Of a stretch of 64,000 nucleotides of DNA, positions 1 to 64,000 are shown in pieces. The translations under genes and the position numbers were made by a program. The DNA is from Siphonodentalium dalli. Taxonomy: Eukaryota > Mollusca > Scaphopoda > Gadilida > Siphonodentaliidae. The notes under the pieces were generated by a model, which ran no database searches, was not told the origin of the DNA, and saw nothing but the letters and a program-made list of their open reading frames with translations. The stretch's first letter is position 1, and the number at the start of each line of letters is the position of its first letter. The stretch is from NCBI GenBank assembly GCA_032622095.1, contig CP136064.1, positions 171,376,310 through 171,440,309 on the forward strand, read 5' to 3'.

Positions 1-466
1 CACTACCTTTGTATATGTCAAATCACACAGAATGGTTTCTGAATGAATTTAGTAATTATCACATAAGCCCATAATTTTAGTTATTGACCCAGTAATTACG
101 ATGTATAAGAAATATGACGAAAAATACTCTGCCTCATTCGGTGATTCGTAACAGGTTTCAAATACTCCGACCCTCACGTGATCACCAGATACGTTCGCAC
201 TATATTTACGACCCCAATGCCACAGTGCAGTATAATTATGACTATACGCAATAGCATACGTGATCTTATATAACCTGTTGTCAAAATTCTCGGGAAAATG
301 TGTGCATATATAGGCCTACATACCAATTGATATGTCATGAACAATTTGGGGGGTCCAACAAAAGCAATGACCAATTTTAATTAAAATTCTGCACAACACG
401 CATATGCCTGTATTTACTATAAATTGTTACATGTAAACTGAATTATTTATACATTTATACTTTCAG

Positions 467-1192
467 AATATATCTCCAGGCGTTACGGGATCTCTAATAA
501 GTTTCGAGGATTCCTTGCTTTTGTTGGACTTGTCCGTGTCATTGGATACGGCTGAACGTGAAGAAATTGAGACTGACATTTCTTCAAACCCGGTCCCGAT
601 TGCTGCCTCTACCCCAGTTACCAAACAAAGTGAAATGCACCAGTGTGGAATTTGTACCTATTCCACAAAATATAAGTCGAACTACACACGCCATTTAAAG
701 CGTCACGAAGAACCATCCGAATCAGCATGTGTATCAGGAGATTCTGAAGCGTCCGTAAAGTTGTGCCACATGACATGTGTTCCCGCACATTCAATACAAC
801 CACCGGCTTGCGTCTGCATGTCAGTGCATGTCCAGATGAAGCACGAGCCGGCAACTGCACAGAAGTATAAGTGCAATCAATGCGGAATGGCGATGTACGG
901 GAAGCAGGATTTGGACTCGCACCTAAATACACACGCCGGTCTTAAACCATATGAATGTGACATTTGTCACAATAAAGTGTCGTCGAAGAAGGCCCTCAAG
1001 AAACACTTGAAGAGTTGCGCGGGCCCGCGTCTCACATGTGACTTATGCGAAGAGACATTGAGTTCTGCCAGAAACGAACATGACCACCTCATGTCGAAGC
1101 ATCAGAATGCTCGGTTTCCGTGTGGTGGCTGCTCCAAGGTGTTTGCGTGGAGGCAGTCTAGGAACAAGCATGCCCGTATCATGGTCGTATGA
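467..1192 (+). CDS. 3'-terminal coding exon of a C2H2 zinc-finger protein
   Basis: The frame is open from a good 3' splice site (pyrimidine-rich tract ending tttcag at 461-466) to TGA at 1190-1192, giving 241 residues in phase 0. No ATG precedes the fingers, so this is a downstream exon; earlier exons lie outside the window. Finger 1 is CGIC..H..H (residues about 60-80). Finger 2 is CNQCG..H..H (about 136-156), followed by a TGEKP-like linker AGLKPYE. Finger 3 is CDIC..H..C, finger 4 CDLC..H..H, and a last one CGGC..H lacks its final ligand. Between fingers 1 and 2 the reading is cysteine-rich but finger-like only in another frame (see findings). Such proteins are usually nuclear, DNA-binding transcription factors; target and orthology cannot be told. 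ATTAAA at 1375 is the nearest candidate poly(A) signal. It could also be a recently broken copy. Confidence 0.75.
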   Translation, partial: NISPGVTGSLISFEDSLLLLDLSVSLDTAEREEIETDISSNPVPIAASTPVTKQSEMHQCGICTYSTKYKSNYTRHLKRHEEPSESACVSGDSEASVKLCHMTCVPAHSIQPPACVCMSVHVQMKHEPATAQKYKCNQCGMAMYGKQDLDSHLNTHAGLKPYECDICHNKVSSKKALKKHLKSCAGPRLTCDLCEETLSSARNEHDHLMSKHQNARFPCGGCSKVFAWRQSRNKHARIMVV

Positions 1193-4100
1193 CAGGGCAT
1201 AAGTCTTAGAGTGAATGACTGTTTTCATGACAATATATATATGCGATTATTATTAATAATTTGTCTTTACTTTCTCTTTTTGTTCATGGACGATGCAAGG
1301 AATCCGTCATCAACTATATATATATAATTATGTATTTGCAAATTGTTTCATGTATTTTGCGGGAGAGGAACTTAATTAAATTTCATAGTATTGCTTCAAT
1401 CCCTTTTGTTTATTTACAAATGCAATAAGCTTATGTAGTAAATAACTGACTTCAGTAAATGTGGAAACACACACACACACACCCTCACACACACATATAT
1501 ATATATATAACCATTATATCAAATTTCTCGAAGAAGTTTCATAAAATACGATATACCAACATAACGAGAGGTAGATTATCACATGAATAACTACATCGCT
1601 TATGTCATTTTAAATAGGACAGTCCTTTTAAAAGAATACCAAAATGAAGTCAATTATGGCCTTGACCCAGACGCACCATATAACAAGACAAAGAATCGGA
1701 TTATTTATGAAGTTAATAAGATGTACATTTATCACAAATACCACGGAATATATTAATAGTATAAGTTTTTACCAACATCAATTTTGTCGTGCAGCATTTA
1801 TACCCCGGTTAAAATTACTTCGGACATTTTCGTGTGGTTTATTTAACATTTTAAACTGACTATATTATTAGGTAAATGCACACTTATTTGGGCATGTCTA
1901 TATACTACCCAACAGAAGATGGGCAAGTCTTCGTTAATCACCACCTATGATAGCATGAATGGCACGCATATGTACAATGGTATCATTAGATATCCTTAGA
2001 TTATGTTGTTAATAGGCCAGCCACAAAAATGTCAGATCTTCCAAGTTATGAACACACTATCTTAAAGATAAATGTGATCAAAAACACAATTTATAGTGTC
2101 AGGTATTCTAGCGACCAGAAATGGATTATTTTAAATGAAAACGGCAAGAATCTGACACCCATGGCCAATAAGACATTTAAACAATTTCCAGAAAAAGAAT
2201 TGACTAATGTGTGTTAGAGTCGGAGCCGATCAATTTCTACAGATTGGGGTCGGAATATATCAAAATTAGGGTCGGAGCCGATGTTATACTTTTAAAATTA
2301 GTGTTTAAAACACAAACTCACGACTAATTGAATTCATTTTTGTTTCAATATGCACTCGAACAGTAATAACACGTTATGCATAGGACTTTATTACCATATA
2401 TATTTATACCCATTCAACATTATGACTTGAACCTCGGTGCTATGTATTTCCCCATCGATTTTGACTGATCTCAGCGTAATTAAGGCGCATAAATGGCATA
2501 GATCTTTGCTAGACGTCATATACAGGTTCTTCGGGTTACTACAATCGAATTTCACTAATTATATGCCAGGCCAATAGGCAATATAGTGCTCATACTTACC
2601 ATTTTCAGAGATTTGTTGTCAATTTTCATACAAAAGCCGACATTTTGGCATTAAAATCTTGTTTGAGTCGGAATCGAAGTCCTGTTAGATCCGATTTTGA
2701 ACCTGTTAGATCCGATCCTGGAGGAATCGTTGAGCCCCAGTGATACTAGTGGGTGGATGTTCTTGAAAATTTGAGTGAGCAAAAGCAAAAACACTATTGA
2801 AAAAATTTGCAAAAAAATATTAAATGGTTTGATCTGGGAAAACTGATTGACAGCGGGTGGATCAATACTCCTGCTTCATGTGGACTTACACATACGTTGT
2901 TCTTGTCTGTTTTACGATGACAAACCAACATATCCCCATTTCATATACGTGAAAATGAGTTTCCCATTTTCTCGGGTTTGGCGATACCCTCGGGTTTGGC
3001 GATACCACGTACAAGGGGGTGTAGATGGGAGCCATCAAATTTTTCTGAATTTCATTGAAAAACATGGCAACCAGCAGGCATCTTGGAATTGACAATTTGT
3101 ATTACTAAAGTCTAAATCCTTCCGCACACCCTACAGGTCACCGCCCTCATCCGATCATCTCTAAACATCATATAGATCTTCGGGGTGACCTCTAAATGGG
3201 AGCCATAATTTTTTTTCTCCAAAATTCATTAAAAAAACATGGCCACCAGCAGCCCATCATGGATTTCAAATTTGAATCCATCAGATCCAGATTTTACTCT
3301 TTCTAGTAGTAGTACTGCATCCTTGGGCACTCCCTACAGCCAAACTTTTTCATCCGATTAATCCCAAACTGTTTATGCATCTTCAGGATAACCTCTAAGT
3401 ACATAAGGATATAAACTGTCTGAGTTCCCTGTCGCTTTATGGACGTAATATATGGCATGATCCAATTTGCAAGTTGAGCTAAAGTGTCATTGACACTTTC
3501 ATTTTGTCTGTTCGCCTGAGTATCTCTGCCATGGGTTATCGATCTCAGTGATATTTGGTACCGATATGGATATTTACCATCATAAGGCTTTTAATGAGTT
3601 TTTGGTAATTCTCGATCTTTCCATTTTAGAATTATATGTATATATCCTTCGTTAATTTTATATTTGGATTCCATCCTGCCCATTTTTCAATTGGGCACAG
3701 CGGACCGGTATGCCAGCACCTGAGGCACATGTTGAATAAAAAAAGGAAAAATAGACAATGAATTTATATTGAGTTCATAATCACAATTTTACATATACGC
3801 GGGCGGGCAGCACTTTTTGCATATGAATAGCGTGATGGGAGTGCATTTTGCAATGTGCATTTCTTCTGCTATTTAAATGTGACTTCGTGGACTATTTGCA
3901 CTTTGTGTTCAGCCTTTGATGCCTATATCGTGTTTAAAGTAAATGTGTAAATCAATAACAATGGCAAGTCAGCAGAAAATATCCCCAGGCTGGGATTAAT
4001 TTAAGAGAAAGCATGCTGTATATGTATGTAATGGATGTGTTAAGTCTTTCTTTAATATATTAAAGTTGATCGCTTGTTCATTTTATCATGCTATTACATT

Positions 4101-4380
4101 AATAAAGGACAATATAAGCAACATGTATATGTCTGGTCAATGTATTGCAAATTATTTCCAATCAATTCACTTTCTTCGGATGACAATGTGAAAAGTGCAA
4201 AACAAAAACAATCAGCTGTATTTCACGAAAAAATGTATTGTCTTGATATGCGTATGAGTATACAAATATTAGGGATCTATTTTTGGTATACTTTCTGAAG
4301 ATGTCATGTTTGAAGTGGTACATCACAACAACAAAAATAACTGAGAGGTGTATATATTTACGCCCAACGACTGTTCACAT
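1193..4380. other. Non-coding AT-rich stretch with microsatellites and old repeats
   Basis: No gene is seen. It holds a CA/TA microsatellite at about 1470-1510, a segment rich in 'gtcggagccgat' and 'gttagatccgat' motifs (2215-2730) that looks like a decayed repeat, and at 2975-3420 two units of the 162-base tandem family also present at 54.3 and 60.1 kb. Confidence 0.6.
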
Positions 4381-4498
4381 ATATTCCATTTCATGAATCT
4401 CATCAAGTAAAATATCCACTGAAATAAATTTTCCGCACTACTGCTAATTTATTTAGTGGATATTCTATATTCTACAAGAGATTCATGAAATGGAATAT
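4381..4498. mobile_element. Short palindromic MITE
   Basis: Inverted arms 'atattccatttcatgaatct' (4381-) and its complement ending at 4498 are continued by a second inner pair around 'aatatccact', so most of the 118 bases can fold into one hairpin. It lies just downstream of the IQCG stop codon. Confidence 0.8.
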
Positions 4499-4810
4499 AA
4501 AATTTATAAAAAACTTAGCTTTCCTTGGATACTGATTCCAGAAACTGATGCAATGTTGATGACCTACGTTTAATCACTCCTGTGATAATCTTGTCCCTTT
4601 TTCAAACTTATATATCCTGGGAAAATTCCTGGTTCTGACTACTCATCAAGATCTGATCAAATGCTTAATATTTGAGATAAAAAATCTAACTTGAGACTGA
4701 ACATGATGTCGGTCCATGTGTGCCAGCATTTATAGATGAAAACATATTGAAAGCTTGAGTATATATATTTGGAAAAAAAGTATCACAGATTACGATACAC
4801 TAAACTAGGA

Positions 4811-4918
4811 CTACTTCTTCTTTTTGCCTTTTCCTTTCTTTCCTTTGCCCTTCTTTTTCTTGGCGCTATATGGACCAATTTTCTTTCGCACCATAACACC
4901 ACGCCACCATGCTTGGAG
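4811..4918 (-). CDS. IQCG: IQCG terminal coding exon with IQ motif
   Basis: The acceptor is atttcttccag. The exon encodes LQAWWRGVMVRKKIGPYSAK and then a run of Lys and Gly ending in TAG (4813-4811). The IQ motif (hydrophobic-Gln-x3-Arg-Gly-x3-Arg) binds calmodulin in this family, and a Lys-rich tail after it is usual. A possible poly(A) signal on the - strand is AATAAA at 4453-4448, which falls inside a palindromic MITE; this is a guess. Confidence 0.93.
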   Translation of the reverse strand, partial: LQAWWRGVMVRKKIGPYSAKKKKGKGKKGKGKKKK

Positions 4919-7900
4919 CTGGAAGAAATTGTGAATGCATGTTCAAATTCATGTATGTATGGCACTTACTAAGAAAACATTTCCTGGGTATAGGGTAAGG
5001 CCAAAAATAAAAAAAAATAGATCTCTATTATCATCACAACCTGTCCAAATGTTTTGGCACGCCCCAAATTTATTTTTGGTATTAGGTAGATTAGGAGCAT
5101 ACTATTAAATCTAGCAATACTTGGTACAGAGCGGCTTCACCGAAGTAAGTTGTGCTCAATTTTCTTAATATGGACCCCTACATGCATGTACAGTTTTATA
5201 CAACAATAAGACTATATAAATTGAATGTTTACTGACAGCTATTACACTTTTCTAACACTAAGTACAGTCTTCTTTTCTTGGTCACAGAATGGTGCATAGA
5301 AAATACAAAATAAAATCCTTCCACTGCCCCCATTTGCCAAAAAAAAAAAATCTAATGTCATGATGCTGCATTTCTTTGACAACCGGTCATCATTATCATT
5401 TCGACAACATAATTATCGCTTTACAGGGCTGCATGATGTTAACGCATGTGATCGCCATGGGATGTGTGTGTGTGTGTGGTCCATATATAGCTGTCGGTGA
5501 AGTGTATTCTGGGATAGAACAAAAATATTCCAAAAACAATATTTTCCTAAATAAGTAAAATATATATCTCCTAGAAGTATCTTGCCCACTGAACTATATG
5601 GTATATTATCCCAAGTAGGAGGGGTTACAGTACGAAATTATATGGTACATATCCTCTGTCATGTTCATGACACGTGCAATCACGTGATTTCTGACACGTA
5701 GTGAAGTATTCGCCATATTTTTTATCCCCAGTAGGACATTCCTCGTGAGCGGGGTGGGTGCGAAACCCTGGGAGGGAGCTCAGCGTTCAGTGGGCAAGAT
5801 ACTTCTAGGAGATATATATTTTACTTATTTAGGAAAATATTGTATCTCCGTCAAAGGTATCTTGCCCACTGAACTATATGGTAAAGAATAGAATTTTCTA
5901 ACAGGTGGAGGCCACGAGGAAACAAAAACACCGCTATGCATCTGAATCAAAGAACTGGATTGACCTGATAACCTACAATATATACATATACATGCACAGA
6001 CATAGATATACATGTATATACATATATATATATATACACATGCACAATAGGACCATAAGCCAATGTAATATTACATCCTAAAACTAATACCTGTCAGCAT
6101 GCTCAAACGAACAAAAAGTGGCCACTTAAGAGTTTAAGACCCCTGCAAGTAAAGTAAATAGCTTCAGGAGACGGAGACGACATTCGCATCGGAACTTAGG
6201 GCTAATAATGTATCAGCCGAGTACTTGCCGGGAAAGGTACGGGTAACACAATAGAACCATAGAACAATAGAACCAACCCCCGAACCAAATCTTGAGTGGG
6301 TTGGGCCGTGTCCCAGTACACGATGAGAGCCCAATGAAAAACCAGCTTCAAGCTCCCAAAAAAGGGCCCCGACACCAACTAATTGGAGACATGCCATTGT
6401 CGATAAGGAGGAGGTATCATTGACCAATAGTCTGACCGGGAAGCGAATGGGTATCACACGGACATACGTTGCAAGGCTCAGGCCGTATGAAGAACAGGGC
6501 TCAGAATTGGAGTTTCACAGCAGAAAAACTTAGTTTGAAGCCTGGAGTTCGAGATATGACCGACTAAGATGCAATAAGCCATGGCATTTTCCCCTGATGA
6601 CGTTCCCAAATGTGGAAATGCCCACCAACACAGTTAAACCAAACTGACCAATCACAGGCTACTGAATCCATGACAGAAAGGCAGCCAGGAACCGAAATTC
6701 CAATGTCGTTAAGGTGGAAATCCACAAAAACAAAAATTGGACTAACGATGCAGCAGGATTAAGGCACAAGCCCAAAACCAGCGGAAACCGACGGCAGGTA
6801 GGTAATGAAAAGCAGACCAAGGGCCACCGCGCCCCAACTGTTCGAGCTCTGCTGACTGGTCCCCGACGAGTCGATGGCGCAAGGTATCCCTTCTGGTAAG
6901 GATGGGGTGCCCCTCCAATGGGACCCTGTTCCGGAGACAACCATCGCCCCAAAGTGCGAATCGAGAGGGCGGATCATATGATCTGGCATCCGACACCCAA
7001 TGCTAGTGAATCTCGCACGAGGAGAAGCATCTGGCAAGAATTTTCATCCGGCTTTATGAAGTGTGCCCAACACGATTCATATGCTGCCCCATAGGTGCAA
7101 CATTATCCTGCATTGGCAATCGCTGAGGTCAGCAAAGGACCTGGCTTAGTATATTAAATGAGCACGAGGCGAATCAAGCACTATCAGGGAAAACAAAACC
7201 ATTATGTACCGACAACCGAGCCCATAAGAAGAATGACGTATTAGACGCAAAGGCCGATATCACAGAAGCCATTCCGTTCTTCTTTTCCACGCTAATACGC
7301 CGTGTTGCCCATTAAGCCCGGGTGGGGTGCTGAATTAGGCCTCATGTCAACGGCGTTCTGAAATTGAGCATATGTCGAACCATGGATAATGGACTCATCT
7401 ATGTATGACTGGACAACAAAAGTGAAATCCATGTTGAGTTAGAACTGAAAGCAACCTGAAGACAAAAGATATGTCTGAATCACAGCCGTCCTGTGCACGC
7501 CAACCGCCAACGGTCGACCCGAGGAAGCAGATTGACGTCCCGTTCGATAGTCCAGGGAGCGCACCAACTGTGACTAATGGGTTCAATGGGTAGCCCCAAC
7601 CCGCACCCTGTTTGGTGTGACTATCGCCCCGAGTGCTAATTACGCCAATTAGAGGAACACGATATATCGGCAAGCGTCAGTGTCCTAGGGGAAGCAACTC
7701 GTGGGAGCTACGGGTTCGATGGGTAGCCCCAACCCGCGTCCTGTGTGGTGTGACTAACGCTCCGAGTGCTAATTACGCCAATTAGAGGAACCCTATATAT
7801 CGACTTTCATTTTCTACTCTTGGGACCTCGAAACGAGGGAAGCGACTTCAAGGGGAGCTACGGGGAAGGCGATTCATGAACCTGGTCTTACCTCGATTAG

Positions 7901-10900
7901 CAGTCCTGTGAAAGTAATTAATGTGATTGCGAACAATCACAAATACACCTGTTGTGTTATGTTACCATGTGGCAACCAAGGCAGTAACGGCCCCATTGTT
8001 AATCATCCAGGGTGAAAAAGGTTCAAATTGACATTCGGGATTTACAATCCTATCAGCCTATTTCACAAGCGTTTAAACACTGCTTTTTCCGTCAGACGAT
8101 GATTGTCAACGTATAAAGAAAGCCGTCAAACGAAAAAATGAACTCGAAAGTAAGTCACCTAATTTCGTGATACCTTTAACCACCGTCAACGCACGTGGTA
8201 ACTTAAATAACACGTCACCTGTATGCCATAGATTTGTTATAAAGAAAACGATCAGCGTCTTTAGTCATATCCAATGGTGCCTCGAATGTTCTGCCTTTAA
8301 TAGGCCAGAAACGCTGCATTGTCTGCATAGACAACGGATATTAAATCATTGACCGATTAAAATTATGGAAGACAAAGTCGGTTAAAACGAAACGAGTCAT
8401 CCGATTCCGATATTATATTCGGAACAAACCGTCGTAATCTTTATGTGAAATGTACATAATTTTCAACTATAAGCAAAGAAATAATGTTGTTTGTATAATA
8501 CAAAAACAAAACTGTTTTTGCTATACAAAAAAATGCAACTTAGCTTCGTATCTTGGAGTGACATCCGTCCATGGCAGGAGGGATAAAAAATATAGCGAAT
8601 ACTTCACTACGTGTCAGAAATCACGTGATTACACGTGTCATGAACATGACAGAGGATATGTACCATAGAATTTCGTACCGTTTTTTCAACTCGGAGAGTT
8701 AACCCCTCCTACTTGGGATAATATACCATATAGTTCAGTGGGCAAGATACCTTTGACGGAGATACAAAGAGGTACCCCAGGTTGAGTCTGGGATACGTGG
8801 CACCCCACGCGGTCTTGCATTGACTGAAAGCATCAATCACTTATCAAATATAATGTAGCTACATACAGATGTAATTAAATTTCCAACCCAAATTCCAAGG
8901 GTGGGGGGTACTCAAATTTCACCCAAATTGAAAAAATCATATATTTGTGTAATATGTATGGTTATTTAAATCTTGACATTCATATAAGTCATCACATATA
9001 GTATTAGATAGTGCAGTACGTCGTCCTTTTTACATGGATTTCAATGCCTTAATTTTTGGAGTTGCAAAAATGTCAACTTCGGTATATTTTTCCTCACCAA
9101 GAAGTAAAATCCCAATAACCCATTCTATACTAAATGGATTCTCCCCCAGTTATAAATGTATTCATGGATTGGTCTATTGTTCATCAGGAGGGTTTTTCAG
9201 AAAATGAGCAGACAACAGATAAAAGTTCAGAAGGAGTCCTATTTATTGGAGGGAAATGTTCATATGTTGAACTTGTTATCTGAACATTTCCAAAGAGAAC
9301 TGCTCATCAATTATTATAGAAATTAGTATTGTAAGGGTAAAGATAGCAGTATCCTCCACTTCAGACTAAGTTGCCATTCTTTAATGATGAAAAACAAGTA
9401 CCACTATGGAAAAATCATGACACACAAGCTTCCATGCCATATAAGGTATGCATTGGATCTAAAAAATATGCAATGTATCGGATATAAAAGACATTAAACG
9501 TCAGTCTGAACACCTCAGTATTCCATATATTCCAATTATCAGCGTATAATATGGATTGATGTAAAACAATTGTCTGAACACAATGATATACCCCATTATC
9601 AGCATACATTTTTGTTGGCATCGATATAAGTTTAAGACAATATATCAGCACTTTCTCTCCACCCATGATATGATTGCTGTACTATCCAGTGAACTAAATT
9701 ACAGTCCCTCGATCGATTTAGCATTTGGACCATGACAATAAAATATATGACAATATTAGTTGTCTCATCACACGAGTTGTGTTGAAGTGCCCGCCTGGTC
9801 ATGCACATTGTTCTTCTGCTCATTTAACCCTTTCAGTGCCAAGTCCAATTTTTGTATCAACCCATATTTCCTTGATCATTTTTGAAATTTATTGATTATA
9901 ATAATGTGATACATTGATGGAAAGAGCTCTAAGAGCTCTTTCCATCAATGTATCACATTATTATAATCAACTTGGCACTGAAAGGGTTAACTCATTCAGT
10001 TGCATGATAACCTTAGTGGGCTTCAAATTTCTCTTTTTATTTTTTGGCATGGCTGGAAGTGTGGTAAAATGATTGTCGCGATGGTAATCAACCTTTTGTT
10101 TGTATAATTGGGTGGACATATACTTGTATATATGCAAATATATATTCTAAATGGAATAAACAAACAATCAATGTTCAGTTAACTGTTAATAGCTACTCAC
10201 AAGCATGGATGCTTTCAGCTCAATGTCCTCCTGATCTGCCTTCCTCCTTGCTTTCTCTTTGTCTATTCTATCTTCCACCACTATTTGTTCATATTCTTTG
10301 TACTAGAGAAAGGAAATTTTAAATGAAATACAGTTCTCTCCCCTGTGGAGCTGTCGAATAATGGTAATGGTGTATCACACTGACATAACAGTTACTATTG
10401 ATTATACATTAATGCCCTAAATAATCGACTCCTTAACCACAGCAGAATTATGGGTAATTTTTCAGGATTTAGTCGGAAATATGGCTTGTTGCCATTCATC
10501 GGAAAGCTCTCAGTGAGAAAAAATTACCCATAATTCTGCTGTGGTTAAGGAGTCGATTATTTAGGGCATTACTGTACCAAACTGTATAACTGCTTTTCCT
10601 TCCAATAATAAACCCACTGAAGAGCAAACTTCATTGAAAATTTCTAGCAACAATAAATCAGCATGACTGTTAACCCTTTCATGACGGGAGCTGCACTGGT
10701 GCAGCATTAAAGATCCTGTGCCAGTGCATTCTTTTATATATGCGAGTCTGGCACTGGTTTACAAGGTCAAGGTAAATATTGTTAGAAGAATATCACACAA
10801 AAAAGGAGAGCGGCCAAATATTCATTCAAGTTGATAGGTATTGAAACCATTTGGTCGGGCAAACAAACTATTATTTTCATTGAGGCCTGATATGTTGCCT

Positions 10901-13900
10901 GATCTGAATAGTCCATGCCCGCACTAATTTTTCATGTCATTGTAAAGATGAGCTTTAGTGTCATTAACATTTTAATGTATTAATGTGTCACAGAATCTTA
11001 CCAGTTTTGTCAGCTCTTGCAGTTTTTCTAGATCCTTAGCTTTGGACGCTTTGAGAACATCAAGTTCATGCTGCTTCGCTTCAACATCTTTGTCAAATTT
11101 TTCCATCCAGTGCTCCACTTTCTTCTCCAATTCCTGCAATCAATTACATTAATTTATATGACCATTAATTATAGGAAGTTCTTCCCTTTATTTTCAATCT
11201 ATGAATTGTTATACCCCACAAAGTTATGGGGAATACTGGAATCAGCTTGTCCGTCAATCTGTAACACCTCTAGTTATCCTTGAAGATTCGTTTGCATTAA
11301 ATATAAATTAAGAAGAGAGGTTCTCAACTAAAATCCTTCCTATTAAAGCCATAAGGAAGTAGCATTCTGAGTTAAAATATAAAGTATGTTTCCATATTTC
11401 TGTGGACTTTGGGGTTTCGCGTCATTAAACATTCAACGATTTGGTGTGCAAGTTTGGATTTATACTAGTGTAATGTAGTGTAATGGGACAAGTGTGTCCC
11501 TGTCGTGTTTGTAGGTCGATCTACTTATGGCATTCGGACAGGATCTTGTTGAGGTGTTTGTTGGTTATGTCCGGGGTAGGGGTTTTTCCTGGCAGTATAA
11601 TGGTGGTTATATAAGCCCAATGGGGGCTTACTCCATTGGAAGCATACAAAGCTAGGAAGCTGGTTTGTAGGTTCAGTCTGAATTGCTTTGCAGTCTTATT
11701 GCGAATGGCTTTATACAGATTGATATTGGCACAGGTCCCTGGCACAATAGACCCCCACGACCCAAAGACATATATATGTCTTTGGGTCATGGGGGTCTAT
11801 TGTGCCAGGGACCTGTGGATATTGGCTGTTGATATATCCGCCTTTGTGTATCTGGCGGGTTCCAGAACATTGTCTGGTCAGGGCCATTTCTTTTTTTCTT
11901 GTTCTCGATGACAATATAGATTCAGAGGCACTCTCTAGTGGAGTCCATGCTAGTTTTGATGGAGGTTGTCTGTAACATGACCATTATCCATTGCTGGCGG
12001 GTCAAGTAAACAAATATATGGAGAGGTGAGAGGTTAATCTCCATGGATGATCACCAACAACAAATAATCCGCTGCTAGAAAAGGTTATTCATTGTTGGTG
12101 ATCTTCACTGGAGATTAACCTCTCCTTATGACACTAGTATATGCAATATAAATTAATCTAGACAATCAAACCGTTTTACACTGGCAAATATAACAATATG
12201 ATAGTATGTATTGTGAACCTTCATACTTCAGCTGTGTTAACCCTTTATTTAGTCAATGGATTCTCCCTTTCAGTTATAAAAGTATACATTCATATTGGAA
12301 TAGATTACTATTCGTCAAGATAGGGATGCTCAGAAAATATAAATAGAAGGCAGACAGAGAAACAGATAATACAAATGCTGAAGGACTCCAATCCATATGA
12401 ATGTTTACTAAGAGAACTACTCATCTACAAGAATTTAGTAATCAAAGAGTTAAATGGACATGGGTTGTTCAAACCTCAAAAGTATGTATACATAATTTGG
12501 TAAACTTGATGTGGAAGATTTTGGAACAAACTTGTCAATATAGTGCTGAATATGTTTGTTTCTTATATTTTTTGGTAAATGTTATATCGTTTCATTTGTC
12601 GGTTAATATATTTTAATCAGTGGTCACATATTAATTGCAACTGTAATCCATGGGGGGGGGGGGGGGGGGGGGGGAAATGCAGAGCTGTTGTCACTCTGCA
12701 ACTTCTATGATACTACATAATTTTGACATTTAAACTAATGAGAAAGCAGTGTGCACTTGAAGTTACAATATACCATAGTTTCTGGTGAGTTAAGATAACG
12801 CAATATACATTTATATAATACGTGTATTATTCTGCTTCCGATTCCAGATCTTCAATGAATGCAAATGGCATACCAAGTGCTTGGCCCAAACAACATGTTT
12901 GAAGTTACATTGTTTATGACTTCAATGAATCATTCTAGGACATATAATGGTAGTAGAAAGGTATTTTTTTGTATTTATAAACATATTTTGATACCGGGAA
13001 AAATTCAAAAGCGAATATTATTAGGTGTATTTTGGAGTGCAAACCGCTATGTGTGACAATTTGGGAATTAAAGTTTGTTCACCATTGAATTAGTGTTGTC
13101 TGACCTTTAAAGTATTCTGGAAATCAGTCAAGATGTATTGGAATTCAATGACCAACATTCCATAAAAATTATGTTTTATCTACTGGGTTAGAGCTAGCTA
13201 CTTTGATCTACGTTGGCATAGAATACCAGTACACCTAGTACATGTATATCAAAAAGAAAATGGTTTCTCACCTCTAAGTGTGATCAGTCCCAATATGAAT
13301 GCAATATAAAATATATACAAGTATAAAATTTACTCACAGATTGGTGGTTTCTGAGATATGATTCCACTTCAGCATTGACCCTTGTCTCGTCATCAATTTG
13401 TCTGCGTAAATTCTGAAGAAAAAAAAAAAGAATAAACAATGTATCATCATGCTAAATATTACAACATTCAATTACAGCCAATGTATCCATTAACTGAATT
13501 ATTCTAAAATTATGTTTGTGGACTCCAAAAGTAAACCTTTCATATGGTAATGGGAGCAACATCTTTGGGTCCAAATTGGGTAGTGGGATACTCTCACCAA
13601 TTATCACCAATTTCTTGGGAAATTATTTCGTAACCCTCAATTCACATAGAAGTTGGCCCTCTGACCCAGGGACAATCCGACCTAGGCGTATTTTTGGTTG
13701 GGTTGAGTTCATTCACATTCAGTCACATTCACAATTGTTTTCCTTCATATTTCTTTGAAAAGTACAATTCATATTTTAAAACATGAATAAATATCACAGA
13801 TAGTATAAATATTGTACCAATTCTGGTTAAAATACAGACTCGGCAGCTAACACAGTACTACGTCTGGTGATAATGGCTCTGTTGTAGATTACCTTCGCTA

Positions 13901-16900
13901 TGAGAGTGCGCTACAAATAATTTCTACATGCTTGCATGCAGTATGATGACAACACATAATACTTCCTTTTTTCCCCATGTTTAAAACTGGTGTTAACTGT
14001 TGAAATTCTTGGAATATGTACTTCTATTCTTGCCTTTTTTTTATTGGTAAATTATGGACTATTCATGTATGCTTTTATTGTTTAATTAGTTGTCGTAATC
14101 TCTAATTTAGTGAGCACTGTGTGAAATTATAAATGTTACAGATGATTCATTCAATTTCATTGCACTATTTTTAGCTAAGTGGGGAAACAACACACTGCAT
14201 ATTTTGGAATTCCAACAAACGCCTGAATGGCTGAAATCGCTACATAGCTTTACTGATGAGGTGTTCTAATTGGTCGACACTGATATAATGCTTTCTGACA
14301 AAAATAGAAAACAATATCATTATCTCCAGACATAGAACTGCATTAGCTGTCGAGTCTGTGTTTTAACCAGAACTGATATTGACCCAGAGAGCTTCAAAAA
14401 CCATCTTCCAAAAATCAGAGATCAACATCAGATTTTCAGAATCAACTGGCATAAGTACTAGCAGAATGCCAGAGGAGAAGGGCTCTGATAAGTTCAGTAA
14501 CTTGTGGTCTGATCCCTTGTGCACCCACACGATTTCATGTTATTACCCTGTAACATGTATACTTTCTGTATTTATTGGGTCTGAATTAAAATATGCTCAA
14601 CCAAGGAGTACAACTATCACCACAACCATGACAAATCAAGCACTTAAATTGTGAAATCTATACCTTTCTATAATAAATGAATTCTCCAATTCAGTTATAA
14701 AAGTATACATTGGAATGATCTATTATTCATCTGGATGGGTGAAATAAGCAGATAATACATTTGCAGAAGGAGTCTTATTTATTGGAGGGAATTATTCAGA
14801 TAATATATATGTTAAAAAAATGACATACGGTCATAGAGCCATCACGATTCACAACCCCACAATTCGAATCACGATTTTTGCCTGAAGATTCGATGCGCAT
14901 CATGATGTAGCAACTCTGGAGTTTGACCTTTGCTTCTTCCAAGTTTTTTAAATTAATAGATATACAGACTGACAGCTGGTCAGTGGGGTTTTACACAGTA
15001 TACATTTGGTGGACTTCCACAATATTGATATAAGTGTGAGTTTGTTTGAAGAAGTGGAGAAGTTTGATATTTGCAGATACCGAGTCATCAACTACAGTTT
15101 TAATAGCAGAAATTTTTGGCCGAAAATAGAATCAAGACCAGGAAATGGGAAATAAAAAATTTGCGACTCATATTATAAGTAGAGCCTCCCGGAAGCACCC
15201 AATCAGAAGATTCCTTATACCATTTGCTATGGTTATGCGCCATCGATTCACTGCGTTCTCCCGATTCTCAATCATTTACATACGTCTTCTAATTTTATTT
15301 CTCAATATCTAATTAAGAGAATAAACATATTCAGCGAGAATTAAATCTCCACTGAAACGGATCGTGTATCGAATCGATAACCAGAAATTGTGATGCATCG
15401 AAATCACAAGGAACTTATTATCCGAACAACTCATTTCCTACTCATTAATGAGTATTATATAGAGATATATAGAAAGGGTTAACGCTACTCAAGGTTCTCA
15501 CCATAGAAACCATGTACTTACATCAATATCATCCTTCATGTCTTTCTCAGACAAATAGCAGCGTTTCTGTGTCTGTGCCACAGCAACCTCTGCACATTTC
15601 TTGATGTATTTGCCTTCCATATTTGTCTTTGCTTTCATCTCCTGTAGCTGATCTTTCAGATGGGCGATCATTTCATTTCTCTGTTGAACCTCCACTTCCT
15701 TCTCCCTTTTGACGTCCTGTAGTTGTTTCTGCAAGAGTTTAACCCTTTTCCTGCCATCTTCTTCCCTGAGTGGATGAAATATATCATTAACTCTCTAGGA
15801 GCTGGCAACGGGATGTAACGACATTCACCGGGGCCGCCAGCGATGAGATATCTCATTGCCCGTATTATTCACTCTATTATCACTCTATTCCTTTCCCGCA
15901 TTTTATTCTACAGTAATGCCCTAAATAATCGACTCCTTAACCACAGCAGAATTATGGGTAATTTTTCAGGATTTAGTCGGAAATATGGCTTGTTGCCATT
16001 CATCAGAAAGCTCTGACTGAAAAATTTACCCATAATTCTGCTGTGGGGCAATTCCACGATGGAGAATGAAATTTGTGAAAAAATTAAATCTTGAATATTG
16101 ACTAAAGAGTTTGAAAATCTGATAGTTATTGAAAACAGTTTTTCTCTCTGTCATATTCATCATTTTAGTGAGAGCTTTCCGATAAATGGCAACAAGCCAT
16201 ATTTCCAACTAAATCCTGAAAAGTTACCCATAATTCTGCTGTGGTTAAGGAATCGATTATTTAGGGCATTACTGTATTCATTTTGATACAATAGTACCAA
16301 TGACAGTGAAAACTGGTTTAGTGAAGGAGTTAAGGACTATTAATAGTCAAATTATAGAGCAGGAAGTAGTAGCATGCCTTGAAAACTGGCAACACAAGAT
16401 TATTTACTGCAAAAGTAAATTTTAAAGAAATATTGCAGTTTACCATATTTAGTTCATAATAATTCAAGACTTACTGGTAGTATCGACAAAAAAAATCCTC
16501 TGTAGAAAAACAGATTTTGTTATAAAATAGGCAACTTGAAAATAGAGACTGCAAATGTTGTCTAAAATTTCAGTTTTCTTCAGAAAAATTATCTAAATTG
16601 ATTTTATTTAGCCAAAGGACACATATTAGTGATGGTTATTTAAATTAAAAGTTTTTTTGGCAAAAAAAAAAACCCAACAAATAAATAAATGCTTCAGTAA
16701 CATGGCATAATCTAGATCTATAATTTGTCTATTGCAAACCAATGGAATGGAACTTACTTTTGGATGGTTTGCTGCAGACTGGCTTTGCGATCCTTCTCCG
16801 ATCTGACAGCCTCCAGCAAAGTGTCAAAACTGCAACTTTGTATTAATTCAGTCAGAGTGTCTGCCATTACGGACTCCACAAAGGATCTGAAAGTATTAAT

Positions 16901-19900
16901 TTCAATCTAAAGTTGAAAATTCTACACATATATATAAATCCTAGTTGTTTTTGTCATTCTATCTATAATTGCATTTTCATTCAAATTTGCTTAGAATTTT
17001 GCAATTAACCCTTTCATGATGGGAGCTGTGCTGGTGCAGCATTACAGATCCTGTGCCAGTGCAATCTCTTATATATGGGAGCCTTGCATGTATAAGAGAA
17101 TGCACTGGCTTACAAGGTCAATGTAAATATTATTAGACCAATATTGTCTCTTATATATGCGAGGCTCCCTATCTAACACATTGGCACATGGTTTTCGCAA
17201 AATTTTAGGAAGCTACAGTCGTGGAAGGGTCAACAGAATATGTGTTCTATCACAGCTTCAGTCTACAAATATGTGCCTACTTTTTTATGATTTATTCATT
17301 AAATTGGTGTTTGGTTAAAATAATTACGTTGTATAAATGCAAGTGTTCAATGCCACATACATGTAATGGTTTATAGAGGGACTTTGAGCAAGTTGCTGAA
17401 GTAAGTGCTAGTAGCATCTGGTATATAAAATCCAAGCTTTTTGCATGTCATAAAAATAGCGAAGTAAATAGCCAACACGTCAGCTGAGCATATTGTCATA
17501 ACTCCAAAAAAATTCTATCTCACAATCATTTCTATCTTGTCTGTATAACAAAACTTTTCATTGCTGGAATCAATTATATAAAAAGCACATCACTCCTATT
17601 CTGTGGTGACTTCTATAGTGTTTCTACAGATCACCAGCTCTGATTTTGGTGATTGATCATCAACCACATTTTGGTTTTGTCAGAAAAGTATTTGAGCTGA
17701 AAATAACAAGATTTTCAGGAAGTTTCCACCTGTCAATGACTTTATTTTATTGCTTGATTATTAAACAGGGGTCGTATCAGGATCTCCCTGACACAGGACT
17801 AACACCCCTGGTAGGCGGGCTATAGGGATCCAGTCCATACTGGGGTCGGTGGGAGAAATGTTTAGCTGAAATATAGGACCAAAAGTTGAAAAATCCTTGA
17901 TTTTAGAGGCCTTCATGCAGTTAGGACGACAAACAAAATATTGTCATATTTGACATATAAAAATGAAAGTTTATGTAACTCTTAAAAATCGGTAACACAG
18001 GAACAATTGTCAATACAAGCACATGTGATTCCATGCATGTACTCTGCATGTCACATGTCTGTTGTTCCCAGAAACGTAAACATATATGACACGAGTTCCT
18101 GGAATGTAAGACATCGCATTGCAATCAACTACTAATACTGTGGGTGCTAGCACAGACTGCCAGCTTATTTCTAAAGCACATGATTGTGTTGCCAGGAATT
18201 CATCGCAACTTGCATGTGTATATTTCTTTGATTCATCCGCTGGCCTAAATCCAAAAAGTTTGTCGGGGTGAGGGGTGGTAAATCTGCAGAATTATTTGGG
18301 TATGCTCACGATAGATTTTGCAGATCCCCCCCCCCCCATGGTGATATCCCTGTTATTAACCCTTTACCCAACAAACCGGCCAAAACCGGCCAAATAAAGC
18401 TTCAACAGCCTAAAATATCTTCGGTCTGTCTCAATAGAACCATACAAATATGGATATCATTGGAACCGGCTCCTTGACCACATTGTGATAGTTACAGTTA
18501 TGCCCTGTGCCAATGCATTCTCTTATATATGCGAGTCGACCATAGGTCGCCTCGCATATATAAGAGAATGCATTGGCCTAAAAAAAATCTTTTTTTAACA
18601 TTTTTTTCTTACATTCTTTAACAATTTTATAATTTTTAATGTGTTAAGCCAATGCATTCTCTTATATATGCGAGGCGACCTATGGTCGACTCGCATATAT
18701 AAGAGAATGCATTGGCACAGGGCCGTTCTGTTGGGTAAAGGGTTAAAGATCTTTCCAAACAGTGTACAATGTGAACTATTCATGCAATCTATCCACTGAA
18801 ACAGTAATTGCAAATTGTGCGCCTTCAGCAGATTTCTGTGAAATGCCATTGCACTTCGCCGGTTATCTACAAATTGTGTAAAATCTCATAACTTTTGTAG
18901 AAACACATCTCTTGGCCATTATACATATATGAAGAGTTGAACCACATCCACTACAATCGCATGCAAACCACGTGATTCGCCAACTTATAATATGTATCTA
19001 ATCTGAAAATTGTGTGGTCTATAAGCTCTCATTGCTCCCTTATGTGTTCTATTTTGGCAGATCACCTGGATCATGCATGACACACACCATGTGGAATGGC
19101 TTTTATTGAAACTTTTAAAGTTGTTAAACAAAATGGATTGTTTCTCAAGAAATATTTTTCAAATTGATGAGAGACATTTTTTTATTATTAATATTTATTT
19201 CAAATAATTTTTTGCCAAGAGACAGGTAAATAAAATATTTATTTGAAACCCATATTCACGAAAGACACTAAACAAATGCAATATACTGAATCAGGACTGG
19301 TGAATGTCCACCACATTTACCATTAATTTCAAACCCACAGATATATAATACAAGTAGTACAGATATAATATTAATTATATTATTAATCACAGATGACATT
19401 TTTATCTAGAACAGCCTGTTATAGAGCTATGTGAATATCGCTTTAATTTGCCCTTAAATCCAGTAATATAATTTTACAAATCCGAGTAATATGGCTTCAC
19501 AACATGTCTAAATCTACTTCACTGCTAAATAATGTGTAGATATAAATTTTTGTTATCTGAATGATTTATCAGTTACTAAGTGGCGATCTAATTAATAAAT
19601 AGGATATTACTTGGTTTGTTCAATATTAAGCCTTCGGTCTCAGGCTGAAATGAGGTTACCTCGGGCTGATATTGGGCCTCATATCAAACCAACCAAGTAA
19701 TATCTTCTAATTATAAAAGACACAGAAACTTCATCCGTATAATTTGATCCAACCCCGGTCTCTAATTGAGCACCAGCATCAAACTTTATTCCCCAGGGTT
19801 TGTGTTTATATGCAATATACATCAATTGGTATGGAAAAGATGACTTTTAATAGATAGTGATTTATTGTTTTTAGAAATACGACATTGGAGCATCTTGTGA

Positions 19901-22900
19901 GTTGTCAACTTTTGCTACGAAGACTTCTCTGTAAGATTAATAGGGATGACCAGCATGTCTGAGTTTAGTGTGCCTGTTATTTGCAGAATGAGGTTCTCAG
20001 AGGGTGAAGCTAGTGATGCTATCCCGCATAACAGGCTAACATCACTAAATTCTCCCTCTGGGGACCTCATTCTGCTTAGCCCTCATCTCTGGAAAGTTTC
20101 TTTATTATGAAATTTCTATTGAAACTTTTTCACATAGGTTATATTTCTTTTTTAGTTTTAATTTCTCTACATCCCCAAATTGGCAGACGACACATTGCAT
20201 AATGGAGGTTCCCAATGGGTGTACATCACAATATTCACCATTTGGGAACTTCAATCTGAGTCTATGTCTCCCATAGGAGGCCATGCAGAATGAGGTACCC
20301 AGAAGGTGAAATTGGTGATGTTAGTCCTCTGTGCGGGATAGCATCACTAAATTCACCCTCTGGGGAGCTCATTCTGCAAATGACAGGCACACTAAACTCA
20401 GACTTGATGAGCAGTATTTATATATTTACTTTTTTATGGCAGATCATAAATATGTTTGAGGAGTAAGTTTTTTGTGGACGAGGCTTTCCCTGAGAAACAA
20501 GCTATTTTATTTATTTGGCCAAAGTCCATACCTGTCATTTTGTATTTTGCTGACATTGTCTTCTGTGAGGGGATTTTGTTTGAGACTCCGCCCAAACACA
20601 TGTGTGCTGTTTTTCAGGTCACCTCCCGCATCGAGAACTTCCTGTTCCACAGCAGTTAACTGATTTATATTACGGGTGTTCTTTTTGGTATTCATTTTCT
20701 TGGCAAGTGTTGTTTGATATTTGGACTCGAGTTCTTTTTGGCCCTCAACGAGCTGGAGGATTTCATTCTGGACTAACTGGAACAAAAGCAATAATTCAAT
20801 GAACAAAATGCTTCAAATGAATGCAGAATTTCTACTAATCAAATTCATTTCAGTAAGTTCCAAGTTATGCAGCAGTAATTAATTCATTTAATACTTTTAT
20901 GAAACTAAAGTGGCTACACCAGTGTTCGCGCTGTCGGTAGCCAAATTAGCCAATGGCTAATATTTTTCGAATTTGGCTAATAAAAATTTCATTTGGCTAA
21001 AATTTTGGCTAAACTTTTTTTGACCCCAAATGGAGACGGAAAGCATAGAGTAGTAAAGCTTATTAATAAAAGTGCTGAATAGATCGAAGTTAGGTGACGA
21101 AAGTATTTCGTACTTATGTTTATACTCCGTCGATGATATTTAAACAGCCTAATCGTCAAAACGCTTAAGCTGTATACTGGTTATGTAACTCATTAAGCCG
21201 TCTGGAAGATAAAATTCATAAATACTTTGTTCAGAAGAGAAGTTCTTAATCAATGGTTGCGTAATCTGCATCCCGTTTAATAAACTGGCTTCTCATCATA
21301 AAAGTGTCAAGGAGTTATTACAATTAATTAGCTTAGCGGATTTATGCTGACTTTTTGCGTATGGTCCGATGTGAAATCCCGCCTTATTCTATAGTAATGT
21401 TTTATGAATTGATCTGCCTGTGTGATATAATACATACATAAGTTCGTATAATATTGTTTTTAAAGTTGTTTTTGTGTTGTTTTAATTATGTTTTTATACT
21501 GAGTAACAAATAAAGTTTAAAGCGAATATTTTAGTCATTAATTGTGAACCGCCCAGAAAATGAGGATTTAATTTGGCCAAAAAACATTTGGCTAAAGTTT
21601 TTTTCATTTGGCTAATAAAATTTCATTTGGCTAAACTTTTGGCTAAACTATTTTTCGGTCCAGCGCGAACACTGGGCTACACATAGTATTCAAGCCAGAG
21701 AGGAGAAACTGTCACACATGCTTATTTATCAAAACAATAATTATTAGTTTAGCTATAACTACACTGTTCATTGTACGGTACTTTTCATGTGTGTATATTG
21801 TAAATAAAATTATCCTATCCTATCCTATCACTTTCTTAATCAGTTAAAAATATTACTTTATCACATATTTAGCCCCTAAACCCGGACTCATGTTTTAGTA
21901 AGACATAAATGTATTATCATGATGCAAAGTGACGTAAAAGTATAGCACAATGATGTTGATGTCAATGCAAGAACTTTATTATTATTTTAGCTAGCATGTA
22001 ACTATGATATTTGACTTGTGTTGAGTTAAATTGTGTTTAATGTGAGATAGATATGGGTAATATGGGTGGTTGAACAATTTTGTCAACATGAAAAGACACA
22101 TTTAAAATAGAACTATATTTTACTAGTATTTTGAAGGTGTCTTTACTTCATATTAGGTTGTGGTAAAGAAATCAATATTAAAGTGTTTAACCCCCAGCCG
22201 TTCCGAGATAGTTCTTTCTTGCCAAAACAATATTAACCTTGTCCACTAAATTTGATTCAAATCGAATTTAGTGCAGTCGGTTAATAAATTTTGTATAGAA
22301 TTGCGACTCATTAGAGATCCTCTATTTGTTGAATTTTGGTTGAAATAGAACCTCAGGACAAACAAAAGGATACCCTTTCTCAATTTTCTCATCTCGAAAT
22401 TTATCAGTTATTTTGTTTTGGGTTGTGCGTTTTAATAGCTTTGCTCTTTCATTCTATTATTTTTATTCTATTGTTTCAGTCCTTGAAATTAGCTACAAAG
22501 GTGATGCATAGGAAAAGCAATAGAAGCCAATATTTAATTTCATGCATTTCCAAAGCAATGCTGTATGTAGAAGAAAAATGTCAATTTCAAGGGCTGTTGT
22601 TTAGAATCGGTTTTCTCAATGATGTAGATTTTTATTTTTAAATTTGGCCAAAATTTCTTAAAAATGACCAATGAAATTTCAAAATGACCAAAATATTTGC
22701 CAAAAGATTTTTCTGGTCAGCTCGATCACTGGAAACATGAATTAAATTGAAGTTTCATGCTTCTGCCTAATGACAACAGGCCTTAAAATCCATCAAATTT
22801 TACGAGAATCAAACAGGGAATCAAGATTTTTTTTACGAGAATCAAAATGAGAATTAGGATTCTGATTCTTGTTGGATTTTAAGGCCTATGACAAACAGTC

Positions 22901-23193
22901 TGGCATATCAAAATGCTTCCAGAAAAGAATGTAATAATGGTCATTTATAAGGTAAACTCAATATTATTCAAATTTCTCTCTTGATATCAAAGCCGGCATA
23001 AATGAACCGTTAGAGGTGTTAAATAGGACAGGGCATCATTAACCCTATCAGTCCCAGGTGGGTGAGTGAATACCTGTGCGGCATCTGAACGGCTCTCATA
23101 AGATGCTGGCATAATTTGTCCTAGCACCGCTAGCTGGTCCACGCAGTCCTCCAGCACCGTTACAAGGTGTATTGCATCTACACCACCCAACAT
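4811..23193 (-). CDS. IQCG: IQCG / DRC9, dynein regulatory complex subunit (whole gene, 8 coding exons)
   Basis: Joined exons (23193-23074, 20776-20532, 16886-16758, 15765-15522, 13412-13338, 11133-11002, 10302-10201, 4918-4811) total 1155 bp, that is 384 residues plus TAG. Human IQCG is somewhat longer, about 440. Every junction is GT/AG and all phases agree. The protein is almost all coiled coil: an N-terminal helical part, a KNSTHVFGRSLKQNP segment, EMIAHLKDQLQEMKAKTN, a WMEKFDKDVEAKQHEL segment, then the IQ motif LQAWWRGVMVRKK and a Lys/Gly-rich tail. This order is characteristic of IQCG/DRC9, a calmodulin-binding subunit of the nexin-dynein regulatory complex that links axonemal doublets and controls dynein in cilia and sperm flagella. 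The family assignment is from remembered family sequence, not a search. Introns of 0.6-5.3 kb are loaded with MITEs. Expression in ciliated cells is expected from the family. Confidence 0.93.
5538..5842. mobile_element. 305-bp palindromic element, 58-base arms
   Basis: Left arm 5538-5595 and right arm 5785-5842 are near-perfect complements (start caatattttcctaaataag). The interior is homologous, inverted, to 8570-8732, so it belongs to the same family as the larger structure that follows. Confidence 0.8.
5842..8765. mobile_element. 2.9-kb non-autonomous DNA element with GTATCTCCGTC ends
   Basis: The ends GTATCTCCGTCAAAGGTATC (5842-) and its complement (ending 8765) are inverted. The right terminus continues for about 170 bases matching, inverted, the interior of the adjoining 5538-5842 element. 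The body from 6150 to 7900 is clearly more GC-rich than its surroundings and carries a 133-base tandem duplication (7573-7800). Only short broken frames are present and none resembles a transposase. No convincing target-site duplication was found. It sits in the last IQCG intron. Confidence 0.6.
7573..7800. repeat. Two-copy tandem repeat, period 133
   Basis: 'ttcaatgggtagccccaacc' at 7582 recurs at 7715 with few changes, through 'gagtgctaattacgccaatt' in both copies. Confidence 0.85.
9828..9986. mobile_element. piggyBac-like MITE with TTAA target duplications
   Basis: TTAA at 9824-9827 and 9987-9990 flank inverted ends CCCTTTCAGTGCCAAGT. The centre is an almost perfect hairpin (about 9891-9970, arms of about 37 bases around gagctctaagagctc). 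Confidence 0.85.
10201..10302 (-). CDS. IQCG: IQCG coding exon 7
   Basis: Acceptor ttctctag, donor GTGAGT; 34 codons, YKEYEQIVVEDRIDKEKARR onwards, a highly charged helix leading into the IQ motif. The following intron is 5.3 kb and contains the long inverted-repeat element of 5.5-8.8 kb. Confidence 0.93.
10407..10574. mobile_element. pogo/mariner-like MITE, copy 1
   Basis: TA-flanked element with inverted ends CA(G/T)TAATGCCCTAAATAATCG and inner arms 'aaccacagcagaattatggg'. CAGT-type termini with a TA duplication fit the Tc1/mariner/pogo superfamily. At least six related copies occur in the window. Confidence 0.85.
10674..10800 (+). mobile_element. Partial TTAACCC MITE (family PB-b)
   Basis: The left end TTAACCCTTTCATGACGGGA is followed by 'tgccagtgcattcttttata'. 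It matches the copies at 17009 and 63248, but no right end is recognisable. Confidence 0.55.
11002..11133 (-). CDS. IQCG: IQCG coding exon 6
   Basis: Acceptor gattgcag, donor GTAAGA; 44 codons, ELEKKVEHWMEKFDKDVEAK onwards. The Trp-Met-x-Lys-(Tyr/Phe)-Asp block is one of the most recognisable parts of the family. Confidence 0.94.
11730..11817. repeat. 88-bp near-perfect palindrome
   Basis: Arms of 44 bases starting CACAGGTCCCTGGCACAATA are complementary with a single mismatch and no spacer (centre catatatatg). Confidence 0.95.
12028..12124. repeat. Inverted repeat / small MITE
   Basis: GAGAGGTTAATCTCC at 12028 is inverted at 12110-12124, with a second inner arm 'gatcaccaaca/tgttggtgatc'. 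Confidence 0.8.
12241..12449 (+). mobile_element. TTAA-flanked MITE (family PB-d)
   Basis: TTAA occurs at 12237-12240 and 12450-12453; the ends are CCCTTT... and ...AAAGAG. Related partial copies are at 9116-9310, 14670-14820, 24020-24185 (inverted) and 58840-58910 (inverted), all sharing 'atggattctccc' and 'agttataaa'. Confidence 0.65.
12651..12675 (+). repeat. Poly(G) tract
   Basis: A run of more than 20 G. The length is probably not reliable in assembly. Confidence 0.95.
13338..13412 (-). CDS. IQCG: IQCG coding exon 5
   Basis: Acceptor ttcttcag, donor GTGAGT; 25 complete codons beginning NLRRQIDDETRVNAEVESYL. Phase 0 at both ends. Confidence 0.92.
13816..14376. mobile_element. Element with about 40-base terminal inverted repeats
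   Basis: 'ttctggttaaaatacagact' near 13820 is inverted as 'gtctgtgttttaaccagaac' near 14355, and homology continues inward over 'cggcagctaa'. No ORF. Confidence 0.7.
15522..15765 (-). CDS. IQCG: IQCG coding exon 4 (coiled coil)
   Basis: The donor GTAAGT at 15521 is strong. The chosen acceptor is catccactcag, giving KEEDGRKRVKLLQKQLQDVK. A second AG 14 bases further in (gatggcag) is out of phase with this and has a poor pyrimidine tract; a third (ctcttgcag, exon from 15732) would not keep frame with exon 3. The phase requirement of one base at the start and 81 codons therefore supports 15765 as the first base. Confidence 0.88.
15911..16274. mobile_element. Chimeric pogo-like MITE pair with an inserted transposon end
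   Basis: TA (15909-10) then CAGTAATGCCC opens one copy, which breaks at 16045. From about 16044 to 16165 the sequence matches, inverted, the right terminus of the 45.8-48.8 kb element (starts ggcaattccacg). It then resumes as the right part of another MITE copy ending at 16274 before TA. Confidence 0.8.
16758..16886 (-). CDS. IQCG: IQCG coding exon 3
   Basis: The acceptor is tactttcag and the donor GTAAGT. It encodes SFVESVMADTLTELIQSC followed by a charged helix ending LQQTIQ, and ends with two bases of a Lys codon. Length 129 bp. Confidence 0.92.
17009..17229. mobile_element. TTAACCC MITE (family PB-b), nearly complete
   Basis: TTAA is at 17005-17008 and a decayed TCAA at 17230. The ends are CCCTTTCATGATGGGAGC and GGAAGCTACAGTCGTGGAAGGG. 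Internal hairpins are built of 'cttatatatgcgag'-type words. Confidence 0.7.
18360..18742. mobile_element. 383-bp piggyBac-like MITE, TTAA-flanked
   Basis: TTAA occurs at 18356-18359 and 18743-18746; inverted ends are CCCTTTACCCAACA. Inside are two complete hairpins, each 'tgcattctcttatatatgcg' followed by its complement, so four copies of this word occur in alternating orientation. Confidence 0.9.
19957..20403. mobile_element. Nested foldback element
   Basis: GTCTGAGTTTAGTGTGCCTG at 19957 is inverted at 20384-20403. Inside, 'gcagaatgaggt' and 'tcaccctctgggg' occur twice in each sense, giving hairpins within the hairpin. Confidence 0.8.
20532..20776 (-). CDS. IQCG: IQCG coding exon 2
   Basis: The acceptor is gttccag and the exon starts in phase 0 with LVQNEILQLVEGQKEL; the donor GTATGG leaves two bases (AG) that combine with the first A of the next exon to give Arg. 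The exon carries the NSTHVFGRSLKQNP stretch, which corresponds to a well conserved block of IQCG proteins (Arg-Ser-Leu-Lys followed by Asn-Pro). Confidence 0.92.
20920..21674. mobile_element. 755-bp non-autonomous hAT element with exact 8-bp TSD
   Basis: GGCTACAC at 20912-20919 and 21675-21682 flanks inverted ends CAGTGTTCGCGCTG. Subterminal direct repeats 'catttggctaa' occur at both ends. There is no transposase ORF. Confidence 0.92.
21780..21830 (+). repeat. Possible retroelement 3' tail with (TATCC) repeats
   Basis: 'aataaaattatcctatccta' resembles the AATAAA plus short-repeat tail of CR1-like elements or SINEs. Confidence 0.35.
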
Positions 23194-23232
23194 CTTTCTT
23201 CAGTGATATTCCTCCAATATTAGAATAAGTTT
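23074..23232 (-). CDS. IQCG: IQCG coding exon 1 with part of the 5' UTR
   Basis: The ATG is at 23193-23191 and coding runs 40 codons (MLGGVDAIHLVTVLEDCVDQ...) to 23074, followed by donor GTATTC. The exon extends upstream to a 3' splice site (ttttccag, exon from 23232), so 39 bases are 5' UTR and at least one untranslated exon must lie further upstream (higher coordinates). No in-frame ATG precedes the chosen start in this exon. Phase 0 at the donor. Confidence 0.88.
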
Positions 23233-23369
23233 CTGGAAAACAAGTAAATAAGGCAATATAAAACAATTGCTAGATTTGAATCCCCTGACCTGACCCTATT
23301 TGTTTGCCCCTTCCTCAATTTTATTTTTATTTGGATAATTTTGATGTAAACGTTTTTGTCATGACTTAA

Positions 23370-23790
23370 AGGTATACATACTCAATCCAATTCGATGGTC
23401 CCATATAATCCGATTCCAACAAAAATAACATTTTTAGAAATGCCGCTTCAAAAATAATGCTAACCGCTGTCACCTATAGTATAAATTGCCCAAAACATGT
23501 TATTTATCAACAGGTTGTTCAACGAAATTTGGCCTTATTATCAAAAGAAAGCTTCTTGATTTTAGAGTTATCCATCATCATTCACAATTTGGTATGAGAC
23601 TGTCGGCTCATCGACTGTTTACTGGGCCACAAAATAATTCTCGATGGTGAAAAATAATCAATTACAAAAATCAATATCTAATAACTTTGAGCTTTGATAG
23701 GTGGGTTCCTCGGGTTCCTCGACTCGAATTAGATATTTTTTTACTAAATAATCCAAATAAATAGTAATTGAGGGTGCTCAATCAGATTAT
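23370..23790 (+). mobile_element. AGGTACTCAATCC TTAA-MITE, diverged copy
   Basis: TTAA (23366-23369) is followed by AGGTATACATACTCAATCC. The body matches the intact copy at 28689; the right end is decayed. Confidence 0.7.
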
Positions 23791-24322
23791 GCATCTCTAA
23801 AGATGATATATCTCTTCCTAAATAAGTTTTATATAGTTTCCAGTGTATAAAATAAAAAATATGAGTCAAAGACATCTTCCAAAATCAATTAATATTTATT
23901 TTATATCAATAAATTCTTATATAATGCGATAATCAATTGGGACATTTTTTCATTACTAATAGAACATCATGATCGTTCAGGCGATCTCAGATAGATCTCC
24001 CACTTGCCAATAAACTGGTTTAACTTATTATCTGAACATTTCCCTGCAATAAATAGGTCCTCCTATACTTTGTGATCTGTCATCTGCTTTTATTTCCTGA
24101 AAACCTCTCTTGATGAATAATAGACCATTCCAATGTACACTGAACATTTTAACTGAGTGGAAGAATCCATTTAGTATAGAAAGGGTTAAATGTGAACTCA
24201 AAGGACTTAGAAAGACAGTCTTTCTATATAAAAATTTAAGGCGAGCAGTTACTTTATTTACATGTAGTACATGTTTGGCCATTTGTTCCCCAATTAGACT
24301 TTCATCGAAATACATGCATTAA

Positions 24323-24780
24323 AGGCCCACTTAATTTTCGAGTCTCCGATTATTTTTGTTATAGTGACTTGATATACGGTTTTAATAACAATCTATGCCA
24401 TAAAATATGATTAAAATACTATAATACATCACTATTTGAAACATCTATGTCTCAGAAGATGCTCACAGAGAAATAGAAAACTGCTGAAGACTCCCCGCCC
24501 CCCCTCTGGCACCCAGAATGCAACAGAATTCAAACTTTTTCAATGAAAGGGGAAGAACTCTATCTTTAATATATAGAGTTATTCCCCCTGCATTGAAAAT
24601 AATACTGATTTTTACTTGATGACAAATGCATTGGCAACTCAACAAAAACAACATGTCCACAGTTTATTGCACCGGATAAGTTGATATTACAATGTTTTGG
24701 AGCTTCCTCTTTCAAATGGTATATAATATGGCATATATTTTATATAAAGTAATCTGGGGGTTCGAAAATTAAGTGGGCCT
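24323..24780 (+). mobile_element. AGGCCCACTTAATTTTCG MITE, copy 1
   Basis: TTAA (24319-24322) lies on the left and TTTA on the right. The inverted ends are AGGCCCACTTAATTTTCG, 458 bp. Confidence 0.85.
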
Positions 24781-24953
24781 TTTATAAAGGGGTGCTGTAT
24801 GCAAATCCGACCATTTATTAGATGCCTTCCACTTCATTCAACAGAAAATATGCTACAAATGAATTAATTTGAGTCAAGGATGCATGTTGAATACACACAC
24901 AAACTCAAAAGAACCACATATATCAACATGAAAATTATGTTAAAGGCACGCTT

Positions 24954-25395
24954 AATTTTCAAACCCCCAGATCACATACATGTATATAAAATATATGACA
25001 TATTATGTATCATTTGAAAGAGGAAGCTCCAAAACATTGTACTATCAATTTATCCGATGTAATAAACTGTGAACATGTTGTTTTTGTTGAGTTACCGACA
25101 TGTTTTTGTCATCTAGATTGTACTAAAAAGTGTATTATTTTCAAAATACATCTTAAGTTTGAATTCTATTGCATTATGGGAGCCAAAATGGGGGGGGGGG
25201 CAGAATCATTCTATGATTTCACATCATTTCAGCTGTTTTTCTATTTCTCTATTGGTATTTTCTGAGACACAGATGTTTCAAATGGTGATGAATTATAGTA
25301 ATTTAATCATATTTTATGGCATAGATTGTTATTAAAACCATATATCAAGTCACTATAAAAAATAATAATTTGTGACTCGAAAATTAAGTTGGCCT
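24954..25395 (-). mobile_element. AGGCCCACTTAATTTTCG MITE, copy 2, opposite orientation
   Basis: TTAA occurs at 24950-24953 and 25396-25399. The body is the reverse complement of 24323-24780 (for example 'gaggaagctccaaaacattg'). Confidence 0.88.
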
Positions 25396-25403
25396 TTAAA
25401 TAG

Positions 25404-26415
25404 AGTTTATGACTTAAATTTTGTTTAACGGACGGTGAATTGGGACAATTAGAAATTAGCACATGTCATGCAGAAAAAGCAATCACGAAATATGACATAA
25501 AATTCAAGACATCCCTCGATGATTTATCAAAAACTTATTAATACAAACTCAAACTAAACTCAAAACGATTTTATTTGACCATCAAAGTATATATTACAAT
25601 ATGATAATGGGGTACTATGGAAGCCATGGCTTATAGGTCAGACCTCTATAATACAATAATTAAACTACATGTAAGTGCAAGAAAAGAAGAAGAGTTGGAA
25701 GAGAGATGGGGTGGGGGTACATGGTGTGCATATTGCATAATATGTTGGAGATATATATGCTCATAAGTAATAGAATATATATCAATTTAAATTCATGAAA
25801 CACTTTTAGTGTTTAAATGAATTGGCAAGGATGCGATCGAATCACTAGTCGAAATTCATTTGACTTAGGCTAAAAAAATGTGGCAGTTTCGATAAATTTT
25901 TTTATCAGTTTGAATTATATAGAATGTCAAAGACGTGTGTAGGCCTATTATTTATGACAGCAGTCATTGTTAAAGTAATCTTTTAAATATTTGGAGTAGT
26001 CTGTACTATTATTGATGCGTAATCTGCAGTCTTCTGGGAAGCTATTCCATAATGCTCGGGCTCTGTTTGAGATTGCACTTTTTGAGATTTTGGTCCTTTT
26101 AAATTCATTATAGAGATTACCTTATGATTTTGCACGAGTATTATAACTATGTACATGTATATCTGCAATAATTGTGAATAATTTTGATAAGGAATCACTG
26201 AATCAGGTAGTGCATGCATATGGTAGTCATTCAATATTCTAATTAGTTGCATGTTCGCAATGTCATCAAGCATTAGTAGTATGTTTTGTTTACTTTATGT
26301 CGAAATATTACTAGCACCGTTTGAGATAATTTTAAGAGCATTCTCCTGTAGTTTTCTGATGTTAGATAGATTTTTGTTGGTAGTCAAGCTCCATATTGCA
26401 TTACAGTAAGTTGGC
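25404..26415. other. Non-coding stretch
   Basis: No exon or repeat with clear ends is visible; AT-rich with short broken frames only. Confidence 0.5.
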
Positions 26416-26728
26416 CATGGCTAGAGTACCGTATATACGGCACTTTAGCCGAACTGCTAGAGTATCGTATACGGCACTCTAGCCAAACTGCATGCAGCCA
26501 AAGTGCGGCTAGAGTACCATATACAGCACTTTAGCCGGGCTGCTAAAGTACCATATACAGCACTCTAGCGGAATTGCTAAAGTACCGTATACGGCACTCT
26601 AGCCAAACTGCGTAGGCTTTTCATGCACTTTAGCCGAACTGCTATATAGCACCGGGGCCTTATGCATACGACACTTTACCAAGCAAACTGCTAAGTACCG
26701 TGTTTGATCGGAGTATTTGGTTGGCATG

Positions 26729-26830
26729 TCAATATGCAGATAATAGTGTTTTGAGTTCTATTTGCTCTTCCAAACTTTTAAAACTTTGGAAAGTTTGCCC
26801 TGCGGCCGGTATCCATTCGGGTGCCGCCAT
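26729..26830 (-). pseudogene. Start of a coding sequence, truncated (33 codons)
   Basis: ATG at 26830, in a GGCGGC context, opens MAAPEWIPAAGQTFQSFKSL and ends at TGA (26729) after 33 codons. The segment TFQSFKSLEEQI resembles the opening of FAR1/SWIM-type transposase-derived proteins ('FxSFxELExxI'), but this is a weak resemblance on 12 residues. No GTRAGT donor lies inside, so it reads as a deletion derivative of a longer gene inside a foldback element. Alternatively it may be a first exon with a weak donor, or chance. Confidence 0.35.
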
Positions 26831-26905
26831 ATTGGTGACCAACCCGTGCAGTTGACAACTTGACGTCATTCTACGTACGTGCGTGCCAAGCAACGAAATA
26901 ATCGA
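26820..26905 (-). promoter_or_regulatory. Promoter-like core with YY1, CRE and X-box-like motifs
   Basis: On the - strand AATATGGCGGC (26833-26823) matches the YY1 consensus and contains the start codon of the stub. TGACGTCA (26861-26868) is a full CRE. GTTGCT on the - strand (from AGCAAC near 26891) is half of an RFX X-box. The combination and the CpG content look like an animal core promoter; there is no experimental support. Confidence 0.45.
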
Positions 26906-27221
26906 CGGTACGGTACTCTAACAGTTCGGCTAGAGTACCGTATACTACACTCTAGCAGTTCGGCTAGAGTACCGTATACTACACTCCAGCAGTCGGCTAG
27001 AGTAACGTATACGACACTCTAGCCAGTCTGTTAAATGTTCACATGTGTGTCATATACTTGAATATGTACATGCATAAAGTTATAATTAAGCCCATCATTT
27101 TGGTATCAGAATCATATAGAAATTATAGTGGTTTTATACCGTTTTGTGAATTTGATAAAAGAGGGATACTAGTCCAAAATCATATTTCAAGCAAATTATT
27201 GAAAAACAGTGTCACATTAAT

Positions 27222-27344
27222 CAGCCCTCATAATTGGCTACGGCAATCAGCAATGCCGAAGCCATTTGCTGAAGCAAACTGGGCCACGATAAAGGGTTGC
27301 CGTAGCAGATTGCCGAAGCCAAACAATCTGAATTAAAAGGGCTG
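27222..27344 (+). mobile_element. 123-bp MITE (CAGCCCT ends), copy 1
   Basis: CATTAAT on both sides (27215-27221 and 27345-27351). The inverted ends are CAGCCCT and the inner arms contain 'ggctacggcaatc'. Other copies are at 43283 and 45728. Confidence 0.85.
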
Positions 27345-28229
27345 CATTAATTCCGTATTATACATAATTATGTTTTGTTCGATCAGGAGAATGATTAATC
27401 ATGACGGTACACAATAAGTAACTTAATTAGCATTCAATTAGTTCAAATGTTGTTAATGAAGGAGAGATTAAGTTATCCTGTTATTTAGGGGGTTGGCTCG
27501 TTTCGCTAATCCATTCTGAGCCGATGAAATTTTACCGTGCTACATTCAGATTTGATGCACGCTGAAGTGGTCGATGAACGTATCTATAGACAACAACGCG
27601 CGGGTGTGCTCGTTTCGCTACTCCGTTCTGCGCCGATGTCAGTGAATCGAAAACTAAAGTTAGCCGCTCTCGGCCAATCAGAATGCTTGTTTTTAGTGAC
27701 AAATACTCAATTGAATTACAATTGTCATTTAGAAAGGAATATATTAGTAATATTATTGAATAACAAAGCTGGCGCAAAAGATTGCACAACGAATTTTATC
27801 GGAAGACTGACCCTTCGCTGCGATATTGTTATGAGTGAAATGGTGTGCGCCGTCTTCTTAGAAGTTCTATTCCCGACGCAAATTCAGGAAACATGAATAT
27901 GTTATGGTCATATACCACTATAATAGTGGAATACCACTAATATAGTGGAATTCACTGTTATTCAGGATGTGCCTGACCTGCATTGTGAATTTGTGTCGTT
28001 GGTGACAATTTTTTGTTGAACCAAATTCAAATTTCAAAATTGATCAATAAAAATATTAAATTTTAAAACTTTGTTGAGAAAGAGATCCTGCATTACCATT
28101 TAAGACAACCAGAAGTATACACAAAACAAGGTGGTGAAGGAATCAGTTCAAACCTACAAAGAATATCGTCATTAAATCCGTGCATTCCCAAGAAATTCTG
28201 GCATTGTTTACAGTTACCAAGGGCCGTAT

Positions 28230-28398
28230 TTGTGCAGTAGTTTGCACTAGTAAGCATGCGCTGTGGCTTGCCGGAAACCGAACTACGCATGACAAGTAAG
28301 CTCTGTTTGGGAAAGCCTGCCCCAAGAAGATTCGACCAAGAAGGTTTCGGTCTCAAACTCGAGTGATATTATTTGTAAGCACCAGACAGGATAATCCG
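28230..28398 (+). promoter_or_regulatory. Possible promoter upstream of a candidate exon
   Basis: 'gcatgcgc' (NRF1-like) and 'ccggaaac' (ETS-like) occur at about 28254-28280, ahead of ATGGCGGAC at 28399. Suggestive only. Confidence 0.25.
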
Positions 28399-28501
28399 AT
28401 GGCGGACGGTTTTTTTTCTTCCAGACGAGCACTAAATCAGTTTGATGCAAATTATAGTGAAGAAAATATTGTCAAATGTAAATATTTTTGTGAAGATAAG
28501 A
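28399..28501 (+). CDS. Candidate first coding exon, unknown product
   Basis: ATG in the context CCGATGGCGGAC starts an open frame, MADGFFSSRRALNQFDANYS and a further 14 codons (EENIVKCKYFCEDK), and the frame meets a good donor GTAAGA at 28502. Composition looks protein-like (Asp/Glu/Lys/Asn mix, two Cys). The 3' partner exon was not found; the next 4 kb is transposon sequence, so it may belong to a mobile element or to a gene with a long intron. I do not recognise the protein. Confidence 0.3.
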
Positions 28502-28688
28502 GTAAGACATAATGCCACCCTTTTTGGGCAAAATTGGCACGCCCCGTTCAAGATGGCCGTTAAAATGGCCGTCAGATGTTAAAAATATCGAAATAAAACA
28601 AGCCTATACATCGGATCTTTGTATATGGCTCATATAATCTTAGTATACATTAAACAACTCGAGGAATCCGTACATATACATCATATTA

Positions 28689-29169
28689 AAGGTACTCAAT
28701 CCGATCAGGTACTCAATCCATACCATCAAAATACAACAACAACAACATTTCTTCAAAATACGCTTTAATTATCAGAATCGATTTATTGCAACAAAATGTT
28801 GCTAACCAGTGACTGTCAACTATGGTATCAAATTTCCCAAAACTTGTTATTTATCAAACTTGTTATTTTGTTGAACAAAATATTGCCGTATTAATTATCA
28901 CTATTAAAGTATCACGAAATTTGACCGTATTACCACTTGATTTTAGGGTTATCCATCTTCATCCGCAATTTTGTCCGAGACCCACCGTTTGACCATGTGT
29001 TTCTGGGCCACATATTATTACTCATCTCGAGAAATAACAAACTTCATAATTCGATATCTGATCATTCTGAACTTTGATGTGTGGGTTCCTCGACTCGAAT
29101 CCAATATTTGTTTTACCCCCGAAGCCAAAGAAATATTAATTTAGGAACGTCTCATCGGATTGAGTACCT
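28689..29169 (+). mobile_element. Intact 481-bp TTAA-MITE with AGGTACTCAATCCGAT ends
   Basis: TTAA occurs at 28685-28688 and 29170-29173. The 16-base inverted ends match exactly. Related copies are at 23370, 50700, 51590 and 53085. A TTAA target with AGG ends suggests the Kolobok or piggyBac type. Confidence 0.9.
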
Positions 29170-29173
29170 TTAA

Positions 29174-30300
29174 ACGGCGACTTCAACTACCCATATATCG
29201 ACTGTGATCAACTTTGCGTAATAAGATTCTGAGATCCAACAGGCATTACCGGACTTTTGTATTTGCAAAGGTCTCAAATTCACAGACAGCCCACGAGGGA
29301 AAACAACCTGCTCGACAGTGTACTAACGAACAACACCTCACTAATAAACAATTCCAACAACATACCGTACCTGGAATATCGTACCACGATATTATAGTCG
29401 CCGACTGCCAGATAACAACGTACGCAAACCCACACAAACAACAAGAGAAACGCTACGCCTGTAGCCTATCATCAGACATTAGTTTCCCCTCTGAAGAAAT
29501 TAGGACAATACCTGGAAATCCCAAAATCAACACCATTTTGGATACCTTCAGAGATGATATACAGGGACTGACAGACAGACACATACGATCGGCACCAAAG
29601 AGAAGAGACAACACGTGCCATAGCTAAACAAGCGTCTCACTCGGATACCGAAAAAGGGAGACTCTTCAAAAAAGCAAAGCGGACCAACCAATGGGGAGAG
29701 TATAAGGCACACAAGAAAATCTGTATGCGTGAAACGAGAAGAGCAGAGTGGACCCATGTAATCAGAGCCATTGAAGGTGGACTGGCGAATAAAACACAAA
29801 GCCATTCTGGGATTATCTGAAATCCAGCGGGATGTTCATCGGGATAACGCCAATAAAACACCAATGAAATCTCACAAATGACCCAGTCACAAAAGCAGAA
29901 CTCTTAAACAACAAGTTCCGCTCAGTTGCTGAGACTAATTGAAGACTGGAAATCTGCACTTGATCAACACACATATGTTGCAGCTATTCTCACGGACTTA
30001 TCCAAAGCTTAATTTTTGACTGCCTACCCCATCAACTTAATTCTTCTTACTAAATTATCAGCCTATGGAATTTCTGACAAAACGATCTCCCTCCTTCTCA
30101 GCCATTTAACAAATCGTAAACTACAGATTAAACTTCAAGGAGTCTGCAGCGACTGGTCAGACATAACGAAAGGAGTTCCCCCAAGTATCAATCCTAGGAC
30201 CGTTGTTATTCAATGTCTTTATCAACGATAGTTTCTATTTCATACATAATAGTGATCTTTATAACTATGTGGATGATAATAGTACTATTTTGGCTTCAAA
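29174..30300 (+). pseudogene. CR1/L2/Jockey-type LINE, 5' part: endonuclease and reverse transcriptase fragments
   Basis: The sequence starts in the endonuclease domain directly at the right TTAA of the MITE: GDFNYPYIDCDQL, then in shifted frames PTRENNLLDSVLTNN and VPGISYHDIIVADC. A linker with KAKRTNQWGEYKAHKKICMR follows. The N-terminal fingers of the reverse transcriptase are deleted near 29945. Then come IEDWKSALDQHTYVAAILTD, LSAYGISDKTISLLLSHLTN, the equivalent of the GVPQGS block (here GVPPS), and YVDDN, the catalytic YxDD box. Several frameshifts and stops make it dead. Such elements copy themselves by target-primed reverse transcription. The remainder lies at 31790-32572. Confidence 0.85.
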
Positions 30301-31789
30301 ATATTTAATTACATGGCCTACTACTACTACTATGGGGGTTTGGGATTTAACCAGGGAGGATTTGAAAGGGGCGGCACCCCTTTCCTACAACCCATTTTTG
30401 AATTTAATAAAATACATGTAATGGTATTACATTAACATGAGATTGATGAAGGTGAAATGGAAATGATCTAGACATATTATTATTTTTGTTCTTTGCTTTC
30501 TTTTTTTGTCTTTGTTGAGGTTCTGTTTGCTGCTGTTGTTGTTGTTGTTGTTGATGGAGCTCCACTATGTGCTGTCTCGTTGGTGCATCTACATCTTCTT
30601 GTGTTAGCACTTGTCCATATCGAGCTATACATTCACGCGCACTTTGCACGATATATAGCTTCCGCTTCGGCGGTGGAATATTTGGAGCTGGTGCTGTTGT
30701 TGTTGTTGTTGTTGCTGGTGGTAGAGCTGGGGGACACCGGGGTGTGATGGTATTCCGGTGTCCGAGGTGGTAAGCTATCCAGTTCCAAGTCGAAGCTGGC
30801 GGCAGGAACAGCAGGGGTGGTGTCCTGCTCCCTTTCTCCGCAAGCCTCGACGACGACAGCAGGGACCTCCGGCAGATCCACGGAGTCCCTGCTAGCTGGT
30901 ACAATGTCGTCCGTCTCCATGCAGATCGGGTCGTCTGGGCGTCTCTCAGACAACTCCGGTCTGCCGGCTGTTACTCTAGACGGCTGAACCACACGGGGGG
31001 TGGGGGGAGATTGGCCGATCAACAGTCCCCCCATCTTCATCTTCCATTTCGCCCGTCTGGCAGCGTCTCTTCTTTTCTGTGATGGTGTCTTCCTCTTGGG
31101 AGGCACCTTCTTCATGTTACAGCGGGTCTTGGCCGATTACATTTGAGTTCATTTAAACTCTGAGTATATTTAACCAAAGGTCACAGGTTAAATGTACTCA
31201 GAGGTCGTGAACTTTCACTGTACACGGCTGCTGACATTTGAGTTCTTTTAACCTGAGTACGTTTAACCTGTGACCTTTCAATCTACCTTAGTTATAGTCA
31301 GCCACTGTCATATGGCAATCCATTCCCGACCATGCGGGAGGCTGGGAGCCAACTTCTCGACTTTTCGATCTCCCACCCACCCACCCAAGAAATCGTACTG
31401 TAAAATTCCTATCGCCGTTTGACTATTAGTTAATGGACAATTGGACATAGTAAGCAACTGTTAGCCATGTGTTATAATCATAAGTAATTACCGTACTTCA
31501 ATATTGTACTGGATAATGGTCATATTGATTGGAATATGTAATGAATAATGTTAATATGTTTATATTGATTGAGTTGGCGGTGAAACATCACTGATGCGTA
31601 TTCCAGGAATGTATGGTGTGCATGGCATGTGTATGAATGAGGTATGACAGGAGAGTGGTAAGATTATTTATTTGTGCATAAGTGCCAATTCATTGTGAAC
31701 ATTATCCAGCAAAATAAATTATTTTGATGCCAAAATGGCGCCTTGTTCCTTCTCTTTGTGTTCCTATCTATAGGGTCTTAAAGGCAGGC
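30301..31789. mobile_element. 1.5-kb insertion that splits the LINE
   Basis: The LINE frame stops after YVDDN (about 30275-30290) and continues with LSFSHSDFNVLLDTL from about 31795. Between them lies unrelated sequence carrying a gag-like ORF on the - strand and an inverted pair of 'ggttaaatgtactcagag'-type words at 31180-31280. Exact edges and target duplication could not be fixed. Confidence 0.6.
30404..31115 (-). pseudogene. Gag-like / ORF1-like protein, frameshifted in a triplet repeat
   Basis: ATG at 31115 opens a basic N terminus (MKKVPPKRKTPSQKRRDAAR) of a kind seen in many invertebrate retroelement ORFs, then a Pro/Glu/Asp-rich stretch. At an AAC/ACA repeat near 30700 the frame changes: the first frame runs into poly-Asn and stops at 30633. 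The overlapping frame continues as poly-Thr, PPPKRKLYIVQSARECIARY and a helical part ending in nine or so Gln and a Lys-rich tail (to 30404). One indel in the repeat restores a protein of roughly 235 residues. No zinc knuckle or enzyme domain is seen. The retroelement assignment is an inference; it could instead be a captured host sequence. Confidence 0.45.
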
Positions 31790-32572
31790 CAGGGTAATTC
31801 CTTGTCATTTTCACACTCAGATTTTAATGTGCTTTTGGACACACTTCAAACAGAGTCGAATACTTTAGTGAAATGGTTTAAATCTAATGGTATGCAAGAA
31901 AACCCTGATAAATTCCAAGCTATTGCAATCGGTGCTGCATCATCCTCACTAAACCCGGTGTTCAAAATTTGTGATGCTGAAATTAAATGTGATGAAACAG
32001 TGAAATTGTTGGGTATTGACATTGACTACGCACTAAAGTTTGACATTCATATTTCAAACATATGTCGCAAGGCATCGCGTCAAATTAATGTTCTGAAACG
32101 TATAGGACACAACTTGACAACATCTGTCCAAGATTGCAATCTTCCAGACATTGATTTTATCAAATTAAAATGTTTGTCCCTTAGCATGGCATTTTTGTAG
32201 CGAGGAAAGTAACAAGAAACTGTACAATATTCAATTTCGAGCACTACGCTTTATATATAATGACTACTTTTCATCCTATGAAGACCTACTCCTCAAAGCC
32301 AAGGTACCATCCCTCAAAGTACGAAGACTAATGACTATCATTCAGATTCTTAGTTCATTGGAAGAAGAAAAAATGTAGTTTTAGGTATCCAATTGCAGAG
32401 GTGCCCAGATTCAATATTGTGACATATGGTAAAAGGTCCTTTAAATATGCTGCCCCCACCCTCTGGAACGGCCTTCCGGAACATATCAGGACGCAATCAA
32501 ATTATAATCATTTTAAATCCTTGGTTATGTCCTGGGATGGTCCGGAGTGCTGCTGCAGTGCGTGTCGGTGGT
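31790..32572 (+). pseudogene. CR1/L2/Jockey-type LINE, 3' part
   Basis: Resumes with LSFSHSDFNVLLDTLQTES and the thumb region (NTLVKWFKSNGMQENPDKFQ, ETVKLLGIDIDYALKFDIHI, ASRQINVLKRIGHNL), intact to a stop at 32198. Decayed C-terminal pieces follow: ALRFIYNDYFSSYEDLLLKA, then APTLWNGLPEHIRTQSNYNH and WDGPECCCSACR, which is the usual end of these polymerases. Confidence 0.88.
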
Positions 32573-34929
32573 GACATATACATGTATTTGATATAGTCCA
32601 GGTGGCCATTTTGGCAGCCATCTTGGATTTGGGTAAATATTCCTCAACTCAGGTATACGAGGAATCCTAGCTTGAGTATCTCCTGCACATATATATGCAT
32701 GGGTGTTGTTATAATAGCAATAACATTCATTGATTCGAAACATTACATCGCGTTATTAACGTAGATTCGGCTTTGACCTATTATACCGGCATTTGGGAAA
32801 ACGTGATATCGGACATATTATCCCACAATGAATGTATATTATGGTCCCCATGTGGTCGCCAATGACTCCTCTGTGTGATAAATGTATAACATCATGCAAA
32901 GATGCCAACATTTTCCCACAGAGACAAACGAAAGGTGGTAACATGTCAGAAAAATAGTATATTTTCACATTTCGGCGGCCATCTTGGCCGCCATATTGGA
33001 TTCTGGTGTCGAATATTTGGCTAATTTGTAAGGGTTGTATATTAGCACAACGAATCGAGCGGAAAACAAGACCGCATGTGATATCATCTTTACTATAACG
33101 GCGATCAAAGAGACCTGGTGCATTTTTTAAAATGGCCGTCATGATGGACGCCATCTTGTCTGGAGTCTCTGCGGCCACTTTTTTTTCTTGTTAACAAGTG
33201 AAAAAAATTAGAGGAGACCTTAAGGAAGAAAATTAGTGGGGTGAAGATGAGTCCTGGGGGGGGGGGTGCAGAGGTCGACCAATATCTCCTGGACTAATAT
33301 ACTTCTGACATACATGTATACTATAGCTGATGGGATCACTCTCACCAAAAAAAGTGCTGAAGTGTACACAGGGTTTGAAAATGTGCTGAAGGGGACCCAG
33401 GGTTTGTGATCGCCACTAACATCGTTACTTAAACTGTGTTTCTGAAAGTCTGGTGCCCATTAGCAGTTTGTATTCAGTTCATTTTAATGTTCATTGGAAC
33501 ATAAACAATTATTCTCTAACAGAAATCATGGCAGATACGAAAACTAAACGTCATTTAGAAGCACATTCTCAGCTAAGTGGGCCCAATTGACATGATGTTT
33601 CACCGAAAAATCGAAGTTAACCATAAGAGCCAATTCGGTTAGTTTCTTGAAGTAGAGTATCCATATAATTGAAATCTGTATTGGCGGACGTTTTAACAAA
33701 TTATCCCCACAGTCAGTGGCTCCGGGAGCGGGTGGCGTTGTTTCAAGTATAGAGATACGACAAGATATCAATGTATGGGGTAGTTGATGTGTTGTGGAAG
33801 TGGGCGGAGCTTATGTCGAGGTAGGGCGTGGAAAGGGCGTGGCTTCATACCTGCAATTAATCACGGTGATGATAATGTCCATACGTTGAAAATGGACGCA
33901 AATTCGTTTGTTATTCGTACCTTACACCGAAAGAGAAGCCGGGACCAAAGAATGTACCAACTTCAATAAGTATGAACAGTACACCCCAAGGTGGACTACT
34001 TCAATTTATTTCGGGATGATGCACTCTGGCATTTGATTTTCGACGAGACCGACCGAAACGCTCATCACGTGATTTCGGAAAAACGTAACACGCGCCTAGG
34101 AAATGTCTAAAATGGGGCATAATACGATTGAATGCTCAGGGAAATGGTGTCATTGTGTCATTTGGTGTTAGCAACCGTTGCTACCATTAAACAAAAGTTT
34201 GGTTCACTCATCCGGCCAGATATATAACAAATTTTACAATAGGGCATGGGCTGCATCGAAAACGCCATTTCCTAGGGCTTAAATACGTCGATAAAAGCTA
34301 TAATTGCATTTTATATTCAATTTCGGGTAGCTGCATAGCAACCGTTGCCAGGGAGTGATCGTGTGACAATGTATCCCGGTCTTTAAATACTCAGTGGTCC
34401 ATGGGGAACATACATGTAAAGTTTCAGATCTATGGCACCACTTAAACAGAACCCACACATTGCACCTAAACAAAGTCTACAATAAATAAAAAATAACACT
34501 GGGAGCCCAGGGTCATGGTGTCGATCGTTGTGGGGAGCCAGGGTTCAAAGGGTTAAATGGACATGGCTCATTCGAGCTTCCAAATTTTGTCTAAGTAATT
34601 TCTAAGGATGTATAAGATTGGTTGCAAATACAAGAAATGTTGATAAGAATATATAATTTCTAATTATCAGTGCATCTTTAAATAATTTGAGGTCAACAAA
34701 ACCAATCCCTTGACATGCCCTGCGTCATTCGACTTTTGTCACCAATTTTCTCACATATCTTCTGGAACGATAATAAACGCTCTTTATTGATTATATACCC
34801 ATGTAAGTCATCTGGGGTCGAAGACGCCTATCGCGTGACATTCATCATGTTGGTTGGTTCATCTGTACCAATTTTTCTATAAATACTTTAAACTTATAAA
34901 GAACGCTCTTTATTGATCAAATTTGACCC
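32573..34929. other. Repeat-derived stretch without a gene
   Basis: Contains 'gccatcttggccgccatatt'-type sequence (32580-33180) whose - strand frame of 140 codons (32756-33178) is made of repeat, not protein-like sequence. A short G run is at 33258. At 33350-33430 and 34500-34545 'acccagggttt' and 'gcccagggtcat' words recur. No splice-bounded exon was recognised. Confidence 0.5.
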
Positions 34930-34933
34930 TTAA

Positions 34934-35514
34934 AGGGATACTGTACCCAAAATGTTGTTGTTGGTTTCTATAGTCTCCGAGTCGGAGAATAAGGTAACAA
35001 TTTCTCCATTATTTGAATGTCTGTTGAGTACGAAGTAGTGTTACGGATGGCAAATTTACCGGAATGCAAAAATACAAATTGTCGTTGTCGAGTAATTTTT
35101 GTACAGTTTTCAACCAAATGAATCAAATAAAAGTTATTTTATATGCATACTAGTCCCATATAATCATTTCAGTTATTGTATCGTCGCTAGTCAGTGAGTG
35201 GCTTGAGTGTTCTCCCCGTATCATCATAATATTTTAAGCGATCGTGGGTGCGATCGGTTTAACAATCCAGTATCCCTCAATTACTTTATTTGATTACGGA
35301 AATTCGTAATTTAATTGACGCCATTTTATGGCTCCAGTCATAAATTCAATTTATATAAAATTATTAACTTTTAAATTATTAAATTTTAAGATAGCCTATT
35401 AACCTGAGCGTTTACAGAATACATCTTCGACTCAAATTACTCATGTTCTATATATTATCGATATTAGATCGTTGTTGTCACCGGAAATTTAATGAAAATG
35501 GCGTACAGTACCTC
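34934..35514. mobile_element. 581-bp TTAA-MITE with AGGGATACTGTACCC ends
   Basis: TTAA occurs at 34930-34933 and 35515-35518. The ends AGGGATACTGTACCC and GAGGTACTGTACGCC (read inward) agree at 12 of 15. Confidence 0.8.
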
Positions 35515-36948
35515 TTAAAATCAACATGTAGTTTGCAATCAAATCGAAAAAATAAATTTTCAATATGCCGGTTATCATCATCATAATATGAAAATATAGT
35601 ATGTGTGGAATGTGTCACGTTAAAATGAGCACCGGAGGATCATGTTCCTATTTTTCAGATGCCATGAAAACGGTAGGCATTTTTATGCATGTTTTCTCCG
35701 TTACCAACCCGAAAAGGTAGCATATGGTTACGTGCAGTCCATTTAAACATGTGGCAACAGTTTTATATTGTCAGAATCAATACACAATGGTGGCTATAGT
35801 CACATGCATGCAATTTTATAAAATACTCATGATTCTAGCTGTCACTATAGCCATATGTTAGGGTCAATGGCTACCCGTATATCTTAGGATTACCGTGCAA
35901 TTAAAAATTCATTCCGAATCGAACACTCTCTATCACTCTATATATGGTTTATAAACAGACAAAATTGGCCAATTTCTTATGTGGGGATATATACGTTTTC
36001 GAAAACAAAACATGTGGAAAATATTGATGTGGCGTTTGTGATATGCGACACACATATATTACAGTGGGCGTGGTAACGGAGAAAACACATTTTGGGTCTT
36101 TATGTTCCTAAATATTGCGAATCGTTGATACACACTAAATTTTGAATAATATGTGACACAAACGTGTTCGGTTGAATTTCTAACTTCGCTGGAAACATAT
36201 TAACTATTATTTGAAACTACATGCATGCAGTCCCATGTACTTTGAATGTGTATGTGTTTCCAGTAAACCCATATCATTGATCTATGCTGGTGCACACAAT
36301 ACTGTGCATCTAAAAATAAGACCTGCATAATCATGCCATTCAATTTTATTTAATTATATAAATATAAGAATGTGTTAATATATGTCGAACAAGGAATACC
36401 TGACAATTCAAACGCCCGATGTAATATTAGCATGGACATGATGGTAACGGAGAAAAAACCTATATATAGTTTTATACGACATGTATGCAAGTTTATGAAT
36501 GAGGAATATTTTGCTATACTCAAACCGGTTTTGGACAAGTTTCCAAAACAACACAGTCAATGACTGTGTGGTCGCTCACCAGACTGCAAATAATGATAAG
36601 ACTGGGACTCTGGAGATCACAACAGTCAGAACTTTTCATAATCACTTTAAAAGAAGTAGATCTAAACAGGATATGTGGCTAGAGAGACTTCACGTATGTA
36701 TATTGGTGAAAATCCACCTTGAAATTACCAACTGTACACTACTGATCACCGGCCCCTCCTCCAGCTCAACAAGTACATGCGTCCCCTCCCGACTGGGCTT
36801 CAGACTCCCAAGTCTTAGGTTGGAATTTCACAACCGACAATTCGAAATTAATTTTAAATAGCTAGTAGCCTTCAATTAATTTCCTGCCTATATAAATCAA
36901 TATAATAAATGTCATCGTTACTAGTGTCATCACATTGGGTCTATATGT

Positions 36949-37620
36949 CTAAACATGACAAACACGTGAAATTATCACCGTTGTCAAAGACACCGTAATC
37001 CTCTCCGCAACATTCATGAAACCACTTGCCACAATCTGAGCACAACACCCATTCGTCGCGTTTACTGGGGTTGAGTGGATCATCATAAACCCATCCTCAC
37101 TTCCCACAAGGATACGCATCTTGACAGTTATTTTCCGCACTCTTTTTTGAAGCTCGCTTGCCTTTGATGACCGTGGACCATTATAGACTCGCGAACATGT
37201 GGTGCAGATATCGTTGTAAACTTCCAATTGCATTTCAGTTCGGATTCACCATTTGAAGCTAGAAACTTTAAACAATTGGCGCAGAAACATGACGTTTCTC
37301 TGGTAGCGGTGCCGTTTGCGTGTTTGGTAGGAATAACCGCGTGTACCTTGAGTGTTCTAGGAACGGGTAGGACATCGGGAAAACCAATTATACAGGGCGC
37401 TTTCGTTGAGGTGAATAAATGCGACATTAACCTTGGTGTGATTGCCCCAATCACAAAATGCGGCGGTGTTCTGTATCACACATTTACCGATCTTCACTGC
37501 AACGTCAACCAACCTCTTGGAGGTCCCTCCAACTCCATCACACGGCCCCTTTCCATGACCTGCTTCCAATTATTGCCAGGTAGCTTTCACGCCCGTCTTA
37601 GAATGATTACTGACAAGGAA
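36949..37620 (-). pseudogene. Decayed DNA-transposase C-terminal region with zinc-finger tail
   Basis: Reading on the - strand: GVKATWQ, a TAA stop, LEAGHGKGPCDGVGG, SKRLVDVAVKIGKCVI, then after frameshifts TLKVHAVIPTKHANGTATRE with CFCANCL, and finally a C-terminal finger DEWVLCSDCGKWFHECCGED closing in CLSC. The histidine-glycine-lysine-glycine block followed by DGxGG and a downstream SCFC segment is familiar from unnamed transposon proteins of cnidarians, insects and fish; I cannot place it in a superfamily with certainty. At least two frameshifts and one internal stop make it inactive. The antisense 142-codon frame (37228-37656, +) is only its shadow. N-terminal catalytic parts are not recognisable. 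Confidence 0.6.
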
Positions 37621-37699
37621 GAAGATATGTCTGTTTCGATATTGGCTGGTGGGTGAATCCGAAATGTATAGTGGATGTATTTGACACCAGGAACAATAT

Positions 37700-38245
37700 A
37701 TAACACCCTTTGTTTGACCTAAATCGGCCAAGGGGCTGAGAGATAGCATGGGTGTCCTATTTTGAACCCCTCTGGACAGCGACAATTCTGGATCAGGTTG
37801 AGGTGTGTGAGGTATTTGGAAAGAGTGCCTGGGGAGGCGCACCCTACAACACCCTTTGTTTAACCTAAATCGGTCAACGGGACGCGAAATGGCAAGTATG
37901 TCCTATTTGAACCCTTATGATCCGGGGTGGTGTGAAAGGGGTGAATATTTAGATTATCTTGGGGCATCCTTTGTTTTACCTATATCGACCAAGGGGTCGA
38001 GAAATGCCATGGGTGCCTTATTTGAACGTCTCTGGTGTCCATTTTGGATCGTGGTGTGGTGAAGGGGGCGGTATTTAGATTGGCTCCTTACACACACCTT
38101 TTGTTTGACCTAAATCGGCTGAGAAAAGGCATGGTGCCCTATTTGTACCCTTCTGGACGGCGGCCACTTTGGATCTGGATGGGTGCGTGGATAGATTATC
38201 TGGGGGGGGGGGGGGGCACCACACAAAACCCTTTGTTTGACATAA
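37700..38245. repeat. Tandem array of about five diverged units, 115-146 bases each
   Basis: 'ccctttgtttgacctaaatc' recurs at 37706, 37852, 37967, 38097 and 38229 in variant forms, each followed by a 'gg(c/t)caaggggcgagaaatg'-type block. A G run of about 13 is at 38202. Confidence 0.85.
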
Positions 38246-38439
38246 TTATAAAAATTTCGAATAAGTAATAAGGAATGGAAGTAACCTTTTAATCGGTACT
38301 GTAACGGGGTGAATATATCGTTAAGATAGATAACTCTGGTCGCCAGACAAGAAATCCATCATACATAACCCAACAGAAACTCATCTGCAACTCAGAGCCC
38401 GTCTGTCTGTAGCAGTGTGAGCAATGGCAACCCGCACTG

Positions 38440-38730
38440 TCTCTTTGATTTTGCTATCCCATTTTGCCCGGATAGCCTGGCACAGTGTCCCACTTTGCCC
38501 AGTGCGGTGTCCTGATTTGCCCAAAGGCACGGTCAATTAAAGTGGGACAAAACAAGAGGTTCCAAAAGGGACATACCTAAATGGTGTTTGATATCAATGA
38601 TCACCCGATTATATGCGCCAATGAATTATATACCAATCAACGGCTGTCCAGATTTTTCCGGCGAAAATCCTATCTAAAATTCCTTGAAAACATTTGGTGT
38701 CCCGCTTTGCCCGGGTCTCCCCTATTTGAG
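38440..38730. repeat. Dispersed copies of GTCC(C/T)(A/G)CTTTGCCC
   Basis: Direct copies lie near 38485 (cccactttgccc), 38510 (cctgatttgccc) and 38698 (cccgctttgccc), with one inverted copy (aaagtgggac) near 38540. Confidence 0.6.
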
Positions 38731-40097
38731 TCAAACACACCCAGACTGCCGATATAGTATCGCCAAGGGTTCATATGTGCCTAAAGAATGACCTTCTGAT
38801 GTTCGCTGGTAACGGAGAAAACCGCATATTGTTTACAACCATATACAAAAGTCTTGTGATATTAATTTCAACATGCTCACGTGATATTTTGGGCTTGATA
38901 GACGTTAATTCCGTCAGATGAGATTAGCAGTTGTAGTATAACTCGTCGATTTTCTATGTTTTATGGTGGTAACGGAGAAAACATCCTTAAATAAACTGTT
39001 TTGGGAGTGGCAACTCATCTCTTGTTATTTCTACATATGATTCATTTGTATTTAGAGCTATATGTTCCCCAGGTTACACGTGATACTGCGTTTCTTTGTA
39101 TAAAATTAGGCACGTACAGCAAGTTGTGTCTGTCAGTTATCATGATGACGATTTAAATGGATGGTAACGGAGAAAACACCGTTTTCACGGACAACATACC
39201 ATGGTGGACTGCTTCCAAATATAGTAACGTTATAGAATACTCGGTTTTTAATGCGAGAATCGGTCATACAAGTGAGATAATTACATAGCACTTGTATAAT
39301 ATAGTAACGGATTTCTGAGCTCATGAAATCGGATAGGCCCTACCCAATAACGGACATCCCAAAAACAGCCAATTTTGTCACTCAAACATCCCATTTTTGC
39401 GCTATAAGGAATTTTGGGCCATATATTACCTACCGGTAGGCCTATATATGTTCTGTTTCATCAGCATTTTCTGACTTAGAGCCTGGTATACCGATACCTT
39501 TGTTTAGCAGGGGTTTACCAGAGTGTTTCTGTATTATGTAGTAGCCAGCTAACTGAGACATTGCATCATCGATAATAACCTTCAGATTTATACAAAAGAG
39601 TGTGTCTATAGGATTAGGCTGATCTTATCTAAACTTAATTTGTATAATAATTTAGCTTGTAACCATGTATTGAAGATGTCCATATATAAAATATGAAAAT
39701 AGCGATAGCATTCTTCTAAGATCATTATTTGACGATTTTTCATTTAAATTAGGTGATTAAACTTTTTCAAACGTTGTCTTGGACGGGTTGTCCCTGGGGC
39801 ACGTTATCACGAAACCAAATCAACTTGGGAATGGCCTTGACCGAAGCTGCAAACGGTTATCAGTCAGATTTGACGAGTCGATGAAAGTTCTATTTCCGGT
39901 TTCTAAAAGTGGGTTCATATCTAAAGCCATCTTCATCCATTTGAGTGAGTATTTGTAATTAGTGAGAACATATACTGCTCTATATGTATGTTTGCTGCAC
40001 TTGAACAGTGAACCTGAAGTCTGTACTCAATTATGTAATTTTATTGATTCTGAACAGGTCAGGGAGAACCCTAGACCTAGTCAAGTCATAGTTTATA

Positions 40098-42687
40098 CTA
40101 GATCCATTTGATCTTTGTGTCATGGCTTACGCCATCAAAGATCCATGGCCAGCGTCAAACATCATAGACGACTATGATTCCTATAAAAGTAACAATTAGG
40201 ACCAACGCACATTAATTTATCAACTAAATACAAATACAAGTGTGAAACCATCCACTCACCTACGTGTAATTTATCCTTAAAATCCGACAAATAACAGAAC
40301 GTAAACACTGACATGTCGTGTGTTCGTCAACAATTGCATGTGACCCGTAATTTCATGAATCCCCCCGTGAGTTCCCCGTGCGCACGTTAAGGTAATCACA
40401 TGCGTTCACATTGAGTGAACAATTCAGGTTGCCCTGATACAATTCAATTTGAGGGGAACTACAATCTGCGCATGCGTGTAATTTTTACAACTAACTGATT
40501 TCAATTTGTTACACATGCGTACTGATAACTTCCTGATACAGTCATGTGGGTTGCAGAATCATGTTCCCATGCGTGATTCGTGCACGAGACGCACGTAGTC
40601 ATGTGATATGTTAGCTCCTCCTGTTTCAGCCATTTAACCACGTTTTGTCAACATGTTTTCCGACTGGATTTTTGGATTAAATTATTACGGAATTATACAC
40701 ACATTCTGGTAGGTTTCAGAGCTAAAATATATTGCAATATTGTTAACATTAATGACTATGTTAGTTGATTTGTAAAATTAAGTGTATTTAAAAAAATTAA
40801 ATAGCCGTCTAAGCTGATGCGCCGCCGCGGTCAGACCTGGATGGCCTTAGCCATATTACCAGGTCTGGTCAGACTAAGTTTATACTAAGTAATTACTATA
40901 ATAGTACGACCTGATAATATTAATAATATGGCTTACGACATACAGGTCGTAGCGCGGATCTTCTATCAGCTTAGACGACTATCTAATTTTTTTAAATACA
41001 CTTAATTTTAAGAATCAACTAACACAGTCATTAATGTCAACATTATTGCAATTTATATTAGCTCTCAGACCTACCAGAACGTGTGTATAATTGCGTAATC
41101 CAGTCGGAAAACATGTTGACAAAACGTTGTTAAATGGCCGAAGCAGGAGGAGCTAACATATCACATGACTACGTGCGTCTCGTGCACTAATCGCGCATGG
41201 GAATGTCACCGAACATGATTCTGCAACCCACATGACTGTATCAGGAAGTTATCAGTACGCATTAGAGCTGAAACGGACAGCCGGATAACCGGTTAGCATC
41301 CGGATAACGATGTAACCGGTTAGAAAAAAATGAACCGGACGAAACCGCATCCCGCTCTGTCAGTTGAATGTGAACGTGAATAATGCACTGGTACCCTCAA
41401 AATATTAAGATAAATGATGCAAAAGTAATAATAACCCCTGTGCCACCGATAGTACAGTGCAATGCAAGCATTAATTGGTGCATGCGGAAGTTTTTGATAC
41501 TGAGTAGCAATTCTCAAACTGTCCGGAAGTGTAGGCGACCTTCATTTAATTCCGGCCTTTGAAGTTTTCTCTGATCTTCCGACGAGAGCACGTGGGCAGT
41601 CACTGTGTATCCAGGCGGGATAGTTCAAAGCAATGACATCACTGAATCAGTGAATCTGTCATCTGATTGACACCCCTGAGACTCGGTATTATTTCGTGTT
41701 GAAATTTGAAAAGTGAACACGGCTATCGATTGACTCTGCGAGTATTAACGATAAATGCCATTAAATGGAATCGCGTAAATCGGAAGTGTGGGCGAATTGA
41801 TTACTTTCTAGTCTTTATTTATAATTCATTGGAGGATATACCAATGATGATATCATGATAATGATATATTACAGATCTTTAATATATAGTTTTGTTACTC
41901 GTTTTACCAATACCCATACTATAATATTGTTACTCGTTTTACAAATGCCCAAACATATGCTGATCACCGGTAATTGCAAATAAGCGATCCCCCTGCCATT
42001 CACAAATTTCACTTGCTCATTCCCCATCATGAGAGCCAGCAAAAGAACAGTGAATGCGTGTTTTTGAATATCGTTAAATGCCGTGAATAAGGTATTTATT
42101 TCAGCTACCATTTCTCACCTAGGTTTGTCCCTGGAGCATGGAAAATGTCGACATAATTAGTCTGAGAGAAGTCCGCTAGAAATTTGCGGTTAACCGGTTG
42201 AAATCCGGCTAACCCCAATGGTTAACCGGTTAGAAGAATGGGTCAACCGTTTCAGCTCTAGTACGCATGTGTAACAAATTGAAATCAGTTAGTTGTAAAA
42301 AATACACGCATGCGCAGATTGTAGTTACCTTGAATTGTATCAGGCTACCTGAATTGTACACTCAATGTGAACGCATGTGATTACCTTGACGCGTGCACGG
42401 AGATTCCGGGGGAACTCATGAAATGATGTGTCACATGCAATGATCGACGAACACACGACATGTCAGTGTTTACGTTCTATTATTTGTCGGATTTTAAGGA
42501 TAAATGACACGTACTAGTAGGTGAGTGGATGGTTTCACACTTGTATTAGTATTTAGTTGATAAATACATGTGCGTTGGTCCTAATTGTTACTTTTATAGG
42601 AATCATAGTCGCCTATGTTGTTTAAAGCACGCCATGGTTCTTTGATGGCGTACGCCATGACATGACACAAAGATCAAATGGATCTAG
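40098..42687. mobile_element. Large palindrome, arms of about 710 bases, split by a hAT insertion
   Basis: The left arm 40098-40805 is matched by the right arm 40967-41262 plus 42261-42687. Arms start CTAGATCCATTTGATC. The spacer (40806-40966) is GC-richer. The arms differ by scattered substitutions, so the palindrome is old. No ORF. Confidence 0.88.
41263..42260. mobile_element. 998-bp non-autonomous hAT element with exact 8-bp TSD
   Basis: GTACGCAT at 41255-41262 and 42261-42268 flanks inverted ends TAGAGCTGAAACGG. Subterminal 'taaccggtta' words repeat at both ends, which is typical of hAT transposase-binding arrays. No transposase ORF. Confidence 0.95.
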
Positions 42688-43282
42688 GAGAACCCAAAAT
42701 TGATGTACTAAACCTCGATTTGTGTAAAAAACCTAGATCGAGGTTTTCCAAGACCATATGACCACTGGTGATATAATGTGGAGTATTTCATCTTACACTT
42801 ATGGGAGGCGAAATTCACATTTAATAATTAATTGTGCTTGATTGCGCTTAAGCACAATTAATTATTAAATGTGAACTTGCCCTCCCATAGACCTGTGTAA
42901 AATGAAATACTCCACATTATACCACTTACACTATAATACTTCCATTAGTATCATATTTGGTTTAGAGTGTTTCCCCTTATATCATGGGTGTATGTTTTGA
43001 CCAGTGGTTACATGGTCTCGAAGAACCTCGATCTAGGTTTTTTACACAAATCGAGGTTTAGTACATCGATTTTGGGTTCTCCCTGACCTGATGAATGACC
43101 TTCCTTTTCAGACATCGTCTTCAGCTGTAAATTCTAAAATTGTAATGCTGTTCACTGGCAACTTCAGTCAATAATACTCAATTCAGTATTCTAATTTATA
43201 CAGTTCTATCCTAACACAATCACAAGAGCTTGGAACTTGATCAATTGCTGCCTTAATTAATCTATCTGTATAGAGATATGTC

Positions 43283-43405
43283 CAGCCCTCTTAATTCAGA
43301 TTGTTTGGCTCCGGCAATCTGCTACGGCAACACTATGCCGTGAACCAGTTTGCTTCAGCAAATTGCTTTGGCAATGCTGATTGCCGTAGCCAATTATGAA
43401 GGCTG
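43283..43405 (-). mobile_element. CAGCCCT MITE, copy 2
   Basis: Reverse complement of the 27222 copy; flanked by TATGTC on both sides. Confidence 0.82.
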
Positions 43406-43479
43406 TATGTCTGTATGATGTATCTACATAGATATTTCAGTGCAGCTGCGCTGCAGCAACCAATTGATTCTGATTATAG

Positions 43480-43920
43480 ACGCGTTCTGGTCCAGGTGCT
43501 TCCACGGCTGAGTCGCATTATTTAACACTGTTCGTGTGGTGATTCTACTCCAGTACCATTCTTTAATGTGCAAACATCGAGTTGTGTACACGGGTCAACC
43601 ATTAATGTCTGCACATCGTACGTACTGCACCCACAACAACTAGGTGACAGTAGGTCAGCATGACAACTTTTGCAGAAGGGTATGCACTACGTTCATGACT
43701 GAACTACCACAACAACATACCTGAACAAATGCTGTATTGGGGGGGGGAGTCGGAACTTGGCATTTGATCTTTATTCATTGATCTCAAATGAGACTTTTAA
43801 GCCTGACAAGCTTGGTATCCGACAGAGTTCTGATTATTGTCATGCCCTGACCAGTTTTGCGATCGCCGATCCGCTAGCATGATCGAGCGACCAGTATGCT
43901 ACCTCTTGTCTACCAATTTC
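43480..43920 (+). repeat. About 400-bp repeat, copy A
   Basis: Matches 49385-49720 in direct orientation, for example 'gtggtgattctactccagta' against 'gtggtgactccagtaacatt' and 'cttggtatccgacagagttc' against 'cttggtatctgaccgagttc'. A CAGCCCT MITE precedes both copies. Confidence 0.8.
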
Positions 43921-44097
43921 CCTCCCCTTCAAGGCTTCATGACATTAGGCCACATGCAGTTAATTAAAGTAATGTTTAGCCTCAATCACCGCATCATGTT
44001 TATTTGCCAAATAATCATGTATTAGCTTAATTATTTATGATCTCATAAAATAAAAATATTTTTTAACATAACCCAGTTCTATAAGGAAGGATAAAAA

Positions 44098-45651
44098 TAG
44101 TGCTGGGCAAATAGGACGATATATAGGGTGTAGCCAGTTTTAAATTTGATATCGTCCATAATATCGTCTGAAACAAAAATATTGGAATACTGTCCTAAGT
44201 TGTAATATTCTCCATGTATGTTGAAACCCACCGTATGGTCCCAACAAACAGGGAAGTTAGAGTAAGTATATAATAGTCCCAAACTTCCCGGAAACATGTG
44301 GTCGAAAAAGTTTTAAAACATTGGAGCACGTGCTTGTCAAGTTGGATATGCTTCATCGGAAACACCAAAGCACTAGCATCGGTTGGCAACATTGTGAGAT
44401 GATTGGAATGTCAACCGCATGCGATTGGCACAATGACCTCCTTTCAAGTCAGAGCAGCTTGCTCTGTCAACCGTAACCGGTTTCTTGGAGACGGATTGCC
44501 ATGTTATATTTTAAATTGACCCCACTAGCTTGTTCTGTCAATGTGTGCAAATAGTGAGTAAAATGATTTTGTGGACATGTGCCATATGGCCCAATTGTGG
44601 AATTAATACAAAACGCGAGGGTAAAATGGATCATGGCATTATTATTGCTTCAACAGACGTCCATTTCACAAACTAATTGAACATGTCTATTTATTTTCCT
44701 CTACTAAAATAATGCCGACGCAAATTCATTTCATGTCGTCTTTTGCCTCGGCACTGCCGACGCAAATTCCCAGTGCTGCTGTATATGTACATTGAAGTCT
44801 CACGATGCCACCAACTACCAGTTCCCACTAATAAATAGTCTGACAAATAACCACTTCCTCACTAGTAAATAAAATGGCAATTTGAAACCGAATATGGTGC
44901 TTAATCTGTTGTGTTAAGCTCTGTGGTCGACAGGATATAACTCTAAAAATTTGAGCGATCTGAAAATGCTTGTGGGCTGTGTTATATGACTATATCCTTT
45001 TGTTTCAACCCATCCATATGCGGATGCTTAACTCTCAATCACTGGTTCATGTTAGATGTCAGTAATAGGTGTGTGTTATATACACGTAGGTATGTGAGAA
45101 CTATGCATTCCCCTAGTAAAGGATCAAAGAAGCCGACAGGTGTATAAACACTCAGCTCATCAGGCATCTCATCCACCTGACATCTCACACATGACAACAA
45201 TGACACATGCATGAGTATGTGTGATTGTTTGAACAGTATTTATTATCAGTTATCACTGTTCACTAATGTTGACACTGTGTCATCTATAAAACAGTTCTTT
45301 GAACACTGCTTACAGTTTATATTATGCCTGACCAATTTAAGAGTTGAAAGTTGTTGTGTTCGCCGTGAACAAACTGTCAGATGTTGCAGACGAGTGGTCA
45401 TTATACTGTGATGTACAAATTACAATCAATGTGCAATACACATCTACTAAACCTCTTATGCCCACAAATCGTAAATAAAATGTAGGGATGTATTGTGCAA
45501 AGATTGAACTTTATTCATGAAATATTGCATATATTATACATTGTACTTACCAATTGTTATATGCCAAAATAATATCGCGATAATATAGTTTATCGCGATG
45601 TTGTCACTATAATATCACAATATTTTTTTGGGTCAATATTGCCCAGCCCTA
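44098..45651. mobile_element. 1554-bp non-autonomous hAT element with exact 8-bp TSD
   Basis: GATAAAAA at 44090-44097 and 45652-45659 flanks inverted ends TAG(T/G)GCTGGGCAATA. The interior near both ends is rich in 'atatcg' words. No long ORF. Confidence 0.93.
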
Positions 45652-45727
45652 GATAAAAACTAATGTCTGACAAGTGTCTAGATGGTATATGGAGAAGTCG
45701 GCCCACGCGAGGTCGGCCCCATACAAA

Positions 45728-48700
45728 CATCCCTCTTAATTCAGATTGTTTGGCTTTTGGGCAATTCCACGTGACTGACATTACATTCAAAGAACTTTTT
45801 CCAGATTCATTGTGGTGATACCAGCAACATGTATAAATATATAATCTTATTTCTATGTGTGATGTTGGCTTGTGCCAGGGTGCACGCAAAAATGTGCATT
45901 ATTCTGAATTTAGTCAAGCGATGATAAAATGGCATTGTTCAATGTTAGCGTGACTGACATTACATGAAAATATCAAGGCACATTGCCAACTTGTTTTCAA
46001 ATTAAATTTGTCTTAAATTTACAGAAACTCATATGTTTTTCTTTGCTAATTTTTCATGGTAGATATTTCAAGATAATGTAAAAGCAAAATTTAAGCTTAG
46101 AACTATAATAAAATATTTTTTGTTGTCCAAATTATGCGTGACTGACATTACACCAATTTTGTGACTGACATTACGCTATGAAATATATCAAGTATTTCCA
46201 ACAGTTTCTGATCCAAATGAGTAATTAGTGCCCTATAATCATATTTTATGGGGTTTAAATGCATTTAATATATTACCATTTACAGCACATGAACATGACA
46301 TTGGCTAATGTAAGCGTGACTGACATTACACAAAATTATCCAAGATACATCGTAACTGGATTTCAAATTTAAGTTGTTTTACATTCAAATAATTTAATAT
46401 GAACACCTTTTTCAATTATTATAGTTGGAATTTCAAAAAAATATTATGGATAGACAAATGTCTGTGACTGATATTATTTGATTAAATTTGTGCAAAACAT
46501 TAGCCTATACGGAAGTTCACATTGCAATGCACATCCCAATGTTTATGCTTCGATGGGGTGTGAACCACGATGCACAATTGCTAGTTGTCACTACCGCAGT
46601 ACATGTATATCTATGAATTAATTCAGCCTCGTTCAGGCTCATTGTAGTGATCAAGTTGCTCATTGCCCAAATGGTAACCAATCTGATTCATGCAATTAGG
46701 AAGGGTAAATTGCCTACTAACTTTCTCTTTCTCATTGATGAAATTGATGTCACTCTTGGAAATAAATGTAAAACAATAACATGCATAAGGGTAGTGATCA
46801 TTGTAAATATATGTGTTAATTGCTTTTTTCCTCTGTTCTCACCCAACTGTTCATTTATCTTCTAATCATGTTCTGTATCTCTTCCTATCACTTAATCTTA
46901 ACTTCCACTTCTCACTGAACACTATATGTAATCTATTCTCCTCCGAGGAGATGGCTCTATATAAGCATCTGATGCTTGTTGTCAAATCCTCTTCCTCCCT
47001 TCTTGTCTTCTATTCATACATGTGTCATGTTTTATAATTATATAATTTTGGGAAGAAATAAAATATTGTTTAAATCAAATAAATGTTGAGAAACTGAATT
47101 CTTGAGTGTTGTTAGAAAGCATTTAATGAGTTTTTATTCAAAAGTGTGCCTTTCATAAATCGTGATGTATCACTTCAGACATTTATGATGCGATGCATTG
47201 ACTAAATTGCGATGCATTGAAATCATGATGAATCGTTGCAGCCCCATTTGTAGTAGTTTTTTTTTCATGCAAACAGCAGGATTTTACTGGAAATATTAGG
47301 GAAAAACTTCTAACTTTACACGTCAAACAATTTGTCGCATATTTTCCACCACATCCATAGCTAATTTCAGTTTATCAATGCTTGAAGGGAGAAGTTAGAA
47401 GTTTCTCAATAAACATCCCTATTGTGATAAGAAGTTAGTATATGTAGTTTAATACTGTGATAGATATTGTGGCATTAAAAGACACAGTTGCCTATTGACA
47501 CCAAATATATACCGGTTAGCAGCTCAGACTTTGCACACTTCTTTTTGGAATAGACCAATGGTGAATTGTGTACCAATGATCATGACTTTTAATTTTATTG
47601 ATGGATTGTTTATTCGGAGATAAGAACATTAAACCACTCACTGAATATATAGTACTGCCAATTAAGAATCAGAGCTCTGTAATACCACAGTACATCCATT
47701 CGCACTAAATAATATTGAACAAAGAACTGCAATGTGTCATCATCTATACCATGCATTTAACTATTTGCTGGGAAATCTGGGAAATCAAAATTCCCACGTG
47801 AATTAACAACAACTGGGCCATTCAGTTTCTTGCATATGTCTTCCCGTTGATATATAAGCTTGTCTTCATGTGAAGGCCACTTCCAGAACTTCCCAGCGGC
47901 CAGCACTGACCATAACAGAAACTTCATATGTTAAAATCGCAAAAACACATCTCAGGAGATAAGTACGACGTGTACGACTTACTCACTCGCCATCTATGTT
48001 CTGAAACATTTCTTACTATATTAAATACCGCTACACATACCGTACATTCAATGCTCACATACATGTACATCATGAGAACAATATTCAAAGTTACTAGTAG
48101 TAGAGACACTTATATGGAACTGCATATGTTTACAAATCCAATTAAAACATGTAGTATGTTTTCTTACAAGATTTTTATGTCATCTACCAGAATAGGAACA
48201 AATTGCAAAACGTGACTGACATTACATGTCGTGACTGACATTACGCGTGACTGACATTACATATTTCAAATCTTGCTAGCGGTCAACTTAGACATCGAAT
48301 GGTGCTTATTTTGAACACAGACATTGAGGCTCAGGTATATTGAGCGTCTCTAAGATATGGTTGTTATATTGTCATGCAATATTGTTTTATACCAAAAAAG
48401 GTAGTATTTTCGTACCTGACATTACATATGGTATGTAGATTCGGAAAATATTTTTCCCCAAATGGACATCAGTCACAGAAATATAAACCCAAGATGTGTT
48501 ATAGCGTGCATCGACCTATTTAAATACTGAAATACTACAGGTCAATCTTAAATAATTGTTACTATTTGCTCAATTACTTACAAGCCACTTTTAGCAAAAG
48601 TTTTAGTAGCACATGTGGGTTAACAATGGCATAAGCTTTCAGCACTAAAATGATGAATATGAGAGAGAGAAAAACTGTTTTCAATAACTTGAATACCATA

Positions 48701-48866
48701 ACTATCAGATTTTCAAACTGTTTAGTCAATATTCAAGATTTAATTTTTTCACAAATTTCATTCTCCGTCGTGGAATTGCCCACCAAAACAATCTGCTACG
48801 GCATGGCCCTGTTTGCTTCAGCAAATAACTTCAGCATTGCTGATTGATGTAGCCAATTATGAGGAC
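45728..48866 (-). mobile_element. CAGCCCT MITE, copy 3, split by a 3-kb element
   Basis: The left part 45728-45758 and right part 48782-48866 together give the MITE. The outer flanks carry CATACAAA on both sides (45720-45727 and 48867-48874), an 8-bp duplication that points to the hAT superfamily. Confidence 0.82.
45759..48781. mobile_element. 3.0-kb element with GGGCAATTCCACG ends and GTGACTGACATTAC repeats
   Basis: Inverted ends GGGCAATTCCACG (45759-) and CGTGGAATTGCCC (to 48781). Copies of GTGACTGACATTAC, all on the + strand, occur at 45771, 45950, 46138, 46161, 46316, 48212, 48231 and 48247, with a variant at 46464. The right 140 bases are also found at 16044-16165. No transposase frame was recognised; a LINE-like 3' tail (around 46920-47085, ending aataaaatattgtttaaatc) may be a further insertion. 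Superfamily unknown. Confidence 0.8.
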
Positions 48867-49384
48867 TGCATACAAAGACGGCCACACACGAAAACTGTCC
48901 CTGAATAGTCGGCCCTATTAATTAGAATGTATTAAATTGGCATAATTTTATTGTGATTATGTTGTGTTGGCTAATTGTGTCCGCAACTTAAATTTGATTG
49001 GTATAGTGTAGTGTTTATGTAGTCTAATTGTGAATTACGCAGTGTTTTCTTAGTTATAATAACACAATGGTCAATGAACTTCGCTTATGGGCATGTATAC
49101 AGAGATCTGTGCTGATTACACAATAGCGCCTTGCTGATCCTCACCACTCATTCCCACGCCAGCACAACTAGTGAGGGAGAAGAAGCTTCTTGGAATCCAA
49201 TGGCAATGGAGTCAAACCACACATATACATGTAGGGTCAAATATTTAACCACTGGAAGCAGTACAGAGACAGTGATTTGACAACAAGCCAGCTACTATGA
49301 ATGATCGCAGAGATTTCAGCACCCAACACTGACAACACTGACAACAACGAAGTTTGAATTTGTTCTGTATCTGTAGATATTTAA

Positions 49385-49730
49385 ATTCAGTGTTTATGGA
49401 TGCACTGGTCAAGGTTCTAACCATGTGGTGACTCCAGTAACATTCTTTAACGTGCACACACCGATGGCATGTACATGGGTCTGCCATTATTGTCTGCACC
49501 CAATCAGACAGTGCACTGCACCCATGACGACATACCTGGACAAATTTTGTAATGGGGAAAGGCGGCATTTTGCATTTGGATCTTTATTCAGTGATCTTTA
49601 ATGAGACTTTTCAGCCTGACTAACTTGGTATCTGACCGAGTTCTGATTTTAGTCAGAATACCCTGACCAGGTTCCGATCCCAGGCCCGCTACTAGTAGCT
49701 TGAGAGACCAGTAGTGGCCGGCAGTACGTT
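49385..49730 (+). repeat. About 400-bp repeat, copy B
   Basis: Direct repeat of 43480-43920; see that entry. Confidence 0.8.
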
Positions 49731-50699
49731 ACCGACTTTCCCATGGTTAATTGTATTATCATTTGTTATGTTATTATTATCAGTTTCATATTTCATATCA
49801 TAAAATAGATAAAGAATGATTTTAAACAATGGTTCTGTTATATATGGGGCCGTCTTCGCAAGTTCGCATGGGGCCATGTTCGTATGTGACCAACCTAGCT
49901 GACATACCCCTGTATTCGTCTAGATTACATGTGCCGGTTTATACACATATACAACATGAAGGAGACGAAATTATTAGATGATACTCTTGCTCTAGTGTGC
50001 ATATTGTAACTCCAGAACAATTGTTGGTTTCAATATCTCTGACCACAATGTTTGGCTGACTCTGGAAGTTCATAATTTCCAATTGAAGAACACACCCATT
50101 TTCAGGTTACGCTAAATTCAAATTTGGGCAAGCCTGGTCACACCGACCAATCGTTTCTGCGCTGTGGTGGGTGTATGTCCGCTGTGTTGGAGTGTACAGG
50201 TGCTGTGGCGGTCAAATCCCATTTTTTTCGAGCGACCGAGACAGCTGACCGAGATGCAAAAAGTCAGTAATATCTACATCCATGGACAGATAATTATCAT
50301 ATTTATTACAATAAACAGTCCACAGCCCTGTAGGGTCATATTAGTGCCAACAGATGCACGCTTCTTTGCCCCTCCCTTAGTTTCTATGTCTGTGAAAAAC
50401 GCTACACAAAATGCCTGGGTATGGTTTCTGAACATTGTCTCCCATTGAAAACAGTCTGATTTTAACACAATGATAACACGTTAACACCCTACTGATGAGC
50501 TTCATGTGAGCTACAATAATTCATGAACGTATCCATATTGGCCAAGTGTCATAAGAGCCAATAATAGTCGAGAAAACAGCGATATAAGGAGACCACTAGT
50601 CACACAAAAATGCATAAAAGTGCAAACGCTGCTGTAAAGTAGATGACAACAATGTTGTGGAAAACACAGTTATACAATTAGATGAGACCATATGGAATT

Positions 50700-50919
50700 A
50701 TTAACACTTGATTTTAGAGTTATCTATCTTTATCTGCAAGACCGTCCGTTTGACCGGCAAGTTCTGTCCCACAAACAATAGAAATCGCAAACTTCAAACA
50801 TCGATATCTAATAACTCTGAGCTTTCATGGGTGAGTTCCTCGACTCGAATCAAATATTTTGTTACCCCCCGAACCCAAAGAAATAGTAATTTAGGAGCGT
50901 CTGATCGGATTGAGTACCT
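50700..50919 (+). mobile_element. AGGTACTCAATCC MITE, right half only
   Basis: Matches the right half of 28689-29169 and ends GATTGAGTACCT before TTAA (50920-50923). Confidence 0.8.
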
Positions 50920-51589
50920 TTAAGCAAATCCGAGTCCGGGGGAAGGGTCACTATCAATTCATAACTCAAAGTTTCAGTATTATGCTCATGCAGAAGACAT
51001 ATTTAGGACCAGTTAAGTTAACCATAACATACATTCTAAATACCGGTCAGTGTATCCAGTGAAAGGAGTTCAAATCGGGTCAAATGATGTCAAAGGCGGT
51101 AACGCTTCAAAATGTATTTTTTGACACATGCAGTGTCTCAAACCCACACCAATTATTATGGCCAATTATAATTGTGGTCACATTGGGTTATTGGTGGCTT
51201 TGTTTGTATGCTGATTGACCTTATATATGATTCTATGTCCCCACCGACATGCCAATGTCAACCTGCATGACTAATTGCATAATTATCAGATCTATGATAC
51301 AGTCTGCAGCTCGTAATAATGCATTTAAATGGTTTAATTAATACTGAAATCCAAGATAGCTGACGGTGACCTTTTTTTGGTTTTTTTTGTTTGGGCCTAT
51401 TCACCCCAAAACATGTCGTTCCCATCTGCCTGCAACTGTCAACCTCCAATTAAGTCAAATTTTATAACGATCGGACCTAATGGTAATGGATCAAATTTTG
51501 AAACTCAAGATGTTTTTTCCGAATAACCCAAAAATGACTCGTTTCCCATCTACTTGCCAATATCATCATCCTTGAACAATATGTCATGT

Positions 51590-51753
51590 GATTATATATA
51601 AATAACAAGTTTTGGAAAATTTGATACCATAATTGACAGCAGTTAGCATTATTTCGTTGCAATTCATCGATTCTGATAACTAAAGTGTAATTTGAAGAAT
51701 TGTTGTTGTTGTATCTTGATGATATGGGGACCGCCTGATCGGATTGAGTACCT
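51590..51753 (-). mobile_element. AGGTACTCAATCC MITE, left half, inverted
   Basis: Reverse complement of the left half of the family; ends at TTAA (51754-51757). Confidence 0.8.
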
Positions 51754-53084
51754 TTAAGCCAATAATGTACGCAATCTCCTGAGCAGTCACTTGCCACTTC
51801 ACACAGCCTCTATATAGTCATGATACAGTAAATATAACGACAATATATGGGGATAGTGATTGGAATGGCAATGTTTTAAGCAAACACATGTAGAATCACT
51901 TAGAAATTACCATGCCTCTCTCACTTAGGCACCACAATGTAAATACTTTTATGCATTTTTGTGTGACTAGTGGTCCCCTTAGATCGCTGTTTTCTTGACT
52001 ATTAGTGGCTCTTATGACAGTTGGCCAATATGGATACGTTCATGAATTATTGTAGCTCACATGGGGCTAATCAGTAGGGTGTTAATATGTTATCAATGTG
52101 TTAAAATCAGACTGTTATCAGTGGAGACAATGTTCAGAAACCATACCCAGGCATTTTGTGTAGCGTTTTTCACAGACATAGAAACTATATCACCCTACAG
52201 GGCTGTGGACCGTTTATTGTAATAAATATGATAATTACCTGTCCATGTAGATATTACTGACTTTTTGCATCTCGGTCAGATGTCTCGGTCGCTCGCAAAA
52301 ATCGCTATTTGACCGCCACAGCACCAGTACACTCTAATACAGTGGACATACACCCGCCACAGTGCAGAAACGATTGGTCGGTGTGCTGGTGTTCATACTT
52401 GAAAATAGCTGAGTTTTAATGCCATGAAATACTAGGATTTGTCAGAAATTGCAGCTTATATTCTAACCGACAAACAGCCACTCCTCAGATTTGTTCTTCA
52501 TACCTCTTGACACCAGACAGTATAGCATGTAAGAGCCATTCAGATCTTTCATTGTACCCCATAGATTATTGTGGAAATTGATCTTACACATGTATGGGAG
52601 TTATCTAGCGTATGTGCACTTGACAGAGATTCATGTAGCATTGTTTACCTAGACATCACTTTATTTTGTGTGGTCATACATTTTGTGTCCACTTGATGGT
52701 GCATGAATTCCAAGTGTGCAGATATAAATATATATTGAAAAAAATTAGTTTGACTACTAACTAAGGTCGTTAAGGAGGCTGGTACGATGTATACATGTAT
52801 TGTGTAATCTGGTGATATGTGGGCAAACAAATTTACAACTACATGTATTAATTATTTAATATTTGTTTGTATAATATACAATGTTCTGTATTCCTAGCAG
52901 GTTGCTTACGGAACCTTAGTTAGTGTATATCAATACAGTTAATATATGTGAGGACACACCATAAGTGATGCACACCCCAGTGTTTGTTAAATGTCACCCA
53001 GGCCGACCTGGCTATGAATCTGCCAAGATAATTAATAATCAATGCATTACGCATCAGTTGTTCAAAATCTCGATTGACTCTAAA

Positions 53085-53465
53085 CAGAACGCCCCTCAAT
53101 TACTATTTATTTTACTTCGGGGGTAAAAAATATTTTATCAAAGCTCAGAGTTATTAGATATCAATTTTTAAAATCTATTATTTTTCACTGCTAGTGGCCC
53201 AGCAAAAAGTCGACGAGCCGATGGTCTTGGACCAACTTGCAGATGAAGATGGATAACTCTAAAATCAAGAGGCTTTCTGTTGATATTAAGGCCAAATTTC
53301 ATCGAACAATATGTTGATTAATAACACGATTCGGGCAATTTTATACTATAGTTGACTGTGGTATGCATTATTTTTGGGCAATTGATTCTGATAGCTGAAG
53401 CAGCATTTAAAAAAATGTTGTTGGAATCTGATTATATGGGGACCATCGAATCGGATTGAATACTT
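53085..53465 (-). mobile_element. AGGTACTCAATCC MITE, diverged full copy
   Basis: Reverse orientation; right end GAATCGGATTGAATACT before TTAA (53466-53469). Confidence 0.8.
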
Positions 53466-53910
53466 TTAACTGTGGCCTTGATAAGAGGTCTCTTATGATA
53501 ATGAGGAGGTGGGCAAATAATTAATAATTTCATGACTGGAGCTTCCTAAAATTTTGTGAAACACTGTGCCAATGCATTCTCTTATATATGGGTCCATTGG
53601 GAATCTCCCATGTGAAAGTGTTACTGGACATAGGTCTATCCCACAATGATATTTTGTTTGAGAAAAACAAAACTTATGATTTTATTATGGGCGAAATTAC
53701 ACCCATCTTCTGAATTGCGAGAGCAAATAAGTGTTCTTGATGTGTTTTCCTCATGGGAGGGACTGAACTTTTAGTTCTACACTGTGACTCAATACAGACT
53801 ACAGGTCTGGGAAATGAGAAAATTCAGCTACAATATTAGCTATAATCAGCTACATGTATCCTAGCTGGATTCAGCTATTGCCTATTATACTCTCTAGCTG
53901 GTCAGTTTTA

Positions 53911-54202
53911 TACGGTGGCTGGTTTAGGACATGGTAAAAAAAAAGCCCGCACGTTCGAATGTGCGAGCCCTTACGTTCGAACTTGCGAGCCCTTACGTTC
54001 GAACATGTGAGCCCTTGCGTTCGAACGTGCGAGCTCTTACGTTTGAACATGTGAGCCCTTACGTTTGAACGTGCGAGCCCTTGCAATACATGCTTCGATC
54101 AAACGCTTCGTTCGAACGTAAGAGCTCTTGGGTTCGAACGTAAGGGCTCGCACGTTCGAACGTAAGAGCTTTTTTTTACCATGTCCTAAACCAGCCACCG
54201 TA
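53911..54202. mobile_element. 292-bp element filled with a 22-bp minisatellite
   Basis: GTTTTA at 53905-53910 and 54203-54208 flanks exact inverted ends TACGGTGGCTGGTTTAGGAC, continuing through 'atggtaaaaaaa'. Inside are about six units of gcccttacgttcgaacgtgcga in one sense (from 53943), then about two in the other sense. Confidence 0.9.
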
Positions 54203-54339
54203 GTTTTATGCTGCAACACAACAAATATGGAAAATGTGCCTAAAAAAATTAGCTTCCAATGTCATCAACGAGTTGTGAGTCAGAAAGTTTGGATGAAGTA
54301 TATAGCTCTTGCGACGTAAGCCGACGTTACCCCCACTAC

Positions 54340-54720
54340 CTAGATGGAAGCCATCAAATATTTCTGAAATTTGATAAAAAAAACAAAAACATGGGAGCTA
54401 TCGAATTTGAAAAAAAATTGATGAATTGGATTTTACTCTTTGCATGACTAAATACTTTGCTACACCTTGCAGACCACATCCCTCATCCGATCATCACCAA
54501 ACTTCATAAAGATTTTTGGGGTGACCTCCAGATGGGAACCATGAAATTTTTCCAAATTTCATTGAAAAACATGGCCACCAGTGGCCATCTTGGATATTAC
54601 TCTTTGTACTCTCTGCAGCCCGCATTTATTGGAGAATTGATTTGAAAATTTACAGGCTTGTTTAGAGTCACCTCTAGATGTAATGAGAGCTATCAAATCT
54701 TGGATTTGACTTTTTATATA
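54340..54720 (+). repeat. 162-base tandem repeat family, second locus
   Basis: Units recognised by 'agatgggaaccatgaaattt' and 'aaaaacatggccaccag'; two to three units. Confidence 0.7.
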
Positions 54721-54829
54721 TCTCTTCATGTTCACATCTAGTACTACATAGACATTTCAACAAAATTACCCCCCCCCCTTTTTATGTGTACCCATACCAT
54801 GTATGGTACACATAATGCCGACGTCCGGA

Positions 54830-54895
54830 TCAACCATCCGTCGTTCGTCCGTCCGTCTGTCTGTCCGTCCGTCTGTCCGTCTGTCCGTAGACACT
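54830..54895 (+). repeat. GTCC/GTCT tetranucleotide tract
   Basis: 'gtccgtccgtctgtctgtcc' and variants over about 60 bases. Confidence 0.9.
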
Positions 54896-55481
54896 TGCTA
54901 TCCGATTCATTTACTTGAATATTTTTTATCGGATCTTGTTAAAATTTTATGTGCATGTTTATGATGACACCCTCCTCACCTGTATATTTTTTGGTATCGA
55001 TCGGTTGATCGGTTTAGAAATTATTAACACTTTGCATCCGCACATAGGCATGAGCTATCCGATGCTGTAACCAAAGTATTTTTTGTCCGATTGTTTTCAT
55101 ATTTGATATGTAGGTTTATAATGACACACCCCTCACCTGTAGTTTTTGGTATCGATTGGTTGATCGGTTTAGAAAATAATTAACCCTGCACACAAATGCT
55201 ATCTGATGCATCTAAGTCAAACTGTTTTCTTCTGATATGCCTCATATTTCTTACCTAGGTTTTTCTTAGCACGTTCTTTATCTGTATGGTTTTTGGTATC
55301 GTTTAATTAACCCTTTTCAAACTTATGTTTACTTATAACTCACGCAAGCTGCTATGACTCAAAACATTTTTCATCTGATCTACACCAAATTTGGTACATG
55401 TGGTCCTCACCCCGAAATACAGATCAAGTTCATATTTGGGTTTGATCCGATATATTTTAACAGAGTTACGGCCCCCCGTAA

Positions 55482-55484
<3 letters not shown>

Positions 55485-55534
<50 letters not shown>
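55485..55534 (+). repeat. Poly(C) tract of about 50 bases
   Basis: Uninterrupted C apart from its edges; prone to assembly error. Confidence 0.95.
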
Positions 55535-55535
<1 letters not shown>

Positions 55536-55539
55536 TTGA

Positions 55540-56615
55540 AACATGTTCATGGCATTAATACAAATAGTCCATTGTCCATTTGTAGGATGTTCTAGAGCAT
55601 GGCTGTTTAGAGAATTGTTGTTTACAGAGACACTGTTGTCTTATCTTGAGAAAAAAATTAATCCACACATTAGTTCCATCATTCCATCATATGATGTCAT
55701 TGAAAATGATTAACCCTCTCCTCTCCACACATTATATGTTCATTCTCCTATTCTATGTACAGGTTGATTGTGATCCACTTTTCACTTGCATGTATTTCAT
55801 GATTAAAATTAACCTATTCCATAGACACATGATATCTGATAGGCAGATTTTAAATTTTCTCTTTCGCCTTGGGCCAGGTTCACTAAGAATTTCTATAAGC
55901 CACCAATTGAATATTCATCATTTGAGGAAATATCTTATTTTGAAATTCCCTCTATTGCATTTGGGCTGCAGGATAATAATAATGGTTCTGGTATTCTTGA
56001 AGCTGACTTTAATAAATAATGGTCAAATATTTTTCACCAAATCACTTTTATAATCTCATTCAGGTTTATCGTGACACATTCTTCACGTGTATAGATTTTG
56101 GTATTGATTTGAATAACCCAACATTTAATAATATTTCTGCTGTTACAGACATTGTATCTTTCCAATGATCAGCTTAGAATAAAATTAACCATAGGTATAC
56201 TGTACGCGATCCAATGTTATGACTCTAATATTTTCAATTTGACCCTTCTCATATCTTTCCTTTAGTTATCTGATAATTCTGTATTAAAATATTTTATATC
56301 CAACCATTATCAATCATATTTAATATCAGGGTCTATACACCCCTCACTTATATAGATGTTCAGGTGTTTGTTGGTCTCTAATCTCAATCATCCCATAACT
56401 TTTACTATGCAGCTAACACAACAACATAATCTGTTATGACTCAGGTTCTATTGTAAGAAGTAAATAAATAGAGTTATTATTATGTTAATATTGTAACTAT
56501 TATATCTTTAACAGCTATGGTGCATCTGTCTGACTGTGGTTGGGCATAATTATTTTTATCAATCTATCACACATACATGTATCTCTGTTGGAGTGACCTA
56601 ATAGGTTGAAATCAA
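55540..56615. other. No gene seen
   Basis: AT-rich. A 135-codon frame at 55646-56053 has no protein-like features or splice context. Confidence 0.5.
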
Positions 56616-56990
56616 ATGTCATATCCATGTTCCAATAGCATAATAACTGCCACACTTTGTCTGTTACACACGATCATTATCATTACATTTTATAACAGCT
56701 TCAGTATGAACCACACCAGGCTCACCATACATCATACAATGCACATGATACACACGGTCAGCCCCAGGGTAATTATATATCATAACAGTTCCAGCATAAA
56801 CTATACCAGGGTCATCATACATGCTACACTAGTCACTACATCTGTTTACACACTATCAGATTCAGGGTCATTATATATGATAACAGGATCGGTATAGACT
56901 ACAACAGTCTCATCACACATGTCACAATTTATCTGTTACACACGATTGGGGTCATTACATATAATACGTTCGGTATAGACTATACTAGAT
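56616..56990 (+). repeat. Diverged tandem repeat, units of about 75-100 bases
   Basis: 'tctgttacacacgat', 'gggtcattacatat' and 'cggtatagactat' recur in order four times. Confidence 0.7.
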
Positions 56991-57189
56991 ATATAAGGCC
57001 AAAATAAATAATATGTGGGTTTCCCCTTTCCCGCCCGCCCCATGTCAAACCGCATACCCACTTTCATTTTATTGGTTTTGAGAACAAAAAAAGTGTTCCA
57101 TTTTATCCGACCGTCCAAAATCATAAAATATATCATACTGTTCCAATTCTATCTCAAAATGAACCCAATAAATTGTAAGGAATATTCTC

Positions 57190-58480
57190 TTGTGTGCATT
57201 ACAGTTTTCTGAATGCACATAGTGTGTATGGAATATTAAACACTAATGCACTACTTGGTGATTTGATGGTCGTTATTTTAAAACTATTGTTTCACGACCA
57301 GGCTGTAACCAATAATAACGGAAATGGCTCCAAAGTGATGGAAATGACTAATATCAATATTACGAGAGAAAATTACCATATACTCCTTAACATTTCTGGG
57401 GTAATTTAGAAAGAAGTGAAAAAAAATCTACGTTTGGTTGCCATTTTGGGATATTTTGGTGGCCATATTGTGGGGATGGCTGACAAAATTGGTCTCATTA
57501 TATGTACTTATGTATGGCGAACACCAAACAATTAACGACAACACCATATGTCAAATATTTTTTCTGTAATCGGTGTATAACTAGAGATATGGCCATTCGG
57601 TCACCCCTTTGGCCGCCATCTTGGATTTGACGGCCATTTTGGATTTTTGAAAATAGGTCCATATCAGAAATTGATCAGCTATGGTCCTACTATATATATG
57701 CAAAGTCTGATAATTCTACTCAAAAGTGCATGCCTATGGGCCTTACAATGTATGTTGCAAAATTAGCCCAAAAATAGTAAATTTTAACAAAAATCTAGAT
57801 TTGTTCCATTATGGCGGCCATTTTGGCAGCAATTTTTGTAAAAGTAGATAAATTTATGAACAACAATGCGATACCGATTTTTCATGTCCAGAAGATAATT
57901 ATTGTATACATTACAGAGCTCTTAGTGCACACAGTGTAGTTGGAATAATACTAACGTACTATGTGGGTGATTTGATGGTCATTTTTAAAAACTGTGTATA
58001 CATGGCCCGGTGGTAACCCAGAATACCCATATGATGGCTCCAAATTGATAGGAAATGACTACTGTCAATATTACGAGAAGAAATTACCACATTACCCGTA
58101 AAATGTCTGGGATAATTTAGAAAGAAGTGAAGAATTTAAGAAAAATAGAATTTTTTTTTTAATTTTGGCGGCCATTTTGGGATATTTTGGTGGCCATTTT
58201 GGGTGATGGCTAACAAAATTGGTCTCATTATATACGCATATGTACGGCGAAAACCAAACAATTAACTACACCATCATATGTCAAATATGTTTTCTGTATT
58301 CGGTGTATAACTAGACACTGCGAAATGTTTTGACCCCTTTGGCGGCCATCTTGGATTTGGCGGCCATTTTGAATTTTTGAAATTAGGTCCATGTCAGAAA
58401 TTGATCTATATATGTCCATAATGATATGTGAGAAGTTTCATGCTTCTACTCAAAAGTGCATGATTTTTTTCTTAACCGCT
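57190..58480 (+). repeat. Tandem duplication, period 711
   Basis: 'taatttagaaagaagtgaa' at 57402 and 58113. Homology covers both copies, including 'ggcggccatcttggattt' and 'ctcaaaagtgcatg'. Confidence 0.88.
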
Positions 58481-58839
58481 CTACTATTTAGTTGTTGGTC
58501 GGACAGATTATGGGCTTATGGGCAAAAAACTCAACAAGCGCAATCTTCGATGCACAGCCCTTACTTTTGGGTTGCCAGAATGATAAATTGAGCAGTAGTT
58601 GAAATAAAATATTCATGAATATTCATTAACCAACCAAAGAAAATCATTTTTTTTATGGGGACGAGTGGCTGATGACCTTTTATTTATACATAAATACATC
58701 GGTGTGTGTCTCATTTATCCAGATTTGTCTGAAATTTTAATCAGTATAAAATTTATTCCTTCCTATTATATCCCCACCATTGAAAATGAATCCTACTGCA
58801 CTTGTATTATCTTTTCGCCTGTCTGTCTTCTGCTAATAT

Positions 58840-58909
58840 TGCCTCCAGATGAATAATAGACCATTCAGCCTTATAACTGAATGGGAGAATCCATTTAATG
58901 AAGAAAGGG
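58840..58909 (-). mobile_element. Partial PB-d MITE end
   Basis: Ends 'aatccatttaatgaagaaaggg' before TTAA (58910-58913), inverted relative to 12241. Confidence 0.55.
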
Positions 58910-59268
58910 TTAATAAACGAATAATTTATATGAGCTGGATGGTTGCCTGCTCCGTGAGGAACTAAAGGTACATTAGGTTTATGCCACAAATACTATGTGT
59001 TTAACATTCATGATTGTGACATTTTATCAGATACGGCACTAACAAATGTCATACTAGTATCTCAATTGATTTCTGTATGCATAGCCCTAATCACTGGGAT
59101 AATCAGTCCCCAGATGTTACAAATGCCATGTATTTGGCATCTTATTCTGCATATAGATGATGTTTGCTGGTTTATAGTCCAGTGTAAACAAATGATAGAT
59201 TCTCATCCCCTCCCGACTCTATTTTGGGATTGTAATACAACAATTAAGGGGTTTCCACACATAACCTA

Positions 59269-59412
59269 CAGTAATGCTCTAATTAATCGACTCCTTAACC
59301 ACAGCAGAATTATGGGTAACTTTTCAGGATTTAGCCATATTTCCGACTAAATCCTGAAAAGTTACCCATAATTCCGCTGTGGTTAAGGAGTCGATTAATT
59401 AGAGCATCACTG
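59269..59412. mobile_element. pogo-like MITE, copy at 59.3 kb (144 bp)
   Basis: TA-flanked, CAGTAATGCTCTAATTAATC ends. It is a nearly perfect hairpin without the usual central loop. Confidence 0.88.
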
Positions 59413-60099
59413 TATCTCCGGATGATGGAAAATTTAGATCAGGGACCAGCCTTTGGGAGAATTCACTATTCCATGTTTGTGTATTATGGAGGAGTGGCCT
59501 GTTATCTAGGAAAAGTTATTCATTATACCCCCCACAACTCTTTGTGGGGGGGGGGGGGTGTGGGCATACTGGAATCAGCTTATCTGTCCATCCGTCTGTC
59601 GAGCCGTCCATCCGTCCATGGACGCAATTTTATCAAATTTTTAAAACTTGGCACAGGTATTTAGTACAATGGGAACCTGTGCACCTATGATTATGAGGTC
59701 TGTTTGACTTTTTTTGGTGGATTTACCCCCTTTTTCGACTTACATAATTTTCAATACAGGGGTATACTTTGTCCGAGCTTTTAATCCTATATTCTGTAGT
59801 CAAATTTTTTAAACTTGGCACAGTTATTTATGACCATGGGAACCTGTGCACCTGTAACTTTCTTTTGTGGAGTTATCCCCCTTTTTCAATATGGGGGGTA
59901 TACCTTAGTCCCACCTGGGACAGACCCATCTCTAGTTTCCATTCAGTTTGTATACTTGCTGAGAACACTCTTTCCAAAATTTCCCCTAAAAATATGATAA
60001 AAGTCATCTTTTTGATATTTTTAGCTCAACTTGAAAAGTCAAGTTTGAGCTATTGTCGTGGGTTGGCATCGATCCATGTGTCCGTCACCAATTTCCTTT

Positions 60100-60930
60100 A
60101 GCACACCTTACAGGCCACATCATTCATCCGATCATTAACAAACTTTATGTGGATCTTCGGAGTGACCTCTAAATGGGAGCCATTTATTTCAAAATTAGAT
60201 AAAAAACATGGCCACTGGTCAGCAGCTACATGTATCTTGGATTTCAAATTCTAATCCATTTGCACACTGTGCAGCCCGCATTTATTAGAGAAATGTTATG
60301 AAATTATACAAGCATGTTTATGATCACCTCTAGATGGGAGCTATCGAATTTGAACGATTGTCATTGAAAATCATGGCAGCCGGCACCCATCTTGAATTTT
60401 ACTCTTTTGCATGACTAAATCCTTTGACACACTCTACAGACCACACCCTCATCTGTTCAGCACCAAACTTCATATGGATCTTTGGGATGATCTAATGATG
60501 GGAAACATCAATTATTTCTGAATTTGTTAAAAAACATGGTCGCCAGCAGCCATCCTGGATTTTACTCTTTCATGACTAAATCCTTCGGCATGCCCTAAAG
60601 ACCACATCCCTCATCTGATCATCATCAAACTTTATATGGATCTTCAGGGTGATGTCTAGATGGGAGCCATAAATTTTTCCGAAATTCAATGAAAACATGG
60701 CTGCCAGTGGCCATCTTGAATTTTACTCTTCACATGACTAAATCATGGCACACTCTACAGACCACATCCATCATCCAATTGTCACCAAACTTCATTTTGA
60801 TCTTCGGGGTGACCACTAGATGGGAGCTGTCTAATTTTTTTTATTTTCATTGGAAAACATGGCCATCAGCAGCCATCTTGGATTTTACTTTATATATATC
60901 TCTTTATCTCTTCATGTTGACATCTAGTAT
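60100..60930 (+). repeat. 162-base tandem repeat, about five units
   Basis: Markers 'gatgggag(c)cat' at about 60172, 60332, 60495, 60659 and 60819 give periods of 160-165. Each unit holds 'gaccacatcc(c)tcatccgat', 'aacatggccacca' and 'catcttggattttactcttt'. Confidence 0.85.
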
Positions 60931-61816
60931 TACGTAGACATTTGAACTTTCGGCATTCCTAATGACTCCATTGAGCTACATTGACTCTTGTATATACTCA
61001 TTCCTCAAACATACAACGAGAATGGAATTTATTGGAACGCATTGGCACAGGATTTTAGCAAAATTTCAGGAAGCTCCAGTAATGAAAGTGTTACATTAAG
61101 TAACATTTTACTTAGAATATAACTATTCATTGGTATACTCATACATGTATATTTATAGTTTTCACCCAGACTGTTTACCACCCATATAATATTGTCAAAA
61201 AAATGGCAACCACATGGGGTACTTTCAAGTCAGTCAAAATTTTGTTCATAACATATTTCGAGGGGATCTTAACCTCTTTGCTGCTATGATGTCCGTAACT
61301 ATTACAGATGTAAAAGTGCACGCCGTGTGCTATATGGTCCGTAAGTACTATCGACCTACTTCAGCACACTAGCAGTAGGCCATTATACATAACTGGAACT
61401 CAGAGATTGGTGCATCGGAATAACTGTATATCTCGAAGTTGCAAACAGAATATGATTTTATGTGTCAGTTTTATGGTTCTTGTGATATTCCCGTTATATT
61501 TTTCCACTGGAAAATGGTAATAACATCAACAGCCCAGCACACGACGTCATAACATCATTTAGCAGTTAAGAGGTTAAAGTCATGGTTGAGCACAACCACA
61601 CAAAAACCATGAAGATTGAACCACCATGAAAAAATTTGCATTTACAGTATACAAATATTTGGATTATTGCCTGAGCATACCCTTATATATATACCCTAAT
61701 ATACCCTTATATGTGGTATCATAATATGTCTGAGGTGCGGACAGATTGAATGATTTAATTATATGTCCAGTAGAAAAATTTGAGTAAATTCATCTCGAAA
61801 TATCAAACCTGTCATA

Positions 61817-61975
61817 CAGTAATGCCCTAATTAATCGAATCCATAACCACAGCAGAATTATGGGTAACTTGGAGAGCTTTCCGATGAATGGCAATAAGCC
61901 ATATTTCCGACTAAATCCTGAAAAGTTACCCATAATTCTGCTGTGGTTAAGAAGTCGATTACTTAGGGCATTACT
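61817..61975. mobile_element. pogo-like MITE, copy at 61.8 kb
   Basis: TA-flanked with CAGTAATGCCCTAATTAATC ends. Confidence 0.88.
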
Positions 61976-62244
61976 GTATGTGACTGATAGCACAAAAATC
62001 TACTTGTCACCCAGAAACAGTGACCTATCTGTGACAGATGGGCATGTGCACATTTCGAGCCCTGTGCAATGAGTGGTGGATAAATTAATTTATTGTGGCC
62101 TTAAATTCCATTTACGCCTGTGCTCAGCGAACAGATGATACAGTGAAATGTGGTTATCAACTGTAGTATCTCTGATGCCTTCCTGCATGTTTCTACAGCA
62201 GGATTTACAGTTATTTTAGTTGTAAGTAGAACAAAAGCACAGTA

Positions 62245-62429
62245 CAGTAATGCTCTAATTAATCGACTTCTTAACCACAGCAGAATTATGGGTAACTTTT
62301 CAGGATTTAGTCGGAAATATGGCCGAGAGCTTTCCGATGAATGGCAACAAGCCATATTTCCGACTAAATCCTGAAAAGTTACCCATAATTCTGCTGTGGT
62401 TAAGAAGTCGATTAATTAGAGCATTACTG
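62245..62429. mobile_element. pogo-like MITE, copy at 62.2 kb
   Basis: TA-flanked with CAGTAATGCTCTAATTAATC ends; long arms meeting near 'cgagagctttccg'. Confidence 0.88.
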
Positions 62430-62649
62430 TATGTCATTAGCTAATTTTAAAATGAAGTGAAACACTCTGCTGTTTAAATGTGCAAAATAAATAAATTTAC
62501 TAACGCAGGTAATTTTCGTAAAAGATTTATCTATAAAAGGTTTTCCAAATGATAATACTTTTTGCCAAATTTTTGTTCAAGTTGCCAACTGTTGGATCAA
62601 AATTAATGTCTTACTGATACACTGGTTCTTATACTTTGGCAAATACTTA

Positions 62650-62868
62650 CAGCAATGCCCTAAGTATATGACCCTTTAACCGCAGCAGAGTTATGGAAAA
62701 AATTTCAGGATTATGTTGGAAATACTGGAATGGCTTGTTGCTATTCATCGGAAAGCTCTCACCAAGAGCTTTCCGATGAATGGCAACAAGCCATATTTCC
62801 GATTAAATCCTGAAAAGTTACCCATAATTCTTCTGTGGTTAAGGAGTCGATTATTTAGGGCATTACTG
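62650..62868. mobile_element. pogo-like MITE, copy at 62.7 kb
   Basis: TA-flanked, left end diverged (CAGCAATGCCCTAAGTATAT), right end CAGTAATGCCCTAAATAATC; centre 'gaaagctctcaccaagagct'. Confidence 0.85.
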
Positions 62869-63247
62869 TATTCCAAGATTTATATTACCATTTTAGATTT
62901 GCGCTGACGTGCTGGGGCAGGCCTCAGCTCACAAGGCGACTCAGGCGAGATTTTCGCTGGGCTGGGCTTTTTAATTCTTCAATAATCTGGTACTTCCAGA
63001 GAGATTACTCCTAAAATCACCTTTACACCTAAAATCACCTTTACACCAAGTGGCACACTCACCTTATAAGTTCATACCCCAGGGCTTACAATCCATTGGA
63101 AGTCAGGAGAATCAAATTTGTTCTGACTTTTTGATAGCTAAGAATTAAAATATCTGTGCACAATATCTTCCAAAGGCAGATCCCGAGGGCCACAAGCTCG
63201 AGCAGAGGGTGGTCATCCCCCAGAACAGTTTTAAATATTAAAATTAA

Positions 63248-63499
63248 CCCTTCCATGACTGGAGCTTCCTGAAATTTTACGAAAACTGTGCTAATGCATT
63301 CTCGTATATGCGAGTCTCCCATGGGGAGCCTCGCATATATAAGAAAATACATTGGCATAACAATATGTACCTTGACCTTGTAAGCCAGTGCATTCTCTTA
63401 TATATGCGAGGCTCCCTACATGGGAGACTCGCATAATAAGATAATGCACTGGCATATGATCTTTAATGCTGCACCAGCGCAGCTACCATCATCAAAGGG
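63248..63499. mobile_element. TTAA-flanked MITE (family PB-b), complete
   Basis: TTAA occurs at 63244-63247 and 63500-63503. Ends are CCCTTCCATGACTGGAGC and GGGTT-side 'accatcatcaaaggg'. Two internal hairpins of 'atatgcgag' words. Confidence 0.82.
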
Positions 63500-64000
63500 T
63501 TAATGTAGCCCATTTGTACTGTGGGGGTAACCTTTAATAGTCTTACTCTGGGATAGTCCCACCTCTAGTTTCAACAGGACAAAGTAGAAAAAGATGTTAA
63601 ATTAGATTTTTTATGTTGTTGTTGTAACTAGAGGTCTAGAATCATGAATACATCATACGCTATAAACAACTATCATCAAAAAGTACATGATAAAATATAT
63701 TTGACTTATAGATGGACTTATTGAGATATCGCACGTCAAAACCATTGTTATGTAAACATTACTGTTACAGTGGAATTACTGATAATTAGTTCAATAAGAT
63801 ACCCATGTTTAATCAAAACTTGATAGTAAACATTGGAAATACACTTCATTTTTATTATTATCCATCCCTTAACTAACACTATTTCTGATTGGGCAGAAGC
63901 CGTCACATGATAATCTGGGAAAAAGTCATATTGGACTCCCGGAAGTCCAATTGCACACGTGTGCATCACAATTTCACCGATTCATTTGGCAATAGAGTTA

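Follow-up and report, generated by a model that had tools for sequence, protein, structure and literature searches.

Features of the locus and its surroundings

Two arrays of a short palindromic repeat are found at 26418-26701 (left arm) and 26909-27025 (right arm) of the window, the whole 64-kb stretch of DNA that was analysed. Neither arm is assigned to a strand, and together they enclose a unique core of about 207 bp (26702-26908), which is read on the minus strand. Adjoining the left arm is a frame-shifted stretch (25951-26417, minus strand; TYCNAIW..., HSYNTRAKS...WNSFPEDC) that we take to be the C-terminal tail of a LINE reverse transcriptase, an assignment made by eye from familiar LINE tails. 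Its two fragments gave no match to Pfam, and by eye the LINE reading was not seen to resume to the right of the right arm. A second transposable element with terminal inverted repeats (TIR) lies only 0.2 kb to the right, at 27222-27344 (see later).

A nearby cilia gene is IQCG (DRC9). The frame 22990-23199 on the minus strand matches two DRC9 chains in the PDB (E values of 0.0013 and 0.0047, with alignments that start at residues 53 and 59), and this supports the IQCG gene call of an earlier note on this DNA. Its exon has an acceptor-like sequence (TTGTTTTCCAG) and an in-frame TGA before the ATG, which makes a leader exon upstream plausible. In the window the word TACATGTA is enriched (21 occurrences, 2.3 expected), a hint of a marine invertebrate, and an uninterrupted run of 51 C occurs at 55484-55534.

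The repeat unit of the arms

The left arm consists of 34-bp repeats, each made up of a 28-bp near-palindrome (GCTAGAGTACCGTATACGGCACTCTAGC) plus a spacer, CAAACT or CGAACT, while the right arm begins with a half unit (26909-26922) followed by three units with the spacers AGTTCG, AGTTCG and AGTCG. Tandem Repeats Finder returned arrays of period 34 at 26420-26491, 26508-26611 and 26915-27023. The left array is degenerate from about 26604 inwards and ends in a half unit at 26690-26701, and the similarity of the right arm fades at about 27035.

A consensus for the 28-bp unit was built from seven of nine unit-like stretches, each with at most 7 mismatches, leaving out those at 26420 (a 2-base insertion and 9 mismatches) and 26895 (12 mismatches), and it is palindromic at 26 of its 28 positions. 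The seven units diverge from this consensus by a mean of 7.7%, so the element is either old or loosely homogenised. Across both strands of the 64-kb window, the 24-mer TAGAGTACCGTATACGGCACTCTA has nine matches at seven places with up to 3 mismatches, all of them within 26458-27021, and 100 shuffles gave none. On the plus strand nothing outside the element came within 10 mismatches of the 28-mer anywhere in the window. The arrays of a palindromic unit on either side of a core, as set out in the earlier note, are therefore borne out. Neither viral contigs nor prokaryote genomes gave any match to the arm patterns, which is unsurprising for an animal repeat and has no bearing on the host genome. 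Rfam gave no family at gathering thresholds.

Orientation of the arms

Because the unit differs little from its reverse complement, alignment cannot separate direct from inverted arms, and BLAST of one arm against the other gave a direct match (79% over 104 bp) and an inverted one (89% over 57 bp) of about equal quality. Judged from the spacers, the evidence points to inverted arms. Those of the left arm are CAAACT (three), CGAACT (two), CGGGCT (one) and GGAATT (one), and those of the right arm, once reverse-complemented, are CGAACT (two) and CGACT (one); the spacers flip between the arms, which are accordingly read as inverted. Two details count against inversion: the single constant mismatch of the unit (position 9 A, position 20 C) points the same way in all seven units, and the sequence immediately beyond the right arm's last unit (AGTCTGTTAAA) looks by eye more like a left-arm spacer.

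The facing half units that bound the core (GCTAAGTACCGT at 26690-26701 and TACGGTACTCTAAC at 26909-26922) fit the loop of a foldback element, and also a core inserted mid-unit into one direct array, so that they lend no support to inversion. As a single strand, the element has a predicted fold of -128.3 kcal/mol, compared to -80.6 kcal/mol for shuffled sequence (z -7.16; 0/20 shuffles as stable), but palindromic units fold well in either orientation and the fold energy does not favour inverted arms. Of the foldback description given in the earlier note, the tandem repeats and the middle domain are clear, while the inverted orientation, which rests on the spacers, is less certain than was claimed.

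The unchanging mismatch, the near-equal alignments and the half units at the core would all suit a local minisatellite built of the palindromic unit that was never a transposon. An insertion would have split one of its units, or a rearrangement would have inverted part of it, and the core would be inserted or ordinary DNA. The flipping of the spacers argues against such an origin and, taken with the evidence from the ends of the element and from elsewhere in the window (see later), we regard it as rather unlikely.

Content of the core

No second copy of the core was found in the 64-kb window, where its other matches are of 13-27 bases only. On the minus strand it carries an exact CRE (TGACGTCA, 26861-26868), an X-box-like word (GTTGCTTGGCA, 26894-26884) that is one of three such words in the window, and a YY1/TISU-like word (CAATATGGCGGC, 26834-26823). 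An ATG lies within the last of these, at 26830-26828, in agreement with the earlier note. There are 13 CpG in 215 bp of core (observed/expected, 1.2), and the ratio reaches 1.44 in 26800-26905. The CpG count of 26800-26904 is matched by only 0.56% of 105-bp windows and that of 26705-26904 by 4.4% of 200-bp windows; the interval 26801-27000, which is partly arm, contains 18 CpG and ties for second among windows of 200 bp.

The ATG opens a 33-codon ORF (26729-26830, minus strand; MAAPEW...LLSAY) that ends at a TGA. A resemblance of its start (MAAPEW...FQSFKSLEEQIE) to the N-terminus of FAR1/SWIM (Mutator-like) transposases was considered, and is supported by none of the analyses. The length is one expected by chance (p 0.37), and another ORF in the core reaches 46 codons. 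No match to the ORF was found in Pfam, and the sole match in the PDB, to BAG6 with an E value of 1.2, was taken as chance. A search of viral contigs gave 35 pattern stretches, of which 0 were confirmed. The suggestion that this ORF is protein-like is thus not upheld. Since Pfam, the PDB and viral contigs are not expected to hold many animal transposases, the absence of a match carries little weight.

The core as a possible promoter

The CRE and the YY1/TISU word with its start codon could represent a live promoter carried by a transposon, one that once served the transposase and possibly still fires. This is compatible with a foldback transposon as the explanation of the whole element, but on the evidence below we consider it unlikely. 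TISU has the consensus SAASATGGCGGC, and is expected within about 30 nt of the start site.

The CRE is the sole exact example in the 64 kb and is placed 38 bp upstream of the ATG in CAATATGGCGGC, which agrees with SAASATGGCGGC at 11 of 12 positions. Among 20,000 simulated sequences of 203 bp with the composition of the core, a CRE was present in 0.39% and the YY1 word in 0.11%, and none contained both. The raised CpG ratio in 26800-26905 and the rank of 26801-27000 also favour a promoter. Against this, SAASATGGCGGC occurs 27 times in the window at up to 2 mismatches when 7.07 are expected, a number reached by none of 100 shuffles, and 8 of the 27 fall in tandem arrays (Tandem Repeats Finder). 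The 12-mer CAATATGGCGGC itself has a further copy at 32987-32998, where another word of the kind follows. Given this enrichment, YY1-like words are poor evidence for a promoter here. The motifs were also picked after the fact, the ORF that follows them is of chance length and has no protein match, and the CpG count of the core is equalled by 4.4% of 200-bp windows. The claim that the element has its own promoter has in its favour an unusual pairing of CRE and YY1 word 38 bp apart, and against it the enrichment of near matches to the word. Promoter activity of the core is weakly suggested by its motifs.

Many CAAGATGGC(C/G)GC words occur at 57600-60900 and 32600-33160, and some of them are tandemly arrayed. 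A search of one open-access library for literature on foldback elements that bear promoters, or on transposase promoters, found none.

A wider form of the same idea, in which the element would be a mobile promoter cassette with transposase sites outside and CRE, TISU and start codon inside, spread across the genome and with ciliary genes including IQCG among its receivers, is highly improbable. If there are dispersed copies with an intact core, they would be well suited to the question of whether promoters are distributed by foldback elements.

The core and the IQCG gene

It was also proposed that IQCG has an untranslated first exon upstream of the acceptor at 23232, and that the element could supply it with a promoter. 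The first part is plausible given the in-frame TGA of the IQCG exon; as for the core being the source, no splice donor with a score over 4, which is roughly the 99th percentile, was found between it and 23289. A core co-opted by the host as the promoter of IQCG, or as its untranslated first exon, would be in keeping with the position of the IQCG exon, 3.6 kb downstream on the same strand and with a stop codon in frame before its ATG, and with the X-box-like GTTGCTTGGCA. The highest-scoring donor within or close to the core, at 26843, reaches only the 93rd percentile, and the donors that score above 1.3 between the core and the region of 23289 are at 26120, 24979, 24003 and 23294. The donor assigned to the IQCG exon itself scores 0.34, and with so low a value the donor test has little power. 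A search of the core for an X-box, allowing 1 mismatch, found nothing, and a nearby stretch, 27481-27680, has as many CpG (18) together with a CCAAT word. Taken together, such a role of the core in IQCG seems very unlikely.

The nearby stretch is a possible promoter candidate at least as good as the core. Over 27481-27690 there are 18 CpG in 200 bp (observed/expected, 1.56), the CCAAT word is on the minus strand, and AGCGAAACGAGC is repeated 112 bp apart.

Other elements with terminal inverted repeats in the window

A sibling element of the same plan, with a different palindrome, is found at 53912-54201 (no strand assigned). It has perfect TIR (ACGGTGGCTGGTTTAGGACATGGTA), and its arms are built of 22-bp palindromic repeats with GTTCGAAC at the centre. 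The target duplication, AGTTTTAT, is 8 bp long and occupies 53904-53911 and 54202-54209. Its predicted fold has a z of -18.9, and 0/100 shuffles were as stable. The interval 53904-54209 is complete, and represents a cleaner example of a foldback element than 26418-27025.

The 123-bp element at 27222-27344 has the ends CAGCCCTCATAATT and CAGCCCTTTTAATT and a 7-bp duplication (CATTAAT), and a near-perfect hairpin of 88 bp at 11730-11817 (CACAGGTCCCTGGCACAATAGACCC) has an 8-bp duplication (GATATTGG). The first scan for TIR accompanied by a target duplication returned 13 rows for the window and none for five simulated sequences. Two of the rows are the element at 11730, one is the sibling and two lie inside the arms of the sibling. 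The remaining eight were set aside, as their flanks are palindromic or nearly so and the 'duplication' merely continues the inverted repeat. The inverted-repeat pairs set aside are 5688-8620, 18520-18705, 24403-25314, 40318-42456, 40588-41179 and 50528-52038, with 22-25 of 25 end bases matching, and there may be further transposons among them.

Origin of the element

No target duplication was found at 26418-27025, where the boundary box held 0 candidates. A relaxed scan, too, was negative here and in 40 control boxes, and it picked up all three elements supplied to it. The edges share no word of at least 6 bases, and their gapped similarity is at the level of chance (p 0.50). Nor was a TIR found outside the arrays, the inverted flanks scoring 17 against a shuffled mean of 16.5. 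The inverted pair 26140-26168 and 27058-27086 was rejected, since it scores at chance. That the LINE reading does not appear to resume on the right, and that the window holds no second copy, also count against a transposon. The absence of both a target duplication and an outer TIR would fit the minisatellite origin described above; the design of the sibling, a proper TIR element with like arms, argues against it, and is the main reason for preferring a foldback transposon to a minisatellite accident.

The locus is thus probably a decayed, non-autonomous DNA transposon of the foldback type with no recognisable gene, whose inverted arms are arrays of a palindromic block, adjoining the tail of a LINE. 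The earlier reading of it as a transposon remnant is supported by its architecture and by the presence in the same window of three TIR elements that have target duplications, and lacks a target duplication of its own. Such a duplication can be lost together with the ends, and membership of the foldback group is accordingly filed as likely, not proven: the ends of this copy may be gone, or it may represent an array that was rearranged. In its present form we regard it as an ordinary remnant of a transposon.

By analogy with Galileo, the 28-bp palindromic blocks of such a transposon would have been repeated sites to which a transposase provided in trans could bind, with the core of about 207 bp forming the loop between the inverted arms, and it is by this route that the copy at 26418-27025 would have been mobile. 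The core may be the remnant of the 5' end of a longer element after an internal deletion. The presence of two elements with different palindromic units but a single plan suggests that in this genome foldback arms are repeatedly made of palindromic arrays; a reason could be that every such unit offers a pair of facing transposase sites.

Comparison with known systems

Among the known foldback elements is one from sea urchin. In Drosophila and nematodes, the available extracts describe foldback elements with tandem-repeat arms and duplications of 8-10 bp, and they report three structurally complete copies of Tetris without conserved ORFs (PMC4079207, PMC3169594).

Galileo, a member of the P superfamily, provides a model for the arms, as tandem repeats within its long TIR hold several transposase-binding sites according to the parts of the reports consulted (PMC3688188, PMC4168063). 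It differs from 26418-27025 in its TIR, which measure 0.5-1.2 kb and end in about 40 conserved bp (PMC3688188), and in its target duplications of 7-8 bp (PMC4168063, in extract), of which there are none here. For a THAP-type transposase as in Galileo and the P superfamily, the core ORF gave no Pfam match. KolobokP was dropped as a relative, since in the extract of its description it has long terminal direct repeats (PMC9587614). The start codon of the core can be compared with TISU (PMC2518114), whose consensus as used here, SAASATGGCGGC, appears in other papers. The ATG is in CAATATGGCGGC, one mismatch away from this consensus, near matches to which are enriched in the window.

Compared to Tetris, Tm1 and the sea-urchin element, the arms of 26418-27025 are short, the repeat is itself palindromic, and there is no duplication of 8-10 bp. 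The likeness to Tetris of Drosophila virilis and Tm1 of Meloidogyne (PMC4079207, PMC3169594), and to the sea-urchin foldback element, is one of build: inverted arms of tandem repeats around a middle domain.
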